Assembly: GCA_947259355.1 (NCBI GenBank)
Contig: CAMYMF010000009.1
Location: 1 to 64,000, forward strand
Reading direction: 5' to 3'
DNA length: 64,000 bases
DNA from: an uncultured Nitrospirota bacterium
Lineage (GTDB): Bacteria; CG2-30-53-67
Below are positions 1 through 64,000 of this stretch, piece after piece. The position numbers and the translations under genes are program-made. Each line of letters opens with the position of its first letter. The stretch's first letter is position 1. The notes beneath the pieces were generated by a model that was not told where the DNA came from, did no database searches, and was given only the letters and a program-made list of their open reading frames with translations.

Positions 1-1016
1 CCTCGGGGATCGAGCCGCTCTTTGCCCTCTCCTATTACCGCAACGTCATGGACAATGACAAACTCGTGGAAGTCAACGAAACCTTCCGGGAGGAAGCGGT
101 GCGTCGCGGGTTCTATTCCCAAGAGCTCATGGAGAAGATCGCCCGGACCGGCGGGATCCGGGATCTGGAAGAAATCCCCGAAGATGTGCGGCGCGTCTAC
201 GTCACGGCGCACGATGTGAGCCCAGAATGGCATGTGCGGATGCAGGCGGCCTTCCAGAAGTATACGGACAATGCCGTCAGCAAGACGGTGAACTTCCCCC
301 ACGATGCCGCGAGAGCCGATGTGGAGACGGTCTACCTGATGGCTTACGAGACGGGGTGCAAGGGCGTCACCATCTACCGGGACGGCAGCAAAGGGCAGCA
401 GGTGCTAAACCTGAAGAAGGAGTCCGGGAAGGGACTGAAGGAGAAGGTCAACGGCAATGGAAATGGAAACGGCAGCAAACCGGGCACGGCGGCTCCCGAG
501 ATTTCGCCGATCGCGAGCTTCGGGGACGATGGTGTTCTCGATCGCCCGGGGACCCTCATGGGGAGCACGACCAAGATGAAGCTTGCCCACGGGACGCTCT
601 ATATCACGGTGAATGAACTCGACGGCCGGCCCTTTGAAGTCTTCGCGACCATCGGCAAGTCGGGTCAATCGACCATGGCCAAGACCGAGGCCATCGGACG
701 GCTGGTCTCCCTGTCGCTGCGACACGGCGTTCCAGTGGACAAGATTGTGGAGCAGCTCAAGGGGATCGGGGGTGAATACCCCGTATTCCAGAAGGATGGC
801 CTCGTCCGTTCCATTCCCGATGCCATTGCGCGGATTCTTGAAAGGCGGTACATGAAGATGCCGGGTGCCAACGGTGATAACGGGGTGAACGGCTCCCCCG
901 TCGGGCTCGACCCCCTGTCACTGATGGGCCATGCCTGCCCGGAGTGCGGCGGGACGGTGGAGCGGGAGAGCGGCTGTCTCGTCTGTCGCGCGTGCGGCTA
1001 CTCCAAGTGCGCATAA
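1..1016 (+). CDS. nrdJ: Vitamin B12-dependent (class II) ribonucleotide reductase, C-terminal part
   Basis: The reading frame is open to the left edge of the window, so this is the 3' part of a longer gene (about 338 codons shown). The ATG at 48 is internal: the codons before it already read S-G-I-E-P-L-F-A-L-S-Y-Y, a typical class II reductase stretch. After the catalytic barrel comes a Gly/Asn-rich linker (GNGNGNG, near position 455). Next is the conserved C-terminal domain seen in long adenosylcobalamin-dependent reductases, and a terminal zinc-ribbon-like cysteine set (CPECGG, CRACGYSKC) that likely re-reduces the active site. The enzyme makes deoxyribonucleotides without oxygen using adenosylcobalamin, which fits the B12-centred content of the window. 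Confidence 0.93.
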   Translation, partial: SGIEPLFALSYYRNVMDNDKLVEVNETFREEAVRRGFYSQELMEKIARTGGIRDLEEIPEDVRRVYVTAHDVSPEWHVRMQAAFQKYTDNAVSKTVNFPHDAARADVETVYLMAYETGCKGVTIYRDGSKGQQVLNLKKESGKGLKEKVNGNGNGNGSKPGTAAPEISPIASFGDDGVLDRPGTLMGSTTKMKLAHGTLYITVNELDGRPFEVFATIGKSGQSTMAKTEAIGRLVSLSLRHGVPVDKIVEQLKGIGGEYPVFQKDGLVRSIPDAIARILERRYMKMPGANGDNGVNGSPVGLDPLSLMGHACPECGGTVERESGCLVCRACGYSKCA

Positions 1017-1158
1017 CCTGAGATCAGGGGATGTGGTTGGCTCAGGGCTGAGGGGCCTTCTCCGGAAGGCCCCAATTTGACTCCCTTTCAGCCGGTCGGC
1101 GGGTGAGACCGTCGTCACTTCCTGCCGCCCGCACTTGTTTGCTCGCTTTCCATCCCTG

Positions 1159-1188
1159 TTGAAGCGCATCCCTCATCTGTGCTATCTT
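1159..1188 (+). promoter_or_regulatory. Putative sigma-70-type promoter
   Basis: TTGAAG (1159-1164), an 18-base spacer, then TATCTT (1183-1188). The only suitable start codon of the next gene (1195) is 6 bases after the -10 box, so transcription would begin at or next to the ATG. One of four such arrangements in the window. Confidence 0.45.
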
Positions 1189-1194
1189 TCGAAG

Positions 1195-1599
1195 ATGTCT
1201 GAAAGCCGACCGCTCACAGGGCTTCTCACCTGGGAACGGGTGGACGCGTTGATCGCGATGGTCCGAGCCACGGGGCCTTGGTATATACATGCACCTGGTG
1301 AGGGGCTGGCCTCCGTCTTCTCCGCCGATGGCGAGGCCGCCGCCGATTTTCTCGCTGCGCGGACCGAAGAGATCAAATCCCGACGGCAAGGGGCCGGGTG
1401 GATCTATGTTCACACACCGGACGCGCCGACGTGGATCAAGATTTACGATCCTGCCAAATGCGGCGGATCGTGCAGCACAACCACCCCTGCCGCGTGGTGG
1501 GAGATGGAAGTCAACGACCCGTGGGAGCGGTTGGCCGAACAAGCCCCGTGTGAGAGGAAGCCTGGTTTTCTCGCCCGCTGGCGGAAAAAGACCCAATGA
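1195..1599 (+). CDS. Hypothetical protein
   Basis: 134 residues from the ATG at 1195; the frame extends upstream, but that part overlaps a promoter-like sequence. I do not recognise the family. It has no signal peptide or membrane segment. It is Trp-rich (ATGPWYIHAPG, GAGWIYVHTPD, AAWWEMEVNDPWE) with a short CGGSC cysteine pair near residue 96 and a basic C terminus (FLARWRKKTQ). There is no convincing ribosome binding site; a promoter -10 box lies 6 bases upstream of the ATG, so the mRNA may be leaderless. It is separated from nrdJ by 178 bases and probably transcribed alone. Confidence 0.6.
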   Translation: MSESRPLTGLLTWERVDALIAMVRATGPWYIHAPGEGLASVFSADGEAAADFLAARTEEIKSRRQGAGWIYVHTPDAPTWIKIYDPAKCGGSCSTTTPAAWWEMEVNDPWERLAEQAPCERKPGFLARWRKKTQ

Positions 1600-2015
1600 A
1601 GCCGTTGGCCGGCTCGCGGCAGCACTCTCGACGGTCAATGCCGGTCCTTGGGCCGTCGCCTACAGTCGTTCGATTATTCGCTGAAAGTATGTTTTAATGG
1701 TATAGAGCGTGCGACATAGGTGCATCAAGACGCATGGTTCGGCTCGCGAATGGGTCGGTTGCTGGCAGCCCTGGTTCGGGTCATAGACCGTTAGGAAAAA
1801 AGATGCCACAAATGGGAAATTGTTTTCTCTTTTTGGGCAGTTCCTTTCCAGGAACGAAGCATGGAGCGGGCGCTGCGGGCGGCTAACCCCCTTTGTCCAG
1901 GGGACTTTTCCCGGAGCGGACCCGGCGGCATTAATATTGCAGAATCGCGAGCTTAACTGTCTCAGAGGCAGTTTCGGATTCTATTCGTTGGCAGGCTTCT
2001 CATGCTGGGTATGCG
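1600..2015. other. Intergenic region without recognised gene
   Basis: About 415 bases. Short open frames exist, but none has a ribosome binding site or a family-like sequence. A small inverted repeat (AACTG ... CAGTT) lies near 1952-1971. I see no riboswitch or tRNA here. Confidence 0.5.
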
Positions 2016-2504
2016 ATGGAAAAAGGCCATTTTGACTACGATGCGCTCGGTGTTGGTGTAAACGCAGGCAACCCCGCCGACATGCGAGAGGGGATACGCG
2101 ACCGACGTCGACGCCCCACACCGGTGTTCAGCTGGTATACCCTGTTCGGCCAGAGACGTATCAACCGCCGCCGGACAGATGAGCGCGACAACTATTATGT
2201 CGATCTGTACAACGCCAGGCTGCTGGCCGCCCTGTTGCTCATCATCGCCCTCTCCCTAATTGATGCGCTGTGCACCCATCAGATCATTGCCCGGGGAGGC
2301 AGTGAGTGGAATCCGATCATGCGGGTCCTGCTGGATGTCAGTGACCACGCCTTTTTCTCTTACAAATTTGTGATGACGTCCGCAGGGGTTATCATTCTCT
2401 GTCTGCACAAGAATTTCAAGTTCGTGAGACACCTGATCTCCCTGATACTGGTCTTTTACGTCATCCTCATGTTTTATCAGGTCACCATCCTCTACGCTCT
2501 GTAG
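2016..2504 (+). CDS. DUF5658-like integral membrane protein
   Basis: 162 residues. An Arg-rich cytoplasmic N terminus (RDRRRRP and QRRINRRRTDERD) is followed by three hydrophobic segments: near residues 72-88, 108-126 and 137-160. The first carries LSLIDALCTHQIIARGG and then EWNPIM, the Asp and Asn-Pro pattern typical of DUF5658 proteins. Function is unknown in the family. The start is uncertain: the ATG at 2016 has no clear ribosome binding site, and an in-frame ATG at 2082 would keep all of the conserved part. It stands alone between two intergenic stretches. Confidence 0.7.
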   Translation: MEKGHFDYDALGVGVNAGNPADMREGIRDRRRRPTPVFSWYTLFGQRRINRRRTDERDNYYVDLYNARLLAALLLIIALSLIDALCTHQIIARGGSEWNPIMRVLLDVSDHAFFSYKFVMTSAGVIILCLHKNFKFVRHLISLILVFYVILMFYQVTILYAL

Positions 2505-2708
2505 GCTTGTCGCGCCATCGCCCCCCTGCAATCCTTCCGTGCCGGTCCTTGGGACACCGCCGCCCGAGTTGCGCACCGTCTCCGCCTGTGCTATTAATCC
2601 GAATTCGACAGAAGCACGTCTGCGCAGGGGTCTGTTTCGGGGGCCGCCTCAGGGATGTTTACGGCTCCCAGGGCGGCCGTGAGATGGTGTCGTTGAACAG
2701 GGGGCCAC

Positions 2709-3164
2709 ATGCGGGAAGAAGAGAAAAAGGGCAAGGGGTTCGTTTTCGTCGACAAGCGAAAGACGCACGACACAGAAGGGGAAGGGCAGGGCGGCGACGA
2801 TGCGTCTTCCACGGCCCAGCGGAGCGAAGAGAAAAAGGCCGCGCCGAAAGAAACCCCGAGAGAGGATCCGAAAACCAAGACTGCCGAGCCGGAGCGATCG
2901 GGCCAGCCGCTGCCCGCGGTCGATTTCAATGCGTTGATTTTGTCGTTGAGCAGCTCCGTGATGATGCATCTGGGGGTGTTGCCCAATCCGGTCAGTCATG
3001 AGACCGAAGCCGATCTGCCCCTGGCCAAGCAGACCATCGACATCATCGCGCTTCTGCAAGAGAAGACCCGTGGGAACCTGACGCAGGATGAAGAGAAGTT
3101 CATCGAAGCGGTCCTCTACGATCTGAGGCTGAAGTATGTTGAAGTGGACCGGGAGAAGGCCTAG
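2709..3164 (+). CDS. DUF1844 domain protein
   Basis: 151 residues. The first 75 are highly charged, Lys/Glu-rich and probably disordered. The second half has the DUF1844 signature: FNALILSLSSSVMMHLG, then LPLAKQTIDIIALLQEKT and LTQDEEKFIEAVLYDLRLKY. This small all-helical domain of unknown function is frequent in Desulfobacterota and related anaerobes. A G-rich stretch just before the ATG may serve as ribosome binding site. The asmA-like gene follows 118 bases later. Confidence 0.82.
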   Translation: MREEEKKGKGFVFVDKRKTHDTEGEGQGGDDASSTAQRSEEKKAAPKETPREDPKTKTAEPERSGQPLPAVDFNALILSLSSSVMMHLGVLPNPVSHETEADLPLAKQTIDIIALLQEKTRGNLTQDEEKFIEAVLYDLRLKYVEVDREKA

Positions 3165-3282
3165 TGCGGCGATTCTCGGGTAGGGTGGGGTATCTTGTGA
3201 CACCGGGATCAGGCGCAAGCGCACCCAGCCCGCAGCATCCCGTCCAGCCGGCGGGGGGGTCGGTCGATTCCGGGAGGAAAAG

Positions 3283-5538
3283 ATGAAGAAAGCCGTGGTA
3301 TGGTTGGTGGGGCTTCTGGTCCTCATTGTGATTTTGATGGCGGCCCTCGTTGCACTCTCACCGGTCTTCCTAAACAAATACAAAGACCAGATCGTGGCCA
3401 AGGTGGGGGAAGCCGTCGATCGCGACATCCGTCTGGGAGATATTCGGCTGACGCTTTTCACCGGTGTGGGCCTTCGCTTGAAAGATGTCACTGTCTCCAA
3501 TGCAAAAGGTTTTCGTGACGAGCCGATGTTGGCCGTGTCCGACCTGGACGTCAAGGTCAAGGCGATGCCTTTGCTAAGCAAGCAGCTGGAGATCGTTCGG
3601 GTGATTCTCCGCAAGCCGCAGGTTCTGATCGAGAAGAATGAAAAGGGGGTGTTCAATTTCAGCGATCTGACCGGCCCCGCGGCGCCTGCGCCCGATGCAG
3701 ATGCCGAGAAGGCCAAGCCCGCTCCGTCGTCTCCCCTCGCTGGACTGCTCGTCTCCCGGCTGGAGGTGAGCGACGGCAGCCTGGCCTATTTCGATGCGAC
3801 CTCTCAAGCGTTGCGTGAGGGCGTGCGGGTTCAACACCTGGCCCTGTCGCTGGAGGATGTCTCTTTGGACAAACCGGTCCCATTCTCCCTCGCCTTCGGC
3901 ATCAACCGGGACGCGGAAGACATCCGGCTGCGCGGGACGTTGGGGCCCGTCGGGAAGAAGATCGACTACGAAACGATTCCCGTTTCCATACAGATGGCCA
4001 TCCCCGATTTCGCGCTGCAGCGCGCCATGGATCTGATGGGCGGCCAACCGCCGGTGCTGATCGAATCGGGCACGCTGAAGGCCGACACGACGATTAACGG
4101 GGATCTCGCATCGGGCATGAATGTGGCCGGCTCTCTCCATGTGGCCTCGTTGACCCTGAAAGACCCGCAGAAGAAGGAGACCCAGGTCCGTGGTTTGAAC
4201 CTGGGCCTTCAAAAAGAGCTGATGGTGCGGATGGGGGAAGGCAAGATCGTGGTTCAGAAAGCGTCCCTCTCTGCGGACCGCGCGCGGCTCGACCTCTCCG
4301 GAGAGGTTCTGAATTTCCAGAAGGACCCCTCCCTGTCGCTCAAGCTGGGCAGCAACGACATCCCCCTCAGTGGGTGGGACAAGATCTTTCCCGCTCTCGC
4401 GGAGGTGGCCCTTGACGGAACGGTGAAAGCCGGCGGCACCGTCTCTGGAAAACCGGCGAAGAAGATTCAGGCGGTGATCAATCTGAGCTCGCCCCGCCTG
4501 GCGGTGAAGCTTCCCAAGAAAGCCGCTGCCATCGATTCTGCCCCAGAACGGATGGCTGGGCAGTGGATACCCTCGGCCGAGGCGGCGGCCAAGACATCGG
4601 CGAAAGGGAAGGACGCCGGTGGAGGACTGCCGCAGAATCTTGATGTGAGAGGGCGCATCGACATCGCCCAGGGCTCCTTTGACAACATCCCCTTCACCCA
4701 GTTCCAGGCGAACTACGCCAAGAAGGGAGACCGCATCGACGTGACCGATCTGTCGGTGCGGGGATTTGGTGCCCAGGGCTCGGCGACGGGGCGGGCCAGC
4801 GTGAATTTCGGCACGGCCAAGCCGAGCTATTCGGCCGATCTGAATTTCTCACAGGTCGATCTGGCCGCCGTGCAGCAGAGCTTGACGGTTCGGACAGAGA
4901 AGATCATGGGGGGGCTCAGCGGTCAGTTGGCGCTCTCCGGTTCGGGATTCGAACTCAAGGATATGGAGAAGACCCTCAGCGGGAACGGCGACCTGAAGGT
5001 CGAAGGGGGTGCCCTTCCGAACGTGAATCTCGAAGAGCGGGTTCTCTCGGCCGTCGCGCAGAAGCTCGGACTGCCGGTGGCGACCCTGGCCCAGATGGCC
5101 GGTGTGGAAATCTCACGGGGCAACCAGACGCTCTTTGAAGAGTTCCACGGGATCTTTCGGATCGATGGGGGCAAGATCGATATTCGGGATGCGGTCATTA
5201 CCTCGGGCAATCACGGCTTCTCCTCCACGGGAGAGATCGGGCTCAACCAGGCGCTGAATCTCAAGTCCCGGCTGATTCTGCGCAAGGTGGCCGATCCGGG
5301 GAGCAAGAAGCATGCTTATTATCTCATCGATGAGAAGAAGCGCCGATACATACCGTTCAAGGTGACGGGCAACACGGGCAAGCCCGTCGTTACCGTCGAC
5401 ATGGAAGCGCTGGTTCGGGGACAGGCGCAGCGCGCGATCGACGAGAAGAAAGAGGAGCTCAAGGATAAGCTCAAAGAAAAACTGGGGCCCGAGAGCGAGG
5501 AGATCCTCAAGCCGCTGGAGAAGATTTTCAGGTTCTAG
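3283..5538 (+). CDS. AsmA family protein
   Basis: 751 residues. An N-terminal membrane anchor (residues 5-27, WLVGLLVLIVILMAALVAL) is followed by AsmA-type repeats with the usual opening, a short helix then RDIRLGDIRLTLFTGVGLRLKDV. The C-terminal AsmA region near residues 590-700 includes HGFSSTGEIGLNQAL. Such proteins bridge the periplasm and are thought to help move phospholipids to the outer membrane or support its assembly, which supports a diderm cell. The tail (residues 715-751) is a charged helix rich in EKKEELKDKLKEKL. The start has a good site, GGGAGGAAAAG, just before the ATG. The osmC-like gene follows after 12 bases and is probably cotranscribed. Confidence 0.88.
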   Translation: MKKAVVWLVGLLVLIVILMAALVALSPVFLNKYKDQIVAKVGEAVDRDIRLGDIRLTLFTGVGLRLKDVTVSNAKGFRDEPMLAVSDLDVKVKAMPLLSKQLEIVRVILRKPQVLIEKNEKGVFNFSDLTGPAAPAPDADAEKAKPAPSSPLAGLLVSRLEVSDGSLAYFDATSQALREGVRVQHLALSLEDVSLDKPVPFSLAFGINRDAEDIRLRGTLGPVGKKIDYETIPVSIQMAIPDFALQRAMDLMGGQPPVLIESGTLKADTTINGDLASGMNVAGSLHVASLTLKDPQKKETQVRGLNLGLQKELMVRMGEGKIVVQKASLSADRARLDLSGEVLNFQKDPSLSLKLGSNDIPLSGWDKIFPALAEVALDGTVKAGGTVSGKPAKKIQAVINLSSPRLAVKLPKKAAAIDSAPERMAGQWIPSAEAAAKTSAKGKDAGGGLPQNLDVRGRIDIAQGSFDNIPFTQFQANYAKKGDRIDVTDLSVRGFGAQGSATGRASVNFGTAKPSYSADLNFSQVDLAAVQQSLTVRTEKIMGGLSGQLALSGSGFELKDMEKTLSGNGDLKVEGGALPNVNLEERVLSAVAQKLGLPVATLAQMAGVEISRGNQTLFEEFHGIFRIDGGKIDIRDAVITSGNHGFSSTGEIGLNQALNLKSRLILRKVADPGSKKHAYYLIDEKKRRYIPFKVTGNTGKPVVTVDMEALVRGQAQRAIDEKKEELKDKLKEKLGPESEEILKPLEKIFRF

Positions 5539-5550
5539 AGGGGGCGCCGC

Positions 5551-5946
5551 ATGCCCGTGGAAGTCATCCAGGAGGAGAAGTATCGCTTCGCAGCAACGGT
5601 CCGTCAGCACAGGGTGATCATTGATCAGTCCATCGAGGGCGGGGGGACCGACCAGGGGATGGACCCGGTGGAGCTCTTTGTCAGCGCCATGGCCGGCTGC
5701 GTGGCCTATTACGCCGTCCATTATATGGTGCGCCATGGCATCGCAACGGAAGGATTCCGGGTGACGGCCGATTGGGAGATGCAGGAGAAGCCTTACCGGG
5801 TGGGCCGCGTGGCCATCCGGCTCGATCTGCCCCCCGGATTCCCGCAGGGCAGTCGCAAACAGCTGCTCGCGGTTTGCCGCGGTTGCACCATCCACCATAC
5901 CCTCTCGCACCCGCCTGTGGTGGCCTATACCGTCCAGGAGTCGTGA
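5551..5946 (+). CDS. OsmC family protein
   Basis: 131 residues, full length for a short OsmC/YhfA-type protein. It has the two family cysteines: one in the central helix (FVSAMAGCVAYYAVHYM, near residue 50) and one in the C-terminal GCTIHHTL near residue 112. In characterised members these cysteines reduce organic hydroperoxides; some YhfA-type members have no known activity. The gene starts 12 bases after asmA with a GAGGGGGC site, so the two are likely cotranscribed. Confidence 0.85.
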   Translation: MPVEVIQEEKYRFAATVRQHRVIIDQSIEGGGTDQGMDPVELFVSAMAGCVAYYAVHYMVRHGIATEGFRVTADWEMQEKPYRVGRVAIRLDLPPGFPQGSRKQLLAVCRGCTIHHTLSHPPVVAYTVQES

Positions 5947-5989
5947 TCCCGCTGCAAGCCTACCGTCGGTGTGGCTGTCCTCACACAAC

Positions 5990-6018
5990 TTGAAGTTTGA
6001 CCTTCCGGCCTGTATACT
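5990..6018 (+). promoter_or_regulatory. Sigma-70-type promoter, leaderless arrangement
   Basis: TTGAAG (5990-5995), 17-base spacer, TATACT (6013-6018). The expected transcription start (about 6025) is within a few bases of the ATG at 6027 of the sensor kinase, leaving no room for a ribosome binding site. It also rules out the in-frame ATG at 5997, which lies inside the promoter. Confidence 0.65.
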
Positions 6019-6026
6019 CCGGGCAT

Positions 6027-8528
6027 ATGCTGGTGCGGACAGAGGCGAACCGAATCCTGAGCATTTTCGATATCCTGAAGATTCCCGTTCTGATCGTCGA
6101 CGGTGGCCGGTGTGTGGCCCATGCGAATGCGTCGGCGGAGGGGCTGTTGGGATATGAAAGCGCCGATCTGGCCGGTCGCAATCTGACGGATCTGATGGCC
6201 CCGACAGATCCCGGGATGGGCCGTGAGCGGCCCGAGAGTTTTGCAGACGTTCTGTCCTCCGGAGAAGAGGAACAGCGCCAATTTGAGGCGGTCTGCCGGA
6301 AGAAGAACGGCGATGAATTTCCGGCCCAGGTTGCCCTCATTGCGTGGAACGGCAAGGGCCACGAGCTGGTGGTCATTCAGGACATTTCCGATCAGAAAAG
6401 ACTCGAGCAGCGGGCCTCCCAGCGACGCAAAGAGCTTTCCGTCTTCAACACCTTCTCCGAGATCCTCAACGCGGAAGACCAGACCGATGCCATCATGCAG
6501 CGCACCGTGGAGATGCTCGTTGCCACCCTGGGCGTCAAAGCCGCGCTGATCCACCTCAAGGACCCGGAGGCCGACGCCCTGCATTTGAGGGCCCATGCGG
6601 GCTACGCATCCCAATATCTGTATGAACTGCAGCGCCTCCGGACCGGCGAGGGCTTGGCCGGCAAAGTGCTGGCATCGGGACGACCGCTTGTCGTGAAGCA
6701 GGCTTCCGAAGATCCCCGGGTCACCAATATCAATACGCGGGCGACGGGCATCCAGAGCATTGCGGCCGTGCCCATCTCGTCCCGGGGGGTGGTGTGGGGG
6801 GTCCTCTCTGTGATGAGCCGCCGGGCCGATTATTTTACATCCATGGATATGCAGCTCCTCGCGACGCTGGGCAGCCAAGTGGGGGTGGCCGTGGAGAACG
6901 TGGGGCTCATCGGAAAGCTTCAGGAGAAGATGAGCCAGATCGAACTGAGCAACGAACTGAGCAGTATCATCAATTCGAGCCTCAGTATCGGCACCCTCTT
7001 TCGCATCATGGTCGCGGAGATGCGAAAACTGATCGCCTATGACCGGGCCAGTCTGTTGCTCTACGATGACAAAGAGAACCACCTCGTTATCTTCGCCCTC
7101 GATACCGACATGAAGACGCACATGCCCAAGGGGATGGTGGCGCCCCTGGCAGGGACCAGCGCCGGCTGGGTGGTGCAGCACAATGAGCCCTGGATCAACA
7201 CCGATCTGCTTCGGGAGACCCCCTTTCCACTGGACGAAAAACTTCTGAAAGAAGGAATCCGCGCCACCATCAGCCTCCCCCTGTACCAGGAGCGAATGCT
7301 TGGGGTTTTCAATCTCGACAGCAAGGTGCCCGGTGCGTATCGCCGCCGGGATCTGGACCTGCTGCTCCCCGTGGCGAGACAAATGTCGGCGGCACTGGAA
7401 AAGGCGCTGCTCTTCGAGACAATCTCGCGGGAGAAGCGGGAATGGGAGAAGACCTTTGACGCCTTTACCGACATGGTCTGGATCGATGATCTGCGACACC
7501 GGATTGTGCGGGCCAACCAGGCCATGCTGAAAAAGGCCGGGCTCTCGGTCTCTGCACTCTCCGGCATGCGATGCACCGAACTGCTGCAGCGGCTGCGGAT
7601 CAGTTCGCAATGTCTTTGCTGCGAGACGGCGGCCACGAACCGCGAATCCTTTCGGGAAGTGCTGGGAGAGGAGGGCAGCATCTTCCACTTCGCGTCCTAT
7701 CCGCTCATGGACGACGAAGGCCGGCTCTATGCGATCCTGCACAACCTGCGGGACGTGACCAACCAGAAGCGCCTGGAACAGCAAGTGGTCCGGACGGACA
7801 AACTGGCTTCTCTGGTGACCCTGGTGGCGGGGATTGCCCATGAAATCAATAATCCCCTCGGGATCATTGCCGGTTATGCCGAGGCGCTTTTGAGTCGAGC
7901 CGAGGACCCGGCGCTGCTCAAGCTCGAAGCGTTCGAGGACTTTCCCGAGTATCTCGACACCATCCACCAGGAGATTTTCCGGTGCAAGGAAACCCTGGGA
8001 AGTCTTCTGGAATTCGCCCGGCCCCACCGCGCGCGGGCCCGAGAGCTGGACATCAATGAGACCATCAAGGAAGTGATTCTGCTGGTAAATCACCGGGCCA
8101 AGCGGCTGCATTGCCGGATCGAGCAGGATCTTGAGCGAGACCTGCCGAAGATAGACGCCGAGCCGGGAAGTCTGCGGCAGCTCTTCGTGAACATTATTAT
8201 CAATTCTCTCTATCACACGTGCGAAGGGGGTACCATTGCGATTCGCACCGGTCTGGAGCAGGCCGACGGCTCCCCGGGCCGCATCGCGGTGTCGATCCGA
8301 GACACGGGCGCGGGCATTCCGGCGGAAATCCTCGACAAGATCTTCGATCCTTTCTTTACAACGAAGCCCGTGGGAGAAGGCTCGGGTCTGGGTCTTGCCA
8401 TCTGTCACAAGATCGTGGAAGAACACGGTGGTGTCATCGAGGTGGAGAGCAGCGTCGGTCGCGGTACGACCTTTACCATCAAGCTTCCGACGAAGGAGAA
8501 CGATGATACGCGTTCTGGCAGTGGATGA
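6027..8528 (+). CDS. PAS/GAF sensor histidine kinase (NtrB-like output)
   Basis: 833 residues from the ATG at 6027. Order: PAS domain (about 8-120, with [15 protein letters not shown]), GAF domain (about 145-295), second GAF domain (about 320-470), a PAS-like segment (about 475-585), then HisKA with the phospho-acceptor His605 in [12 protein letters not shown]. The HATPase domain follows, with N box [16 protein letters not shown] and [15 protein letters not shown]. There is no membrane segment, so it senses a cytoplasmic signal through the GAF/PAS part. It overlaps the start of the sigma-54 activator gene by 26 bases and should phosphorylate that partner. A strong promoter ends 8 bases before the start codon. 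The signal is unknown; the methyltransferase operon just downstream is a candidate target. Confidence 0.9.
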
Positions 8529-9840
8529 CGAAGAGCCCTTTCGACGGCTGCTCAACAAAGAATTGACCCGCAAAGGGTTCTCCGTGGCGGTTGCCGCCGA
8601 GGGACAGGCGGCGCTGGCCAAGCTCGAAAAGAGCACGTTTGATGTGCTCCTTCTTGATATTCTCATGCCCGGCATGGACGGCCTGGCGCTGATGCAGACG
8701 CTGCAAAAAGATCCCTCGACGCCTCCCATTGTGGTGCTCACGGGCAAGGCCACGGTGGAGACCGCCGTGGAGGCCATGAAGAACGGCGCCTACGACTACA
8801 TCACCAAGCCATACAAGCTGGACGAGTTGGAAATTGTCATCCGCCGGGCCCATGAGTACGGTTCGCTCCGTTTGAAGAGTGAACTGTTGCAGAAGGAGCT
8901 GGTCCGCAAGGAATCACCAGTGGAGATGGTCGGGAGCAGCCCGCCCATGCGCGCCCTGCTCAGCCTGATTCGCAAGATCGCGCCGTCCGACTCGAACGTG
9001 CTGATCCTCGGCGAGAGCGGTACGGGCAAGGAGCTGGTGGCCAACACTCTCTGGCATTACAGCCGGCGGAGCGACCAGCCGATCATCGCGCTCAACTGCG
9101 CCACCTTCTCAGAGCCTCTCATGGAATCGGAGCTCTTCGGGCATGAGAAGGGCGCCTTCACCACAGCCTACGAAACCAAACATGGCATCGTGGAGGTGGC
9201 CGACGGGGGCACGCTCTTCCTCGATGAGATCGCCGAAATGCCGTTGGGCCTGCAGGCAAAACTGCTCCGGTTTCTGGATACCGGTGAGTGCCGCAGGGTC
9301 GGCAGCAACCGGACGCGCAAGGTGGACGTGCGGCTCATCGCGGCCACGAACAAGGACCTCAAGGACCAGGTTGTCCGCAAGAACTTCCGGGAGGACCTCT
9401 TCTACCGTTTGAATGTCATCCGGATTGAAATGCCCCCCCTCCGGGAGCGGCGCGAGGACATTGCCGAGTTGGCCCGGCATTTTATCCGCAAGTACGCCCG
9501 CAAAATGGCCAAACAGCCCCCCGGAATCGACGACGCGGCCCTGTCGGCATTGGCCAGATACGACTGGCCGGGAAACGTTCGGGAGCTCGAAAACGAACTA
9601 GAGCGGGCCCTGCTGCTCTGCGACACACCCCGCATCGGGGTGCAGGATCTTTCGGTCTCTGACCTGACCGCGAGCCCTTCTCTGGAGGATCAGCCCAGAC
9701 TCGAGGAGCTCGAGAAAGCCTGTATTCTCAAGGTGTTGCGCGAGAGTGGGGGCAACCAGAGCCGGGCAAGCCGGATTCTGGGGATCAACCGGAAGACGCT
9801 CTATTTGAAACTCAAGAAGTACGGCATCAGCGGCTCCTGA
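8503..9840 (+). CDS. NtrC-type sigma-54-dependent response regulator
   Basis: 445 residues; start at ATG 8503 after an AAGGAG site, overlapping the kinase gene. Receiver domain (1-120) has the acidic pocket VDDEE and phospho-acceptor Asp52 in LLLDILMPGMDG. The AAA+ domain has Walker A GESGTGKE near residue 170, Walker B GGTLFLDEIAEMP, and an Arg-finger region (FREDLFYRLNV). The C terminus has a Fis-type helix-turn-helix (NQSRASRILGINRKTLYLKLKKYG). The sigma-54-contacting loop reads GAFTTA (from residue 217) instead of the usual GAFTGA. That may alter sigma-54 contact or may be a natural subgroup variant. Its targets are unknown; I found no convincing -24/-12 promoter in the window. Confidence 0.92.
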   Translation: MIRVLAVDDEEPFRRLLNKELTRKGFSVAVAAEGQAALAKLEKSTFDVLLLDILMPGMDGLALMQTLQKDPSTPPIVVLTGKATVETAVEAMKNGAYDYITKPYKLDELEIVIRRAHEYGSLRLKSELLQKELVRKESPVEMVGSSPPMRALLSLIRKIAPSDSNVLILGESGTGKELVANTLWHYSRRSDQPIIALNCATFSEPLMESELFGHEKGAFTTAYETKHGIVEVADGGTLFLDEIAEMPLGLQAKLLRFLDTGECRRVGSNRTRKVDVRLIAATNKDLKDQVVRKNFREDLFYRLNVIRIEMPPLRERREDIAELARHFIRKYARKMAKQPPGIDDAALSALARYDWPGNVRELENELERALLLCDTPRIGVQDLSVSDLTASPSLEDQPRLEELEKACILKVLRESGGNQSRASRILGINRKTLYLKLKKYGISGS

Positions 9841-9972
9841 AGTGCCATCCGGTTTTGCCGGCGGCCGCGGGGAGTACCTCTTCCGGCGCTGCCCCTGGTA
9901 CGGCCTGCTTGGGGTACTATGCCCCAGGTGGGGCGGGTAATTATTCCTCAGTTTGCGCCCCCCCTGCGTGTC

Positions 9973-10001
9973 TTCAAAAAACAAAACCGATTCTTTACAA
10001 T
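9973..10001 (+). promoter_or_regulatory. Putative sigma-70-type promoter
   Basis: TTCAAA (9973-9978), 17-base spacer, TACAAT (9996-10001), about 50 bases before the GTG start at 10053. It could drive the degenerate receiver gene and the methyltransferase operon behind it. Confidence 0.4.
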
Positions 10002-10052
10002 GGGTTATAGCATAGTGTCCTTTGTGGCACGGCAATTGCTTTACCGATTGGC

Positions 10053-10394
10053 GTGGACAAGATTCTCATCTGCACTCCGGATCCCATCTTTCTCAAGAGC
10101 CTCTATGCATTTCTGCGAGAGCAGGGATATGCTGTTGAAACCACTGAACAGACGGCCCGTGCCGTGCAGCGCGTATTCGAGACGCACTACGCGGCTGTTA
10201 TTTTGGATGCCGATGGGGTGGGACTGTCGGCCAGAGAGGCTGTGCGGATCATGAAGCGTGTGGCCGCGGAGATGCCTGTTATCATCGCAGGAGCGACATG
10301 CAGCCCGGAGGGGGCGGTCTGCATCGCCGAACCGGTCGATCTGGAAGAGTTGGGGCAGGCGATTCGTGCCATCGTGGAACCTCACCTAAACTGA
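10053..10394 (+). CDS. Stand-alone receiver-like protein, degenerate
   Basis: 113 residues from a GTG start. The fold pattern of a response-regulator receiver is clear: KILICTPDP, then AAVILDADGVGLSAREAV with Asp51/Asp53 at the phospho-acceptor position, then MPVIIAGA and EPVDLEELGQAI. The conserved switch Thr/Ser is Ala (IIAGA) and the invariant Lys before the final Pro is Glu (AEPVDLEEL). Without that Lys, normal phosphorylation signalling is doubtful. It has no output domain. The UroD gene starts 29 bases downstream, so this protein may head the methyl-transfer operon as a binding or regulatory partner. Confidence 0.7.
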   Translation: MDKILICTPDPIFLKSLYAFLREQGYAVETTEQTARAVQRVFETHYAAVILDADGVGLSAREAVRIMKRVAAEMPVIIAGATCSPEGAVCIAEPVDLEELGQAIRAIVEPHLN

Positions 10395-10423
10395 TAGAGT
10401 AACGAAAGGAGCGTCGGGGGCTT

Positions 10424-11449
10424 ATGAAACCACGGGAGACGATTCTGAAAGCGTTTGAGGGAGGCAAGCCGGACCGGATTCCCGTCACTCTGTTCGGGGC
10501 CGGTATGTGGAGCATCAAGGACTTCGGCACGACTTTTAAGGAATTGTCTGACGATACGGGGAAAATGACCGACATGCTGACGACGCTGGCTGATAGGCTG
10601 CGTTGCGATGTTGTCTACGCCGGCTCGGGCTACAACAATTTTCATGCGGCGGCCTTCGGTGGCGGCGTCAAGTTTCGGGAAATGGGAGCACCCGACCTGG
10701 AGGGGCGGCTCATCGATGAGGAGGGGGATCTGGATCAATTCGATCTGGGTTCGTTGGACAAGCATCCGGTGATCAACACGGTCAAGAACGCGCTGAAGGA
10801 GACGAAGCAGAAGATCGGCGACGACTATGTGGTCACCATGACATCTTGGGGGCCGTTCACGCTGGGCGCCCGATTCGTTGACGAAGAGATCATGATGAAG
10901 GCCACTTTCAAGCGGCCCGACTTCGTCCACCGGGTGGTCGATTTTGCCACCGACCTGCTGATCCATCTCTATGAACCACTGGTGGCCGACGGAACGCTGG
11001 ACGTGATCAGTATGGCCGACCCCACGGCTTCGGGCGATTTGATCTCCCGCAAGCAGTTCGAAAAGTTTGCGTTGCCCTATTTGAAGAAATTTACGGACTG
11101 GACCCGATCCAAGGGGGTGTACACGCTGATCCATATCTGCGGCAATACGACCGACCGCCTCGAACAGATGCCTGAAACGGGGGCCAGCTGTATCAGCCTG
11201 GACCATAAGACGGACATTGCCAAGGCCAAGGAAGTACTGCATGGCAAGATGTGTTTCGGCGGGAACGTCGATCCTGTCGGCGTGATGCTGCAGGGATCGG
11301 TCCAGGATGTGGAAACTGCCTGTAAACGGGTGATCGAGACGGCGGGCACTGACGGGGGGTTTGTGCTGATGCCGGGCTGTGACATTCCGCCCACCGTGCC
11401 CTATGAGAACATCCAAAAGTTTGTGCAGGTGGCCCGGGAGTGGTCGTAA
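10424..11449 (+). CDS. Uroporphyrinogen decarboxylase-family (MtaA/CmuA-like) methyltransferase
   Basis: 341 residues, full length for the MtaA/CmuA branch of the UroD superfamily. These zinc enzymes move methyl groups between corrinoid proteins and a thiol or another acceptor. The metal ligands are present: His and Cys in LIHICGNTTDRL, and the distal Cys in VLMPGCDIPPTVP. It is a close paralogue of the protein at 26186-27214 (shared DPTASGDLISRKQFE, SLDHKTD, AKEVLHG). True porphyrin synthesis is unlikely given the Zn motif and neighbours. It is followed after 173 bases by a CMD-family gene and then mtrH-like, UroD and corrinoid genes. Substrate unknown. Confidence 0.88.
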   Translation: MKPRETILKAFEGGKPDRIPVTLFGAGMWSIKDFGTTFKELSDDTGKMTDMLTTLADRLRCDVVYAGSGYNNFHAAAFGGGVKFREMGAPDLEGRLIDEEGDLDQFDLGSLDKHPVINTVKNALKETKQKIGDDYVVTMTSWGPFTLGARFVDEEIMMKATFKRPDFVHRVVDFATDLLIHLYEPLVADGTLDVISMADPTASGDLISRKQFEKFALPYLKKFTDWTRSKGVYTLIHICGNTTDRLEQMPETGASCISLDHKTDIAKAKEVLHGKMCFGGNVDPVGVMLQGSVQDVETACKRVIETAGTDGGFVLMPGCDIPPTVPYENIQKFVQVAREWS

Positions 11450-11622
11450 TTTCCGGCGTGGGTGAGCAGAGGGGGGGTGGTTGTTTGCTGGTGCAGAGTC
11501 TAGAGTGATATCCAGCATGAAAGAGAGGGGATGGTATGGGGAGCTTCTGGGAAGAACTCAAAAGAATGTTCGGTCGGACTTCGGTAACGGAGCCTTCCGG
11601 GCAGGCCACGAAAGGAGAGGTT

Positions 11623-12069
11623 ATGACTGACGCGCAGAAAATGACGGTTGAAGAGGTCAACAAATACATGGAAGAGCAGTGCGGGTTTCTGCCGCGCATG
11701 TTCAAGATAATCAATACCGTATCCCCCGTTCCGGGCAAGACCTTTGCCGACTTCTATGCGTCCATCTTCAGTGACGGAGCGCTGTCCAAGTCGGTGAAGG
11801 AGTTGATGTTCATGGCGGGCGGGGTGGCCTACTGCTCCCCGCGGTGCATCATTCATGTGGTGCCCGCCATCAAGGCGGGAGCGACCTCGGAGCAGGTCTT
11901 CGAGGCGGCTGCCGTTGGAATGATTCTGGCAGGTTTCGTACCGGGCGGTCCCGGTATCCCTTACGCTTTTGAATACGCGTTGAAATGCGTCGACATCGAC
12001 GCCAAGTTCCGCAAAGGCGAGGATTGGGAATACCTGCCTCAGACCCAATTCGATCACGGGATTCACTAG
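11623..12069 (+). CDS. Carboxymuconolactone decarboxylase-family (AhpD-like) protein
   Basis: 148 residues from ATG 11623, chosen because a strong AAAGGAGAGG site precedes it. An upstream in-frame ATG at 11536 (29 more residues, also with a G-rich site) is possible. The all-helical CMD fold is recognisable from KELMFMAGGVAYCSPRCIIHV and AGATSEQVFEAAAVGMILAG. The usual redox motif of this family is Cys-x2-Cys-x3-His; here the two cysteines are three residues apart (C-S-P-R-C), followed by IIH. It may act as a thiol peroxidase-like or disulfide protein. The gene lies between the first UroD gene and the mtrH-like gene. Confidence 0.75.
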   Translation: MTDAQKMTVEEVNKYMEEQCGFLPRMFKIINTVSPVPGKTFADFYASIFSDGALSKSVKELMFMAGGVAYCSPRCIIHVVPAIKAGATSEQVFEAAAVGMILAGFVPGGPGIPYAFEYALKCVDIDAKFRKGEDWEYLPQTQFDHGIH

Positions 12070-12080
12070 CAGTTCCACCC

Positions 12081-12113
12081 GGCGGGGGGGCACCCCCCCC
12101 TCTCCCCCCCGCC
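12081..12113 (+). other. All-G/C hairpin between genes
   Basis: GGCGGGGGGG (12081-12090) pairs perfectly with CCCCCCCGCC (12104-12113), 13-base loop. There is no T-run after it, so it is not a classical terminator. It separates the CMD gene from the mtrH-like gene and may protect or attenuate the mRNA. The long homopolymer runs are also a likely place for sequencing error. Confidence 0.6.
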
Positions 12114-12143
12114 GTCACCGCATCAAGACTGGAAGGAGTGAGC

Positions 12144-13118
12144 ATGTTTGTCTTTTCAACGAAGCAGAAAGTATGTGAAATCGGCGGCTGCAAGGTCGGC
12201 GGCCAACCCGGGGAAACCCCCCCGCTTTTGATTGCGTCCATGTTTCATAACAAAGACCGCATCATGCAGGACCGCAAAGGAAATTTCGACCGCGAGAAGG
12301 CCACGGCGCTGATCCGAAAGCAGGAGGAGCTCTCCCAGGCGACGGGCATCCCGAGCCTGGTGGCCATGGTGGCTAATTCGGCGGAGGAGGCCAAGATCTA
12401 CATTGACTTCTATCTGGAGACTACGGACATGCCCTTCGGCATCGACATGTGGGTTCCAGAGAAAAGGGAAAAAGCCACCGAATACGTGGCGAATAAGGGG
12501 CTGCAGGAGAAGTTTCTGTACAACAGTATCACGCCGTGGGACAAGGACATCAAGGGGCAGGTGCAGCGGGTGAAGGATTTGGGGATCAAACATGTCATCG
12601 TGCAGGTCTTCGACGATACCGATCAATCGCCCACGGGGCGGCTGAAATCTCTGGAGCGGCTCCTCGAAGACGGGGCAGGGGATTTCGAGACGGTTCTGGT
12701 CGACTCCTCGGTGATGAATCTTCCCTCCACGTCCTTTTCCATGCTGGCCAATCGGCTCATCAAGGAGAAGTACGGCTTCCCCTGCGGGAGCGCTTACTCC
12801 AACGGTACCCATATGTGGAAAGAGTCGAAGGAGACCTGGGGGCTGGACGGATTCAAGGCGATGGACGCCGTGGCGCAGGGGATGTCGACGGCCTTCTGGA
12901 GCGACTTCAATTTTTACGGGCCCATTGTGACCGCGCCCCGGATTTTTCCGGCGGTGGCTACGGCACATATTCTGCTTTCCACTTTGGTGTACGACGAGAC
13001 GGGCGAGGTCCCCGGCAATGACGATCTCCCCATTCGGAGATTGTTCCCCGATTTCATCGAAAAACTGGTCGAAGGGGGCGGGCGCAAGAAGGCCAAGGCC
13101 AAAGCCAAGGCCAAGTAA
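12144..13118 (+). CDS. MtrH-family methyltetrahydrofolate/corrinoid methyltransferase
   Basis: 324 residues, start at ATG 12144 after GGAAGGAG. It belongs to the MtrH/MtgA family of pterin-binding TIM-barrel methyltransferases: N-terminal QKVCEIGGCKVGGQPGE, then PLLIASMFHNKDRI, SAYSNGTHMW and DFNFYGPIVTAPRIFP. In methanogens MtrH moves the methyl group of methyl-H4MPT to a corrinoid. Bacterial relatives (glycine betaine and O-demethylase systems) exchange methyl between corrinoid protein and tetrahydrofolate. Here it most likely links the corrinoid protein encoded at 14201 to folate C1 metabolism. The C terminus has an unusual Lys/Ala tail (KKAKAKAKAK). Cotranscribed with the UroD gene 29 bases downstream. 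Confidence 0.87.
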   Translation: MFVFSTKQKVCEIGGCKVGGQPGETPPLLIASMFHNKDRIMQDRKGNFDREKATALIRKQEELSQATGIPSLVAMVANSAEEAKIYIDFYLETTDMPFGIDMWVPEKREKATEYVANKGLQEKFLYNSITPWDKDIKGQVQRVKDLGIKHVIVQVFDDTDQSPTGRLKSLERLLEDGAGDFETVLVDSSVMNLPSTSFSMLANRLIKEKYGFPCGSAYSNGTHMWKESKETWGLDGFKAMDAVAQGMSTAFWSDFNFYGPIVTAPRIFPAVATAHILLSTLVYDETGEVPGNDDLPIRRLFPDFIEKLVEGGGRKKAKAKAKAK

Positions 13119-13147
13119 TCACGACAGGAGAGGAAAGGAGAAGGATT

Positions 13148-14197
13148 TTGAGCAAAGAGAAAGCAATGACGGAAACCATGACATCAAGAGAACGGGTTCT
13201 GAAGCTCTTTCAGGGGCAGGCAACCGATCGGCCCCCCTGTTTCAGCGGGATGGGCAATGTAACCACCGAAGGGCTGAACCAGCTGCAATACAAGTTTGCC
13301 AAAGTACACCTGGATGAATTTCAGATGGCCGAGACGGCGGTGACCACGCACAAACTTTTTGGTTTTGACGCTTGTGTGGTCCCCTTTGACCTCTGCGCGG
13401 AAGCGGAGGCCCTGGGCGCCAAAATCAACACCTATCCGGACTCGGAAGATCTGCTATACCCGACGATCAAGGAGAAGGTAATTCACAGCGAAGACGACAT
13501 GGACATCACCATCCCCAGGGACGTGAGCGAGCGAGGTCGGGTGCCGCTGGTGTGCAAAGCGATCACACTGGCGAAGCAGGCGCTGAAAGACGATGTCTGC
13601 ATCGGCTCCTATGTGCTCGGGCCCTTTACGCTGGCTGGGCAGATTATGGAATTGAACGACCTGCTGAAACTCTCCTTCAAGAAGCCCGACCGGGTGGGGA
13701 AGCTCCTGGAGGCTCTTACCTGTGTTATCGTTGCCGTGGCCAAGGCCTATGAAAAGGCGGGCGTCGATTACCTGACGGTTCGCGAGATGGGGGCCACCTC
13801 GGATGTGTTGAGCCCCCGGGTCTTCAAGAACCTGATTCTGCCTCACCTCAAGAGCATCTTCGAGCAGATCAGTGTGCCAAGCGTGATCCATATCTGCGGC
13901 AAGACCAACGATATCGTGGTCCCCATGATGGAAACGGGCGCCTCCGCCATCAGTGTCGATCAGAAGAACAACGTGGCGGACACCCGGAAAAAACTGGGGG
14001 ATTCGGCCCTGATTTTCGGGAATTATGATCCCTACAATGTGCTCGTCTCAGGCACCCCCGAACAGGTGAAAGAGACGATGACCAAATGTCTCGACGATGG
14101 CGTTTCGGCGGTGTGGCCCGGCTGTGACATCTGGCCGACGGTCCCGCCGGAGAATTTCAAATCCATGATGGAAACGGTCAGGGAGTATAGGAGATAG
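13148..14197 (+). CDS. MtaA-like (UroD-family) methyltransferase
   Basis: 349 residues. UroD superfamily, MtaA-type: RERVLKLFQGQATDRPP at the start, DYLTVREMGATSDVLSP in the centre, Zn ligands in VIHICGKTND and VWPGCDIWPTVP. It closely resembles the protein at 48539-49561 (shared TLREMGATSD-like, DQKN and WPGCD segments). The corrinoid gene starts 3 bases after its stop, an arrangement typical of a methyltransferase and its cognate corrinoid protein. It may be the substrate-side methyltransferase (as in O-demethylases) or the thiol-side MtaA type. The sequence alone does not decide this. Confidence 0.87.
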   Translation: MSKEKAMTETMTSRERVLKLFQGQATDRPPCFSGMGNVTTEGLNQLQYKFAKVHLDEFQMAETAVTTHKLFGFDACVVPFDLCAEAEALGAKINTYPDSEDLLYPTIKEKVIHSEDDMDITIPRDVSERGRVPLVCKAITLAKQALKDDVCIGSYVLGPFTLAGQIMELNDLLKLSFKKPDRVGKLLEALTCVIVAVAKAYEKAGVDYLTVREMGATSDVLSPRVFKNLILPHLKSIFEQISVPSVIHICGKTNDIVVPMMETGASAISVDQKNNVADTRKKLGDSALIFGNYDPYNVLVSGTPEQVKETMTKCLDDGVSAVWPGCDIWPTVPPENFKSMMETVREYRR

Positions 14198-14200
14198 GGG

Positions 14201-14899
14201 ATGGCGACAGAAGAGAGGAAGAAGGAAATATTAGCGAAGCTCCGCACCGCGGTGATCGAGTACGATGAGGACAGCGCCAAGGAAGGCGCGCAGGAAGCGC
14301 TGGATGAGGAGATCTATGCCAATGACGCTATCTTTGACGGACTCGTCAGTGGAATGCAGGAAGTGGGGAGGCTCTTTGAGGCCGAAGAGTATTTCGTGCC
14401 CGAGATGCTCATGTGTGCGGACGCCCTCTATGCGGGCCTGGACATTCTGAAGCCCCACGTGGAACAGCTCGATCTGGGGGTCAAGGGATCGGTTGTCATC
14501 GGGACGGTGGAAGGGGACGTGCACGATATCGGCAAGAATATCGTGAAGATGATGTTCGATGTAGCCGGTTTCACCGTTTACGACCTGGGTCGTGACGTTC
14601 CGCTGGACAAGTTCATCGACGAGCAGCTCCGGACGGATTCAGAGCTGGTCTGTCTCTCGGCCATGATGACGACCACCATGGTGGGGATGCAGAAGGTGAT
14701 CGCGGACCTGAAGAAGAAGAATCCCAATGTCAAGATCATGATCGGCGGGGCGCCCGTTTCCGGAGACATTGCGGAGAAGTGGGGTGCCGACGGCTATGCC
14801 GATGACGCGACCAATGCGTTGGCGGACGCCATTAAAATGGTCAGTTCGCTGAAGCAGCTTAAGGAAGAGGCGGAGGCCAAGGCGAAAGACAACCCATGA
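14201..14899 (+). CDS. Corrinoid (B12-binding) methyl carrier protein
   Basis: 232 residues, the normal length for MtaC/MtbC/MttC-type carriers. A four-helix N-terminal cap (1-90) is followed by a Rossmann B12-binding domain with the lower-ligand motif GDVHDIGKN, in which His108 should coordinate cobalt, then GRDVPLDKFIDEQL, CLSAMMTTTMVGMQ and IMIGGAPVS. The protein carries the methyl group on cobalt between the UroD/MtaA and MtrH-type enzymes encoded next to it. Its stop overlaps the next start (ATGA). The second corrinoid protein of the window (41192-41866) has the same length pattern and His108. Confidence 0.95.
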   Translation: MATEERKKEILAKLRTAVIEYDEDSAKEGAQEALDEEIYANDAIFDGLVSGMQEVGRLFEAEEYFVPEMLMCADALYAGLDILKPHVEQLDLGVKGSVVIGTVEGDVHDIGKNIVKMMFDVAGFTVYDLGRDVPLDKFIDEQLRTDSELVCLSAMMTTTMVGMQKVIADLKKKNPNVKIMIGGAPVSGDIAEKWGADGYADDATNALADAIKMVSSLKQLKEEAEAKAKDNP

Positions 14900-15558
14900 A
14901 AGATGCGTTGAAGAGCCTGCTCCTGCGCTCCGGTGCGACGGTGGTGGGGGTCGCCTCCATTGAAGACTATGTCAACGGCGACATCGGTCACCTGACGCGG
15001 GCGGTCTCCATTGGCTTGGACGGCAATCTGCGGGAACGCACGCTCGACAAACTCAACAGCCTACAAAAGAAGGCGGCGCGATACCTGAAGGAAAAGGGCT
15101 ATCGATACCTCTGCATTCCGCCGGATTCGGATCGGATTACGGATCGGTTTGTGGCCAAACTCTACCCACTGGTCACGCACAAGATGGCCGCCACCTGTGC
15201 CGGAATCGGCTGGATCGGCCGAAACGGCCTCCTCATCAGTCCGCGCCACGGTCCGCGACTCTCCCTTGCCACGGTGCTCACCGATGCGCAACTGGTGCCC
15301 GACCCCCCCATGGAACGTAGCCTTTGCGGGGAGTGCCGGTTGTGCGAAGAGCATTGTCCCTCGGGTGCCATTACCGGGGAGTCGTGGTCCCGGAATGAGC
15401 CCTATCCCGACCTGATAGAAACCTCGCTGTGCCGGAGCCACAAGGCCGAGCGGCGAAGCCTTGCGGGGCGGCCGAACTGCGGTCTGTGCCTGGCCATCTG
15501 TCCCCACGGGCGGATGAACCTCAGCCGACACCCCGAGTGTATCAAGAGCATTGTGTAA
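14896..15558 (+). CDS. Two-[4Fe-4S] ferredoxin-like protein, QueG-related
   Basis: 220 residues. The N-terminal part resembles epoxyqueuosine reductase (QueG)-type proteins without being one (CAGIGWIGRNGLLISPRHGPR). It is followed by two 4Fe-4S motifs, CGECRLCEEHCPSGA and CGLCLAICPHGR. It overlaps the corrinoid gene by 4 bases and precedes the RamA-like gene by 10. In this context it probably delivers low-potential electrons for reactivating Co(II) to Co(I) or takes part in the methyl-transfer cycle. It lacks the length of a full QueG (about 350-380 residues). Confidence 0.75.
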   Translation: MKDALKSLLLRSGATVVGVASIEDYVNGDIGHLTRAVSIGLDGNLRERTLDKLNSLQKKAARYLKEKGYRYLCIPPDSDRITDRFVAKLYPLVTHKMAATCAGIGWIGRNGLLISPRHGPRLSLATVLTDAQLVPDPPMERSLCGECRLCEEHCPSGAITGESWSRNEPYPDLIETSLCRSHKAERRSLAGRPNCGLCLAICPHGRMNLSRHPECIKSIV

Positions 15559-15568
15559 AGGAGATTCC

Positions 15569-17545
15569 ATGAGCGGAAAGTGGAAGGTGAATTTTCAGCC
15601 CTCCGGACGGCGGGGGGAGGTCGAGGCAGGCAAGACGCTCCTCGATGCAGCGCAGCGTCTCGGGGTCGATCTCGAATCGGTCTGCGGCGGCAAGGGGACC
15701 TGCGGCAAATGCAAGGTCCGGGTCGAGGAGGGGTATTTCGAGAAGGACGCCATGGAATCGAGGATGTCCCACCTCAGCGGTCTGTCGGACATGGAGCGCA
15801 AATTCATCAAGCCCGAAGACGGCCCCCAGATGCGGCTTGCCTGCGCCGCCGAAGTGCACGGCGACGTCAAGCTCTTCGTGCCGGAGAAGTCGCGGGCGGG
15901 GAAACAGATCGTCCGCAAGGCGGCCCGGGACATCCGGGTCACCCTCGACCCGGCAGTGAAAAAGTACTGCCTCAAGCTCGAGCCCGCAACACTGCACGAC
16001 CTGTCCAAGGGAGATGCCGAGAGGATACGAGAGGCCCTGCAGACGGAATACGGCCTGACCGATCTGGAGATGGACTACACGGTGCTGCGAGATCTTCAGG
16101 ACCGGATCCGCGAGGGCGCCTGGGAGGTGACGGTGTCCGTCTGGATGGACCGGGAGATCGTCAAGGTGGAGCCGGCCTTTGTGACCGTCTCCTACGGGCT
16201 CGCCGTGGACGTTGGGACGACCACGGTGGCGGCCTATCTCTGCGATCTGGAGACGGGCAAGGTGGTCAACACCGAGTCGATGATGAATCCCCAGGTCCCC
16301 TACGGCGAAGACGTCATGTCCCGGATCACCTACGCCATGACCCATGAGGACGGACTGGCCACCATGCGCAACGCCATTATCGGCGGGATCAACGAGCTGA
16401 TCGACAAGATCACCGCCGATATCCGGGCCAACGGCGCCGACGGCGGTGCCGCCATCGTCGACATGACGGTGGTCTTCAACACGGCCATGCACCACATCTT
16501 TCTCGGCTTTAATCCCGTCTATATCGGCCGCGCGCCCTTTATTCCGGCTGTGCAGGACAGTCTGAACATCAAGGCGTCGGCGCTGGGGATCCGGATCAAC
16601 CCGGCCTCCTACGTGCATGTGCTGCCCATTGAGGCCGGGTTTGTGGGGGCCGACAACGTGGGGGTCCTGATTGCCGAGGAGCCCTACCATTCGGACGACA
16701 CGGTGCTGATCATCGATATCGGTACGAACGGCGAGCTGCTGCTCGGGAACCGCGAAGCTGTCTGCTCGACGTCCTGTGCCACCGGTCCGGCGTTTGAGGG
16801 TGCCCAGATCAAATTCGGGATGCGGGCCGCGCCCGGTGCGATCGAGAAGGTTCGTATCGACCCGGAGAGCCGTGAGCCCCAGTACAAGGTGATCGGCAAG
16901 GCCGATTGGCACACCCATATCGAGAAGGTGAATGCCAAAGGGATCTGCGGCTCCGGGATCATCGACGTCATCGCCGAGATGTTCAAAGCGGGAATCATCG
17001 ACAAATCGGGCAAGTTCGTCAAGGACCTGGAGACCCCCCGGGTCCGGAAGGATGCCGACGGCAAGCCCGAGTATGTGTTGGCGTGGGCCGATGAAACATC
17101 CATCGGCACCGATATCACGGTGACCCAGAGCGACGTGCGCGCCCTGCAGTTGGCCAAAGGGGCCCTGTACGCAGGCGCCAAACTGATGATGAAGCGGATG
17201 GGGATCGAAAAACTGGACCGCGTCGTCCTGGCGGGCGCCTTCGGCAGCCATATCGACACGGCGGCCTCGCTGACGCTTGGCATGTTTCCGGACTGCCACA
17301 TTGAGAAGGTCTACGCCGTTGGTAACGCAGCGGGGGATGGCGCCATCATGGCCTTGATCAATCGGGACAAACGACGGGAGGCGTGCCAGAAAGCCCGCTG
17401 GGTGCAGTTCGTGGAAATTGCTGTGGAACCGGGATTCGAGAAGGAATTCATGATGGCCATGCATATTCCCCACATGAAAGACCCCTTCACGAACCTCAAA
17501 GGATTGCTGGAAAAGGAAAAGGTTCCTGTCAACATCAAAGGCTAA
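15569..17545 (+). CDS. RamA/RACo-like corrinoid activation protein (ferredoxin + ASKHA domain)
   Basis: 658 residues from ATG 15569 (AAAGGAGATTCC site). The N terminus is a [2Fe-2S] ferredoxin with Cys39, Cys45, Cys48 (VCGGKGTCGKC) and a fourth Cys near 92 (MRLACAAEV). A linker domain follows, then a large ASKHA ATPase-like domain (DUF4445): GLAVDVGTTTVAAYL, IIDIGTNGELLLGN, GICGSGIIDVIAEM, LAGAFGSHID. RACo, AE and related proteins use ATP to drive reduction of inactive Co(II) corrinoids back to Co(I). It should serve the corrinoid protein at 14201. A paralogue is at 39098-41050. Confidence 0.93.
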   Translation: MSGKWKVNFQPSGRRGEVEAGKTLLDAAQRLGVDLESVCGGKGTCGKCKVRVEEGYFEKDAMESRMSHLSGLSDMERKFIKPEDGPQMRLACAAEVHGDVKLFVPEKSRAGKQIVRKAARDIRVTLDPAVKKYCLKLEPATLHDLSKGDAERIREALQTEYGLTDLEMDYTVLRDLQDRIREGAWEVTVSVWMDREIVKVEPAFVTVSYGLAVDVGTTTVAAYLCDLETGKVVNTESMMNPQVPYGEDVMSRITYAMTHEDGLATMRNAIIGGINELIDKITADIRANGADGGAAIVDMTVVFNTAMHHIFLGFNPVYIGRAPFIPAVQDSLNIKASALGIRINPASYVHVLPIEAGFVGADNVGVLIAEEPYHSDDTVLIIDIGTNGELLLGNREAVCSTSCATGPAFEGAQIKFGMRAAPGAIEKVRIDPESREPQYKVIGKADWHTHIEKVNAKGICGSGIIDVIAEMFKAGIIDKSGKFVKDLETPRVRKDADGKPEYVLAWADETSIGTDITVTQSDVRALQLAKGALYAGAKLMMKRMGIEKLDRVVLAGAFGSHIDTAASLTLGMFPDCHIEKVYAVGNAAGDGAIMALINRDKRREACQKARWVQFVEIAVEPGFEKEFMMAMHIPHMKDPFTNLKGLLEKEKVPVNIKG

Positions 17546-17554
17546 ACACGGGGT

Positions 17555-17890
17555 ATGACAAAACTGAAGATTCAACCGGGTGCATGCGACCTCGCTGCCG
17601 TGGTTGCAGTGGAAAAGAAGGACGGACGCACCTTCTCGGTCGTCATCCGCTCCGAGTGTGAGATGCTTGAAAAGCTCGGTGCGGAAATTGCCCATTTGAC
17701 ACTGACCGAGGCATTCCGGCGCATTGGAGACAACCCGGTCTATCTAAAGGCATCGGCCATCTTGAAGCATCCTTCCTGCCCCGTTCCTTCCGGTGTGTTG
17801 AAAGCCGTGGAAGTCGAGGCGGGGTTGGCCGTGGCAAAGGAGGTCCGCATGGCATTCATGGAGACGCCCCCCTCCGAGGTAACGGTATGA
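17555..17890 (+). CDS. Small conserved protein linked to methyl-transfer genes (DUF6951-like)
   Basis: 111 residues. A tentative match, from memory, is a short family of unknown function (DUF6951). Visible hallmarks: an N-terminal GACDL, a central RSECEMLEKLG, and the C-terminal HPSCPVPSGVLKAVEVEAGL. Three cysteines (in GACDL, SECEM and HPSCPVPSG) could bind metal or act in redox. It is 9 bases behind the RamA-like gene and overlaps the cysteate-synthase-like gene by 4 bases, so it is translationally coupled to both. Its position suggests a role in corrinoid methyl transfer or coenzyme M synthesis. Confidence 0.72.
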   Translation: MTKLKIQPGACDLAAVVAVEKKDGRTFSVVIRSECEMLEKLGAEIAHLTLTEAFRRIGDNPVYLKASAILKHPSCPVPSGVLKAVEVEAGLAVAKEVRMAFMETPPSEVTV

Positions 17891-19146
17891 GTCATTTTTC
17901 CCTGAAATGTCGGCATTGCGGCGTTCGTCTGGCGGCGGCGGACATGACCGTGCGGGAGCATTGTTCCGATGCCCTGCTCACAACGGAATACACCGACCGG
18001 CAGTTTGCTGAATCGGAGCATGGAGGACTCTGGCGGTTCAACTGGCTTCCAGTGCATGAGGTGCCCGGAGAAGCGGCCGGTCCCGTGGTCTTCCCATCGC
18101 AAAGGCTGGGTCCGTCATTGGGGCTGGAGAACCTGGCGATCGCTTTCAATGGGTATTGGCCGGAGAGAGGCGCCGGCATTCGGACGTGCACTTTCAAGGA
18201 GTTCGAGGCGGAGGTGGTGCTGGCCAACGCCAAAGAGAACGGCAAGAGCGGCATGGTGGTGGCCTCCGCCGGCAACACGGCCCGGGCCTTTGCCCACCTC
18301 TCGGCCGAGTCCGGCTTTCCCGTGATCATCTTGGCCCCGGCCATGTGTCTGAAGGACATGTGGTATCTGGAGTCCTCGTCTCTGGTGCCCACACTGATTC
18401 TGCACGACGGGGATTACTCGGATGCCATTGAGATGTCGCAGCGGATTGCGGGCATCGCCGGCATGCCCTGTGAAGGCGGCGTGCGGAATGCCGCGAAACG
18501 GGATGGACTCGGCATCGTACTGCTCGAGAGCGTCGCAGCGTCCGGCAAGCTGCCGGATCACTATTTCCAGGCGGTCGGCAGCGGCGCCGGTGTCATCGCT
18601 GTCTGGGAGATGAGTGAGCGTTTCATACGGGACGGACGCTACGGTGACAAGCCGCCGGTCCTTCACATTGCCCAGAACCTCCCCTTCGCGCCCATGGTGC
18701 GTGCATGGCAGCGGGGTACGCGCCGCATGGCGGATGAAGATCTTGACCCGAATCTGATCCGAAAGATATCCACCCGGGTCCTTTCAAATCGCTACCCGGC
18801 CTATGCGGTTGCGGGTGGGGTCTATGATGCCCTCAGTGCCACCGGCGGCGTCGCGTACGGAATCACCAACGAGGAAATCTGCGCCGCCATGATCCGTTTC
18901 GAGGAGGCCGAAGAGATCGACATTGTACCGGCGGCGGGCGTGGCCGTGGCGGCCCTGATTCAGGCCGTGGAGAACAAGACAATCTCTCCCCAGGAGCGGG
19001 TGCTGCTCAATATTACGGGCGGCGGTGAGAGCCGCATTCGGCAGGAAGGAAAGGCCCGGCCCGTGGAAGACCAGATCCGCGTTTCCAAATCGATGACCGA
19101 CGCAGAGATAGAAGGGCTTTTGTGTACTGTCCTGAAGAGGACCTGA
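17887..19146 (+). CDS. Cysteate synthase-like PLP enzyme (threonine synthase family)
   Basis: 419 residues, fold-type II PLP enzyme. A zinc-ribbon-like N terminus (LKCRHCG, REHCSDALLTTEY) is typical of threonine/cysteate synthases. Lys104 in CTFKEFEAE is the predicted PLP lysine, followed by SAGNTARAF and the C-terminal NITGGGESR phosphate-binding loop. The match is to Methanosarcina-type cysteate synthase, which makes L-cysteate from O-phosphoserine and sulfite. The strongest support is the next gene, a ComDE-like sulfopyruvate decarboxylase, which acts two steps later in the same coenzyme M route. Plain threonine synthase is less likely because the substrate-loop region differs and the context is C1 metabolism. 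The transaminase step would have to come from elsewhere. Confidence 0.8.
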   Translation: MSHFSLKCRHCGVRLAAADMTVREHCSDALLTTEYTDRQFAESEHGGLWRFNWLPVHEVPGEAAGPVVFPSQRLGPSLGLENLAIAFNGYWPERGAGIRTCTFKEFEAEVVLANAKENGKSGMVVASAGNTARAFAHLSAESGFPVIILAPAMCLKDMWYLESSSLVPTLILHDGDYSDAIEMSQRIAGIAGMPCEGGVRNAAKRDGLGIVLLESVAASGKLPDHYFQAVGSGAGVIAVWEMSERFIRDGRYGDKPPVLHIAQNLPFAPMVRAWQRGTRRMADEDLDPNLIRKISTRVLSNRYPAYAVAGGVYDALSATGGVAYGITNEEICAAMIRFEEAEEIDIVPAAGVAVAALIQAVENKTISPQERVLLNITGGGESRIRQEGKARPVEDQIRVSKSMTDAEIEGLLCTVLKRT

Positions 19147-20249
19147 TCCGGATCATGAAAGGTTGCGGGATCGATCTGCTCTGCACCCTCCCCTGCGATC
19201 GTGTCCGGAACCTCATTGCCCTGACGGATCGCTCCTTCTTCCGGCTGCCGCTGACCCGGGAGGAGGAGGGGGTGGGGATCTGTGCCGGCGCGGCGCTGGC
19301 CGGCAAGCGGCCCGCCATGATTGTCCAGAGTTCCGGCGTGGGGAACATGATCAATGCTCTGCTCTCCCTCACCCAGTTCTACGCACTGCCTCTGGCCCTC
19401 TTCATCAGCCAGCGCGGGATCTATAAGGAGGGGATTGCAGCGCAGGTTCCGATGGGACAGGCCCTTCCGAAATTGTTGAACGCGGCTGGAATTCCCTACA
19501 GTGTCATTGATACCCAGGAGAAGCTCCCGGGGATGGCGGCCGATCTGGAGGCGCTGTACCGCGAAGAGAAGATCCACGCCTTCCTGCTCAGCCCTGCTCT
19601 GTGGGAGGGCTCGGAACTCACCCTGGAGTCGAGCCCTGCGCGGTGCCAGTGTGAACCGACAGAGCTGGCCCCGCGACGGGAGGCCCTCTGGCCGTCTCTG
19701 ACGCGCTACCAGATTCTCGAAGCCCTGCGCGCGATACTGGACGGGCAGGCCGTGATCTGCAACCTCGGGATTCCCGCCAAGGAACTCCACGCCATTGTGC
19801 CGCAGCCCTCCAATTTCTATATGCTCGGTAGCATGGGAATGGCCACGCCCATCGGTCTCGGGGTGAGTCTCTTCACGGACCAGCGGGTCTTCGTGGTGGA
19901 CGGAGACGGCAGCCTCCTCATGAATCCCGGGAGCCTGGCCACCTGTGCCCAGGCGCGGCCCGCCAATTTGACGATTCTGGCGATCGACAACGCGTCCTAC
20001 GGTTCCACGGGAAACCAGCCGACACTCACGAATGTCTGCGTCGACCTCGAACTCGTGGCCCAGGGGTTCGGTATCCGGCACACGGCCAGGGTTGCATCAA
20101 AGGAGGAGCTTCTGGACGCGGCGCAGTTACGGCCAGCGGGGACCCATTTCATTCATGCCGTGGCCTATCCCGGAAATGCCGCGGTGCCGAACATTCCGCT
20201 GGCCGCGCTCGAGATAAAGAGGAAGTTTCAAGATTTCCTTTGCGCATGA
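19122..20249 (+). CDS. comDE: Sulfopyruvate decarboxylase, fused ComD-ComE type
   Basis: 375 residues from GTG 19122 (overlaps the previous gene by 25 bases; ATG 19155 is an alternative). Residues 1-165 match the alpha part (ComD): GIDLLCTLPCDR, REEEGVGICAGA, IVQSSGVGNMINALLSL and SQRGIYKEGIAAQVPMGQ. Residues 190-375 match the beta part (ComE): LGSMGMATPIGLG, the TPP/Mg motif GDGS at 261-264, and DNASYGSTGNQPT. The enzyme decarboxylates sulfopyruvate to sulfoacetaldehyde, the direct precursor of coenzyme M. A fused arrangement next to cysteate synthase is known from Methanosarcina. Phosphonopyruvate decarboxylase is the main alternative; the cysteate synthase neighbour and absence of phosphonate genes argue against it. 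Confidence 0.82.
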   Translation: MYCPEEDLIRIMKGCGIDLLCTLPCDRVRNLIALTDRSFFRLPLTREEEGVGICAGAALAGKRPAMIVQSSGVGNMINALLSLTQFYALPLALFISQRGIYKEGIAAQVPMGQALPKLLNAAGIPYSVIDTQEKLPGMAADLEALYREEKIHAFLLSPALWEGSELTLESSPARCQCEPTELAPRREALWPSLTRYQILEALRAILDGQAVICNLGIPAKELHAIVPQPSNFYMLGSMGMATPIGLGVSLFTDQRVFVVDGDGSLLMNPGSLATCAQARPANLTILAIDNASYGSTGNQPTLTNVCVDLELVAQGFGIRHTARVASKEELLDAAQLRPAGTHFIHAVAYPGNAAVPNIPLAALEIKRKFQDFLCA

Positions 20250-20279
20250 GAGGCCGGATAAGCCGCCGTATGCGGCGTT

Positions 20280-20339
20280 GCAGAAGAATTTTCTGACTTC
20301 GAAATATTACAATATGTCTTCAGCCAGAAAATCTTCTGC
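20280..20339. repeat. Long imperfect palindrome after the operon
   Basis: GCAGAAGAATTTTCTG (20280-20295) pairs with CAGAAAATCTTCTGC (20325-20339) with one bulge. The inner part (CGAAATATT / AATATG) also pairs partly. It starts 31 bases after the stop of the comDE-like gene, after a small GCCGC/GCGGC hairpin. It may end transcription or protect the mRNA 3' end, and appears to form one composite element with the repeat at 20369. Confidence 0.55.
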
Positions 20340-20368
20340 GCCTTGCCTGGCTTGCCTCTTCGACCCCT

Positions 20369-20400
20369 CATGACGATCACTCATGCAATATCCGGGCTAG
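20369..20400. repeat. Dispersed intergenic repeat, copy 1
   Basis: Reads CATGACGATCACTCATGC followed by AATATCCGGGCTAG. Close relatives occur at 20673-20699, 24231-24258 and 58795-58821, with a half copy at 58659-58673. This and copy 3 end in a C/G-rich CCGSGCTA. Confidence 0.6.
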
Positions 20401-20413
20401 CTGGCTTTTCGGC

Positions 20414-20443
20414 TTGACTTTGCGCGTGGCCATCCGTTACTCT
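20414..20443 (+). promoter_or_regulatory. Putative promoter of riboswitch transcript
   Basis: TTGACT (20414-20419), 18-base spacer, TACTCT (20438-20443). It lies just before the cobalamin riboswitch. The -35 is good, the -10 only moderate. Confidence 0.4.
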
Positions 20444-20455
20444 ACGATAGCATTT

Positions 20456-20640
20456 CGCCCGGGTGCTCCTCACGGAGCAGAATAGGGAATCCCGTCAAAA
20501 CGGGAACGGGCCCGCCGCTGTGATCGGGGACGAAGGCCGATGAATACCACTGTTCCGCCAATTGGGAATGGGAAGGTGCGGCCGGTAGGACGATCCGAGA
20601 GTCAGAAGACCTGCCCGGGTGCTAACCTGGATAGTGCATG
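20456..20640 (+). ncRNA. Cobalamin (adenosylcobalamin-type) riboswitch
   Basis: The conserved blocks of the class appear in order: GGTGCTCC near 20462, AATAGGGAATC, then GGGAACGGGCCCGCC, the B12-box-type GCCGCTGTGATCGG (20514-20527), CCACTG, GGGAAGGTGCGG, and GAGTCAGAAGACCTGCC (20599-20615). An intrinsic terminator lies 120 bases downstream, before the small cysteine-rich protein gene at 20883. Control is thus probably by premature termination when cobalamin is bound. Confidence 0.93.
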
Positions 20641-20672
20641 GGTTGATCTATTTGGAGGGCTGTACCGCCTTT

Positions 20673-20699
20673 CATGACGATCGCTCATACGATATCCAG
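20673..20699. repeat. Dispersed intergenic repeat, copy 2
   Basis: CATGACGATCGCTCATACG then ATATCCAG; a diverged copy of the 20369 element, placed between the riboswitch core and its terminator. Confidence 0.5.
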
Positions 20700-20762
20700 G
20701 TTAAACGCTGCCGCCCTCCGAGGAAAGAGGTGCGTGCTGTGACACTGAGGATAATCAGGGAT

Positions 20763-20801
20763 ATCCCCGGTCCAGTTTCATAGGGTCCGGGGATTTTTTT
20801 T
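20763..20801 (+). terminator. Intrinsic terminator of the riboswitch
   Basis: ATCCCCGG (20763-20770) pairs with CCGGGGAT (20787-20794), followed by eight T. The same stem with T-run follows the second cobalamin riboswitch (34720-34757, minus strand). A matching upstream segment (TGAGGATAA, AGGGA) shows the two expression platforms are related. Confidence 0.88.
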
Positions 20802-20882
20802 GACGGTCGCTCCGCGCGGGGCGATGTAAAGCGATGGCGCGACGCTGCCCGCTTGCACGCGACGGAAGAGGAGGTGTCGGAC

Positions 20883-21146
20883 GTGGACAACGGTCAGGAT
20901 TTTGTCAATCACCGGTGCCCATTCTATCCGTGCCACCCGCTGGACGCCGGAGACTGGCACTCCTGCATCTTCTGTTACTGCCCCTTGTATCTGCTTCACT
21001 GCGAGGGCAGCTATGTGCTTCTTCCCTCGGGCATGAAGGATTGCTCCCGGTGCACCCTGCCCCACGAGGCTGGCGGGTGGGAGGTGGTTCTCGGGGAGAT
21101 CGGAAAACAGCTGTTCAGCCCCAGGAAAGAAAATGCCCGTGGATGA
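20883..21146 (+). CDS. Cysteine-rich small domain protein under B12 riboswitch control
   Basis: 87 residues from GTG 20883, chosen because GAGGAGGTG sits 6 bases upstream. The pattern matches the cysteine-rich small domain (COG2158-like) often found with cobalamin biosynthesis genes: HRCPFYPCHPL, HSCIFCYCPLY and MKDCSRCTLPH. The eight cysteines (CPFYPC, CIFCYC, CSRC) suggest binding of zinc or an Fe-S cluster. It is the only gene behind the first cobalamin riboswitch and its terminator, so it should be made when cobalamin is scarce. The exact role is unknown; cobalamin synthesis, salvage or sparing is implied. Confidence 0.82.
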   Translation: MDNGQDFVNHRCPFYPCHPLDAGDWHSCIFCYCPLYLLHCEGSYVLLPSGMKDCSRCTLPHEAGGWEVVLGEIGKQLFSPRKENARG

Positions 21147-21201
21147 GGTCGTGGCGTTTCGTTCACCCCCCCACGGGGCCTTCCGTGACCATCGCCCTCC
21201 G

Positions 21202-21849
21202 TTAGAGCGAGGTCAGCCCTTCCCGAATGGCGTACTTGGTGAGTTCCGCAACGGTGCGGACCTGGACCTTTTCCATGATGTGGGTGCGGTGGGTCTCGAT
21301 CGTTTTGACGCTCACAAAAAGTCGGTCGGCGATTTCCTTGGTGTTCTTGCCCTCCGCCAGAAGTTGCAGCACTTCCCGTTCCCGTTTCGTAAGCAACGAG
21401 AAGGCGGAGGCCGCCTCCTCCTGGGGACGGCGCACGAAGCTCTCTACGATCACACTGCCGATCATCGGGCTGAGATAGGTTTTGTCCGCCAGGACCGCGC
21501 GTATCGCGGTGACGAGTTCCTCGAACGCGCAATCCTTCAACAGATAGGCCGATGCACCGGCCTTCAGCATTTCTCCGACGAAACGTTTGTCGCTGTGCAT
21601 CGACAGGGCGATGATTTTTGTGGCGGGGTTGTGCCGGAGCATCTGGCGTGTGGCTTCAATGCCGTTCAGCCCCGGCATGGCAATATCGATAATCACGATG
21701 CCAGGGGAAAGTTTCTTCGCCAGCTGCACCGCCATGCGTCCGTTCTCGGCCTCGGCAATCACATCGATGTCCGGTTGGGCTTCCAACAGGTTGCGAAGAC
21801 CGTCCCGAACAATTTTGTGATCGTCTGCGAGCAGGACCCTGATATTCAC
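21202..21849 (-). CDS. NarL/LuxR-family response regulator
   Basis: 215 residues. Receiver domain with DDHKIVRDGL and phospho-acceptor Asp55 (VIIDIAMPGLNG), Lys before the final strand loop (LLKDCAFEELV). The C-terminal LuxR-type helix-turn-helix reads LTKREREVLQLLAEGKNTKE then IADRLFVSVKTIETH. It follows its partner kinase (21854-23623) after 4 bases, so the two are cotranscribed. Targets are not visible; the conserved elements upstream of 49561 and 53096 are candidates because NarL-type regulators bind such inverted repeats, but nothing proves this. Confidence 0.93.
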   Translation of the reverse strand: MNIRVLLADDHKIVRDGLRNLLEAQPDIDVIAEAENGRMAVQLAKKLSPGIVIIDIAMPGLNGIEATRQMLRHNPATKIIALSMHSDKRFVGEMLKAGASAYLLKDCAFEELVTAIRAVLADKTYLSPMIGSVIVESFVRRPQEEAASAFSLLTKREREVLQLLAEGKNTKEIADRLFVSVKTIETHRTHIMEKVQVRTVAELTKYAIREGLTSL

Positions 21850-21853
21850 AAGA

Positions 21854-23623
21854 CTAGCCTCTCGCGGACCTTCGTTTGGTGCTGAGGGGTGCGGTCAGGG
21901 AGACGCGGGTCCCGCGGCCGGGTTCGCTATCAATATGAAAGGTGCCGCTGAAATGGTTGAGTCGTTCCCGGATACTGAAGAAGCCAAAGCTGTTCCTCCC
22001 TGCGCGGCTCGGAACGAATCCAACCCCGTCGTCTTCGACGTCGACGTGCAGGGTGTTGTCTGCCTGGTAGATGGCGATCCGGATCTTTTGTGCGTGCGCA
22101 TGTTTGATGATATTCATGACCAGTTCCCGCACAGCCTGGAACATGAGCACACTGATATCCCGACCGAGTGCTTTCTGCTTGCCGTCGCTTCTCAGTTCGA
22201 AGTGGATCTGATGGTCTTTCTGGACCTGCTCTCCCAGCCACTCAATGGTGGCTTCGAATCCGAGCTCATACAGAATGGGGGGGCTCAATTCAAAGGTGAG
22301 AGACTTGGTGTATTGAATCGTTCGATCGATCAAAGAGCGGATGAAACTCGATTCGTCCGACAAGTGGCCCGGCGGCAGTTGGGCTTCCAGCGCGCCCAGT
22401 TTTATCTTGGTCAAGGCCAGGGTCTGGCCGATGTGGTCGTGCAAATTGGTGGCCAGACGGCGGCGCTCGCGCTCCTCGGCCAGGGATAGCTCCGATGCGA
22501 GGGAGCGGAGCTGCTCCTGGTAGGCCTGTACTTCAGCCTCCGCTCGTTTCCGCTCGGTGATGTTGTTGAAGAAGCTGAGGATCGCCGGTCTTCCCATCCA
22601 GGTGATCAACACCGAGTTGATCTCGAGCCAGCGCATCCCGCCGTCCTTGTCGATGATCCTACAACAGAAATTGGACGGCACACTTTCTCCTTTGATCATT
22701 CGCAAGCGGCGGTTGCGACTCATGTCCCGGTCATCGGGATGGATGACTTCATCCACGGTTCGCGTCGTCAGGGTGTCGGCGGGGTGGTTCAAGACCCTGA
22801 GGGTCTTGGGGTTGAAGTATTGAATGTAGTTGTCTTGAATGATAACGATGGCTTCACTCGCGTTTTCAACAACCAGCCGATACTTCTCCTCGGAGGCTCG
22901 CAGCACGTCCTCGGCCCACTTGCGTTCACTCGTTTCCTGCTGCAGTTTTTCATAGGCCCGCACCAACTCTGCCGTTTCCCGGTTGACCTTCTCCTGTAGC
23001 TCCCCGCAGCAATTTCTGAGAAACTCCTCTTCCCATTTTCGATCCGTCACATCCTGGCCAACGCAGAGCAGACCCGTCAATTCGCCTTGGGAGTTGCGAA
23101 GCGGTGTGTTGGCCCAGAGGATCCAGCGCCGCTCTCCGTTGTGGCAGAGGTTCTCGGACTCGACTTTGGCGTACCTCTCGGGGTCTGACTGGAGACTGTG
23201 CAAGACGTTCAAGAGGCTGGGGCCGTCCGCGTTCTCCTCGGGCACGATCGTCCCTGCCACGTGGCGATGGAGGATCTCCCGGCGGGGAAACCCGAAGAAC
23301 GCTTCCGCAAAGGTATTCAAAAAGGTGACCGTCCCCCCAGGATCCAACTGAAGGATGATGGCCTTGGCATTCTGTAGCATGGTCGTCGAGGAGACGCTCG
23401 ACGGACGTTTCTGCGGGGCTCGCTTCTTGCCACCGAGCTGTGCATTTCGCATCCGTACCCCCATGTTGTTTTCGTGTTTGGGTGGAAGATCCGCATCGTC
23501 GGGACCTGTCGCAGGGCTCACTGAGAAAGCCCAAAGGGTCGGAACGTTCTTTAGGACACAAGGGGATCGCGAGACTGCAGGTTTTGTGTCGGCTACCGCC
23601 TCACGAGAATCCTCATCCGACAT
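21854..23623 (-). CDS. PAS-domain sensor histidine kinase, NarX/DegS (HisKA_3) type
   Basis: 589 residues, no membrane segment. Two PAS domains: about 82-200 (ILQLDPGGTVTFLNTF, with a PAC-like LLCVGQDVTDRK) and about 245-370 (YRLVVENASEAIVIIQDN). A short coiled linker follows, then HisKA_3 with the phospho-acceptor His in RRLATNLHDHIGQTLALTK, and an HATPase with ELVMNIIKHAHA and DDGVGF. The first 80 residues are poorly ordered; a later start is possible. It phosphorylates the NarL-type regulator encoded directly behind it. The ligand is unknown. Confidence 0.9.
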   Translation of the reverse strand: MSDEDSREAVADTKPAVSRSPCVLKNVPTLWAFSVSPATGPDDADLPPKHENNMGVRMRNAQLGGKKRAPQKRPSSVSSTTMLQNAKAIILQLDPGGTVTFLNTFAEAFFGFPRREILHRHVAGTIVPEENADGPSLLNVLHSLQSDPERYAKVESENLCHNGERRWILWANTPLRNSQGELTGLLCVGQDVTDRKWEEEFLRNCCGELQEKVNRETAELVRAYEKLQQETSERKWAEDVLRASEEKYRLVVENASEAIVIIQDNYIQYFNPKTLRVLNHPADTLTTRTVDEVIHPDDRDMSRNRRLRMIKGESVPSNFCCRIIDKDGGMRWLEINSVLITWMGRPAILSFFNNITERKRAEAEVQAYQEQLRSLASELSLAEERERRRLATNLHDHIGQTLALTKIKLGALEAQLPPGHLSDESSFIRSLIDRTIQYTKSLTFELSPPILYELGFEATIEWLGEQVQKDHQIHFELRSDGKQKALGRDISVLMFQAVRELVMNIIKHAHAQKIRIAIYQADNTLHVDVEDDGVGFVPSRAGRNSFGFFSIRERLNHFSGTFHIDSEPGRGTRVSLTAPLSTKRRSARG

Positions 23624-23697
23624 TTACTGCTCAATTGATATCATCTGGATAGGCCCCTGTCAACCGGCCCGCGACGGTCGAATCGCATCCGAATGGT

Positions 23698-24207
23698 TCA
23701 GGAAATCGCCAGATCGATCTCTCCGGAGGATTCAAGGGCCCGGGCCTCGATGCGGCGCCTCAGATCAACCAGAGAGATCTGAACATGGCAATGCTCCCGG
23801 AGGTGATTCTGGACGCGCACGAGGGAGTCGTGTTCCACACTCAGAGTCAGCGGCTTTTTGGGATCCCCGACGAGCTTGATCGCGCAATCGACGGACGCTG
23901 TGTCGGTGCCGGCTCGAATGATGACCTGTCTTTTCTGCACGGTGGTTTCATGAAAGACATGGGTGGTGTCAATCCTGTGGTAGCCCGTGATTTTGAGTTC
24001 GGTAATCAGAAATCGAGCCAGCGCCTCTTCCCGGTCGACGCCGCCGTCGATCAGAAGCATGTGACCGGGCCGGTTTTTTTTGGTCAGTGTGGGACAGAGC
24101 TGCACGTTGCGCGCCCCCAGGGCCATCAGCCGTTCCACAGCAAAACCGAGCACCTCTCCGCTCAGATGGTCCACGTGCGTCACGATGAGCTGGGATTTCT
24201 TCTCCAT
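23698..24207 (-). CDS. LarC C-terminal-domain (LarC2-like) protein
   Basis: 169 residues from ATG 24207 (AGGAGAG site 8 bases upstream). It resembles the C-terminal half of LarC/DUF111, the CTP-dependent nickel insertase of lactate racemase: THVDHLSGEVLGFAVERL, GARNVQLCPTLTKKNRPGH, then TTVQKRQVIIRAG and CAIKLVG. The N-terminal LarC1 domain, with most metal-binding His residues, is missing and not encoded beside it. No LarA, LarB or LarE is visible. It is the last gene of a group with the 589-residue unknown protein and a UroD protein. Nickel or another metal cofactor is suggested, not shown. Confidence 0.7.
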   Translation of the reverse strand: MEKKSQLIVTHVDHLSGEVLGFAVERLMALGARNVQLCPTLTKKNRPGHMLLIDGGVDREEALARFLITELKITGYHRIDTTHVFHETTVQKRQVIIRAGTDTASVDCAIKLVGDPKKPLTLSVEHDSLVRVQNHLREHCHVQISLVDLRRRIEARALESSGEIDLAIS

Positions 24208-24230
24208 GGGGTCGTCTCTCCTGTTAGCCC

Positions 24231-24258
24231 GGAGATCACTCATGCAATATCCGCGCTA
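24231..24258. repeat. Dispersed intergenic repeat, copy 3
   Basis: GGAGATCACTCATGCAATAT then CCGCGCTA. On the minus strand it begins exactly at the stop codon (TAG) of the 589-residue gene and fills the gap before the LarC2-like gene. With the preceding TAGCCCGG it has short inverted ends. Confidence 0.6.
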
Positions 24259-26025
24259 AAACTCCTGGTGCATCATGATCTCATGGGCCATGCGGGTCGC
24301 TTTTTTCAAACTGGGTGCGGGCAGCGCGATGATGACATTGGCCACTTCCGCTGCTTTCTCGGCGGCTTCGTCGGGCGCCATCCCCAGGGCCGCGGCCACG
24401 CAGGCACAGACAACGACATCCATGGAGCAGGCGCCGGAACAAAGCAGGTCGACGATAGCCGGAGAGACGGCCGAGATGGCATCGAGCGTCTCCTGGTCGC
24501 ATTTTAGAAGCGCTTCGGGTGCGGTCTGGGCCAGGACGTTTTTCAACGCGTATTTCTTGCCGTCGATTTTTACCTCCACGTCCACGTAAGCGTCAAAGGC
24601 GAAATGCCGCTGGGCAAAGCGATGGCGACGCCGTCCCGAGCCCGGCCGGATTTCTTTGAACCGGATGTAGTCGATCTTTTTCTGAAGTCGGCCGCTCATG
24701 GCTTTGGCGACGGCGGCGGCGATGGCGTCGATGTGCTTCTTCTGGACCTTTCTAAGAACGTCTTCGAGGGTTTGCCCTCTTTTCATCTGTTTGTAGGCAT
24801 AAAGTGTTCGGGTCGCGACGGCATGCGTTAGGACCGGCTCGGTGGCGCGCAGGATCATCTCCGTGAGCGGTCCTTTTTCGATCCCCTCCGCCTTTCGAGC
24901 CAGGACGTTTGTGGCGACGGCGGCATCTTCCTTCTGAAAGTAATGCTGCAGCATGGTCCGAAGCGTGGCAACGATCTCATCTTCCGACTTGCCTTGCCCC
25001 AGCAGATAGAGGGCCAGCGTCGGGGCCGTGACCCAGTGATGCAGGGGGATCACCAGCGGTCCGCCGGCCCGGCCGGCGCCGATGGCCGCCCCCTCCCGGA
25101 TGATGGAGCAGAGCTCGGAGAACATGATCATCCCGACCACCGTCGGGGTGCCGCAGTCCTTCAGTATGATGGCCAGATCCCCGATCACACGGGCCGTCTT
25201 TAACTCCTCATCGGTGCCCCGGATGTGGACGATCTCGGGCAGTTCGGCCTCCTGCACTGCCGCGTCCCCCACGGTCTCCGGGGTCCGGGTCACCATGAAC
25301 TGACCGTACGCCTCTCCCACGTAGGCGTCGGGATGGATGATCTCCAGGGCGGCCGTGGCGCCCATGAGGGCGGAGAACCATTTGTTCGGCTTCATGCCGG
25401 CCGACAGGTAAGCCTTCACCATCCCCCGTGTTCCGATCCTCGCCAGTTTCTGGCCGAGTACCGGGAAGAGGTGGTCTTCGCCGATCGCGGAGTGCCCAAT
25501 CACGGGGCCGCCCGCACCGAGGGGGAGAAAGCGGGAATCGTAGGGCGCCAGGTGCTCCTTTTCCAGTGCCTGATAAATGGCCAGGGTCGCGGCGAAGCCT
25601 GAAATCTTGTTGTTCTGTTTCTCCGTCGGAATGGAAGAGACCCGTCCCGAAGGGATGCCGGCCGCCATTCGGGCGACCGCGCCCAATTTTCGGTTCGGGC
25701 AGGGCATGCCGCACTGAACATTGACACCGGCCCAGTATAGCAGGGTCGCCGCGGTCAGGGCGGCATTCGCAGGATCGGCACCGCAGTCTCTCAGCTTCTG
25801 GACCGCCTTTTTTGCGATCTCATCGACATCGGTCTGCGCTTCATTGGTGGTGCTCAGGCGCAGGTTCTTCCCCTTGGCCATCTCCTTGGCAATGACCTCG
25901 GCCGCGGCCCAGACGCCGAGGTTGAATGCGCCCCAACCGCCCAATCCTGCGTCGAGTTTTTCAACCGTCAGATAATCCGGCTTGGCCGTGACGGCCCTGA
26001 ATGCAGCGAAGACCTCTCTATTCAT
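24256..26025 (-). CDS. Unknown conserved-looking protein, 589 residues
   Basis: I do not recognise this family. No signal peptide; predicted soluble with many short hydrophobic helices. Marked segments: an N-terminal GGWGAFNLGVWAAAEVIA, then VQCGMPCPNRKLGAVARMA with two cysteines, GGPVIGHSAIGEDHLFP, GGPLVIPLHHWVTAPTLAL with paired His, a basic RRRHRFAQRHF, and a C-terminal LCSGACSMDVVVCACVAAA with four cysteines in a hydrophobic context. Cys and His groups suggest a metal- or cluster-binding enzyme. It lies between a UroD-type gene (160 bases upstream) and the LarC2-like gene on the same strand, so the three probably act together. Confidence 0.7.
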   Translation of the reverse strand: MNREVFAAFRAVTAKPDYLTVEKLDAGLGGWGAFNLGVWAAAEVIAKEMAKGKNLRLSTTNEAQTDVDEIAKKAVQKLRDCGADPANAALTAATLLYWAGVNVQCGMPCPNRKLGAVARMAAGIPSGRVSSIPTEKQNNKISGFAATLAIYQALEKEHLAPYDSRFLPLGAGGPVIGHSAIGEDHLFPVLGQKLARIGTRGMVKAYLSAGMKPNKWFSALMGATAALEIIHPDAYVGEAYGQFMVTRTPETVGDAAVQEAELPEIVHIRGTDEELKTARVIGDLAIILKDCGTPTVVGMIMFSELCSIIREGAAIGAGRAGGPLVIPLHHWVTAPTLALYLLGQGKSEDEIVATLRTMLQHYFQKEDAAVATNVLARKAEGIEKGPLTEMILRATEPVLTHAVATRTLYAYKQMKRGQTLEDVLRKVQKKHIDAIAAAVAKAMSGRLQKKIDYIRFKEIRPGSGRRRHRFAQRHFAFDAYVDVEVKIDGKKYALKNVLAQTAPEALLKCDQETLDAISAVSPAIVDLLCSGACSMDVVVCACVAAALGMAPDEAAEKAAEVANVIIALPAPSLKKATRMAHEIMMHQEF

Positions 26026-26185
26026 GAGCGTGACTCCTCTGGGTACAGACGCACAGGTGTGCTGGATGTGTCGGGTGACCTCTCAACAGGTTTGCCGGGT
26101 CGTGTCATTCATACACGCCGAAGGGTCGGCGATAGGCCGGGCCCCCTGCCATCGTCTCTGCAAACCGGCCTTTCGAGTCCGTTGT

Positions 26186-27214
26186 TCATCCCCGCCAGCG
26201 GTGCGCAGACCGAACAAAGGCCTGCAGGTTTTCCAACGGAACGGTCGGGGGAATGTCGCATCCGGGCATCAGCACGAAACCGCCATCCCTTCCGGCCGTC
26301 TCAATGATCCTCTGACAGGCGGCTTCGACGGCTTCCGGTGAGCCCCGGAGCAGTGTACTCACGGGGTCGATATTGCCGGCAAAGCAGATCCGGCCATGGA
26401 GCACCTCCTTCGCTCTAGCCATGTCAGTCTTGTGATCGAGGCTGATGCAGTCTGCGCCGGTGCGTGGAAAAAGATCGAGACGGTCCGTTGTGTTGCCGCA
26501 GATGTGCAACAGGGTTGTGGCTCCCTTGGAATGGGCCCAGGCCGTAAACCTTTGCAGGTGCGGCAGCGCAAAGCGCTCAAACTGCTTCCGTGAGATGAGA
26601 TCGCCCGAGGCTGTGGGATCGCCGAGGGTAATCATCTCCAGACTACCATCGTCCACCAGCGGCTCGAAGAGACGGATCAACAGCTCGGTTGCCCAGGTCA
26701 GCACGGTTTCCACAGTGGCCGGCTTCTTCAGTACCGCCCGGATCAGATTCTCTTCACCGACCATGCGGGCGCCCAGGGTAAAAGGCCCCCAGGCGGTGAG
26801 CGTAACAAGGTACGCGTCGCCGATGCTGGCGTGGGTCAGGGCGAAAGCCTTGCGGATGCACTGCAGGACGGGATCCCTGTCGATTTGCGACAGGTCCAGT
26901 CGTGCCAGCGCGTCCTCAGATGCCACCACAGGGCCGTCGAGGTCCACTGCGCCCACGTCGCGGTATTTGACCCGGCCACCAAAGGCTGCGGCCGCAAGAT
27001 TGGGATAACCCGACCCTGCGTAAACAATGTCACTCTGCAGCTGCTTCGCCATGGACACGAGCATGTTTGACATGGCGTGCGCATCCCTGCACAGGTTTTG
27101 CAGGGTCGTTCCGGCATGGGCCGCACTCCACATGCCGCCGCCGATCAGGGCCACAGGGACTCTGTCGGGTTTGTCTCCCGCAAAGGCCTTTCCAATAATC
27201 TCTCGCGGGGTCAT
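26186..27214 (-). CDS. UroD-family (MtaA/CmuA-like) methyltransferase
   Basis: 342 residues from ATG 27214 (a GTG two codons earlier at 27220 is possible). Its opening TPREIIGKAFAGDKPDR aligns with the paralogue at 10424, and both share DPTASGDLISRKQFE, LHICGNTTDRL, SLDHKTD, AKEVLHG and VLMPGCDIPPTVP. The His-x-Cys and distal Cys zinc ligands are kept. No corrinoid gene is adjacent; instead it precedes the 589-residue unknown gene and the LarC2-like gene. It therefore either uses the corrinoid protein from the 14201 locus or has another function. Divergent from a MarR-type gene. Confidence 0.86.
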   Translation of the reverse strand: MTPREIIGKAFAGDKPDRVPVALIGGGMWSAAHAGTTLQNLCRDAHAMSNMLVSMAKQLQSDIVYAGSGYPNLAAAAFGGRVKYRDVGAVDLDGPVVASEDALARLDLSQIDRDPVLQCIRKAFALTHASIGDAYLVTLTAWGPFTLGARMVGEENLIRAVLKKPATVETVLTWATELLIRLFEPLVDDGSLEMITLGDPTASGDLISRKQFERFALPHLQRFTAWAHSKGATTLLHICGNTTDRLDLFPRTGADCISLDHKTDMARAKEVLHGRICFAGNIDPVSTLLRGSPEAVEAACQRIIETAGRDGGFVLMPGCDIPPTVPLENLQAFVRSAHRWRG

Positions 27215-27508
27215 GATCACTCAAACGCACCAATCGGGGGAATAAGAGAGGCACTGTCACGCGCGGCCTGGGTGAACCGTGAAGGATGCAATTTCGGTTT
27301 CGGGAATAGAGAGGCGGTCCCGAAAGAGTTCCAGGCAATCCGTCAGGCTACGTGCCCTACTGATAGCACCACACCCCCTCTGTGTCAACCCATCCTGCGC
27401 CCGGCAAGAGACCGCACGGTTCTGGATGCGCGTTTGAACAGTTGTCACGCGTTCAGCCCTCTGTTCTGCGGTGGTGGGAACCGCTACATTCCTGGGGTTA
27501 CAGAGCAC

Positions 27509-27537
27509 TTGACGGATCTGAAAAGCGTGTATATACT
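27509..27537 (+). promoter_or_regulatory. Sigma-70-type promoter, leaderless arrangement
   Basis: TTGACG (27509-27514), 17-base spacer, TATACT (27532-27537). The predicted start of transcription (about 27544) is about 5 bases before the ATG at 27549 of the MarR gene, too close for a ribosome binding site. Confidence 0.7.
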
Positions 27538-27548
27538 CCCATTCCTGT

Positions 27549-28013
27549 ATGAATGCCAAAGGCAATCCTAGCAAATTTGAGAGATGTGGTGAGTGTGCCT
27601 GCTTCAACCTTCGAAAGGCGTCCAGGGCTTTGACACGGTTTTTTGACAAAACCATGCAGCCGGGTGAATTGCGGGGTACGCAATTCTCTATTCTGGTGAT
27701 GCTCTCCGTTGTCGAGTTGGAGACGGTGACCCGGCTGTCGGAGACCCTGGTCATGGATCGAACGACCTTGACGAGAAATCTGAGGCCCCTGGCGAAAAGG
27801 GGTCTCATTCATCTTTCTCAAGGTGAGGACAAGCGGACACGGACGGTGGCGTTGACCCCCTTGGGCCGCAAGGCGTTGGCCGATGCCTATCCGCATTGGG
27901 AGACGGCCCAGAGTCTCATTGTGAGGAGACTTGGCCGCAAACGCTTCCAATCCCTACTGCACGATTTATCGGAGATTTCTTCCCTGTTTTCGGGAGAGAA
28001 ATCGATGCCCTAA
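27549..28013 (+). CDS. MarR-family transcriptional regulator
   Basis: 154 residues. Winged-helix MarR pattern: LNLRK-like first helix (CFNLRKASRALTRFFDKTM), TQFSILVMLS, LSETLVMDRTTLTRNLRPLA (recognition helix), GEDKRTRTVALTPLGRKAL (wing). The N terminus has a Cys cluster (CGECACF) seen in a MarR subgroup; it might sense oxidation or metal. The only usable start codon is at 27549, next to a strong promoter. It is divergent from the UroD/unknown/LarC2 group and 51 bases ahead of the ferredoxin-SCP2 gene, so it may regulate either. Confidence 0.87.
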   Translation: MNAKGNPSKFERCGECACFNLRKASRALTRFFDKTMQPGELRGTQFSILVMLSVVELETVTRLSETLVMDRTTLTRNLRPLAKRGLIHLSQGEDKRTRTVALTPLGRKALADAYPHWETAQSLIVRRLGRKRFQSLLHDLSEISSLFSGEKSMP

Positions 28014-28064
28014 TTCTTTCTCGTCTCAGCGTGTCTTAGCACGTATATCAAGGAGGATGGAGAA

Positions 28065-29432
28065 ATGGAAGGTGCTTCAATGCAAGGGGGTACACCGGAC
28101 GAAGAGCAGGGGCGTGCGAAAACTTTCACTGGCACTGAAGCGCAGGCCACGACAGGCGAAGGGCTCACGTCGGCAAAACTCTCGGCTTCGGACGTCCGGC
28201 AGATCTGTCTGGCGGCGGGTGCGGACGATGCCGGGTTCGTGGAGATCGGACGCACATCTCTTTCGGTGGAGCGGCACGATATTCTCCGAGCCTATCCCAG
28301 GACGAAGACCCTGATTTCGCTCTGTCTGGCAGGGAATCGAGAAAGCCTTCAGAGCGCGTCTCTCTCCGTAGCCGACTGGGAGTTCGCCAGAACATCCGAC
28401 CGGCTTGCTTCGGTCATGGAATGCGTGCTGCGGCGTCTGAACGCCCTGGGTGTCCGGGGGGTTGCCGTGCCGCCGACCTTTCCCATGGATATGGACCGCT
28501 GGCCGAGCAAACCCTGGGAGGTCAGTCACAAGCGGGTGGCCGAGGAAGCGGGGCTTGGACGGATGGGACTGCATCGAGTCGTCATACACCCCATCCTGGG
28601 AAACCATTTCCTTCTCGCGACCCTGCTGATCGACGCCGAAGTAGATGGGGTCGGGCAGCCCCTCGCCGAGTCGCCCTGCATTGATTGCAAGCTGTGTGCG
28701 GCCGTCTGTCCGGTCGGTGCCATCGGTCAGGACGGGGGTTTCGATTTCATGTCCTGCGCCATGCACAACTACCATGAGCTTTTCGGGGGGGTCCAGGAAT
28801 GGGTGGAGGCGGTGGCCGCCTCCCACAGCGCAAAAGGATACCGGCGCAGGTTCGGGGACAGCGAGACGTTGAGCCGGTGGCAGTCCCTGACGTATGGCCA
28901 TGCCTATCGGTGCTCCTACTGCATGGCCGTTTGTCCTGCGGGGCAGGACACGGTTGCGGCTTATCGCCGGGACAAGAAGCAATACCTCCGGGAGGTCGTG
29001 AAACCGTTGCAGGGCAAAGAAGAGCCGGTTTATGTGATTCGGGGCTCGTCCGCGGAGAAGGCGGCACGCACAAACACCTGCAAAGACGTGCGCTTCGTTC
29101 GCAACACCATTCGTCCGAATTCGGTGGACACCTTTCTCGACGGCACCTCCCTTCTGTTCAATCCAGAGGCCGCCCGGGATGTCCGGCTGAAACTCAGTTT
29201 TGAATTCACCGGCGAGGAGAACCGCTTGGCCACCATTGATATCTCTGACCAACGGGTGCAGGTGCAGGCGGGAAAGACCAACGAAGCGGACCTTCACGTT
29301 CGTGTCGACTCGGCGACCTGGATCGGCATCGTCAACGAAGAGCTCTCCCCGCTGCGGGCGTTGCTCACCGGAAAGATGAAGTTGAAGGGAAACCCGGCGC
29401 ATCTGAAGACGTTCAAGCGATGCCTGCTGTAA
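28065..29432 (+). CDS. Two-[4Fe-4S] oxidoreductase-like protein fused to SCP2 domain
   Basis: 455 residues, start at ATG 28065 after AAGGAGGATGGAGAA. The N-terminal 330 residues resemble QueG/reductive-dehalogenase-type iron-sulfur proteins: DVRQICLAAGADDAGFVEIG, EAGLGRMGLHRVVIHP, cluster motifs CIDCKLCAAVCPVGA and CSYCMAVCPAG. The last 100 residues form an SCP2-like lipid-binding domain (KLSFEFTGEEN, DLHVRVDSATWIGIVNEEL, GKMKLKGNP). No twin-arginine signal, so it is cytoplasmic, unlike respiratory dehalogenases. The SCP2 part suggests a hydrophobic substrate. Function unknown; control by the upstream MarR gene is likely. Confidence 0.78.
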   Translation: MEGASMQGGTPDEEQGRAKTFTGTEAQATTGEGLTSAKLSASDVRQICLAAGADDAGFVEIGRTSLSVERHDILRAYPRTKTLISLCLAGNRESLQSASLSVADWEFARTSDRLASVMECVLRRLNALGVRGVAVPPTFPMDMDRWPSKPWEVSHKRVAEEAGLGRMGLHRVVIHPILGNHFLLATLLIDAEVDGVGQPLAESPCIDCKLCAAVCPVGAIGQDGGFDFMSCAMHNYHELFGGVQEWVEAVAASHSAKGYRRRFGDSETLSRWQSLTYGHAYRCSYCMAVCPAGQDTVAAYRRDKKQYLREVVKPLQGKEEPVYVIRGSSAEKAARTNTCKDVRFVRNTIRPNSVDTFLDGTSLLFNPEAARDVRLKLSFEFTGEENRLATIDISDQRVQVQAGKTNEADLHVRVDSATWIGIVNEELSPLRALLTGKMKLKGNPAHLKTFKRCLL

Positions 29433-29504
29433 GTCTTATCCCGACCAGCCCTGCGTGGTGATTTCCCCTGTGCTGCGCATCGTTGTCACTACGGGGCGAC
29501 CCCG

Positions 29505-30305
29505 TCACGTTTTTAAAAAACGGAACTTCTCTGGCACAGGCGTCACGCGCGGAATTCCCCCCAGGGGGTTCTCATCGACCATCAGATCGCAGCCGTAACA
29601 CTCTTTCAGCCGCTGGTCGGTGAGGACATCGCGGGGAAGCCCCACCTGGACCACCGACCCCTCCTTCATGAGGAGCAGACGGTCCGCATAGAGCGCGGCC
29701 AGGTTCAGATCGTGGGAGACCATAACGACGGTGATCCGCTGCTCCCGTCGAAAGCGCTCCATGAGGTCCATGATGCGGGTCTGATGAGCCGGGTCGAGGG
29801 AGGCGGTTGGTTCGTCCAGAAGAATGATCCTCGGTTGCTGGCAGATGGCTTTGGCGATGATCACCCGCTGGCGCTCGCCGCCGCTCAACTGATCCAGCCT
29901 TCGATGGGCCAGATGTTTTACGTCGGTGAAGGCCATGGCCTCCCGGGCGATCTCAAAGTCCCGCTCCTGTTCAATGCCGAGAAGTCCCAGATGCGGCGCC
30001 CGCCCCATGAGCACCGTATCGGCCACCGTGAAGGGAAAGTGCACCGGGACCTGCTGAGGCACTACGGCCACCACCGACGACAGTGCCTTTCGGGAATAGG
30101 CGTGCAGAGGTTTCCCCAGGATCTCGATCTCGCCCGAACCGGCTTTCACCAGCCCGGCCATAATGTTGAGCAGCGATGTCTTTCCGGCGCCGTTGGGCCC
30201 GATGAGGACAAAGAAATCACCCTCATCGACGGTGATGGAGAGCTCCTGCAGTATCGGTTTTTCCCCGTAGCAGAGGCGGATTCCGCTGGCCGCGACGGCC
30301 TTCAT
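29505..30305 (-). CDS. btuD: Vitamin B12 ABC transporter ATP-binding protein
   Basis: 266 residues from ATG 30305, which overlaps the permease stop. FecE/BtuD-type ATPase: Walker A GPNGAGKTSLLN, Q-loop VVPQQVPVHF, signature LSGGERQRVIIA, Walker B IILLDEPTASLD, switch His in VMVSHDLN. It powers import through the permease encoded just upstream. A C-terminal extension of about 30 residues follows the ATPase core (CYGCDLMVDENPLGG). Last gene of the btuB-F-C-D group. The substrate is assigned from the cobalamin riboswitch before btuB; an iron-chelate importer is otherwise similar. Confidence 0.9.
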   Translation of the reverse strand: MKAVAASGIRLCYGEKPILQELSITVDEGDFFVLIGPNGAGKTSLLNIMAGLVKAGSGEIEILGKPLHAYSRKALSSVVAVVPQQVPVHFPFTVADTVLMGRAPHLGLLGIEQERDFEIAREAMAFTDVKHLAHRRLDQLSGGERQRVIIAKAICQQPRIILLDEPTASLDPAHQTRIMDLMERFRREQRITVVMVSHDLNLAALYADRLLLMKEGSVVQVGLPRDVLTDQRLKECYGCDLMVDENPLGGIPRVTPVPEKFRFLKT

Positions 30306-31312
30306 CGTCTGGCCCTCCAGAGGAGAAAGACAAACAGCGGCGCGCCGACCATGGCCGTGATGATCCCCACCGGCATTTCGCCCTGGGAGGGGAGGATCCG
30401 TGCCATGAGGTCGCAGAGAATCAGGTAGGCGCCGCCGCCCAGGACGCAGGCCGGCACGAGGAGGCGGTGATCGGGTCCCAGAAGAAGCCGGAAGACGTGG
30501 GGAATGACGAGGCCCACAAATCCGACGAGACCCGACTGGCAGACAACCACACTGACCATGAACGATGTGGTCACCAGGAGCGCCAGGGAAACTGTCTTGA
30601 CACGAATGCCCATGGCGGCGGCACTTTCTCTTCCCATGAGAAGCAGATTCATGGGGTGGGCCAGCAGGAATATGACGAGAAAGCAGGGCGCCGCGAGCAA
30701 GAGAACGGGTAGTCGGTTGACACTGACCGTCGACAAATCGCCCATGAGCCAGAAGAGAATCTGATGCGCCTGTGCGGACTGGGTCATGGAGATGAGAAAC
30801 ATGATGAGGGCGCCGCAAAAGGCATTCATCATGACGCCACCCAGAAGCAGAGAGTCGCGGCCCGGGCTGGAGATGCCTGAAGCGAGGAAAAGGACCACGG
30901 CCAGGACAATCATGCTGCCGCAAAAAGCGGAAAGGGCGATGCCCGGGAAGTATGAGAATCCGAGGAGCATGCCCGCAATCGCGCCGACAGCCGAGCCGCC
31001 CGAGATCCCCAGAATATAGGGCTCGGCCAGGGGATTTCGCAGCAGGGCCTGAAAGACCAGACCTCCCAGGGCGAGGGTCGCACCGACCATGGCCGCCAGG
31101 GCCACCCGGGGCAGACGGATCTGCCAGATGATGGTTGCGGCCACCGATTCGGTGTCCCCCCGTCCGGTAAGGATCGCCAAAGCTTCCAGAAGCCTTCTGC
31201 CGGAGGATCCCATGGAGACGCCGAACAGTCCGCTTAGCACGAGCAGCCCACCAAGCAGGACGGAGAGCAGGAGCAGTCTCTTGAGCACGGGGCTGAACTC
31301 AGCGTCCACTGC
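30302..31312 (-). CDS. btuC: Vitamin B12 ABC transporter permease (FecCD family)
   Basis: 336 residues from GTG 31312, the start that gives the usual FecCD length with a GAGGAAAG site; the frame runs further into btuF but that part is not protein-like. About ten membrane segments. Family motifs: RLPRVALAAMVGATLALGG, FQALLRNPLAEPYILGISGG, GLVGFVGLVIPHVFRLLLGPDHR and GEMPVGIITAMVGAP. It overlaps btuF by 14 bases and btuD by 4, so the three are translated together. Confidence 0.91.
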   Translation of the reverse strand, partial: AVDAEFSPVLKRLLLLSVLLGGLLVLSGLFGVSMGSSGRRLLEALAILTGRGDTESVAATIIWQIRLPRVALAAMVGATLALGGLVFQALLRNPLAEPYILGISGGSAVGAIAGMLLGFSYFPGIALSAFCGSMIVLAVVLFLASGISSPGRDSLLLGGVMMNAFCGALIMFLISMTQSAQAHQILFWLMGDLSTVSVNRLPVLLLAAPCFLVIFLLAHPMNLLLMGRESAAAMGIRVKTVSLALLVTTSFMVSVVVCQSGLVGFVGLVIPHVFRLLLGPDHRLLVPACVLGGGAYLILCDLMARILPSQGEMPVGIITAMVGAPLFVFLLWRARR

Positions 31313-32258
31313 TTTCCTCGCTGCGGGCGGTGACTTTCGGATGGATGATTTCCAGCAGGGCCTCCAGTCCGTCGACGAGTCTGGATGTGGGCCGATCAAA
31401 TAGATTGGCGTCCACCACGTAGACCCGCCCCATTTGCACCGACGGCAAGTGACGCCAACGCTCCCATTCGGACTTGAGACTTTCCGGAGAGTGTCCCCCT
31501 GCCATGGAACTGATGATGGTAATGTCGGGCTGCAGATGCAGAATCTCCTCCCAGCTGAGTCGGGGATAGGGCACCGCGCCCGCCGTCAAGTTGACGCCGC
31601 CGGCCATCTGGATCAGCTCGTGGATGAAGGTGTTTGTCCCGACGGAGATGACAGGGGTGGCGTCGATCTGAAAGAAAACCTTGGGTCGTTCGGTGGTTTG
31701 CGCGACCCGGTCCCGGACACGGTCGATGCGACGCTGCATGTCGCGAACCAGAACCTGCGCTTTTTCCCGGGCGCCCAGTACGTCGCCGATGCCTGTCACC
31801 GAATCCATGATGCCCTGCAAGTTCCGCGGGTCTACGACGTAGATCGATATCCCGAGCTGCTCGATCTTCTCTGCCACGTGTCTGGGATTGCCATCCCGGA
31901 TGGCCAGGCAGAGATCGGGCTGCAGGGCCACGATTTTTTCCACGTCGGGCCGGATGTAAGAGCCGACCCGGGGCAGGGCGCGCGCCGCCTCCGGGTAGTT
32001 GCTGAATTGCGTAACTCCCTTCAGGCGCGAAGCTTCTTCCAGGGCATAGACCATTTCCGTCAGACTGGGCGCCAGGGCGATCACTCTCTGGGGATTGTCC
32101 GGAACCTGGACCTGACGGCCCGTCTGATCGACGACGAGTCGCGCGGTCTCCGCTGCGGAGGCAAGGAGAAAAAAGGCGAGCAGAAGGAACAAAGACACCC
32201 GGCTCGAGCGTCCAATGGCCGAAAGCGTTCCTTGTGTGCTCGGTCGCTGTGAGGCCAT
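31299..32258 (-). CDS. btuF: Vitamin B12 ABC transporter substrate-binding protein
   Basis: 319 residues from ATG 32258 (AAGGAG site). Signal segment at 22-40 (SLFLLLAFFLLASAAETA), then the periplasmic binding fold typical of BtuF/FhuD: GRQVQVPDNPQRVIALAPSL, GVTQFSNYPEAARALPRVGS, VEKIVALQPDLCLAI, QPDITIISSMAGG. No lipobox is obvious. It delivers cobalamin from BtuB to BtuCD. It lies 392 bases after btuB, so either the riboswitch transcript continues or a second promoter exists in the gap. Confidence 0.88.
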   Translation of the reverse strand: MASQRPSTQGTLSAIGRSSRVSLFLLLAFFLLASAAETARLVVDQTGRQVQVPDNPQRVIALAPSLTEMVYALEEASRLKGVTQFSNYPEAARALPRVGSYIRPDVEKIVALQPDLCLAIRDGNPRHVAEKIEQLGISIYVVDPRNLQGIMDSVTGIGDVLGAREKAQVLVRDMQRRIDRVRDRVAQTTERPKVFFQIDATPVISVGTNTFIHELIQMAGGVNLTAGAVPYPRLSWEEILHLQPDITIISSMAGGHSPESLKSEWERWRHLPSVQMGRVYVVDANLFDRPTSRLVDGLEALLEIIHPKVTARSEESSGR

Positions 32259-32650
32259 AGGGACTCTTGCTCCTTGCTTGATCAGACTCACCATGTCAGG
32301 CATACCAAGGACCCCTCCCCGGAGCCGGAATCGGTGTCGCAGCAAGTCCGATAAGCTCCTGTGAAGGCATAACACCGGGCCACGTCGAATTAGAACCCGG
32401 ACCGGCATGCCCACTTCTTCCTTTTCGCGCCGTGCCGCCACAATTCAAGAATGTCATTCAAGAACGGCTGAGTCCGGTGTACCTCTACACCGGGACAGAT
32501 GAGCAGCCGCTCAAAGATTGACGCAGCATACCTTCCACGCTGCCTGGAAGTGCATTGGTGCTAAAGGGGCACGGACATCTTCGATCATCTTCGCCAGCGA
32601 AAGCCCTCCCAGCCGTCAGAGAGCGAACCAGGGAGAAATGACACCTCCCT
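32259..32650. other. Intergenic region between btuB and btuF
   Basis: About 390 bases. One frame is open (upstream extension of btuF) but lacks family-like sequence. A small inverted repeat TTCCA ... TGGAA lies near 32530-32548. I see no promoter that I would defend and no second riboswitch. Confidence 0.45.
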
Positions 32651-34645
32651 CTAAAAGTTGGCAGATACTCCCACGAGAAAGTTGATTTTGGGTGACGGCA
32701 AAAAACCCTCCTCGATAATTGGAAAGCCGCCGAGCGCGCCGTATTCCGAGTATTCGTCGTTCGTAATGTTGTTGATTTCCACGAATGTCGAGAGATGCTT
32801 CAACGTGTATCTGAACTTGGCGTTGACAACGAGGTAGTCTTCCTGATCGTCAAAGGCATTGGCGAAGTCACTGATGAAAGGACGTTTTCCCACGTAGACA
32901 CCGCTGAGAGTCATGACCACGCCCCGCCCGAGATCAACCATGGAGCTCAGGGATGCCCTGTGCCGCGGGACGTTGGGGATTTCGTTGTTCTTCCACACCC
33001 CGCCTTCTATATCCGCATCGGTGAACGTGTAGCTTCCACTCAGACGGAGGCGCTCAAAGGCCTTGGTAAGCGACACTTCCACCCCGTCCCGTCTTGTCTT
33101 CGCTGTGAGGTTCTCATTGGCAAATGTGCTCGGGTTGAAGAAGATCTCGTCGGTTGTGTCGATGCGAAAGACGTTGATGTTGCCATAGAGCGTGTCCGTG
33201 AAGTGGACCTTGAGGCCCGTTTCATAATTGTCCGACTTTTGGGGGGCCAGAGTTGTATCGACGGTGTTCGTGAAAAAGCTGAAGAGCTCATCGAGCACGG
33301 GATAGCGGAACGAACGAGAAAAGCTGAAGTATGCGTGCGACTTGTTCTGAAAGGTATAAGAGATCCCGGCCGTAAAGAGATCTTCATCCAGGGTCGTCTT
33401 ATCAGGCGTGCCTGGCTCAAAGGTGAATTCCGCCTTGTCGTGACGGTATCCTGCGGACAGCGACAGGTTCTTGCCCAAAGTGATGTCATCGTGGAGATAG
33501 TACCCGTGCGTTTCTTTTCCCAACTCAAAGACACCCTGCGAAAGGAATCCGAAAAAGAGTGAGGTGTTGGTGATATCCTCTTCAGCATCTACATAATCAA
33601 ACCCTGCGGTGAGCCGGTTTTTCAATCCCGCAACATTCTCCCGAAAGACGAGTTGGGGCGATAGGGCTACCGTTTTGATTTCGGTGTCCCCCGTGAAATT
33701 TCCACCCGAAAAGGTAGCAAACGAGAGAAAGTCCCTCTTTCTGAACGAGACATCCATGTTGAACAGGCTGTCGTTCCAGAAAGAAACCTCCGTGCCTCCC
33801 TTCACATAGTAGTCTTCCGTCTCGGAGAAATCCTCCGGATTCAAGGAATCCCTCCTGGAGGCCCCCGATGCGAAATCGCTTTTCTTGATTGCACCGGGCA
33901 GGCCGGTTTCGTCTTTATGATAGTCCCCGCTCAAATGGAACCGTATCGTGTCACTCGCATAGTAGCTGAAATTTGCGCCAAGATCTTTGGGATCCGTTTC
34001 GCTGTTGTCTCGGTACCCGTCTGAGTCTAGATAACTTCCGGAGAACGCATAAGAGAGATTTTCGACCGAGCCACTGAGGTGGGCCTTGGTTCGGAATGTT
34101 TCGTAGCTTCCCCCTGCGATTTCCGCGCCTGCCTTGAACACGTCGCCTTCCTTGGTGATAATATTGATCACACCGCCTGATGCATTGTCTCCGTAAAGCA
34201 CACTGCCCCTGCCACCGCGGATGATTTCGACCCGCTTGACCCTGTCCAGTGCAATGAGGGTCCAGTCTGTGCCGCTTAAGTCTGGTTGATTGATCCGGCG
34301 TCCATCCACGAGGACCAACGTGTTGAGTCCTGCGGTTTCGCCGAAGCCTCGAACATCGACGGTGAAGTTTCGGCCATTGCCTGTAATATCGTTCACCTGG
34401 ATTCCCGGCTGCGTTCTTAAGAGATCGGGGACGCTTCTCGCCGTGGAATTTCTGATATCCTCCTCCGTAATAACAGACACATGGGCTGGGACAGAAGATA
34501 CCTCTTCCGCATACCGGGTGGCCGTGACAACAACCTCGTCCATCTTCACCGGTGGGATCTGCTGCTTCCCCTCCTCTGCGGACGCGCCGGAGGCTGGCCC
34601 AAACAATAAGACAGCAAACAGTGCTGAAATGGCCGACCGATTCAT
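32651..34645 (-). CDS. btuB: TonB-dependent cobalamin receptor
   Basis: 664 residues from ATG 34645 (GGGGGA site 7 bases upstream). Signal peptide about 1-25 (AISALFAVLLFGPASGASA), TonB box DEVVVTATR, plug domain (RSVPDLLRTQPGIQVNDITG, VLVDGRRINQPD, VEIIRGGRGSVLYGDNASGG) and a 22-strand-type barrel ending in VGVSANF with terminal Phe. It sits behind a cobalamin riboswitch and intrinsic terminator and ahead of btuFCD, so cobalamin is the likely ligand. It should be induced when cobalamin is low. Confidence 0.9.
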   Translation of the reverse strand: MNRSAISALFAVLLFGPASGASAEEGKQQIPPVKMDEVVVTATRYAEEVSSVPAHVSVITEEDIRNSTARSVPDLLRTQPGIQVNDITGNGRNFTVDVRGFGETAGLNTLVLVDGRRINQPDLSGTDWTLIALDRVKRVEIIRGGRGSVLYGDNASGGVINIITKEGDVFKAGAEIAGGSYETFRTKAHLSGSVENLSYAFSGSYLDSDGYRDNSETDPKDLGANFSYYASDTIRFHLSGDYHKDETGLPGAIKKSDFASGASRRDSLNPEDFSETEDYYVKGGTEVSFWNDSLFNMDVSFRKRDFLSFATFSGGNFTGDTEIKTVALSPQLVFRENVAGLKNRLTAGFDYVDAEEDITNTSLFFGFLSQGVFELGKETHGYYLHDDITLGKNLSLSAGYRHDKAEFTFEPGTPDKTTLDEDLFTAGISYTFQNKSHAYFSFSRSFRYPVLDELFSFFTNTVDTTLAPQKSDNYETGLKVHFTDTLYGNINVFRIDTTDEIFFNPSTFANENLTAKTRRDGVEVSLTKAFERLRLSGSYTFTDADIEGGVWKNNEIPNVPRHRASLSSMVDLGRGVVMTLSGVYVGKRPFISDFANAFDDQEDYLVVNAKFRYTLKHLSTFVEINNITNDEYSEYGALGGFPIIEEGFLPSPKINFLVGVSANF

Positions 34646-34719
34646 GTTTTGTTCCCCCATGGACAGAGACCGGACATGGCAAACAGTCATCCCAATCCGG
34701 TCTGTATGAGGGGTCTGGA

Positions 34720-34757
34720 GAAAAAAATCCCCGGACCCATGTAAATGATCCGGGGAT
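34720..34757 (-). terminator. Intrinsic terminator of second cobalamin riboswitch
   Basis: On the minus strand ATCCCCGGA pairs with TCCGGGGAT (arms at 34749-34757 and 34727-34735), then seven T. It is nearly identical to the terminator at 20763-20801 and lies between riboswitch and btuB start. Confidence 0.88.
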
Positions 34758-34819
34758 GTCCCTTTTTTATCCTCAGACTCGTGCGGCAAACCTCAACCCT
34801 CGAAGGTTTTGCCTCTCGT

Positions 34820-34975
34820 TCCCAGGCAGGTCTTCTGACTCTCGGATCGTCCTACTGACCGTGCCTTCCCGTCTCACTCAGTGAAACAGTGGCCTGTTCC
34901 GGTGTTCGTCCCCGATCACAGCGGCGGGCCCGTCCCCGTTTCTACGGGGTTCCCTATTAAGCTCATGAGAGCGCC
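34820..34975 (-). ncRNA. Cobalamin riboswitch upstream of btuB
   Basis: Reading the minus strand: GGGAACCCC-type P2 region, GGGCCCGCCGCTGTGATCGG, CCACTG-type block, GGGAAGGCACGG, and the 3' block GAGTCAGAAGACCTGCC (complement of 34826-34842). A promoter directly precedes it and a terminator follows, so cobalamin should shut off btuB and probably btuFCD. Confidence 0.93.
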
Positions 34976-34991
34976 TGAGACTATGGCCCCT

Positions 34992-35020
34992 ATATAAGCG
35001 GAATCCCTTGAAAAAGTCAA
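34992..35020 (-). promoter_or_regulatory. Sigma-70-type promoter of btuB riboswitch transcript
   Basis: On the minus strand TTGACT (35020-35015), 17-base spacer, TTATAT (34997-34992). It sits just ahead of the riboswitch. Confidence 0.7.
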
Positions 35021-35306
35021 GTAAGAATAACTCGCAAGAGCCCTGTCTCTCCGTGAACAACGGATCGGGTCGGAATCCGGGCTCAATTGGACCTTTCCTG
35101 TCATCAGGCGCTTGACAGTATGGTTTGTGGGAGTGGGAAAAAACCCAAGTTTCCCGACAAATTTCATTTGTCCAAACGGTTTCGGGTCCAGACTTCTCCA
35201 AAGTTGCAGGCACCTGTATGTTCCATAATCGAATATGGAGAACCAAGAGGGAGTCTTCCCAATGAAGCTACTGGTGTCTGCCAAGATCACCGTATTGGAT
35301 GGTGAT

Positions 35307-35335
35307 TTGACAGTCAGCCTCCCTGGTTCTATTTT
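35307..35335 (+). promoter_or_regulatory. Putative sigma-70-type promoter
   Basis: TTGACA (35307-35312), 17-base spacer, TATTTT (35330-35335), about 70 bases before the AhpD-like gene. Confidence 0.55.
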
Positions 35336-35408
35336 TATATTGTGAGCCGGTTGAGAGACAGATCCGGTTCGCGGGAAGATTCGTAGGCACACATGGGGGG
35401 AAGGCGTC

Positions 35409-35939
35409 ATGGCGAGAATTCATCCACCGGATGCGAAGAGCATCACAGAGAACACCGCAGGGATACTGAAGGAAATTGAAGGAGCATTTGGCCGGGTACC
35501 AAACTTGTTTAAAACCTATGCTCATCATCCGCCCCTTTTGGAGGCCAATTGGAATAAGGTCAAGGCGCTGATGATGGAGGGGAGGCTGAGCCGAAAAATG
35601 AAGGAGGCCATCGCCGTTCTGGTCTCGGAGGACAACCGCTGCCGGTACTGTGTTTCCGCGCATAGTGCGGCTTTGCAATCAATCGGTGTTTCAGACGAAG
35701 AAATCAAAAAGATTCTGGACGATGTCGGTCAGACAACATTCAGTCCCAAAGAACAAGCCCTGATTCATTTTGCACGAAGGGCCAATCGTGAACCTTTGAA
35801 TGTGTCAGACAGTGATTTTGCATCGCTTCGTCAGCTGGGAGCGGACGACGCGGAAATCGTAGAAGCCTTGGGGGTCATGGAGATTTTCACTGCGTTCAAC
35901 AAATTTCTCGATTCCCTTCAGGTTGACGTTGATTTTTGA
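35409..35939 (+). CDS. AhpD/carboxymuconolactone decarboxylase-family peroxidase-related protein
   Basis: 176 residues. It has the AhpD-type redox motif Cys-x2-Cys-x3-His (CRYCVSAH) after KMKEAIAVLVSEDNR, and the usual opening with FGRVPNLFKTYAHHPP. This subgroup is annotated as uncharacterised peroxidase-related enzymes; thiol-based peroxide removal is likely. It stands alone behind its own promoter, with a G-rich ribosome binding site. Unlike the other CMD protein of the window (11623), its cysteine spacing is normal. Confidence 0.85.
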   Translation: MARIHPPDAKSITENTAGILKEIEGAFGRVPNLFKTYAHHPPLLEANWNKVKALMMEGRLSRKMKEAIAVLVSEDNRCRYCVSAHSAALQSIGVSDEEIKKILDDVGQTTFSPKEQALIHFARRANREPLNVSDSDFASLRQLGADDAEIVEALGVMEIFTAFNKFLDSLQVDVDF

Positions 35940-36260
35940 TAGACCAGAGCCAAACGCGGTCTCAGGGTTTCTTAGATCGCAGCCCATGAGCCGGTCCGGA
36001 AGCGAGGAAACAGTTCACGGAAGCCCTCTGCATTTGCTCTCTGGAGGCAGCATCCGCCAGGAGGGCGATGGTGCCTTGGCTGAGTTCAACCGGCATTGAA
36101 AGCGGTGGCCTCGGCTTTGCGGACACCCGGCATGAACGATATTCAGCGTTTCTATGATGAAAGACGCCTACGGGGAAGAAGGCGCAAGAATCTTCAAGAA
36201 AGTTTACGGGATCGGATGCAGGAATATCGCCGTTGAGGCAGGTTTGGGAGGGTCGTTTGT
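35940..36260. other. Intergenic region
   Basis: About 320 bases. An inverted repeat AGACC ... GGTCT near 35942-35963, just after the AhpD-like gene, may aid termination. A 40-codon frame from ATG 36154 (with YGEEGARIFKKVYG) overlaps the next gene; it could be a leftover gene piece but lacks support. Confidence 0.4.
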
Positions 36261-36497
36261 ATGCAGCTTACGATAGAGTATTGCAACACCTGCAATTACC
36301 GGCCCATGGCGGCCAGTCTGGCCATGCTTGTCAAGAGAGAAACCGGACTGGATGCCCTGCTGTCGGGATCCAGAAACACAGGTGCCTTCGAAGTTCGTCT
36401 GGATGAAGAGCTCATCTTTTCCAAATTGGAGACCAACGCCTTTCCCGAGCAGGGGGAGATCGTAAGAGCTCTCAAAGAAAGGATACGAAAAGAATGA
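36261..36497 (+). CDS. Rdx/SelW-like thioredoxin-fold protein
   Basis: 78 residues, the usual size of the SelT/SelW/SelH (Rdx) family. The opening LTIEYCNTCNYRPMA has the Cys-x2-Cys redox site (Cys8, Cys11), here without selenocysteine. The C-terminal half has the family-like GAFEVRLDEELIFSKLETNAFPE split over residues 42-64. It probably carries out thiol-disulfide exchange. Its stop overlaps the start of a UroD-type methyltransferase gene (ATGA), so the two are translationally coupled, which is unusual for this family. Confidence 0.85.
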   Translation: MQLTIEYCNTCNYRPMAASLAMLVKRETGLDALLSGSRNTGAFEVRLDEELIFSKLETNAFPEQGEIVRALKERIRKE

Positions 36498-37483
36498 ATC
36501 AGAAGCAAAGATTGCTCAAGGCCCTGCAACGGGAAGCCGTGGACCGCCCGCCGGCGGCGATACCGACCCAGTCGGCCATCGCCGACGTGATGGAACGGAG
36601 CGGATACCGATGGCCTGCGGCACAGCGACAGGCGAAAGAAATGGCCGGTCTTGCCTGGGCCTGCCACGAAATCGGCGGCATTGAAAGCGTGCGGGTACCC
36701 TTCGACATCAATATTGAAGCCGAGGCCATGGGGTGTGAGACCCGATTCGGTGACGATGCGACCACGCCCCCCATGTCTCGCCCGATGCACAAGAGTGATT
36801 ATGAGAAGATCAAGCTTCCCGATCCCCATCGGGACGGGCGGATGCCTGAGGTGCTGGAGGCCATTGCCCGGCTCAAAGAGAAAACGGGGAACGAGGTCCC
36901 CTTGATTGCGGCTTGTGGCACTCCCTTCGAGCTTCTCTGTACGACACTTGATTTTGAGGCCATTACTTTGTCGCTCACCGACGACCCCGCTTTTCTCGAA
37001 GCGCAGCTGGAAAAAATGACCGAGATTGCGACACGGTACGGCCAAGCCATCGAGGGGGCGGGCCCCGATGTCTTGATGCTGGTCGACGGTACCTCCCAGA
37101 CCATCGGACCCAATTACTACAACCGATTCTCCTATCCGTACACGAAAGCACTGGTGGAGTCCTTGCGCAAACCAACGATCCTGCATGTCTGCGGAAACAC
37201 AACGGGCATTCTGACGATGATGGCCGACACGGGGGCCACCGCCCTGAGTGTGGACCGCCCCATCGACATTGCGCACGCTCTGGAGGTGACAGAGGGACGG
37301 ACGGCGCTCGTCGGTAAAATCTCTCCCCAGACCCTCCTGCAGGGAGATCGGGAAGCCATTGTGTCGGAGACGGAAGAATCCCTGCGTCTGGGCATGCACG
37401 TCGTTGCACCGGGCTGTGGTCTGCTGCCCCAGACACCCCTGGAAAACCTGCAGGCTTATCTGGATACCGTTGTGCATTTTTAG
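36494..37483 (+). CDS. UroD-family (MtaA-like) methyltransferase
   Basis: 329 residues. MtaA-like UroD protein: KQRLLKALQREAVDRPP, GIESVRVPFDINIEAEAMG, Zn ligands in ILHVCGNTTG and VAPGCGLLPQTP. It is coupled to the upstream Rdx gene and convergent with the DUF1638-like gene. There is no corrinoid gene beside it, so it must share a corrinoid protein with other loci. Of the window's UroD proteins it is, with MtaA of methanogens, among those most likely to act on a thiol acceptor, but this is inference. Confidence 0.86.
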   Translation: MNQKQRLLKALQREAVDRPPAAIPTQSAIADVMERSGYRWPAAQRQAKEMAGLAWACHEIGGIESVRVPFDINIEAEAMGCETRFGDDATTPPMSRPMHKSDYEKIKLPDPHRDGRMPEVLEAIARLKEKTGNEVPLIAACGTPFELLCTTLDFEAITLSLTDDPAFLEAQLEKMTEIATRYGQAIEGAGPDVLMLVDGTSQTIGPNYYNRFSYPYTKALVESLRKPTILHVCGNTTGILTMMADTGATALSVDRPIDIAHALEVTEGRTALVGKISPQTLLQGDREAIVSETEESLRLGMHVVAPGCGLLPQTPLENLQAYLDTVVHF

Positions 37484-37499
37484 GAAGAGGGCTGCCGAG

Positions 37500-38072
37500 T
37501 TAAATGCTTTCAATCAAATTGGCAAGATAATCGAGATTGATCGGTTTTTGCACCACCGGCAGGTTTGAGAATTCGCTGAACCTTTCAACCTTTTTCAGAT
37601 CGATGGGGATGACGCCGGTGTCCAGGACGACGATTCTTTCGTAACCGTCGAAGAGTGTTCGGGGGTCCAATTGCAAGTCCTCTTTCACTCGGGCAAACAT
37701 CTCTTCCCAATGGTTTATCCATCCCGCCGAGAGGAAGAACGAAGTGGCTTCACGGTCGAGCCGCGCGATCTCATCGGGTCCGACCATGGCTTCCAGACAA
37801 TTGCCGGCGTTGATTCTTTTTGCGCCGTAGCGCTCCAGGATTTCCGACATTTCAGGGTGGCAGATTCCGTAGAGCACTCGAAGCTCTCTGCCTTCCCGGC
37901 AGTAGTGCTGGAGGGTCTCCGTGAGCTTTGCCTTGAGACGATCGAAGTTCACATGGAGGGCAGCGTCGAGGAAGAGGACCTGCCAGTCGCGCTTCTTTGC
38001 GGCCCTGAGGTACTTGATTTCTTCTTCAAAGATTCCGCAGCTGATCAAGAGGACGGATTTCGTGGGCTTCAT
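37500..38072 (-). CDS. DUF1638-like protein
   Basis: 190 residues. It fits the DUF1638 pattern: LLISCGIFEEEIKYL, LDAALHV, VLYGICHPEMSEIL, RINAGNCLEAMVG and SAGWINHWEEMF. Conserved Cys in SCGIF, GICHP and GNCLE suggest metal binding. Members often sit near corrinoid methyltransferase genes in methanogens and anaerobic bacteria; the reaction is unknown. It is convergent with the UroD gene 36494-37483, with only 16 bases between the stops. Confidence 0.82.
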   Translation of the reverse strand: MKPTKSVLLISCGIFEEEIKYLRAAKKRDWQVLFLDAALHVNFDRLKAKLTETLQHYCREGRELRVLYGICHPEMSEILERYGAKRINAGNCLEAMVGPDEIARLDREATSFFLSAGWINHWEEMFARVKEDLQLDPRTLFDGYERIVVLDTGVIPIDLKKVERFSEFSNLPVVQKPINLDYLANLIESI

Positions 38073-38860
38073 GGGAAGGTTGTCGCCGCTCCTACCGGCG
38101 CGTGTTCTCGTGGGAAGGGCGCGTCACGGTTGGCGGATGCAGAGCTCTGCTACCAGCTGGAAGGGCACAGCTGGTAAAGTCTCGGCTCCGATTTCTTGGC
38201 AATGCCAGCGCGCGTACGGTCAACGGGCCGCGCGCGCAATGGCACCGGGCTTAAGAAGGATCCAGGGAGCTGTGCTTTGACCCGAGCAATCGTCTGGTTT
38301 CGTTCGCATCGTAGAGCAGTTTAAGGAATCGTTCCGACAGCTCCACAGCCTTGGATTGGCTGATCGAAACGCCCAGGGTACAGCGGTGCATGCAGGAAAT
38401 AGCATCGGCCGACTCTCGAAGAATCTGGTCGATCCGGGCGCTCATGTGAATCTCTGCTTCCCGCAGTGGTCTCACTTTCATCTCTCTCACGTGCATCGTA
38501 TTGCAATGGAGGCCGCAACAAAGCGTTCGCCGCCCCACCACGCTGCACCGGGGCAGAGGGGTACGCCTGGGCGCGTTACTCTTAATCCGCTCTGGCTCCG
38601 CCGGTCCCCTTCACACATGGGGATACTTGTTCGCCGTTTCGGTCCTTTCGGCTCCACGCCCGCTATATCCGCACCGGCGCGCAAGAGCCAAGCCGAGAGG
38701 CCCTTAGAGACGGGTGGTTCCCGCACCTTCCCGCCAAAGCCCCTGGACAGGTGCAGCCATACTTTCGACCCGCCCCGTTTGCGCTGCCGTCATGGCAGCT
38801 GGCCCGGGTTTCAGGCTCTCGCAGGGGAAAGGGAAGTGCCCCTTTTTCGTGCCTCACCGC
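38073..38860. other. Mostly non-coding region with a hairpin and one doubtful small gene
   Basis: About 790 bases. A perfect palindrome TACCAGCTG / CAGCTGGTA (38151-38176, 8-base loop) lies upstream of the DUF1638-like gene. Several frames are open on both strands because of the high GC content, but only 38251-38481 on the minus strand looks at all protein-like. Around 38826-38851 a G-run/C-run hairpin is followed by T on the + strand. Confidence 0.45.
38251..38481 (-). CDS. Doubtful small hypothetical protein
   Basis: 76 residues from ATG 38481, weak GAGAG site. It is helical in character (SARIDQILRESADAISCMHR, AVELSERFLKLLYDANETRR) without low-complexity sequence, which is the reason to list it. 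No family recognised, no operon partner. Confidence 0.3.
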   Translation of the reverse strand: MKVRPLREAEIHMSARIDQILRESADAISCMHRCTLGVSISQSKAVELSERFLKLLYDANETRRLLGSKHSSLDPS

Positions 38861-39046
38861 TCAGACCTTCTGGAGATCCTTCCTTTTCACTTTCACGTGT
38901 TCGCCGTTGGTCAGCACCAGCCGTACGAAGAGCCCCGAGTGGTACTCTTTTTCCATGCACTTGTAGACACCGGAGTTCTCTAGCTTGACGTCTTGTCCCT
39001 TCACTGATTTGAAAGTCCCGCTTTCTCCGATATATTTGACTTCCAT
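38861..39046 (-). CDS. Small hypothetical protein at end of corrinoid operon
   Basis: 61 residues with a strong AAGGAGG site 6 bases before ATG 39046. The sequence alternates charged and beta-type residues (VKYIGESGTFKSVKGQDVKL, GLFVRLVLTNGEHVKVKRKD), suggesting a small beta-barrel. No family recognised. It is 51 bases behind the RamA-like gene on the same strand and probably the last gene of that operon. Confidence 0.68.
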   Translation of the reverse strand: MEVKYIGESGTFKSVKGQDVKLENSGVYKCMEKEYHSGLFVRLVLTNGEHVKVKRKDLQKV

Positions 39047-39097
39047 TTCTACCTCCTTGATAAAGGTCTTCCACCATCCAATAGATGCGCTGCTCTC

Positions 39098-41050
39098 TTA
39101 AGCCCGGACCGCCTCCTCCCGGGGCAGAAGGTGCTCGATATGGGGAAACTTATCGAACATATGGGGAAATTGCATGGCCTCGCCGAAACGATCGTTGAAG
39201 TCCTCTTCGAGAGCCAGTTCGACGTACTCCACCTTCGTTGCCAAGCGGTTCGCTTCGTTTCGCTTGTCCACATTGACCAGTGCGATCCGTGCACCGTCCC
39301 CTGCGGCATTCCCAATAAATATGACCTTGTCCAGGTCGCAATCAGGGTACATACCCATCACCATTGCCTGAACCTTGTCAATGTGACTCCCGAAAGCCCC
39401 GGCCACGGCCAGGCGGTCAAACGCTTTGATGCCGAGTTTTCGCATCATGATCTGGCACCCCGAATACAGCGCGCCTTTCGCCAGTTGGATGGCCCGAATA
39501 TCTTTCTGGTTGACCACGATATCCTCGTCGATGGCCGTTTCATGTTTCCAGGCAATCACATATTCCGCCAGACCTTTGTCGTCCTTCCTCAGCCGGGGGG
39601 TCTCCAGGGCCATGTTGACCTGGCCGTTCTTCTTGATGATGCCTGCCTTGAACATCTCCGCAATGGCGTCTATGATCGCCGAACCGCAGATCCCCCGTGC
39701 CTGCATATTGGTTTGTCCATCGCTCCAGCTCTCATTGCCGATCACCTGGTAGGTCGGCTCCAACGTGTCCTTGTCGACCCGGATTCGTTCAATGGCACCG
39801 GGTGCGGCCCGTATGCCGAAAGCAATCTGGGCCCCCTCCAGGGCGGGTCCGGTGGCGCAGGAACAGGAGATGAGTTTCTCCTTGTTTCCGAGAACGAGTT
39901 CGCCGTTGGTGCCGATATCGATCAGCAGCGTCATGGCTTCCCGTTTGTGCGGAGTGTCTGCCAGCAGGCAGCCCATATTGTCCGCGCCGACAAAGCCGGC
40001 CTCAATGGGGAGGACATGGATATTTCCTGAGGGTAGAATCTCGATGCCAAAGCGCTCCGCCTTGACATCGGCCGACTTATGCAGCGCAGGTGCAAAGGGT
40101 GCGACGCCTATGTGCTCTGGATTGATCCCCAACAGGATATGATGCATGGCGGTGTTGCCCACCAGGGCCATTTCACTGATGTCCTCGGGAGAGATGCCGG
40201 CCTTCTTGGCGGCATTCTTGGCGATGGTGTTCAGGCCCTCCACGATGGTGTCCTGCAGCTCCTTGAGGCCGGTCTCCTCATTCAACATACAATAGGTGAT
40301 GCGGGACATGACGTCTTCGCCGTAGCGCACCTGGGGATTCATCATCGATTCCGTCGCCAGCACCTCACCGGTATTCAGATCGGTAAGGTATCCGGCGACG
40401 GTGGTGGTCCCAATATCGACGGCCAGGCCGACGTTGGTTTCCACCCAGCCCGGCTCGACCCGGATGATCTCCTTCTTGTGCCACACGGTCACCGTGACCT
40501 TCCAGTCTCCCATCCGCAGCACGTCGGGCAAGGCCTGAAGCACCCTGTAGTCCATGGTGAGTTTTTTCAGTTTGTGGGTTTTCTCAAGGGCCTGCTCCAA
40601 CCGCTCGAGGTCGCCATAGGGGTCTTCCAGGGACGGCGGGGAGAGCTCAACATAAACCTTTGTAACAGCAGGTTTTATCTTGACCTTGATGGTGCCGGCG
40701 GCCTTGCTGACGATCTGTTGACCGGTGCGGCTTGCCTCGGGCACGAAAACGAGAAGATCCCCGGTCACGGTCGCCACACAGGCCAATCGGATGTTGGCGT
40801 CCGTCTCCTTCTTCTTGAGCACCTTCATTTCCTTCTCGTCCGCATGGCTGGTATGGCTCATGGACGATGTGATCCCCTCTTTGGGAAAGGACCCCTCCAT
40901 AATCTTGACACGGCACTTGCCGCAGACCATGTTCTCGCCGCAAACGGCTTCGATACCGACACCCAGTTTCCGTGCGGCATCCAGAATAATCGTGCCGTCA
41001 GGTACGCGCGCTCGCCGGCCCGACGGCTGGAAAATAATCGTATGATCCAT
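39098..41050 (-). CDS. RamA/RACo-like corrinoid activation protein (ferredoxin + ASKHA domain)
   Basis: 650 residues. N-terminal [2Fe-2S] ferredoxin with VCGENMVCGKCRVK and IRLACVATV, linker domain, and DUF4445 ASKHA domain with GLAVDIGTTTVAGYL, LIDIGTNGELVLGN, GICGSAIIDAIAEM and VAGAFGSHID. It is a paralogue of the protein at 15569, with the same domain order. It should reductively reactivate the corrinoid protein encoded 141 bases upstream. A long hairpin in that gap may lower its expression relative to the carrier. Confidence 0.93.
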   Translation of the reverse strand: MDHTIIFQPSGRRARVPDGTIILDAARKLGVGIEAVCGENMVCGKCRVKIMEGSFPKEGITSSMSHTSHADEKEMKVLKKKETDANIRLACVATVTGDLLVFVPEASRTGQQIVSKAAGTIKVKIKPAVTKVYVELSPPSLEDPYGDLERLEQALEKTHKLKKLTMDYRVLQALPDVLRMGDWKVTVTVWHKKEIIRVEPGWVETNVGLAVDIGTTTVAGYLTDLNTGEVLATESMMNPQVRYGEDVMSRITYCMLNEETGLKELQDTIVEGLNTIAKNAAKKAGISPEDISEMALVGNTAMHHILLGINPEHIGVAPFAPALHKSADVKAERFGIEILPSGNIHVLPIEAGFVGADNMGCLLADTPHKREAMTLLIDIGTNGELVLGNKEKLISCSCATGPALEGAQIAFGIRAAPGAIERIRVDKDTLEPTYQVIGNESWSDGQTNMQARGICGSAIIDAIAEMFKAGIIKKNGQVNMALETPRLRKDDKGLAEYVIAWKHETAIDEDIVVNQKDIRAIQLAKGALYSGCQIMMRKLGIKAFDRLAVAGAFGSHIDKVQAMVMGMYPDCDLDKVIFIGNAAGDGARIALVNVDKRNEANRLATKVEYVELALEEDFNDRFGEAMQFPHMFDKFPHIEHLLPREEAVRA

Positions 41051-41130
41051 GAATGCTATATCCTCCCTGTTCGAGGCATCTCATGCCAGTCCCGCCTCGG
41101 TATGGTCTGCAACACCGCGCGTCACTGAGC

Positions 41131-41173
41131 GAGCATCGCACTGCCCGGAGCATGCGCGGGCAGGGCGATGCTC
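41131..41173 (-). other. Long hairpin between corrinoid and activator genes
   Basis: Arms at 41131-41147 (GAGCATCGCACTGCCCG) and 41157-41173 (CGGGCAGGGCGATGCTC) pair over 17 bases with one mismatch. No T-run follows on the minus strand, so it is more likely an mRNA-processing or stabilising stem than a terminator for this operon. On the + strand it is followed by TTTTT and could stop antisense transcription. Confidence 0.65.
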
Positions 41174-41191
41174 GGTCTTTTTGCGCACCAC

Positions 41192-41866
41192 CTAGCCTGT
41201 GGGCATCCCCTTTCTGAGCTGCTCGAGCATCTCCATCGCTTCACGCAGGGCATTCGGAGCGTTGTCAGCCGTGGAATCCGCGCCATACTCCTCAACGGTC
41301 TTCTCGCTGATGGGGGCTCCTCCGATCATAATCTGAACCTTCGGGTTCTTCTCCTTGATCATGGGAATGAGTTTCTTCATCCCCACCATGGAGGTGGTCA
41401 TCATGGCCGAGAGCATGACGATATCCGAGTCTGTCCTGAGCTGTTCCTCGACGAACTTCTGGATCGGCACATCTCGGCCGAGATCGTGCACCGTCCATCC
41501 GGCCGATTCGAATATGGCTTTAATGAGGTTCTTGCCGAGATCGTGGACGTCGCCCTGCATCACGCCCAGCACGACCTGGCCCTTCGCTTGTCCTTCCGCT
41601 GTCTTAATATGGGGCTTCAGAACATCCAGTGCTGAGTACAGTGCTTTGGCACACAGGAGGGTTTCCGGCACGAAGTACTCATGGTTGTCGAATTTCTCGC
41701 TGACCGTCTCCATGCCGCCGGCCAGACCTTCCATGGTCATGGTGTATGCATCGGCTCCCGCCTTGACCGCCTCCTCGGCGATCTTCTTGGCGTCGGCCAC
41801 TTTGTAGTGGATCACAGCATCCTGGAGGGCTGCAATCAGCTCTTTTTCTTTTTCGGGAGTAGCCAT
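41192..41866 (-). CDS. Corrinoid (B12-binding) methyl carrier protein
   Basis: 224 residues. Four-helix cap, then the B12-binding domain with GDVHDLGKN (His108 as cobalt ligand), GRDVPIQKFVEEQLRTDSD, MLSAMMTTSMVGMKK and IMIGGAPIS. Very similar to the carrier at 14201. Strong AAAGGAG site. It lies between a UroD-type methyltransferase gene and a RamA-like gene, the normal set for a methyl-transfer system. Confidence 0.95.
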   Translation of the reverse strand: MATPEKEKELIAALQDAVIHYKVADAKKIAEEAVKAGADAYTMTMEGLAGGMETVSEKFDNHEYFVPETLLCAKALYSALDVLKPHIKTAEGQAKGQVVLGVMQGDVHDLGKNLIKAIFESAGWTVHDLGRDVPIQKFVEEQLRTDSDIVMLSAMMTTSMVGMKKLIPMIKEKNPKVQIMIGGAPISEKTVEEYGADSTADNAPNALREAMEMLEQLRKGMPTG

Positions 41867-41900
41867 TTAGTTTCTCCTTTCGATGAGTTGGGATTCTATT

Positions 41901-42968
41901 TTAGTAAACGCCGTATTTCTTGGCTGCATCGACCATCCACTTGGCGTGGGCCAGCGGCGCATTCGGCGGATACTCGCAGCCGGTGGCAAAGATATAGCCT
42001 TTGCCGGGTTTTCCGATCTCGATCTCGGCCTTGGCTTCCTCTTCGATCTCCTCGGGCGTTCCAAGCATGGCAACCGGTCCTGGCGGCATCCAACCAATGG
42101 TGGCGATCTGTCCGCCCCATTTCTTCTTGTGCTCTTCCCAGCTGTCCACGTCATCGGCCACATACGCGTGGGAAATCGCGTGGGGGCAACCCCACTTCTG
42201 GAGCATGTCAAAGTAGATGCCGTTGCCACAGTTGTGGTGACTCACAAGCGCCCCGCTTTTCTTTATCGTTTCGCAGATCTGGTTCATCCCCTTCGATTCG
42301 AACTTCTCCCACAGCTCTTTGCTCAGGATGCTCTGGGACGCGTAGAGATTGTCATAGCAGACAGAGTGCGCGCCCGCCTCCAACTGGGCCTTGGCGTATT
42401 CCAGAAGGACTTCGTCCATGATCTCCAGGGCTCCCATCACCTCATCGGGGTACTCCATCAGGTCCATGAAGAAATTCTCAGGACCCCGGATCATGCTCAG
42501 TGTGCCGAGAGAACCGTACACGAATCCGACGATGGCGTGCGTCTGCCCGATCTGCTTGGACAGGCCGGCCACCATGTCGATGACGCTCTTCATTCTCTTG
42601 GACTTTTTCGGGTCGATTTTACAGATTTTCTTGTAATCCTCCTTGGGGTTTTTGATCATGGGGTTGTCGTAGTTCGGGTGGGCCGTGTCGAATTCGGGAA
42701 AGATCACTTCCTGACCGAAGTCGGCCGCTTCCACCGAAAGGTCCACCAGGGCCACCACGCCGTCATGGCCGATCAGTTCCAGGGAATCCACATGCCCCTG
42801 GACCATGGCCTCGACATTCTCGCCCATGGACCATTCACGGTAGGTGATCCCGGCGACCCGGTGTGACGCGCCGCATACGAGCGGTGCGGCGGGGACCCGG
42901 TCGGGTTCCTGATACGTCAGCGCGGCTGCCACTCTCTGAAGACTGTTCATTTCATCTTTTTGAGCCAT
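41901..42968 (-). CDS. UroD-family methyltransferase, divergent type
   Basis: 355 residues from ATG 42968 (AAAGGAG site); the frame extends upstream without protein character. UroD superfamily: LTYQEPDRVPAAPLVCG, VGFVYGSLGTLSMIRGPENF, SVCYDNLYASQSILSKELWE. The zinc motif differs in detail from the other paralogues (VSHHNCGNG, and ATGCEYPPNAPL) but keeps His-x-Cys and the distal Cys. It directly precedes the corrinoid gene and is the best candidate for the substrate-side methyltransferase of this operon. The methyl donor is unknown. Confidence 0.86.
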   Translation of the reverse strand: MAQKDEMNSLQRVAAALTYQEPDRVPAAPLVCGASHRVAGITYREWSMGENVEAMVQGHVDSLELIGHDGVVALVDLSVEAADFGQEVIFPEFDTAHPNYDNPMIKNPKEDYKKICKIDPKKSKRMKSVIDMVAGLSKQIGQTHAIVGFVYGSLGTLSMIRGPENFFMDLMEYPDEVMGALEIMDEVLLEYAKAQLEAGAHSVCYDNLYASQSILSKELWEKFESKGMNQICETIKKSGALVSHHNCGNGIYFDMLQKWGCPHAISHAYVADDVDSWEEHKKKWGGQIATIGWMPPGPVAMLGTPEEIEEEAKAEIEIGKPGKGYIFATGCEYPPNAPLAHAKWMVDAAKKYGVY

Positions 42969-43050
42969 CGTATTCTCCTTTCGACAATGACAATATGGAT
43001 GCGGCATTCCAGCGATTTCCGCTCTCGTGGAGTCAGCATCCCTCCCAACT

Positions 43051-43710
43051 TCAATCCACCAGGACCAGACCGCTCCAGATAATTTCATCCTTCGGCGGCA
43101 TGTCAAAGGGAAGTCCCGCATTCAGACTGGTCTTGATGACATCGATCCCCACCCCTTCCATGGAGGGCCTGGCCTGATACGGACGGCGGCACTTCTCACC
43201 CGATCTGACTCCGACGCATTCGGAGCAGAGCATGCACTCCCCGCCGATGAGGCCCAGGGCATACGGAAACCCGAGCGCCATGGCTTTTGCCTCGACTTCG
43301 TTCACCAGCTTGTGCAGGCGGACGGCGGCGAGTTTCATGTTGTCCAGGTCGTCCGTTTCCTTCGCCTTGCCTTTCCTTTTGGCTTTCGGCGTTGCCGGCG
43401 CCGCCACGTATCGGAGGACTTCGTCCCGATCGTAATCCTCCATTTCCCCGGTAATGGAACTGCGCATCTGGACGAGAAGGGCCGTGGTGTAGCGTTCCAA
43501 CACGTTGGAGAACTCTGCCACCGAAGGGACATTGGGCGGGCAGGTCAAACAGTGGCCGAAGTGTGGGCAGAGGGGTATCTCGCATTTCATCCGGACCCGT
43601 TCATCCACCACGACCAGGCGCGCGGAAATAGCCTTGGCGCGATACGCGCCCCGTTCCGCACAGAATTTCTCCAGTGCTTTGAGGTTCTTTTTGAGTGCCG
43701 TCTTCGTCAT
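43051..43710 (-). CDS. DUF2284-like metal-binding protein
   Basis: 219 residues. It fits the DUF2284 pattern: CEIPLCPHFGHCLTCPPN near residue 43, and a second Cys group ECMLCSECVG plus GEKCRRPYQARPSMEGVGID. The Cys residues likely bind a metal or Fe-S cluster. A Lys/Ala-rich insert (KAKRKGKAKE) lies near residue 110. It overlaps the zinc-ribbon gene by 4 bases. Such proteins are frequent beside corrinoid methyltransferase genes in anaerobes; the role is unknown. Confidence 0.82.
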   Translation of the reverse strand: MTKTALKKNLKALEKFCAERGAYRAKAISARLVVVDERVRMKCEIPLCPHFGHCLTCPPNVPSVAEFSNVLERYTTALLVQMRSSITGEMEDYDRDEVLRYVAAPATPKAKRKGKAKETDDLDNMKLAAVRLHKLVNEVEAKAMALGFPYALGLIGGECMLCSECVGVRSGEKCRRPYQARPSMEGVGIDVIKTSLNAGLPFDMPPKDEIIWSGLVLVD

Positions 43711-43934
43711 CTCTTAATGTAGCTGTATACTTTCGGTTTGTACTGATGGGCGTTGACCATCTCCTCATTCAACACCCTGTGCTTCGTCTTCCAGCATTTG
43801 GGACACATGTGACGGGATCTGAAGCCCCGGTCCGGACCGGCATACCTCGGTTCCATGTGCGCGCGACACATCTTCAAGCTACAGTCAGGACAGATGTAAT
43901 CGGCCTTTCGCCCGCACTTGTGGCAAACTTCCAT
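43707..43934 (-). CDS. Small zinc-ribbon protein
   Basis: 75 residues. Two Cys pairs near the start (CHKCG, CPDCSLKMC) with a His (RAHMEP), then CPKCW, giving a probable B-box-like or zinc-ribbon fold. Basic C terminus. It overlaps the DUF2284 gene by 4 bases. Its ribosome binding site is exceptionally long (see 43936-43948), so strong or specially regulated translation is likely. No enzyme activity is suggested; a binding or assembly role within the operon is possible. Confidence 0.75.
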   Translation of the reverse strand: MEVCHKCGRKADYICPDCSLKMCRAHMEPRYAGPDRGFRSRHMCPKCWKTKHRVLNEEMVNAHQYKPKVYSYIKR

Positions 43935-43935
43935 A

Positions 43936-43948
43936 GGATCACCTCCTT
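43936..43948 (-). promoter_or_regulatory. Unusually long Shine-Dalgarno sequence
   Basis: The minus strand reads AAGGAGGTGATCC, a 13-base perfect complement of the bacterial 16S rRNA 3' tail, with GGAGG 7 bases before the ATG at 43934. Confidence 0.8.
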
Positions 43949-43952
43949 TCAG

Positions 43953-46622
43953 TCACGTGGTCAGCCGCTTGTAAATCAGGGGCAGCATCACCGGCAAGGC
44001 TTCCAGGTTTTCAATGAGCGTGTAATTGGCTTCACCGTACATGTACGGCAGATACTCCCGGCTCTTCTTGTCGACGGTGATGCAGAACGAATTGATGCCG
44101 CGCTGCCGACCTTCCCAGAGCGCGCGCCGCGTGTCCTCCACGGCGTAGTCGGCATCTCCGTAATCGATGTCATAGGGCCGACCATCGGAGAGCAGCACCA
44201 GCAGGCGTATACGGGACGTCTGTCGCTGCAACAACCGGATGGCGTGCCGAATGGCCGCGCCCAGGCGGGTCTGCTGCAACGGACGGATGTTCTCAAAGCG
44301 CATCTTGACACTCTCGTTAAAGGGCATGTCGAAATCGCGCACGACGAAGAAATCGACCTTTTCCTTGTAGCTGGTGGAAAATCCATAAACCGCCCAGGCG
44401 TCCCCGATGCTTTCCAACGCCTCCGCCATGAGGATGAGCCCTTCGCGCTCCACGTCGATGATCCGTTTGCCCGACGGCAGCTCATCGCCTGTGGAGTAAC
44501 TCATGTCGACCAGAAAGGCCACCGAAACGTCCCGCAGGTTCTTTTCCCGCCGGATATAGATGCGGTCCGACGGCGTCACACCGGCATGCCGCTCCACCAC
44601 CGACTCGACGAGCGCGTCGTAGTCGATATCATCGCCCCGTTCCTCCCGGAAGAACCGCTTGATCCGATCCGGTCGCAGCAGGCCGAAGTGGCGCCGGAGT
44701 AGACTGACGATGCCGTAGTTCTCGCCGATGATGCGGTCGTAAAAGCCGCTGCTCGTCTCGGGCATGTCCATCTCCCGTACCCGGCACCACTCCTTTTTGT
44801 AATCATCGAGTCCCCGGTCCCATTCGTCATAGAGCACCGACTGCCTGAAATGTTTTTCCAGCTCCATATCAGCCAGGACCTGCTCGACTTCCTGGAACAG
44901 GTCGTCCAATCTGTCCGGATCCTCCACCTGCCAAAGGAGCAGCTCCGATTCGACCCCTTCGGAAGCCTCGATCCGGTGCAAGGCCTCTTCCACCTCTTGC
45001 GCGGTCGTCACGATGTTCTTGTCCGTCAGGCGTTCCACCATCTGGAAGACCAGGCTGGCCATGCCGCTGCGCATGTTCTCCACAAGATCAAAGTCGAGCA
45101 AGGCTCGGTAGAATAATCGCTCGGAGGTCCTGCGGTGCTCACAAGCGGCGACGCTCCCCGTTTCCTCCAGGGCCTCACAGAGCTCCACTGCCAGGTCCAG
45201 CGCGTGATGGGTCGTACGCTCCGCAGCTCTGATTCGAGGAAGCGCGTCGATGAGCAACCGCGTCAACGGGTCTTCCTGGGAAGAAAGGGCTTTGCCGTCG
45301 TCCACGGCGCCGAAGCTGACCCTCTCAAAGACGGAGAGGTTTTGCCCTCTTTCTCCGAACTGCTCCAGATAGCGATGCATGATCGTGCGCCGGTCTTTCT
45401 CCAGGCCCGGATACTGCTGGGCCATGAGATAGTCGACCCGCTCATCTTCCAGAAACTCAAAGATCCGAAAAGCCAAAGCCGGATCTTTGAAGCCGTAGAG
45501 TCTATTGAGGTCCCGCAGATGCACCGTGAAGGTACCCAGAAGGATGTGGTGGAGCTCATGGGCCAGGGCCAATTTGTAGGTCGTGAAGTTCAGGTCCCGA
45601 TCGTCGAAAATCGCAATCTGCGAAGGCAGAAATACCCGGAGGCCGTCGGTGATGGAGAAGAACCTCCCCAGGCCGGGCAGGTTGCTGCAAAAAAGCGCAG
45701 ACGACCGAATCAAGACGGGAGTTCCGGTGAGCGCTTCGGCATAGGAGCGCAACACGGTATGGATGTCTTTGAGCTCCAGGCCCTTGACCAGTCCTTCCAC
45801 GGCCTGGCGGCTCTTGCCCGTCTGCAAGGAGAAAAAGGCGCTGCCCCTTTCCTTGTGTTCGTCGACGTTCTCCAGGCCCTCCGCAACCCAGGCCTCCAGG
45901 TCTCGAATAGAAAGACGACTCAGAATCTGAGCGGCAGACTTGAAATAGTGTACCGCGAGGTCGAGCTTCTTCGACTTGCCCGCTCCCGAGCCCATGGCGA
46001 GCATGCTGTGGGCATCATAACGGGCCTTGATCTCAGGGCTGTTCTCGATGAGGTGGATGCCGAGACGGGCCCAGTGCTCCAGATCACAGGGGTCAATCTT
46101 CTTCAGAACCTCCGGACTCGATTTGAAGTATTCCTTCGCCGCCTTCCAGGAGTGCCGGGTGATCTCCTCGCCCAGCGACGCCCATTGCTCGAAGCGGTCC
46201 GCCCCCATTCTCTCGAGGATGGCCGCGCTGGCATCGCAATACTGCAAAGCCGCGTCCTGATCGATGTCCGCGAGGGCGCTGCCGTGGCGCAGCCACTGCA
46301 CGACGAAGGGGGCGCCATATTCGGTGAGAGCCGGCAATTCCCTTAAGATCGCCGCGGCGGCACTCCATTTGGCCTTTCCCATACCCAGGACGATTTCGAG
46401 CATTTCCCCCCGGGTCTCCGGGCTGCCCAGTCCCCCCAGGAGCGAGGGGGCGGAGCGGAGCATCCATTTGGAGACGGCGGGATCGAAGGGCATGAAGAGA
46501 TCGGCCACACGGAAATAGGCCTGCATCCCGGCCTCATCCAGCAGGGGCTTCGCATCTCGCAGGCTCTGCTCAATGAGAGCGCCACCGACTCTTTCCTTCA
46601 GAGCTTTTTCCAATGCCGTCAT
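43953..46622 (-). CDS. VWA-domain protein (NorD/CbbO-like) with HExxH motif
   Basis: 889 residues. The N-terminal 300 residues are helical. A zinc-peptidase-like HELHH (His355, Glu356, His359) is followed by FLEDERVDYLMAQQYPGLE, a segment typical of NorD/CbbO-type proteins. The C terminus (about 690-889) is a von Willebrand A domain with MIDAS residues DMSYS, a later Thr and LSDGRPYD. Partnered with the MoxR-type ATPase gene 9 bases upstream, as NorQ/NorD and CbbQ/CbbO pairs are; those pairs remodel or activate metalloenzymes. No nitric oxide reductase or Rubisco gene is near, so the client may be a protein of this corrinoid operon. Confidence 0.88.
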   Translation of the reverse strand: MTALEKALKERVGGALIEQSLRDAKPLLDEAGMQAYFRVADLFMPFDPAVSKWMLRSAPSLLGGLGSPETRGEMLEIVLGMGKAKWSAAAAILRELPALTEYGAPFVVQWLRHGSALADIDQDAALQYCDASAAILERMGADRFEQWASLGEEITRHSWKAAKEYFKSSPEVLKKIDPCDLEHWARLGIHLIENSPEIKARYDAHSMLAMGSGAGKSKKLDLAVHYFKSAAQILSRLSIRDLEAWVAEGLENVDEHKERGSAFFSLQTGKSRQAVEGLVKGLELKDIHTVLRSYAEALTGTPVLIRSSALFCSNLPGLGRFFSITDGLRVFLPSQIAIFDDRDLNFTTYKLALAHELHHILLGTFTVHLRDLNRLYGFKDPALAFRIFEFLEDERVDYLMAQQYPGLEKDRRTIMHRYLEQFGERGQNLSVFERVSFGAVDDGKALSSQEDPLTRLLIDALPRIRAAERTTHHALDLAVELCEALEETGSVAACEHRRTSERLFYRALLDFDLVENMRSGMASLVFQMVERLTDKNIVTTAQEVEEALHRIEASEGVESELLLWQVEDPDRLDDLFQEVEQVLADMELEKHFRQSVLYDEWDRGLDDYKKEWCRVREMDMPETSSGFYDRIIGENYGIVSLLRRHFGLLRPDRIKRFFREERGDDIDYDALVESVVERHAGVTPSDRIYIRREKNLRDVSVAFLVDMSYSTGDELPSGKRIIDVEREGLILMAEALESIGDAWAVYGFSTSYKEKVDFFVVRDFDMPFNESVKMRFENIRPLQQTRLGAAIRHAIRLLQRQTSRIRLLVLLSDGRPYDIDYGDADYAVEDTRRALWEGRQRGINSFCITVDKKSREYLPYMYGEANYTLIENLEALPVMLPLIYKRLTT

Positions 46623-46631
46623 GGCCGGTTC

Positions 46632-47462
46632 CTAAACGATGGAAGAGACAATCTCCTGGAGCGTCTTCCGGATCTCGGGATCGTCGGTGATCGGGTCAAT
46701 CAGCGCAATGGTGCAGGCCCGCCTGGCGTCGACGCCTTTCTTGATCAGGATGCCGGCATAAATGAGCAGACGGGTCGAGACCCCCTCATCGAGCCCCCGG
46801 TTCTTCATGGCGCGGAACTTCTCCGCAATCTTTCGAAGATCCGAGGCTTCCTTTCGATCGACACCGCTTTCGTGTATGACGATTTCCTCCTCAAGACTGG
46901 CGGGCGGATAGTCGAATTCCAGTGCAATGAATCGCTGTTTGGTGCTCTGTTTCAAATCCTTGAGGACGGTCTGATATCCGGGATTGTACGAAATACAAAT
47001 GAGGAATTGGTTATGGGCCTCTAGAACTTGGCCCCGTTTTTCGAGCGGGAGAATCCTTCGGTCGTCTGTCAGCGGGTGAATCACGACGGTCGTGTCTTTT
47101 CGGGCCTCCACGATTTCGTCGAGATAGCAAATGCCGCCGTATTTCACCGCCAAGGTCAACGGTCCGTCCTGCCATCGCGTCGCGCTGCCGTCGAGCAGGT
47201 AGCGGCCGACGAGATCACTGGTGGTGAGGTCTTCGTGGCACGCGACGGTGATCAACGGGAGGTCCATGGTGTAGGCCATGTAGGAGAGAAAGCGTGTCTT
47301 GCCGCAACCCGTCGGGCCTTTGAGACTGAGGGGCAATCGGTTTTCGTAAGCGATCTTGAACAGATCCACCTCATCCTCTATCGGCAGGTAAAAGGGCTCG
47401 CTGTCGATCCTGAAATCCTGCATGTCCGTCACAGTGGTCTGCGTGTCCGCAACTTTCCTCAT
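46632..47462 (-). CDS. MoxR-family AAA+ ATPase (NorQ/CbbQ-like)
   Basis: 276 residues. Walker [11 protein letters not shown] near residue 40, then [20 protein letters not shown], Walker [11 protein letters not shown], and sensor/arginine segments ([23 protein letters not shown]). It is the CbbQ/NorQ branch of MoxR ATPases, which act as chaperones with VWA-domain partners. It overlaps the unknown gene upstream by 4 bases and precedes the VWA gene by 9, a classic MoxR-VWA pair placed inside a methyltransferase operon. Confidence 0.93.
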
Positions 47463-47911
47463 GGGGTGTCACCTCCCGGATTTCGGGTCTGTTGTGGCTT
47501 GTCCGGCTCTCGTTGGAGTCGGAACTTTTCGAATACTTTTTTCATCGATGCCTCTGTCGCCGCTCTGACCGCCGGGGCGTCGAGACCGAAGACGACCGCG
47601 TTCACGGTCAGCCGCAAAGCCTTTGTCGGCGGCCCGTCGTTTCCTTCGACGCTGATATCGGCGGGGTCCCCCACGGTGTTGGCATGCAGGAAGCCCCCCG
47701 GGTATTCCAGGTAGGCCTTGATGTGTCCGATATCCTTTGCACCCCGTTGCACGGCGGATTCCGAAATGGCACGCATCAGATCCGCTGCAACGCCCCGCAG
47801 CTCTTTGGCGTCCATGGGCTGCGCTCTGGACACAGCGCACGCCACCCCGTAACTGTTGATGCCCACATGGGTCGGATTTTCCGGTTCTGTCACACCTTTG
47901 CCCCGGCTCAT
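47459..47911 (-). CDS. Unknown protein of corrinoid operon
   Basis: 150 residues; family not recognised. No membrane segment or signal peptide. The clearest segment is [20 protein letters not shown], followed by a valine-rich [14 protein letters not shown] that could form a beta-sheet core. The C terminus is Pro/Gln-rich and probably disordered. It overlaps both neighbours by 4 bases (CobW-type GTPase upstream, MoxR downstream), so it is made with them and is likely their partner. A role in metal or cofactor delivery is possible but only by association. Confidence 0.7.
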
Positions 47912-48525
47912 GCCTTCATAGTAATCTCCCTGACGGCCTGCGCGATCGTCTGGACACCCTCGCCGGTTCTGTTGGAAAGTCTCACGATCTCCGCCTGGGG
48001 GTTGATCTGTTGGACGGCGGCTCGGGACTGCTCAATCTTCTCGTTCGATGCCACATCTACTTTGTTCAGAGCGATGATGTCCGCATCGCGCAACTGGGTG
48101 CTGACGAGCCTCTTGAGCGTGTCGTACCCGAGAAGTTTTTCCGCCCGGGAGGTGTCAAAGAGCACAACCGTCACCCCGATGCGCATGTTGTTTTTTGGGG
48201 CGAGGGTTTGCGCGATCTCCCGCACGGCGTTGGGAACGGCAATACCCGTCGGTTCCACGATGGTGACATCGGGTCGATAGTTCTTGGCCAGCAACTCCAG
48301 GGTCTTGCGCATGTTGCCGGCGACCTGGCAGCAGATGCAGCCACCGCCGATGTCTTTGACGGCCAGTCCGTATTTCTCCATGACTCGGCCATCCACGGAT
48401 ACCTCTCCCACGTCGTTCACGAGCACCGCGACTTTGCTGCCCCCCCCGGAGAGTTCCTTGACGAGGGTGAGAATGAGGGTCGTCTTGCCTGAGCCGAGGT
48501 ATCCTGCGATTTGTACAAGTTTCAT
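47908..48525 (-). CDS. CobW/HypB-like G3E GTPase
   Basis: 205 residues. P-loop GYLGSGKTT, switch EVSVDG, the metal-binding CxCC of COG0523 proteins in GGGCICC, VEPTGIA and the guanine motif NKVD. G3E GTPases deliver metals (Ni, Zn, Co) or cofactors to enzymes, for example HypB, UreG, MeaB and CobW. It lacks the C-terminal domain of full CobW (about 330 residues). Lying between a UroD-type gene and the MoxR/VWA pair, it may supply zinc or load the corrinoid system. Confidence 0.9.
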   Translation of the reverse strand: MKLVQIAGYLGSGKTTLILTLVKELSGGGSKVAVLVNDVGEVSVDGRVMEKYGLAVKDIGGGCICCQVAGNMRKTLELLAKNYRPDVTIVEPTGIAVPNAVREIAQTLAPKNNMRIGVTVVLFDTSRAEKLLGYDTLKRLVSTQLRDADIIALNKVDVASNEKIEQSRAAVQQINPQAEIVRLSNRTGEGVQTIAQAVREITMKA

Positions 48526-48538
48526 TGCAGTCCAGCCG

Positions 48539-49561
48539 TCAGCTCTTCAGCGCCTTGACATATTCCTCCATGTTCTGGTGGGGCACTTCCGGCCAGAAGT
48601 CGCAGCCGGGCCATACGGCGCTGGCGCCGCCATTGAGTGATTCCAGCACGGCCGGTCCCACATCTTTTGACGCGCCTTGATGGAGGACTTTTATGGGATC
48701 CACATTGCCCAGAATAATTACTTCGGTGCCCAGTTTCTCTCGCGTGTCGGTGATACAGTTCTTCTGGTCCACGCTGATGGCGTCCGCGCCGCATTCCGCC
48801 ATATCCTCTACAATGGAGTTGGTATCGCCGCAGATATGCAGAATGGCCGGCCGCGGCATTTTCGAAATGATCCGAATCAAATGGGGTTTGATGAGGCTCT
48901 TGAAACTCTTGGGACTGATGACATCGGAGGTGGCGCCCATCTCACGGAGCGTGAAATAGTCGGCGCCGGCCTCATGGTAAATTTTGAACACCCCGATGAT
49001 GAGATCGGAGATCTTCTCCAGCAGCACGTTGGTCTTCTCGGGCTCGACAAAGGAATCCTCCAGGAGCTCATCGAGTTCCTTGACTTGCCCCGCGAGCGTA
49101 AAGGGTCCCAGAATGTACGTGCCGATGGCCACGTCGTTGCCCAGCTCCTCACGAATCTTCCGGACCGCCCCCGTCACCACGGGAATTCTTCCTGCCTGAG
49201 CCAGATCGGCTGGAATCTTGACGTCTTCCACATCCTTCACGGATTTTTCTTTGACGGTTGGATAGAGGAGGCCATCCACGTCATCATAGAAATTCATCTT
49301 CGCCCCCATGGCCTCCGCCTCGACGCCTAGATCGAAGGGGACCACGGCACACTCGAAGCCGAATTCGCGGTACATGCCGGCCGCAGCTTTCGCCATCAAG
49401 GCGGGATCTCTATGAACCTTCGCAAAATTGATGCCGTATTTTTCGAGAACGGGCACAATGACATTGCCCATCCCGCTGAAAATCGGAGGACGCCCCACCT
49501 CCTCTCCCTTCAAGAATTTCATAACCCTTTCTCTTGGTGTCAGTGTTGTCTGCGTTGCCAT
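48539..49561 (-). CDS. MtaA-like (UroD-family) methyltransferase
   Basis: 340 residues from ATG 49561 (GGGAGG site). UroD superfamily, MtaA type: RERVMKFLKGEEVGRPP, FTLREMGATSDVISPKSF, Zn ligands in ILHICGDTN and WPGCDFWPEVP. Closest in the window to 13148-14197. It is the first gene of the long minus-strand operon, 13 bases ahead of the CobW-type gene. With a second UroD protein in the same operon (41901-42968), one may take methyl from a donor and the other give it to an acceptor thiol, as MtaB/MtaA do in methanogens. Confidence 0.88.
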   Translation of the reverse strand: MATQTTLTPRERVMKFLKGEEVGRPPIFSGMGNVIVPVLEKYGINFAKVHRDPALMAKAAAGMYREFGFECAVVPFDLGVEAEAMGAKMNFYDDVDGLLYPTVKEKSVKDVEDVKIPADLAQAGRIPVVTGAVRKIREELGNDVAIGTYILGPFTLAGQVKELDELLEDSFVEPEKTNVLLEKISDLIIGVFKIYHEAGADYFTLREMGATSDVISPKSFKSLIKPHLIRIISKMPRPAILHICGDTNSIVEDMAECGADAISVDQKNCITDTREKLGTEVIILGNVDPIKVLHQGASKDVGPAVLESLNGGASAVWPGCDFWPEVPHQNMEEYVKALKS

Positions 49562-49834
49562 GCTTCCTCCCTTTTGATGAGTAATGTTAGCAAACGAACT
49601 CGCCGGGATGGTCCCCCCTCTCATGGATTGTGGTGCAGCGGTTGTCTCATGGCGGGATCAGCTTCTGCTGGGTTCGGCTGAAGCGGGCTGACCGGACCCA
49701 AGGGCGGTGCGACGTTGCCCGCACGTCAACGCCATTTCATCCGCTCTCCTTATCTGGATTAGGTAACGCACCCGCGCCACCGCCTGTGTGGGAAAAAGAG
49801 CGGGACAACCGTTTTTTCAGGAAATAATGGGGTA

Positions 49835-49910
49835 ACTATACCCGATTCCCGGGAGGATGGAATCGGGGTTTCCCTGATTCTAACGGGGAAAAACCTGAAT
49901 CTGGGATCCT
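49835..49910 (-). promoter_or_regulatory. Conserved upstream element and possible promoter of corrinoid operon
   Basis: Positions 49859-49910 share spaced blocks with 53347-53398: GGAATCGGG, CTGATTYT, GGGRAAAACCTGAA and GATCC (+ strand reading). On the minus strand a TATAGT -10-like box follows (49840-49835). The element contains an inverted GGTTTCCC / GGGAAAAACC. It lies about 300 bases before ATG 49561; the other copy is about 250 bases before ATG 53096. The rest of 49562-50103 has no gene. Confidence 0.5.
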
Positions 49911-50103
49911 CAAAGGTGTATGGAGCGTTGCATGGGCAGCGGAAGCCGGCCCGATCCATTCATCGGTGCACCCAAGGGAACGCGCGGCGAGCTTGCGCAG
50001 CGCACTGGGCGAGCCTTGAAAGGGTTACTTGCTTCTCAGCCATCCGGCCAACGTGGCAGACGAACAGAAGGTGGGGTGCCGTCGATCTTCTCGCGCTTCC
50101 CCG

Positions 50104-50961
50104 CTACGCTGACGGTTTTACGTCTACAGAATTCTGTCTTTCCTGCTTCCGCCGGAGGATTTCGTCCTGATAGACCCAGTCCTTGGGAATCTCTCGCTTC
50201 TTCGATTTCTCCTCGAACAGGAATCCCGATATCTGGCTTGCGAACATGTGCTCATATTTGGAGAAGGGGACATAGGCGATGAAGGAGAAGGCGAGGAGAA
50301 AGTGAATCACCCAGAAGCCGAGATGCACCGACAACAGCGCCTCTCTTCCGAGAAGGGACCGTGTGATGACGCCGAATGCCAAACCGACCGGTGACAAATC
50401 TGCAGCCGGCGGGTTCAATACCGCAATGCGGGCCCCCTCGACCAGAAAGCCCGTGAGAGTGGCCAGGAAGAGAAGGCCCAACAGGACGCCATCCTGGGTG
50501 CTCTTCACCATTCTTTCCGGCTTCGAGATGTATTTCCTGTAGAGTCCGAAGCCACAGCCCACGAGGACCGCCAGTCCTGCAATGTCGAGAATGAAGGAAA
50601 AGAGATACCAGATGCCCCCCTTCAGCCACGGGACAAACCAGTAGTTGATGGTGCGACCGGTTGTGCCCAAAAAGAGCGCCAGCATGCCCCACATGATTCC
50701 CACGAGCATCACGCCCCGAATGGTGCTTCTGCGAAAGAGGCGTTTTGCAACGAAGCAGTCTGACGAGAAGAACTTCGTGATGGAGAGCCAGATGAGTGCC
50801 AGAGGCCCCATTCCTTTGAGCTCCTGATCAGCGTCCATCCCCTGGCTCCAGAGCCTGAGTTTGTCCCAGAACCCGAGAACGAAAATCACGATGGTTGCAC
50901 CGGCCAGGAGGTAAAAGCCGTTGACCACGCCATGGGGAATATTCCAGAATTCCTCTACCAT
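50104..50961 (-). CDS. HdrE/NarI-like membrane cytochrome b
   Basis: 285 residues with about six membrane segments (for example FYLLAGATIVIFVLGFW, GVMLVGIMWGMLALFLG, LGLLFLATLTGFLVEG, GFWVIHFLLAFSFIAYV). Histidines in the membrane parts (VHLGFWVIHF) can ligate heme b. It matches the cytochrome b partner of HdrD-like iron-sulfur proteins (HdrE, DsrM, NarI type), which exchange electrons with the quinone pool. The HdrD-like protein is encoded in the same operon at 51248. The last 50 residues are charged and cytoplasmic. Confidence 0.82.
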   Translation of the reverse strand: MVEEFWNIPHGVVNGFYLLAGATIVIFVLGFWDKLRLWSQGMDADQELKGMGPLALIWLSITKFFSSDCFVAKRLFRRSTIRGVMLVGIMWGMLALFLGTTGRTINYWFVPWLKGGIWYLFSFILDIAGLAVLVGCGFGLYRKYISKPERMVKSTQDGVLLGLLFLATLTGFLVEGARIAVLNPPAADLSPVGLAFGVITRSLLGREALLSVHLGFWVIHFLLAFSFIAYVPFSKYEHMFASQISGFLFEEKSKKREIPKDWVYQDEILRRKQERQNSVDVKPSA

Positions 50962-50976
50962 CTTCGTCTCCTTTGC

Positions 50977-51231
50977 TCACGCCTGTTTCTTGCCGAATTC
51001 GAAATGCTCCTGCCGTTGCAGTATCCGTCTCACCACGACGGGAACATACCGGCAATGTTTGCAATCCTCGCCGAAATCATTCGTGCCCAGACACAGCTCG
51101 CCACTGCCGTAATTCATGATGAGCTTTCCATCATATTCCTCCAGTTTGTCATAGGGGTGGAAGAACATGGTGTCGAGTATTTCCTTTTCCTCGGGTGTAA
51201 AACCTTCCAGGTGTACTTTGCAAAGTAACAT
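50977..51231 (-). CDS. Small cysteine-containing protein of Hdr-like operon
   Basis: 84 residues. Family not recognised. Four cysteines: one near the start (MLLCKVHLEG) and a group GELCLGTNDFGEDCKHC. The latter could hold a metal or be redox active. It lies between the HdrD-like and cytochrome b genes (15-16 base gaps), so it may be a small subunit or assembly factor of that complex. Confidence 0.65.
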   Translation of the reverse strand: MLLCKVHLEGFTPEEKEILDTMFFHPYDKLEEYDGKLIMNYGSGELCLGTNDFGEDCKHCRYVPVVVRRILQRQEHFEFGKKQA

Positions 51232-51247
51232 GGCATCCCCTTTGTTG

Positions 51248-52498
51248 TCAGAGCAACGCAGCCAGATACTGGGTCAGATCATTGATGCGGAGAGGATCCT
51301 CGACGGCCCGCCACTGTTCCACGACCGGGTTGGGTGCCGCGTGTGTTTTCGTGACCAGATTGAGATAGCAAACGGGACAGTTGGTCAGCATGGTCCCGGC
51401 AGTGCTCTTTTTCGCTTCGAGAAACAACTCCCTGGCAATCTTCGCTGAGATGTCGGAGTTGACCACCCGCTCACCGGCTGAGCCGCCGCAGCAACGACTC
51501 ACGGTGCCGTGTCTGTCCATGTTCATAAGTTTCAGGCCGGGCACCGCGTTGAGCAATTTCCGCGGTGCGTCCAAAACGGCCTTGCCCATGAAAGGCCTGG
51601 CCATGGCGCAGGGATCATGATAGGTCACGGTTTCCTCTGCCCGTTTGGTGAATTTGAGTTTTCCCTCGTCCAGCAGATCCGCCAGAAGCTCCGCGGTGGT
51701 CATGGCCCGAAAGGGGAGTTCCTCGCCATAGAAATAGGGCCAGAGGTACTTCATGATATCGAGGCACATGGGACAGGAAACGGCCAGCCGCTTGATCCCT
51801 TTGTCGGCGAAGGCTTTGACCATGTGGTTCGCCAGTTCGGCCATAATGCTCCACTCCCCGCTGCCCGCTGCCTGCGGAAATCCGCAGCACCAGGACTCTT
51901 CCGGATCGAGCATTGTGAAGGGACCGGCGGCATTGAACAACCGGACGGCGCCTTCGGCCATCTGGGGCGCATCCCAGGTGCACCCGCACCCTTCGTAAAA
52001 GCCGATCTCCGCTTGATCGGCCAATTCAATGTCGTCGGGCATCCAGATCTTGTATTTGTTGGTGAGTGGGAAGGGGAACGGCGAGCGGTACTTATGGTAA
52101 TTTGCCAGGGGCCCTTTTTCAAGCGCTTCCGGGCAACCGAGCGCCGATTCGGCGAATTTGCGGCGGAGGGTCCACCAGAGTTTCTTCGTGTCGATCCCGA
52201 CGGTGCAGACCTCCCCGCAGGTGCCACAGAGCGCACATTTCCAGAGGGAATCCTTGAACCCTTTGAGTTCCTCGTCGCTCACCTGCTTGGAGGGAAACAG
52301 TTTTCCCTTCAAAGTGTGGGTCCGCTCGATATAGCCCTTGTACGCGTGAAGCCTTGCAGGAGGGGAGATATTGGGATCGTCGGTGACATCCTGTACCGGA
52401 CACCAGTTGAGACATTCGTTGCATCGGGTACAGGCATCCAGTTCAATCAACTCTTTCTTGGTGAGCCCTTCCAGAAAATCAAAAGGTGTTTTTGCCAT
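51248..52498 (-). CDS. HdrD-like iron-sulfur protein (two 4Fe-4S + two CCG domains)
   Basis: 416 residues. N-terminal clusters CTRCNECLNWCP and CALCGTCGEVCTVG, then two CCG domains: the first with GCGCTWDAP, SWCCGFPQAAGSG and CPMC, the second with YHDPCAMARPF, RCCGGSAGE and NCPVCYLN. This is the full domain set of HdrD/DsrK-type proteins, in which CCG domains hold noncubane clusters that reduce disulfides. With the cytochrome b at 50104 it would form an HdrDE/DsrMK-like quinone-linked complex. The disulfide substrate is unknown; a coenzyme M disulfide is possible given 17887-20249. Confidence 0.9.
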   Translation of the reverse strand: MAKTPFDFLEGLTKKELIELDACTRCNECLNWCPVQDVTDDPNISPPARLHAYKGYIERTHTLKGKLFPSKQVSDEELKGFKDSLWKCALCGTCGEVCTVGIDTKKLWWTLRRKFAESALGCPEALEKGPLANYHKYRSPFPFPLTNKYKIWMPDDIELADQAEIGFYEGCGCTWDAPQMAEGAVRLFNAAGPFTMLDPEESWCCGFPQAAGSGEWSIMAELANHMVKAFADKGIKRLAVSCPMCLDIMKYLWPYFYGEELPFRAMTTAELLADLLDEGKLKFTKRAEETVTYHDPCAMARPFMGKAVLDAPRKLLNAVPGLKLMNMDRHGTVSRCCGGSAGERVVNSDISAKIARELFLEAKKSTAGTMLTNCPVCYLNLVTKTHAAPNPVVEQWRAVEDPLRINDLTQYLAALL

Positions 52499-52679
52499 GG
52501 GTTTTTTTCCTCTCGATTGATCAGCGACCAGCTGTTGGCATCGCCCATGCGTTTCCCGTCTGCACGGGCAATGTCAGGGGACTGCCCACGGGCAGATGTC
52601 TTGCACAAAGGCAGATCGGAAGCAACATCATGCTCAGAATCTAGACCGTACTTCAAGAACCGGCCGCTCTTTGCCCCCC

Positions 52680-53096
52680 TCAGAAACAGAGGGTTCCTTT
52701 GGCGTGCGCGGCCAGGTTGATCAAATTCATGGCGCCCCGAGATTTGACGCCTGGAATCAGGTCTTCTTCGGAGACCTTCTTGTTGGCCATGGTCTGGGTG
52801 CAGCTCTGTATTTCGATCCCCAATTCCAGGGCCTCTTCCAGTCTTTGGGAAAGCGTCGGAACGCCCGGTTGGGGCTTCTCGTTCTTTTCGATGGCCCCTT
52901 TCACTAAGATATCCACCGCACTTTGGATGCAAAAAACGATGGTTCGGTAATTGGCGGCTGCGGCCAGGGAGGCAAACATCAGCGCGGAGCGGGCATTGGC
53001 GATCCTGTCAAAACCCGATGTGCACAGGATGACGAAAATCTCCGAAACATCTTCGCCCAGAATCTCTTGTAGTAATGGATCTTTATTCGTTTTCAT
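52680..53096 (-). CDS. DsrE-family protein
   Basis: 138 residues from ATG 53096 (GGGGGGTGAC site). DsrE/DsrEFH-like fold: EIFVILCTSGFDRIANARSA, FASLAAAANYRTIVFCIQSA, LEEALELGIEIQSCTQTM, and a C-terminal TLCF. The cysteine in IQSCTQTM is at the position of the sulfur-carrying Cys of DsrE/YchN proteins. Such proteins relay sulfane sulfur. It is the first gene of the HdrD/cytochrome b group (181 bases between), which supports a link to sulfur or thiol metabolism. Confidence 0.82.
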   Translation of the reverse strand: MKTNKDPLLQEILGEDVSEIFVILCTSGFDRIANARSALMFASLAAAANYRTIVFCIQSAVDILVKGAIEKNEKPQPGVPTLSQRLEEALELGIEIQSCTQTMANKKVSEEDLIPGVKSRGAMNLINLAAHAKGTLCF

Positions 53097-53315
53097 TGTC
53101 ACCCCCCATGGCTGTTTTGGTCTCGCCTGTCCTCGCGGCGCAGACAGGCCCCTTGGTTCGCTCGCGCAGACTTTCCGTTGCCGAGGCTTCTCGGAGAGCA
53201 GCGGCTCCGCTGTGGCGCCGGGGTAATGGCCTCCTAGCCCCTGAGGAGGTAAGACACTCCATGTCGAATCACCGGAATCCCATGCATTGCACCAATGCCA
53301 CGCGGACGCAAGGGC

Positions 53316-53398
53316 GTTATAAATTTATTACACCGGGGTCGTAAGGGGAATCGGGAGATGCCTGATTTTGAGTAAGGGAAAACCTGAAACAACGATCC
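53316..53398 (-). promoter_or_regulatory. Conserved upstream element and promoter of DsrE/Hdr-like operon
   Basis: On the minus strand TTACGA (53344-53339), 17-base spacer, TATAAC (53321-53316). Directly upstream of it, 53347-53398 carries the element shared with 49859-49910. The position next to the -35 box suits an activator site. Confidence 0.5.
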
Positions 53399-53740
53399 GG
53401 CTCCTTTCATAGCCGCGCGGTCGCGACCCGCAGGAACTGATTTTTCCCCGAGATTAAGGCTGGAAAGAAGTTATGAACTCTCCATCAAGCCGTCCGGCCT
53501 TTCTAAGACCTTTCTGAGTTGAATTCTGCTCTGGAACGCCACATTAGCCCCTTTTCCCGCTGAATTCGGTGAATTACTCCACTCAATAACCGCACAGCAT
53601 CCCCGCTCGACACGGTCTGCCCATAGCTTGCTTTGAAACTGCCTGGCTTGAAGCGGGCACACTGGTCCACGGCTTTGTTCTCGGCAAGCGCAGAGAAAGG
53701 AACCACGGCGTCGCCCACGGACTGTAGGTCGCAGGTGTTG
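53399..53740. other. Intergenic region
   Basis: About 340 bases between the Hdr-like operon and the radical SAM gene. Short frames only; I see no gene, terminator with T-run or RNA here. Confidence 0.45.
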
Positions 53741-55075
53741 TCACTGCATGCAGTGGAAGAGCCCGGTGCACCAGAGGCAGGCACCACAGGGGACGAGGCC
53801 GGTGTAGCAATCCTGCTCGAAATCTTCTCCGTCCATGTAGTTGCACAGCGCGAAGCTGCAGTCGAAGCAGAACGGAAATTCGTAACGGCGCACACCCTCT
53901 CGGAAAAATTTGAAATCCTCGGAATTCCATATCTCATGGATGGTTTGGTCGGCGAGATTTCCGAATACCCGCGGCTTGACCTTCTTTTCCCATCCCCCCA
54001 CATAGCAAGCATACCGATGCCACAGGAAATAGCAGGGATGCACGTCGCCGTCCCAGGAGACAAAGGCGCTCTCGGACTCGACAAATTCACACTTCCGAGT
54101 GTTCTTCGGCGCCATTTCGGGCAGGGTCAGATCGATCCCCTCATCGGCCGAGATCTGCCGAGCCTCCTCCAGGACCCTCTCCGCCTCTTCGTACCACGCT
54201 TCGTCCCGTGTGAGCAGGCGCTCAAGCTGAAGGGCGACATCCTTTGAGGCGGCGTCGGCTTTCATCTTTTCCACATAATCGAACACCTGTTGCTCGTCGC
54301 TGTCTTTGACGACTTTCATAAAGACATCAAAGTATTGGCGGACGTCCACGCCGGTTTTGGCGGCCCGGCGTTCCCATTCCTTGAAGATGGCGATGGCGCT
54401 CTGAGTGTTCGTGTCATAGACCGCGTGGTCGGTCGATGACAAGGAGTAAGGGAGAAGCTGCGAGACGATGGCAAAGCTCACGTCGTGGTGTGCAGCGAAA
54501 CGCAGGGTCTCCGGAAGCTCTCGGAGATTGTCCCGCATGAGCACAAACTCGATCCCCACGTGGAGGCGCGAGGGAGCGCTTTGTTCACGGGCTTTTTTCA
54601 GTGCCGCCAAGGCCTGGTCGACCGCGGCCAGTTCACCGCCCTCCCGGATCTTCCGGAAGGCGTCGCCGGAGACAGAGTCCACCGACAGGCAAATCCTGTC
54701 GAGCCCGGCATCCACCAGGGAGAAGGCGCGCTTTTCATGCAGGAGTAATCCGTTTGTCTGGAATCCGACCCAGGCACCTTCCGCGAGGTTTTTTCGGGCA
54801 GTGACGATGAACTCTTCCAGCCGCGGGTGCATCAGGGGCTCGCCGATACCGTTCAGGATGAGCGCGTGGAGGTGTGGGAAGGCGGGCTCCAGCGAGAGAA
54901 ATGTTTCCATCGACAGATCCCCCTCCACAATGCGGCTTTCGTCGTTCTGGCGTACGCACATGGCACAGTTCATATTGCACCGCGACGTGGTCTCGACAAA
55001 GAGTTTCAGGGGATAGGACTCGCTGGAAGGAGGAACGTTATTGTTCTGGGACGAGCTCACGATCCGTGTCTCCAA
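53741..55075 (-). CDS. Radical SAM/SPASM maturase linked to tungsten oxidoreductase
   Basis: 444 residues. Radical SAM motif Cys-x3-Cys-x2-Cys in SRCNMNCAMC near residue 32, GIGEPLMHP, then a SPASM-type C-terminal region with many Cys (VHPCYF, FCFDCSFALC, QDCYTGLVPCGACLWC). It matches the radical SAM maturase commonly encoded with tungsten-dependent aldehyde ferredoxin oxidoreductases and a MoaD/ThiS-like protein. Both partners are here (55161 and 56142). It is divergent from the MoaD gene. The exact maturation reaction is not established. Confidence 0.87.
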   Translation of the reverse strand: METRIVSSSQNNNVPPSSESYPLKLFVETTSRCNMNCAMCVRQNDESRIVEGDLSMETFLSLEPAFPHLHALILNGIGEPLMHPRLEEFIVTARKNLAEGAWVGFQTNGLLLHEKRAFSLVDAGLDRICLSVDSVSGDAFRKIREGGELAAVDQALAALKKAREQSAPSRLHVGIEFVLMRDNLRELPETLRFAAHHDVSFAIVSQLLPYSLSSTDHAVYDTNTQSAIAIFKEWERRAAKTGVDVRQYFDVFMKVVKDSDEQQVFDYVEKMKADAASKDVALQLERLLTRDEAWYEEAERVLEEARQISADEGIDLTLPEMAPKNTRKCEFVESESAFVSWDGDVHPCYFLWHRYACYVGGWEKKVKPRVFGNLADQTIHEIWNSEDFKFFREGVRRYEFPFCFDCSFALCNYMDGEDFEQDCYTGLVPCGACLWCTGLFHCMQ

Positions 55076-55126
55076 TCGTATTCTTCTGAGTTGATCGCCC
55101 CTGCCGGCTGTCGCCCGCGAAAGGGG

Positions 55127-55155
55127 GTGAAAAAAGGTTTTCCATCTGGTATATT
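55127..55155 (+). promoter_or_regulatory. Putative promoter, leaderless arrangement
   Basis: GTGAAA (55127-55132), 17-base spacer, TATATT (55150-55155). The -10 box ends 5 bases before the ATG at 55161, so transcription would start at the ATG. Confidence 0.45.
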
Positions 55156-55160
55156 AGGGC

Positions 55161-55385
55161 ATGGAAATTACGCTCAAGCTTTTCAACATCCTCCGTGAGT
55201 ATGGACCCGACATCGAGCGAAAGGAGGTACCCGAGGGGGTCACGGTGGGCGAGGTCGCCGCGATGGTCAAGATCCCCAAAGAGATTCCACTGCTCAGGAT
55301 TGTGAACGGCGTCCATGTCCCGCTCGATCATCGGCTGGAAGAGGGCGACGTCCTGGCCCTCTTCCCCCCGATTGCTGGTGGCTAG
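55161..55385 (+). CDS. MoaD/ThiS-like sulfur carrier protein
   Basis: 74 residues, ubiquitin-like fold with the diagnostic C-terminal Gly-Gly (LFPPIAGG). Segments ITLKLFNILREYG and HRLEEGDVLALFPP fit MoaD. It probably carries sulfur for the pyranopterin dithiolene of the tungsten cofactor of the oxidoreductase encoded at 56142. Divergent from the radical SAM gene; no ribosome binding site, but a -10 box abuts the start. Confidence 0.9.
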   Translation: MEITLKLFNILREYGPDIERKEVPEGVTVGEVAAMVKIPKEIPLLRIVNGVHVPLDHRLEEGDVLALFPPIAGG

Positions 55386-55400
55386 CGCACCGCTGTTAAC

Positions 55401-56030
55401 TCATGGCCTCTCGGGAGGCGGAATCACCGAGAGGAACAGCTCCTCTTCCCCGTCCGCCATCTCCTCCAGAAATGTTGCTGGCTCGATGGCGATTTCGTTT
55501 CTTTGAACGCTTCGGCATTTCTCCAGAAACAGGGCGCGATTTTGTCTCAAAAAACGGGCAATGGCCTCAGAATTGATGAGAATACCTCGCGCCAGAAAGC
55601 CAGGCCCCAGATCCCCCATCATCAGATTGAACAGTTTCACACAAATGGTTCCTTCTTGCTTTGGCCCGGCTGCGGCCGAATCTCGATGGGTAATGGATCC
55701 GCGAAACGATGCCAACGGACTCCCCCGTCTGAGCGCCGCCCCCGCCAGTCCCGGCATACCGGAAGAGAGGGCCAGCCGGGAGCCGTCCCGCAGGAGCGCT
55801 TTCTCGGTATTGTCCACCGGGTGGCCATTGAGCACGATGGATAGAATCCTTTCACGCACGTAATCAGGTTCCAGCCCCATCTGATCACAGAGAAAGGACT
55901 GGACACTGCTGGGCAGAGCCGCCCGAACCCATATGCCACTCTGGAGAAACGGGGAGAAGAGGGAAAGGGCGGTTCTTTCGAGTGTCAGCGCAATGGACGT
56001 TCTGGAGCGAGTGTCTCCAGAGAGACTCAC
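55401..56030 (-). CDS. Unknown protein of aldehyde oxidoreductase cluster
   Basis: 209 residues from GTG 56030 (GAGGGG site). Family not recognised. Notable segments: SIVLNGHPVDNTEKALLRDG, ALSSGMPGLAGAALRRG, GTICVKLFNLMMGDLGPGFL, and a Glu-rich C terminus (EEMADGEEELF). It lies 111 bases behind the oxidoreductase gene on the same strand and convergent with the MoaD-like gene, so it most likely belongs to this cluster as assembly factor or partner. Confidence 0.65.
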   Translation of the reverse strand: MSLSGDTRSRTSIALTLERTALSLFSPFLQSGIWVRAALPSSVQSFLCDQMGLEPDYVRERILSIVLNGHPVDNTEKALLRDGSRLALSSGMPGLAGAALRRGSPLASFRGSITHRDSAAAGPKQEGTICVKLFNLMMGDLGPGFLARGILINSEAIARFLRQNRALFLEKCRSVQRNEIAIEPATFLEEMADGEEELFLSVIPPPERP

Positions 56031-56141
56031 GAAAACCCCTCAAATCGTTCTAGGTTAAGCCGTCGCGTCATCGCCGGCGCCAAAAAAAAGGGAGAGGTGT
56101 GGATACCCCTCCCCTTAATTATCTGCCGATTCATGCCAAGA

Positions 56142-57881
56142 CTACCAGTTGAAAACCGTGTCGAGATCGTCGTCTTTCACGTCAAATGTGACGTTGTGGG
56201 GCGCAAAGGCCTCCGTCTGGAAGTATCTTGGGAGCCGGTCGTGGGCTTTGGTAAACCCGGCCCGCGCATTGAACTCCCTTTCCATGGAGAGGACCTTCTT
56301 GCCCAGCTCGGTCACGCCGTCGGCCGTCATTTCCGTTCCGTGAAAGGCCCCGATCATATCGAGCAGCGCCTGGAATGTGTCGGGCTGGTCCAGAATGGCA
56401 AAGGCGATGAAGAGACACATGCCCGTGGAGTCGATGGCCGCGGTGGCGATCTGAAGATCTCGCGACAGCGCAACCTGCCCTTCCGGTTTCAGCGCATCGA
56501 CGTCGCCCCCTACTTTGAGGACATTCTGCGCCACCGCGTAACCCGCGGTGTGGTCCGCACCCTGGGTGGTCGTGGCATAGGTCACGCCGATTCCCTGCAC
56601 TGCCCGCGGGTCGTAGGCTGGCATGGCCTGGTTTTTGACCACGGGCACCCGCTCCACGCCGAAAGCCTTGCCGGTCACGCCGGCCCCGTTGCCGAGAATC
56701 CGTCCCAAGTGCGTCCCCTTCCCGACTTCTTCCACCAGCCGGATGGCACCGTCGGCATCGCCGAACTCGATCAGGCCGGCATCCATGGCCACGCCGATGG
56801 CAGCGCCCATCTCGATCGTATCGAGCCCGTAGTTATCGTCCATAAAATCGAGCTGGGCGATCTTGTCCATGTCTTCGATCCCGCAATGGCCGCCGTGGGC
56901 CCAGACCGTCTCGTATTCCGGCTGTTTGGTCAGATAATGGCCGTCTTTGTCGTGGTAAATGCCGGAGCAGCGAATGACGCAACCCCGATGACAGCCGTGG
57001 GTCGGATTCCCGCCCCGTTCCTTTTCAGTGGCCGCCAGGGTTTCGCCGCTGATCTTGGCGGCGCCGTCGAAGTTGCCCTGCTTGAAATTGTAGGTGGGAT
57101 AGCCTCCGACCTCGTTCAGAATATTGGTCAACACATTGGTGCCGTACGCCGGCAGGGCCTCCCCGGTCACGGAGTGTTTCTGAAGCCCCTTCACGAAACT
57201 TTTGTTGGCCGCCTTGAACTTCTCCGGATCCTTGGCGGCGCGCATCTTGAGACCCTTGTCATCCATGACGATGACTTTCACCCCTTTGGCACCCATCACC
57301 GCCCCCACGCCGCCGCGACCGGCATGGCGGGTCGGCCGGAACTCCATGTCGGTGCAGGCTATCGAAGCGGCGCCCATCTTCATCTCGCCGGCCGTGCCGA
57401 TCGACATGCAAGCGACTTTGTCGCCGTATTCGCCCTTCATCTTTTCAATGAGGTCGTAATTGGGAAGCATTTTGAGACTGTCGTCCCGCACGACTTGGAC
57501 GCCGTCCTTGTTGATCACAACTTTGTAACGAGCCTCGGCATCAGCAGGTTTGCCCTCCAAGACGATGCCAGCATAGCCCAGGCGCGCCAGGACCTGCGCG
57601 GCCTGTCCGCCCGAATTGGACTCCTTGATTCCGCCGGTCAGCGGGCTTTTGCAGCCGACCGAAATGCGCCCGGACATGGCGGCCGGACTCCCGCTCAAAA
57701 GCCCCGGTGCAATCACAAGCTTGTTCTCCGCTCCCAGCGGATGGCAGTCCGGGGGCACCTCCTTGGAAACAATGGCTGTTGTAAGAGCCCTCCCTCCTAG
57801 GCCGGCGTAGTTGCCGATGGGCTCCTCCGTGGCCTTTGGTCCTCCTGCTGCACTCATGTTTACCCTGAGAAGCTTGTCCAT
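56142..57881 (-). CDS. Aldehyde ferredoxin oxidoreductase (tungsten, AOR family)
   Basis: 579 residues from ATG 57881 (GGGGGGTGACC site); the upstream frame extension is not protein-like. AOR family: LLRVNMSAAGG, then GNYAGLGGRALTTAIV, GRISVGCKSPLTGGIKESNSGG, ARLGYAGIVLEGKP, RHAGRGGVGAVMGAKG. A Cys group for the 4Fe-4S cluster reads GCHRGCVIRC, with a later Cys in GMCLFIAFAI. It oxidises aldehydes (or reduces acids) with ferredoxin using a tungsten bis-pyranopterin cofactor. The MoaD-like protein and radical SAM maturase beside it support this. Substrate unknown. Confidence 0.92.
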   Translation of the reverse strand: MDKLLRVNMSAAGGPKATEEPIGNYAGLGGRALTTAIVSKEVPPDCHPLGAENKLVIAPGLLSGSPAAMSGRISVGCKSPLTGGIKESNSGGQAAQVLARLGYAGIVLEGKPADAEARYKVVINKDGVQVVRDDSLKMLPNYDLIEKMKGEYGDKVACMSIGTAGEMKMGAASIACTDMEFRPTRHAGRGGVGAVMGAKGVKVIVMDDKGLKMRAAKDPEKFKAANKSFVKGLQKHSVTGEALPAYGTNVLTNILNEVGGYPTYNFKQGNFDGAAKISGETLAATEKERGGNPTHGCHRGCVIRCSGIYHDKDGHYLTKQPEYETVWAHGGHCGIEDMDKIAQLDFMDDNYGLDTIEMGAAIGVAMDAGLIEFGDADGAIRLVEEVGKGTHLGRILGNGAGVTGKAFGVERVPVVKNQAMPAYDPRAVQGIGVTYATTTQGADHTAGYAVAQNVLKVGGDVDALKPEGQVALSRDLQIATAAIDSTGMCLFIAFAILDQPDTFQALLDMIGAFHGTEMTADGVTELGKKVLSMEREFNARAGFTKAHDRLPRYFQTEAFAPHNVTFDVKDDDLDTVFNW

Positions 57882-57966
57882 GGTCACCCCCCTTTTGCTG
57901 AGTGAATTGTGAGAGTTTATGAGAAGGCTAGAGAGCAGAAGTTTTAAACTCCTCCCGAGCTTAAGC

Positions 57967-57995
57967 AAAATAACCCATCGGGCAAAAGAGGTCAA
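57967..57995 (-). promoter_or_regulatory. Putative sigma-70-type promoter of AOR gene
   Basis: On the minus strand TTGACC (57995-57990), 17-base spacer, TATTTT (57972-57967), about 85 bases before the AOR start. The rest of the divergent gap 57882-58284 shows nothing I can name. Confidence 0.5.
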
Positions 57996-58284
57996 TAGAA
58001 ATATTGAGGATATACACGAGAAATATTCACGTGGCGATATTCTGGCGACAAAATAATGATTTTTTGGGCGTTCTCTGTTGGTCTTTGCGAGAAGGGATGA
58101 TTTTCGAAGAGGGGCTTCCCCAAAAATAACGTACACCCTTGAGCCGATTGGTATCGTCGAAAGAAAGCATCTTCGGGTTGCACCGGCCTAAGGGGTGCTT
58201 GACCCGACACACCTTGTGGGGTAGATTTTGATCGGCTTCATAGGTCTTATTTTTCCTTATAAATTTTCCGGGGGAGGGCTCGTC

Positions 58285-58647
58285 ATGGCGACCGACGACA
58301 AGTGCTGCACCATTGTTCCGTATTTCAAAGTCCAGAGCGGAAAACTAGAATCCTTTAAAGCGCTTTGCGAGAAATTCGTTGAGAGAACTCTCCAGGAGCC
58401 CAAATGCCTCTACTACGGCTTCAGTTTCGAAGGAGATGAATGCCATTGCCGGGAAGGGTATGAAGATGCCGAGGGTTTGCTGGCGCATCTCGAAAACGTG
58501 GATTCTCTCTTGAAAGAAGCGCTGTCGATTTCCGAGATCGCCCGTCTGGAGGTTCATGGTCCCGAGAGCGAACTGGCAAACCTCCGCGGGCCTCTGGCCG
58601 GCCTCAAGCCCCGATTCTATGTACTGGAATACGGGTTTCGTCGTTAA
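58285..58647 (+). CDS. Antibiotic biosynthesis monooxygenase (ABM)-like domain protein
   Basis: 120 residues from ATG 58285 (GGGGGAGGGC site). Ferredoxin-like alpha/beta fold of ABM-type proteins: VPYFKVQSGKLESFKALCEK, CLYYGFSFEGDECHCREGYE, EGLLAHLENVDSLLKEAL. The family covers small monooxygenases and signal-transduction-linked proteins; substrate unknown. Unusual are five cysteines, including a Cys-Cys pair near the start. Divergent from the AOR gene. Confidence 0.75.
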   Translation: MATDDKCCTIVPYFKVQSGKLESFKALCEKFVERTLQEPKCLYYGFSFEGDECHCREGYEDAEGLLAHLENVDSLLKEALSISEIARLEVHGPESELANLRGPLAGLKPRFYVLEYGFRR

Positions 58648-58658
58648 GATCGCCGCGC

Positions 58659-58673
58659 ATGACGATCACTCGT
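58659..58673. repeat. Dispersed intergenic repeat, half copy
   Basis: CATGACGATCACTCG, the first half of the element at 20369. Confidence 0.35.
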
Positions 58674-58759
58674 TGAGGCTTTTCGCTGGCCACGGTCCCC
58701 CCACGGGGTCCTTGGAGACCCATCTCATAAGATGCTCGCCGTCGAATCTTGGCCAGACC

Positions 58760-58790
58760 CAGAACGGCCCGCTAAAAGCGGGCCGTTCTG
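58760..58790. terminator. Perfect hairpin between convergent genes
   Basis: CAGAACGGCCCGC (58760-58772) pairs with GCGGGCCGTTCTG (58778-58790), loop TAAAA. It lies between the ends of the ABM gene and the receptor gene and probably ends transcription from both sides, although no T-run follows. Confidence 0.65.
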
Positions 58791-58794
58791 CCAG

Positions 58795-58821
58795 GCGATC
58801 CCTCATGCCATATCCGCCTTA
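58795..58821. repeat. Dispersed intergenic repeat, copy 4
   Basis: GCGATCCCTCATGCCATATC then CGCCTTA; a diverged copy of the 20369 element. As with copy 3, on the minus strand it begins at the stop codon of the gene it follows. Confidence 0.45.
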
Positions 58822-61029
58822 GAGCCGGAAGTTGTATCTGGCTGTGATGCCGCCGTAGAAGTTGCGCTCCGGCGCGGGCTCAAAGAACCTCCCGCCAAAG
58901 GCATTCACACGGACGTTGCCGTTGTACTCCTCGTCGAAGAGGTTGTTCACACCGAAAAATGGAGAGAATTCCCATGCCCCTTGCAGAAACGTGTGGCTTG
59001 CGCGCAAATTCACGACGGTATAGGAATCGTTCTTTTCGGTGTTGGCGTTGTTGACGAAGAAGTCGTCTACGTTCAAGAGATCCGCAACGAGATAAAAACC
59101 CGAGCCGTGAAGGTAGGCGATCTCTCCGTGCAGAAGGTTCTCCGGAATGCCGGGGATTTCGTTGCCGTCGAAGACGTTGCCGTTGTTGTCGGTGAACCGG
59201 TCGAAGGTGAAGTCGGAATAAGTATAGGCCGCCGAAGCGGTCAGGCCGGCAAAGGGTTCCACCGAAACCGAGGCCTCGATCCCGTCTCGTGTAGATCTGC
59301 CTGCATTGACAAAGAAGTCCCGGTCGGGCATGCTGGGAATCTCAAAGGGGATCAGTTCATCTTTTACATCGACGGTGAACAGGGAGAGCGCATATTGCGT
59401 GCGATAGGGGAGCGTGCCCTTGATACCGACTTCATAGTTCGTTGCAGTCTGCGGATCCAGATCCCGGTTGAAGCCCCCGCCGCCCGAGGGATTGGCAAAC
59501 TCGCTCGTGGTGGGTGTTTCGAAGGATTGTGAGATATTACCGTAGAGATTCACCGCCGGCGACAGGCTATACAGAAGCCCGACCATCGGGCTGAACTCGT
59601 CAAGGGTACGGCTACCCGAGTCGTCGCCGTCGGACAGGAAATCGTCCTCCACTTTGAAGCGCACCCAGTCTTGACGGGCCCCCAGCGTAAGCTCCAGGTT
59701 CTCCAGGGGTTGGAACTCATTCTGAACAAAGACACCGGTGCTGGTGACCTTCTCGTTCTGATCAAATGTCAGTGCACCGAGCACACCCATGTTGTTCTCG
59801 AAGCGATCGCGATCATCGTCCTGGCGATCCACATCCACCCCCAGAATCAGCCTGTTCTGCTTCCCCCATAGCCCTCCCGTGAAGGTATACTTCAGGCCGC
59901 CGCCGAAGAAGAATCGGTCGAAGGCGACGGCCCCGCCGTCGGTGAAGGGCAGTTTGTTGGCGAAATCACGCCAGACGTAATAATTCCTCACCATCAGCTC
60001 GTGCTTGTCGCCAAAGGATTTCTGATACACCAGCCCGACGCGCTGTTGATCCAGCTCCTCACCGGTGTCAAACTGCAGATTTCGGTCCCGTGCCTGCTGA
60101 GGATCCTCCTTGGCCTGCTGCCGGGTGAGAGAACCGGGGTCATCGGCGACGGGGGAGTCGGTCAAATTGACGACGGCCGCCAGGTTGGCAGTCCCATCGA
60201 TGGTGTAGCGGAATTTGCTGTTGAACTGAGTGGCCTCCGTCCGACTATGGTTGCGATACCCGTCCAATTGTAGATCGGACAAGTTGAAGAAGTAATTGAG
60301 AGCTCCCAACTGACCACCGCTTTTAATCTGATGTTTTTGAAAGTCAAATTCCCCGAAGGACAATCGGGCCTCTGCAAAAGGCTCCCGGGGTCCGGTCTCG
60401 GACGTGATGCTGATCACGCCGCCGGCCGCATTGCCGTAAAGCGATGAGGCAGAACCGCGAATGACTTCAATCCTCTGCGCGGAGCCCAGATCGATACTGT
60501 CCACCTGTCCCTGGCCATCGGCCAACGTTTCCGGAATATCGTCCACGACGATTTTGATGCCCCGGATGCCGAAACCCGCGCGAGCGCCGAAACCACGTAT
60601 GGAGATCCGCAAGTCCTGGGCAAAGTTAAAACGGTTCTGCATGAAGAGCCCAGGAATCTTGGTCAGCGATTCGTCCAAGCCAAGCTGTGGCTGCGCGGTC
60701 TGGATATCGTCCTGACCGACCACACCGACGGCCGCGGGCACCTTGCGGAGCGGTTTTTCGACCCTGGTCGCCCGAACGGTGATCTCCTCCATTTCAACGG
60801 GCTCGGACCCCTGATCGGCAGACTCTGCCACGGCCGGTTGCAAGGTATATGCCACCACGCAAAGAACGGTGATTAGCAGAAGAATCGACCGGCAAAAACG
60901 AAAGACCGGTCCGCGTCCGACTCGTTCCAATTCGGCGGCATGGGCCTGCCTGGCCCTTGTTTCGATGGGTATCTTGCCTCTGTCTGCCCTGCATAGAGCA
61001 CGGCAACCACGCCTTTCGGCCTTGATCAT
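58819..61029 (-). CDS. TonB-dependent outer-membrane receptor
   Basis: 736 residues, strong GAGAGGAGGG site. A long basic N terminus leads into a signal segment (about 45-68, SILLLITVLCVVAYTLQPAVA). Then a TonB box (EEITVRATR), plug domain (DIQTAQPQLGLDESLTKIPG, FGIRGIKIVVDDIPETLAD, VIRGSASSLYGNAAGG) and a barrel ending with Phe-Arg-Leu preceded by FYGGITARYN. It is FecA/PupB-like in plug and barrel. No transporter, riboswitch or sensor is next to it, so the ligand (iron chelate or other) is open. Confidence 0.9.
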   Translation of the reverse strand: MIKAERRGCRALCRADRGKIPIETRARQAHAAELERVGRGPVFRFCRSILLLITVLCVVAYTLQPAVAESADQGSEPVEMEEITVRATRVEKPLRKVPAAVGVVGQDDIQTAQPQLGLDESLTKIPGLFMQNRFNFAQDLRISIRGFGARAGFGIRGIKIVVDDIPETLADGQGQVDSIDLGSAQRIEVIRGSASSLYGNAAGGVISITSETGPREPFAEARLSFGEFDFQKHQIKSGGQLGALNYFFNLSDLQLDGYRNHSRTEATQFNSKFRYTIDGTANLAAVVNLTDSPVADDPGSLTRQQAKEDPQQARDRNLQFDTGEELDQQRVGLVYQKSFGDKHELMVRNYYVWRDFANKLPFTDGGAVAFDRFFFGGGLKYTFTGGLWGKQNRLILGVDVDRQDDDRDRFENNMGVLGALTFDQNEKVTSTGVFVQNEFQPLENLELTLGARQDWVRFKVEDDFLSDGDDSGSRTLDEFSPMVGLLYSLSPAVNLYGNISQSFETPTTSEFANPSGGGGFNRDLDPQTATNYEVGIKGTLPYRTQYALSLFTVDVKDELIPFEIPSMPDRDFFVNAGRSTRDGIEASVSVEPFAGLTASAAYTYSDFTFDRFTDNNGNVFDGNEIPGIPENLLHGEIAYLHGSGFYLVADLLNVDDFFVNNANTEKNDSYTVVNLRASHTFLQGAWEFSPFFGVNNLFDEEYNGNVRVNAFGGRFFEPAPERNFYGGITARYNFRL

Positions 61030-61252
61030 TTGGTCCCTCCTCTCTCGTCGGTTGGTGCAAGAGTTCAGCCGGTTTTGTCAGGTCGCCGCGACGACCGCCG
61101 CCGGTTTATGAACCCGTCGTTGACGCTGTCGTCACAGCGAAAGCTGCTTCCGCCGTGATGGCAACATTGGAAAACACAATAAACCTCCACGACCAACGGA
61201 CGTGACTTTGGCCCCCCTGGAAGGGGGTTTCCCTTTGGCCCGCGTTTCAGAG
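61030..61252. other. Intergenic region upstream of receptor gene
   Basis: Leader of the receptor gene. GC-rich without a gene; no cobalamin riboswitch or Fur-box-like sequence that I would defend. Confidence 0.4.
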
Positions 61253-61332
61253 TCCCCCTTCAGCAAAGGGGGATATAGGGGGATTTGATTGGATCGTTTT
61301 AAATCCCCCCCAACCGCCCTTTTGTCAAAGGG
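61253..61332. repeat. G/C-run palindromic intergenic repeat
   Basis: Three consecutive palindromes: TCCCCCTT / AAGGGGGA (61253-61273), AGGGGGATTT / AAATCCCCCC (61277-61310), CCCTTT / AAAGGG (61317-61332). Runs of this kind recur as intergenic repeats in many environmental Gram-negative genomes. No gene is inside. Confidence 0.65.
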
Positions 61333-61428
61333 GGGAGAGACTCGCCCTGATGGTTCTATGCTGGGTCGTCATTCCGCATCCTCAGACGAAAGACATCTGA
61401 CCACTTCAGGCAAAGCTACTTAGACTTT

Positions 61429-61451
61429 GACCCGGTCCACAGGACCGGGTC
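61429..61451. terminator. Perfect hairpin after lipoprotein operon
   Basis: GACCCGGTCC (61429-61438) and GGACCGGGTC (61442-61451) with a 3-base loop, 43 bases behind the stop of the lipoprotein gene on the minus strand. T-content after it is weak on either strand. Confidence 0.6.
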
Positions 61452-61493
61452 TTTGCGATTTATAAACAAAACCGCGTTCGTGCGGTGGGCGTA

Positions 61494-62192
61494 TCACGGC
61501 TCAAAACGGGTCAGCTCGAGGACCAGCGTCCCACCAACGAATACGCCTGTGTCGAGCTCTTCGGTCCGTTCCAGTTTGACGAGGCCGACGCCCGGTGCAT
61601 ACCACTCGCGGGTAATAACCGGGAGTTCGCCCCAGCCGATGCGCGGATCCACATACATGGTTAGATCCGCCTCCCCCATGATCTCGATGCAATTCTCAAA
61701 GACGCCCGCTGGCACACTGACCGTCGCTGTCAGTGACTCGATGTGATAGCTCATGGGGAACTTGATGCTGCGATGGTAATCCTCATAGGGGTGGATGCGC
61801 CGTATCACATAGGGGTGCGTGGTCGCTCGCCATTCCGTTCCGGGCTCGAGGGGGTATTTGAGAACATAGCGGGGCTCGGGATCGGGGCGCGGCCGACGCT
61901 GGACAATGGTGCGCTTGGCGACGCGGTAAATCCCGGTGGCATCCTCTCGTATCAGGTAGTCGGTGCCCGAACTGGTGCGTCTGATGAAGTGCTCCGTGTC
62001 ATTGACCCTGCCGCGCCCCAGATTCTCGATGTGCAGGGAATCCTCGGAGATGTCCCCACGCTCGGTCGTCGTCACGACTCGATACGACCATTCGGGACCT
62101 CGCTCCAGCGGAAAATAGCCGGAGTGCTCCGGCGAACACCCCGTGAGCGCCATGGCCAGAACCCAGGCATGCCACCATCGGTATCGATTCAT
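61494..62192 (-). CDS. Predicted lipoprotein
   Basis: 232 residues. Signal peptide with lipobox LTGC (Cys19) at the start of the mature protein. The rest is soluble and beta-rich (EWSYRVVTTTERGD, VLKYPLEPGTEWRATTHP, ITREWYAPGVGLVKLERTEE), resembling lipoproteins with a DUF3108-like character, but I do not assign a family. It overlaps the membrane protein gene upstream by 4 bases, making it the last gene of the ExbB/ExbD-like operon. Confidence 0.75.
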   Translation of the reverse strand: MNRYRWWHAWVLAMALTGCSPEHSGYFPLERGPEWSYRVVTTTERGDISEDSLHIENLGRGRVNDTEHFIRRTSSGTDYLIREDATGIYRVAKRTIVQRRPRPDPEPRYVLKYPLEPGTEWRATTHPYVIRRIHPYEDYHRSIKFPMSYHIESLTATVSVPAGVFENCIEIMGEADLTMYVDPRIGWGELPVITREWYAPGVGLVKLERTEELDTGVFVGGTLVLELTRFEP

Positions 62193-62701
62193 TTCTCAGG
62201 CAGCTCCGGATCAGGAAGGTCATAAAGACGAATCATCTTTCGCTTTTGCGCGAATCTCCGAACCTGGCGAGGGCTGTCGTCAGCCGTGACCCATTCGCTC
62301 TTACCCAACTGCATGATTCCGTCGCGTATGCGCTTATTGGCCTCTTCGAATTGGGTATGCATATCCGATGAATACGGTATCTCATAGGCACGGGGCTCTG
62401 CGGCCGGCCTGTTTTCGGCAAGTGAGCTGGCCCAGATGTAGATCATCCCCGGGCTGCCTGTTGTTTTGTCCGGCTCATGGATCGTAGAGGCCAACAGGAG
62501 AAAGCGCTCCGGCGGGCTCGCTGCCGTCGGCCAGCCCTGCATGCCACCCAGCGAACGGTACGTCACAAAGTAGAGCGCGGTGACCAGCAGAATACTCAAC
62601 ACTTTGACCCATACGGGCCAACGGGAGTTGACGGCGAGTGTGAGCACCAAAACACCCAGGGCAGCATAAGCGATGGACAACCCAATGACAGCCTGACTCA
62701 T
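62189..62701 (-). CDS. Hypothetical membrane protein
   Basis: 170 residues. Two hydrophobic segments at the start (QAVIGLSIAYAALGVLVLTL, WVKVLSILLVTALYFVTYRS), then a soluble part with FLLLASTIHEPDKTTGSPGM and a charged tail. Family not recognised. It overlaps both neighbours by 4 bases, so it works with the ExbD-like protein and the lipoprotein. Confidence 0.7.
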   Translation of the reverse strand: MSQAVIGLSIAYAALGVLVLTLAVNSRWPVWVKVLSILLVTALYFVTYRSLGGMQGWPTAASPPERFLLLASTIHEPDKTTGSPGMIYIWASSLAENRPAAEPRAYEIPYSSDMHTQFEEANKRIRDGIMQLGKSEWVTADDSPRQVRRFAQKRKMIRLYDLPDPELPEK

Positions 62702-63306
62702 AACTGTTTCACCTCGACGATCGATTTGAACAGCGTGTTCACGGCCTTCACTTGACCCTCGCGACTGACGGAAAAGCGCACGGCCGTTTTTTCAACACCC
62801 TTCTGCTCCAAAGTGACCGATCCGTAATAGACGACCTCCAGTTTGGGATTGACCTTCACCACACGCACATTGGCCGTGACCGGCTCCAAGGTCTTGGTCG
62901 CATAGTAATGCAGGTTCACCACGTATTCGCCCGGCAGTGTCCCCCGTATGGTGACCACCTCCTGGTTAAGGGGATTCACGAGCTCCTTACCGCTGACCAC
63001 GATGGTATCGCTTTCCATCCCCCGATCGTCGCGATCCAGGTGCATGAGCCCCACTTCCGGTTTGCGGAACCATACAACGTTGCCATCCGGATCTTCCACC
63101 CACGTATCGATGTCATCGGTGTTGAAATCGTCCCAGGTGGTCGTCACAATATACTCGGCTTTCGGATCGATGAGGCCCTCCTTGGGGGGCGGGTTGAGTG
63201 CGATGAGCGTAATCAAAAACAAGAAGGTGAACGCCAGCAGTGAATTGAACAACAGATCCGTGAAGGGATCCTGGTCGAAAGGCCGTCTGGGTCTCAAGAT
63301 CGCCAT
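62698..63306 (-). CDS. ExbD-like membrane-anchored protein
   Basis: 202 residues. One N-terminal membrane helix directly after RRPFDQDPFTDLLFNSLLAF, which has the Asp placement of ExbD/TolR/MotB-type proteins (residue in or near the helix). The periplasmic part is not an ordinary ExbD domain: beta-rich with TWVEDPDGNVVWFRKPEVGL and PGEYVVNLHYYA. It is encoded 3 bases behind the MotA/TolQ/ExbB-like gene, so the two should form a proton-driven motor. What it powers is unknown. Confidence 0.7.
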   Translation of the reverse strand: MAILRPRRPFDQDPFTDLLFNSLLAFTFLFLITLIALNPPPKEGLIDPKAEYIVTTTWDDFNTDDIDTWVEDPDGNVVWFRKPEVGLMHLDRDDRGMESDTIVVSGKELVNPLNQEVVTIRGTLPGEYVVNLHYYATKTLEPVTANVRVVKVNPKLEVVYYGSVTLEQKGVEKTAVRFSVSREGQVKAVNTLFKSIVEVKQL

Positions 63307-63309
63307 AGT

Positions 63310-64000
63310 CTAGGTTTCTCCAGTCAGGCGCGGAATCACCGAGGTCTGGGCATAGTGGACCGTGTGGCTGACGAGCTTGTCAGCCCCGCGATCGAGCATC
63401 AGGTACTGGAAACCGAGAAGAACATTGGCCATGAGGCCCACCAGGGTGGTGTTCAACGCGACGCCCATGCCGACGGTCATTCGTGACAAGACCCCCTGTA
63501 TATCGGATAAGTCCAGAGACTCGGCGGTGGAGACCGAACCCAGCATCATGACGAAGCCGATCACCGTCCCCAAAAGGCCGAGTTTCAGGGACAAACCGCT
63601 GATGAACCAGCCCATTTCGTGCTGGCCTCGGGCGCGCTCCGCGAGTATTTCCGTCAGTTGCGTATGTTCCAGTTGCAGTTCGGGCGCCGAGCCGCCCTGA
63701 TACCGGAGCAGTATGGAACGCAGATAGTCCACGGGCAGCGAGGATCGAAGCGGTTGGCCGCGCAAGAGCAGCGTCTCCCCGTCCAACTGCGGCGCAGCCG
63801 CAGCAGTGGAGGCTGCCTGCGCCATCTCGCCAATCAGGTTCAACTGTTTGGACATGAAAAGAGCCCGGAGCCCACAATGGGCCGTGGCGCCCACGAACAA
63901 CAGCGCAATGACATAGGAGATACGGGTCGGATCCCGCATGAAGATTTCGCTCAAGACCCCCAGTTGCCACGCCATCCACAACCCGAATACGAGGGTACCG
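63310..64000 (-). CDS. MotA/TolQ/ExbB proton channel family protein, partial
   Basis: The frame is open to the right edge of the window, so the N terminus is missing; a TTG at 63981 is probably internal because the codons before it read L-V-F-G-L-W. At least three membrane segments, including SYVIALLFVGATAHCGLRAL and the conserved pore helices GLSLKLGLLGTVIGFVMMLG and VGMGVALNTTLVGLMANVLL. It forms the channel part of a proton-driven complex with the ExbD-like protein. Confidence 0.87.
   Translation of the reverse strand, partial: GTLVFGLWMAWQLGVLSEIFMRDPTRISYVIALLFVGATAHCGLRALFMSKQLNLIGEMAQAASTAAAAPQLDGETLLLRGQPLRSSLPVDYLRSILLRYQGGSAPELQLEHTQLTEILAERARGQHEMGWFISGLSLKLGLLGTVIGFVMMLGSVSTAESLDLSDIQGVLSRMTVGMGVALNTTLVGLMANVLLGFQYLMLDRGADKLVSHTVHYAQTSVIPRLTGET

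Follow-up and report, generated by a model that had tools for sequence, protein, structure and literature searches.

Candidate Methanosarcina-type coenzyme M synthesis genes in a corrinoid methyltransferase operon of Nitrospirota bacteria

Gene content of the operon

We analysed a 64,000-nt stretch of DNA (the window) from an uncultured Nitrospirota bacterium (contig CAMYMF010000009.1, assembly GCA_947259355.1). It contains an operon with the order MtaA1–CMD–MtrH–MtaA2–corrinoid protein–FeS–RACo–DUF6951, followed by genes for cysteate synthase and a fused ComDE as the last genes (Table 1). An earlier note on this DNA had described tightly packed MtaA-, MtrH-, corrinoid- and RamA/RACo-type genes upstream of the last two, and these are present, spaced −8 to +86 bases apart. 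The 25-base overlap it reported between the cysteate synthase and ComDE genes lies at 19122–19146, and both ORFs contain the motifs that it listed (CTFKEFEAE and NITGGGESR; SQRGIYKEG, GDGS and YGSTGNQ). Positions 17555–20249 also hold a gene that the note left unnamed, encoding a DUF6951 protein (17555–17890) and overlapping the cysteate synthase gene by 4 bases. The corrinoid protein is 76–90% identical across operons, and the neighbouring QueG/RdhA-like Fe-S protein probably passes electrons to the corrinoid. Elsewhere in the window, an uncharacterised 589-aa protein (24256–26025) yielded a predicted structure with a pLDDT of 39.

Table 1. Features of the window, with the matches on which each annotation is based (model scores in bits; G numbers denote genomes)
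Feature	Position	Strand	Basis
Sensor histidine kinase, first gene of two-component pair ahead of operon	5997..8528	+	Orthologues (46–64%) near operon in G003, G005, G145, G146
NtrC-type sigma-54 response regulator	8494..9840 (start approximate)	+	Orthologues (60–71%) next to kinase in G003, G005, G145, G146
Small receiver-domain-like protein, conserved ahead of MtaA1	10053..10394	+	tblastn matches in most related operons
MtaA1, UroD-superfamily corrinoid methyltransferase with His-Cys-Cys zinc motif	10424..11449	+	PF01208, 206
CMD, carboxymuconolactone-decarboxylase/AhpD-fold protein	11536..12069	+	PF02627; position in operon conserved
MtrH/MtgA-type methylcorrinoid:tetrahydrofolate methyltransferase	12132..13118	+	NF002142, 342 versus cut-off 287
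MtaA2, candidate methylcobamide:coenzyme M methyltransferase	13148..14197	+	NF004889, 267 versus cut-off 244
Corrinoid (B12-binding) methyl-carrier protein	14201..14899	+	PF02310/PF02607 over cut-off; TIGR02370 just under (198 versus 215)
QueG/RdhA-like Fe-S protein	14896..15558	+	Fer4 domains; weak RDH/QueG matches
RACo/RamA-type ATP-dependent reductive activator of corrinoid protein	15551..17545	+	PF14574, PF17651, PF17650, PF00111
DUF6951 small protein	17555..17890	+	PF22263, 96
Cysteate synthase (O-phosphoserine + sulfite to cysteate, predicted)	17887..19146	+	TIGR03844, PDB 9k3c, trees, diagnostic columns
Fused ComD-ComE sulfopyruvate decarboxylase	19122..20249	+	TIGR03845 and TIGR03846 scores; orthologues
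MtaA4, further MtaA-type methyltransferase, only a candidate member of the system	36494..37483	+	NF004889, 303 versus 244
NarI/HdrE-like membrane cytochrome b	50104..50961	−	PF02665, 26; 52% identity to gene within G348 operon
HdrD-like Fe-S protein, two complete CCG motifs	51248..52498	−	PF02754 (two matches); 58% identity to gene within G348 operon

Cysteate synthase, sulfopyruvate decarboxylase and the last step to coenzyme M

The PLP enzyme that had been called cysteate-synthase-like scored 456 bits with TIGR03844, for which the curated equivalog cut-off is 324.9, and its full-length orthologues scored 427–492. It shares 43% identity with the solved cysteate synthase PDB 9k3c (290 bits), compared with 27% for the best threonine synthase, and has 52 diagnostic columns in common with the known cysteate synthase. 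Phylogenetic trees placed the window protein and 9k3c in one clade (support 100/100), apart from the threonine synthases. The equivalog HMM, the solved structure, the trees and the diagnostic columns agree, and the prediction that 17887–19146 encodes cysteate synthase is well supported. The bacterial cysteate synthases are approximately 60% identical among themselves and 43% identical to 9k3c. Cysteate-synthase-like genes without comDE also exist, for example on Streptomyces plasmids.

Also well supported is the prediction, made in the earlier note too, of a fused ComD-ComE sulfopyruvate decarboxylase at 19122–20249. Its ComD (alpha) domain exceeded the TIGR03845 cut-off (182 versus 147.95 bits). 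Its ComE (beta) domain fell just under that of TIGR03846 (213 versus 221.5), as the ComE half does slightly in most family members; the score in L046 was 230. The phosphonopyruvate decarboxylase model TIGR03297 gave 188 bits, below its cut-off of 312.5.

Cysteate synthase followed by fused comDE is also the gene order of MA3297–MA3298, the type 2 biosynthesis locus for coenzyme M (CoM, which carries methyl groups in methanogenic archaea) of Methanosarcina acetivorans (PMC12713407), and the type 2 pathway is likewise expected to draw on a general aspartate aminotransferase encoded outside the locus (PMC12713407; PMC12068725). Unlike in Methanosarcina, the genes here are found in bacteria and behind corrinoid methyltransferases, MMP16/ComF (MA3299 in Methanosarcina) is absent, and none of the ten genomes tested has methyl-CoM reductase (MCR). 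The cited CoM papers describe one bacterial pathway, that of Xanthobacter in alkene metabolism, and two archaeal ones. The Xanthobacter-type pathway resembles the present one in that a bacterium makes CoM (here presumptively). By contrast, it begins with phosphoenolpyruvate, has a separate set of enzymes and functions in alkene metabolism (PMC12068725), whereas the genes here point to the archaeal phosphoserine route. Xanthobacter-type alkene/epoxide metabolism was set aside on operon content, as a corrinoid protein and RACo are present.

For the final step of CoM synthesis, most carriers lack a recognised enzyme. With the ComF/MMP16 model TIGR03287, the best scores were 112–120 bits against a cut-off of 364, from a single HcyBio (COG1900-type) protein, and COG1900 was absent from all 61 Nitrospirota carriers. 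Thus, the pathway could end with sulfoacetaldehyde or lead to a different sulfonate. A non-enzymatic sulfide route to CoM is held possible even in methanogens (PMC12713407). DUF6951, which occurs together with cysteate synthase in 60 of the 61 Nitrospirota carrier genomes, has invariant residues C11, C35, H72 and C75 in its alignment. In a Foldseek search with its predicted model (pLDDT 90), IscU/SufE-family structures took ranks 1–25, all with E > 0.09 and none below E 0.001. Since profile comparisons with IscU, IscA and HscB gave no match, the likeness to IscU/SufE is one of predicted structure alone. On this model, DUF6951 is a candidate sulfur or Fe-S carrier, and could be tested for a part in the final, poorly understood reaction of CoM synthesis.

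Methyltransferases, HdrDE-like pair and distribution

MtaA1 stayed below the cut-off of the CoM-methyltransferase subfamily NF004889 (174 versus 244) and is a candidate methyl-donor (substrate) enzyme. MtaA2 exceeded the cut-offs of both broader subfamily models, NF004889 and TIGR01463 (242 versus 235), and its best solved match was 4ay7, a methylcobalamin:coenzyme M methyltransferase (145 bits). It did not reach the equivalog models NF040654 (243 versus 400) and NF041608 (186 versus 600), and no MtaA protein of the window reached the equivalog cut-offs for archaeal MtaA/MtbA. The closest to solved MtaA in the window is MtaA4, with 36% identity to 4ay7. The window's six MtaA-type proteins all have the His-Cys-Cys zinc site, a criterion typical for S-methyltransferases (PMC10418091), and the motif is conserved in 19/19 MtaA1 and 20/20 MtaA2 orthologues (39/39 combined). 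The MtrH-type protein matches the solved methylcorrinoid:tetrahydrofolate (THF) methyltransferase 6sj8 (148 bits) and MtrH 8z9u (181 bits).

This set of enzymes overlaps with known bacterial systems. The corrinoid O-demethylase and glycine betaine (Mtg) systems of anaerobic bacteria likewise combine a substrate methyltransferase, a corrinoid protein, an MtrH-type THF methyltransferase and RACo; here, by contrast, there are a second MtaA-type enzyme and CoM synthesis genes, and the MtaA-type zinc site is of the S type rather than the O type. Compared with the type 1 mlp clusters of Kountz and Balskus (PMC10418091), for which no CoM synthesis genes were reported, the operon has such genes and additionally an MtrH-type THF methyltransferase, an HdrDE-like pair, DUF6951 and, in some cases, FolD.

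An HdrD-like gene is found near cysteate synthase–ComDE in 19 of 20 regions; the orthologous HdrDE-like pair of the window lies 30 kb away. All 21 HdrD-like proteins examined contain two CCG motifs, for which the form CX31-39CCX35-36CX2C has been described in HdrD (PMC5296606); the only outlier is a spacing of 34 in L150. The NarI/HdrE-like alignment has two invariant His columns. As in HdrDE and DsrMK-type modules, an HdrD-like protein with two complete CCG motifs adjoins a NarI-fold membrane protein. Here, however, the scores are below the cut-offs of the matched NCBIfam models TfrB (the best, 121 versus 385), DsrK, GlpC and LdhH. Because G003 and G005 lack the HdrDE-like genes despite having the rest of the operon, the pair is not essential to the system.

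In an HMM search, cysteate synthase exceeded the cut-off in 59 of 396 sampled Nitrospirota genomes (approximately 15%), far more than were found by a pattern scan derived from an alignment of three cysteate synthases, whose family-specific patterns returned three loci only. A survey for the gene pair beside methyltransferase genes recovered the same pair and order, with the operon, both in sister genomes and across dozens of Nitrospirota genomes, and the G297 copy lies on a 2.29-Mb contig. The whole operon order was conserved in 15 of 20 regions examined, and in a comparison of ten genomes, the five that have cysteate synthase, and no others, had the MtaA2 operon. Seven operons include FolD, which ties the pathway to THF-bound one-carbon units. 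As in the earlier note for the DNA it described, no MCR was found: PF02249 was absent from this genome and nine others even at E values up to 10, with M. jannaschii and M. acetivorans positive as controls.

A proposed role for coenzyme M and its alternatives

We consider it probable that the locus encodes a bacterial, Methanosarcina-type CoM-synthesis module serving a corrinoid methyl-transfer pathway. Starting from enzyme families, an operon, a conservation pattern and an MCR absence that the sequences themselves establish, we infer the substrates, CoM as the end product, the direction of methyl flow and the Hdr substrate. Cysteate synthase would convert O-phosphoserine and sulfite to L-cysteate, a general aspartate aminotransferase outside the operon would yield sulfopyruvate, and fused ComDE would form sulfoacetaldehyde, to be converted to CoM by sulfide or a sulfur carrier. 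The operon methyltransferases would use one common corrinoid protein, kept as Co(I) by RACo and the Fe-S protein, to join as many as three methyl pools: CoM through MtaA2, THF through the MtrH-type enzyme and, through MtaA1, a methylated substrate that is probably a thioether. The HdrDE-like pair would most likely couple the quinone pool to a CoM disulfide by electron exchange. The suggested role of CoM or a related sulfonate thiol as methyl acceptor or donor of an MtaA system fits the conserved operon and zinc sites; it is not proven, given the final step without a recognised enzyme. The case is strengthened by three things that the earlier note does not mention: DUF6951, the HdrDE-like pair and the spread across Nitrospirota. 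Counting against it are the missing ComF/COG1900 enzyme, the operons of G003 and G005 without HdrDE-like genes, the MtaA scores below the archaeal equivalog cut-offs, the ComE scores slightly under theirs in most members, and the cysteate-synthase-like genes that lack comDE.

The data suggest a bacterial CoM-based one-carbon metabolism that is apparently undescribed: among the papers listed in literature searches on CoM in bacteria, Nitrospirota (Nitrospirae) and Thermodesulfovibrio, none reports such a system, which does not prove that there is no such report. If confirmed, an archaeal-type CoM pathway in some 15% of sampled Nitrospirota genomes, accompanied by corrinoid methyltransferases and usually an HdrDE-like pair, would mean that widespread anaerobic bacteria use CoM to carry methyl groups and that comDE or cysteate synthase genes in metagenomes no longer serve as methanogen markers, and would provide a natural setting in which to seek MCR-independent methyl-CoM use.

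Among the alternatives, the gene pair might yield sulfoacetaldehyde for another sulfonate (taurine, isethionate, or a novel thiol or cofactor bearing a sulfonate group); its link to the methyltransferases would then reflect that both require this compound and not CoM. The lack of a ComF/COG1900 enzyme in the Nitrospirota carriers speaks for this, as do the bacterial genome G737, in which the 15 kb upstream of the pair hold no methyltransferase operon, and a Streptomyces plasmid whose cysteate-synthase-like gene has no comDE nearby and lies downstream of a very large NRPS-like ORF. We nevertheless regard it as unlikely, given that the pair sits among MtaA-, MtrH- and HdrD-like genes, which are CoM users or similar to them, and that sulfide may complete CoM non-enzymatically. 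We give still less credence to a salvage cluster for methylated sulfur or selenium compounds that passes methyl groups to THF, with CoM serving general thiol protection. Bacterial type 1 mlp clusters do combine MtaA-like His-Cys-Cys proteins, a corrinoid protein and RACo (PMC10418091), and an antioxidant role of CoM has been proposed in Methanosarcina (PMC12713407). Yet the described mlp clusters lack a THF methyltransferase, with no mention of CoM synthesis (PMC10418091), and the CoM pair here overlaps or lies directly next to genes of the operon, whose distribution it shares. Similarly improbable in our view is a CoM-based one-carbon pathway approximating (reverse) methylotrophic methanogenesis without MCR, in which another enzyme would make or use methyl-CoM or another alkyl-CoM and conserve energy. 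There, CoM synthesis would be coupled to a soluble MtaA–corrinoid–MtrH system joining methyl-CoM and methyl-THF, with FolD as the THF branch and the HdrDE-like pair as a membrane CoM-disulfide enzyme.

That no sulfonate pathway exists, and that the pair comprises a phosphonopyruvate decarboxylase and a threonine-synthase-like PLP enzyme, is very improbable. Such activities are common in both superfamilies, but the decarboxylase scored 188 versus 312 with TIGR03297, and the PLP enzyme exceeded the cysteate synthase cut-off by 131 bits, grouped at 100/100 with the solved enzyme and is closer to it than to any threonine synthase. The methanogen-like gene content, together with the many carriers that are MAGs, could also reflect archaeal DNA mis-binned into bacterial genomes, an explanation to which we assign almost no weight and which is already largely refuted. 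Recurrence in many genomes and the long G297 contig rule it out as a general explanation; in addition, the bacterial cysteate synthases resemble one another more than they do 9k3c, and the G003 contig carries DnaK/ClpB-type genes.

Identity and arrangement of the putative coenzyme M genes

An earlier note proposed that a cysteate-synthase-like PLP enzyme and a fused ComD–ComE-like sulfopyruvate decarboxylase are encoded here. Both open reading frames, their motifs and their 25-base overlap were found as described, and the span assigned to them also holds a small DUF6951 gene. These genes end a one-strand run encoding MtaA1, a carboxymuconolactone-decarboxylase/AhpD-fold protein, an MtrH-type enzyme, MtaA2, a corrinoid protein, an Fe-S protein, a reductive activator of corrinoid protein (RACo), DUF6951, cysteate synthase and ComDE. 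Gene order is identical in a sister genome (G003) and in Nitrospirae MAG SZUA-242 (L044). In G005 the same order is spread across two contigs, and in B_NIT_04 (G146) the methyltransferase and coenzyme M (CoM) parts are on different contigs.

Features of the window and of loci in other genomes
Feature	Position	Strand	Remarks
Operon, MtaA1 to ComDE	10424-20249	+	
DUF6951	17555-17890	+	PF22263, 96 bits; 4-base overlap with cysteate synthase
Cysteate synthase	17887-19146	+	
Fused ComDE	19122-20249	+	
589-aa protein, then LarC-type nickel-insertion protein	23698-26025	-	MtaA3 adjoins
TonB-dependent receptor (B12/siderophore type) and ABC transporter-like genes	29505-34789	-	Between the methyltransferase clusters; transporters read from ORFs only
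Second methyltransferase cluster	39098-49624	-	RACo2, corrinoid protein 2, MtaA5, DUF2284 protein, VWA protein with CbbQ/NorQ-type ATPase, CobW-type GTPase, MtaA6
HdrDE-like pair	50104-52498	Opposite to operon	58% and 52% identity to the corresponding G348 operon genes
DsrE/DsrF-like gene (G348)	L139:12480-12896		Between cysteate synthase and comDE
Cysteate synthase–comDE pair (G737)	L160:15075-17455		40% and 44% identity to the window's
Cysteate-synthase-like gene, Streptomyces plasmid	L161:10001-11194		39%; downstream of a 3321-aa ORF resembling nonribosomal peptide synthetase

The equivalog model for cysteate synthase (cut-off 325) gave the PLP enzyme 456 bits, and the highest-scoring threonine synthase model gave it 94 (cut-off 303). 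The search of solved structures gave 290 bits for cysteate synthase 9k3c and 45 for the top threonine synthase; identity was 43% to 9k3c and 27% to the best threonine synthase. The length of 9k3c (435) is compatible with a tagged MA3297 of Methanosarcina acetivorans, as we infer; that gene lies at 4068958-4070208 (PMC12713407). Trees placed 9k3c and the bacterial sequences in one clade (100/100), with long branches flagged, separate from every threonine synthase. In 52 alignment columns, 9k3c agreed with 90% or more of 35 bacterial sequences and with no more than 15% of 26 threonine synthases.

The decarboxylase carries both the ComD and the ComE half in one protein, as proposed. It passed the ComD model (182 versus 148), fell slightly below the ComE model (213 versus 221.5), which its L046 ortholog passes, and was clearly below the phosphonopyruvate decarboxylase model (188 versus 312). 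In M. acetivorans, cysteate synthase is likewise followed by a fused comDE (MA3297-MA3298), the same arrangement as in the window (PMC12713407).

The CoM pathways described in the literature consulted comprise one bacterial (Xanthobacter) and two archaeal routes (PMC12068725). Our search, covering few subscription journals, found no literature linking CoM synthesis to Nitrospirota. The component parts are known; what seems new is that bacteria combine them.

Distribution among Nitrospirota and other bacteria

The phylum that holds L044, classed by NCBI as Nitrospirota, was represented by 396 genomes. Of these, 61 had a cysteate synthase at E < 1e-60 (59 over the cut-off) and 65 had DUF6951; the two co-occurred in 60 of the 61 carriers (hypergeometric P ~6e-64, inflated by relatedness). 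Twenty Nitrospirota regions were read. ComDE directly followed cysteate synthase in all 20 (once with a DsrE-like gene between), and 15 have the full order from MtaA1 to ComDE. One region is on a 2.29-Mb contig, which strongly argues against mis-binning. MtaA2 orthologs were present in exactly the five of ten compared genomes with cysteate synthase (Fisher 0.004, ignoring kinship) and were not found in G001, G002, G004, G006 and G007.

In a broad sample of 386 bacteria, mostly one per family, only four passed for cysteate synthase: the window's genome, G003, G005 and G737, from a further family. The G737 enzyme groups with 9k3c, and no methyltransferase operon was found within 15 kb upstream of its gene pair. 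Downstream lies a gene for an NMT1-like substrate-binding protein, and G005 has a similar protein near comDE. No comDE was found near the cysteate-synthase-like gene on the Streptomyces plasmid, which may provide cysteate for a natural product.

Proposed methyl transfer and electron exchange, and the last step

MtaA2 passed the broad methylcobalamin:CoM methyltransferase model (267; cut-off 244) and MtaA1 failed it (174); neither passed the narrow archaeal equivalog models. The His-x-Cys...Cys zinc ligands, a mark of S- or Se-methyltransferases according to Kountz and Balskus (PMC10418091), were kept in 19/19 MtaA1 and 20/20 MtaA2 orthologs. The MtrH-type enzyme matches solved methylcorrinoid:tetrahydrofolate (THF) methyltransferases. 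In our proposed scheme, CoM would be made from phosphoserine and sulfite. The corrinoid protein would exchange methyl groups with a methylated (thioether-like) substrate through MtaA1, with CoM through MtaA2 and with THF through the MtrH-type enzyme. Electrons would pass between quinones and a CoM disulfide by way of the HdrDE-like pair. Methyl-CoM reductase, of which the earlier note saw none, was absent from the ten genomes tested.

An ORF identifiable as FolD lies between DUF6951 and the HdrE-like gene in 7 of the 20 regions; one was confirmed by Pfam and also matches NCBIfam FolD models. A catabolic methyl flow towards THF would agree with the presence of FolD and of the sigma-54 type regulators, the opposite direction also being possible. 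In G204 and G405 (L151, L152), a methyl-accepting chemotaxis protein gene occupies the FolD position just before the HdrE-like gene.

An HdrD-like gene was nearby in 19 of the 20 regions, in most cases preceded by a gene for an HdrE/NarI-like membrane protein. Each of the 21 HdrD-like proteins inspected has two heterodisulfide-reductase-type CCG motifs (PMC5296606), with one L150 spacing of 34 rather than 35-36, and 22 aligned membrane proteins share two invariant His columns. Scores against NCBIfam TfrB, DsrK, GlpC and LdhH were all under cut-off, and we therefore call the pair HdrDE-like. It is not indispensable, since no comparable HdrD was found in G003 and G005.

No protein searched passed the model for MMP16/ComF, the dedicated CoM synthase. 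The window's genome encodes one HcyBio/COG1900-type protein, at another locus; COG1900 was absent from all 61 Nitrospirota carriers. A non-enzymatic reaction of sulfoacetaldehyde with sulfide is deemed possible even in methanogens (PMC12713407). From its sequence and predicted model, DUF6951 is a candidate sulfur carrier: C11, C35, H72 and C75 are invariant, and the confident model (pLDDT 90) retrieved exclusively IscU/SufE-family structures at PDB ranks 1-25, with E of at least 0.09. Profile comparison with IscU gave no similarity. Among 14 control genomes, DUF6951 matched in M. acetivorans only. A role of the G348 DsrE/DsrF-like protein in sulfur transfer at this step is possible.

Elsewhere in the window, the TonB-dependent receptor and transporter-like genes would fit a high corrinoid demand. 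The 589-aa protein belongs to no Pfam or NCBIfam family and is possibly a nickel-pincer-dependent enzyme of a new sort; homologs (36% identity) occur on Rhizobium plasmids, and the one examined adjoins larC, a LarC-like gene, larB and a nickel transporter.
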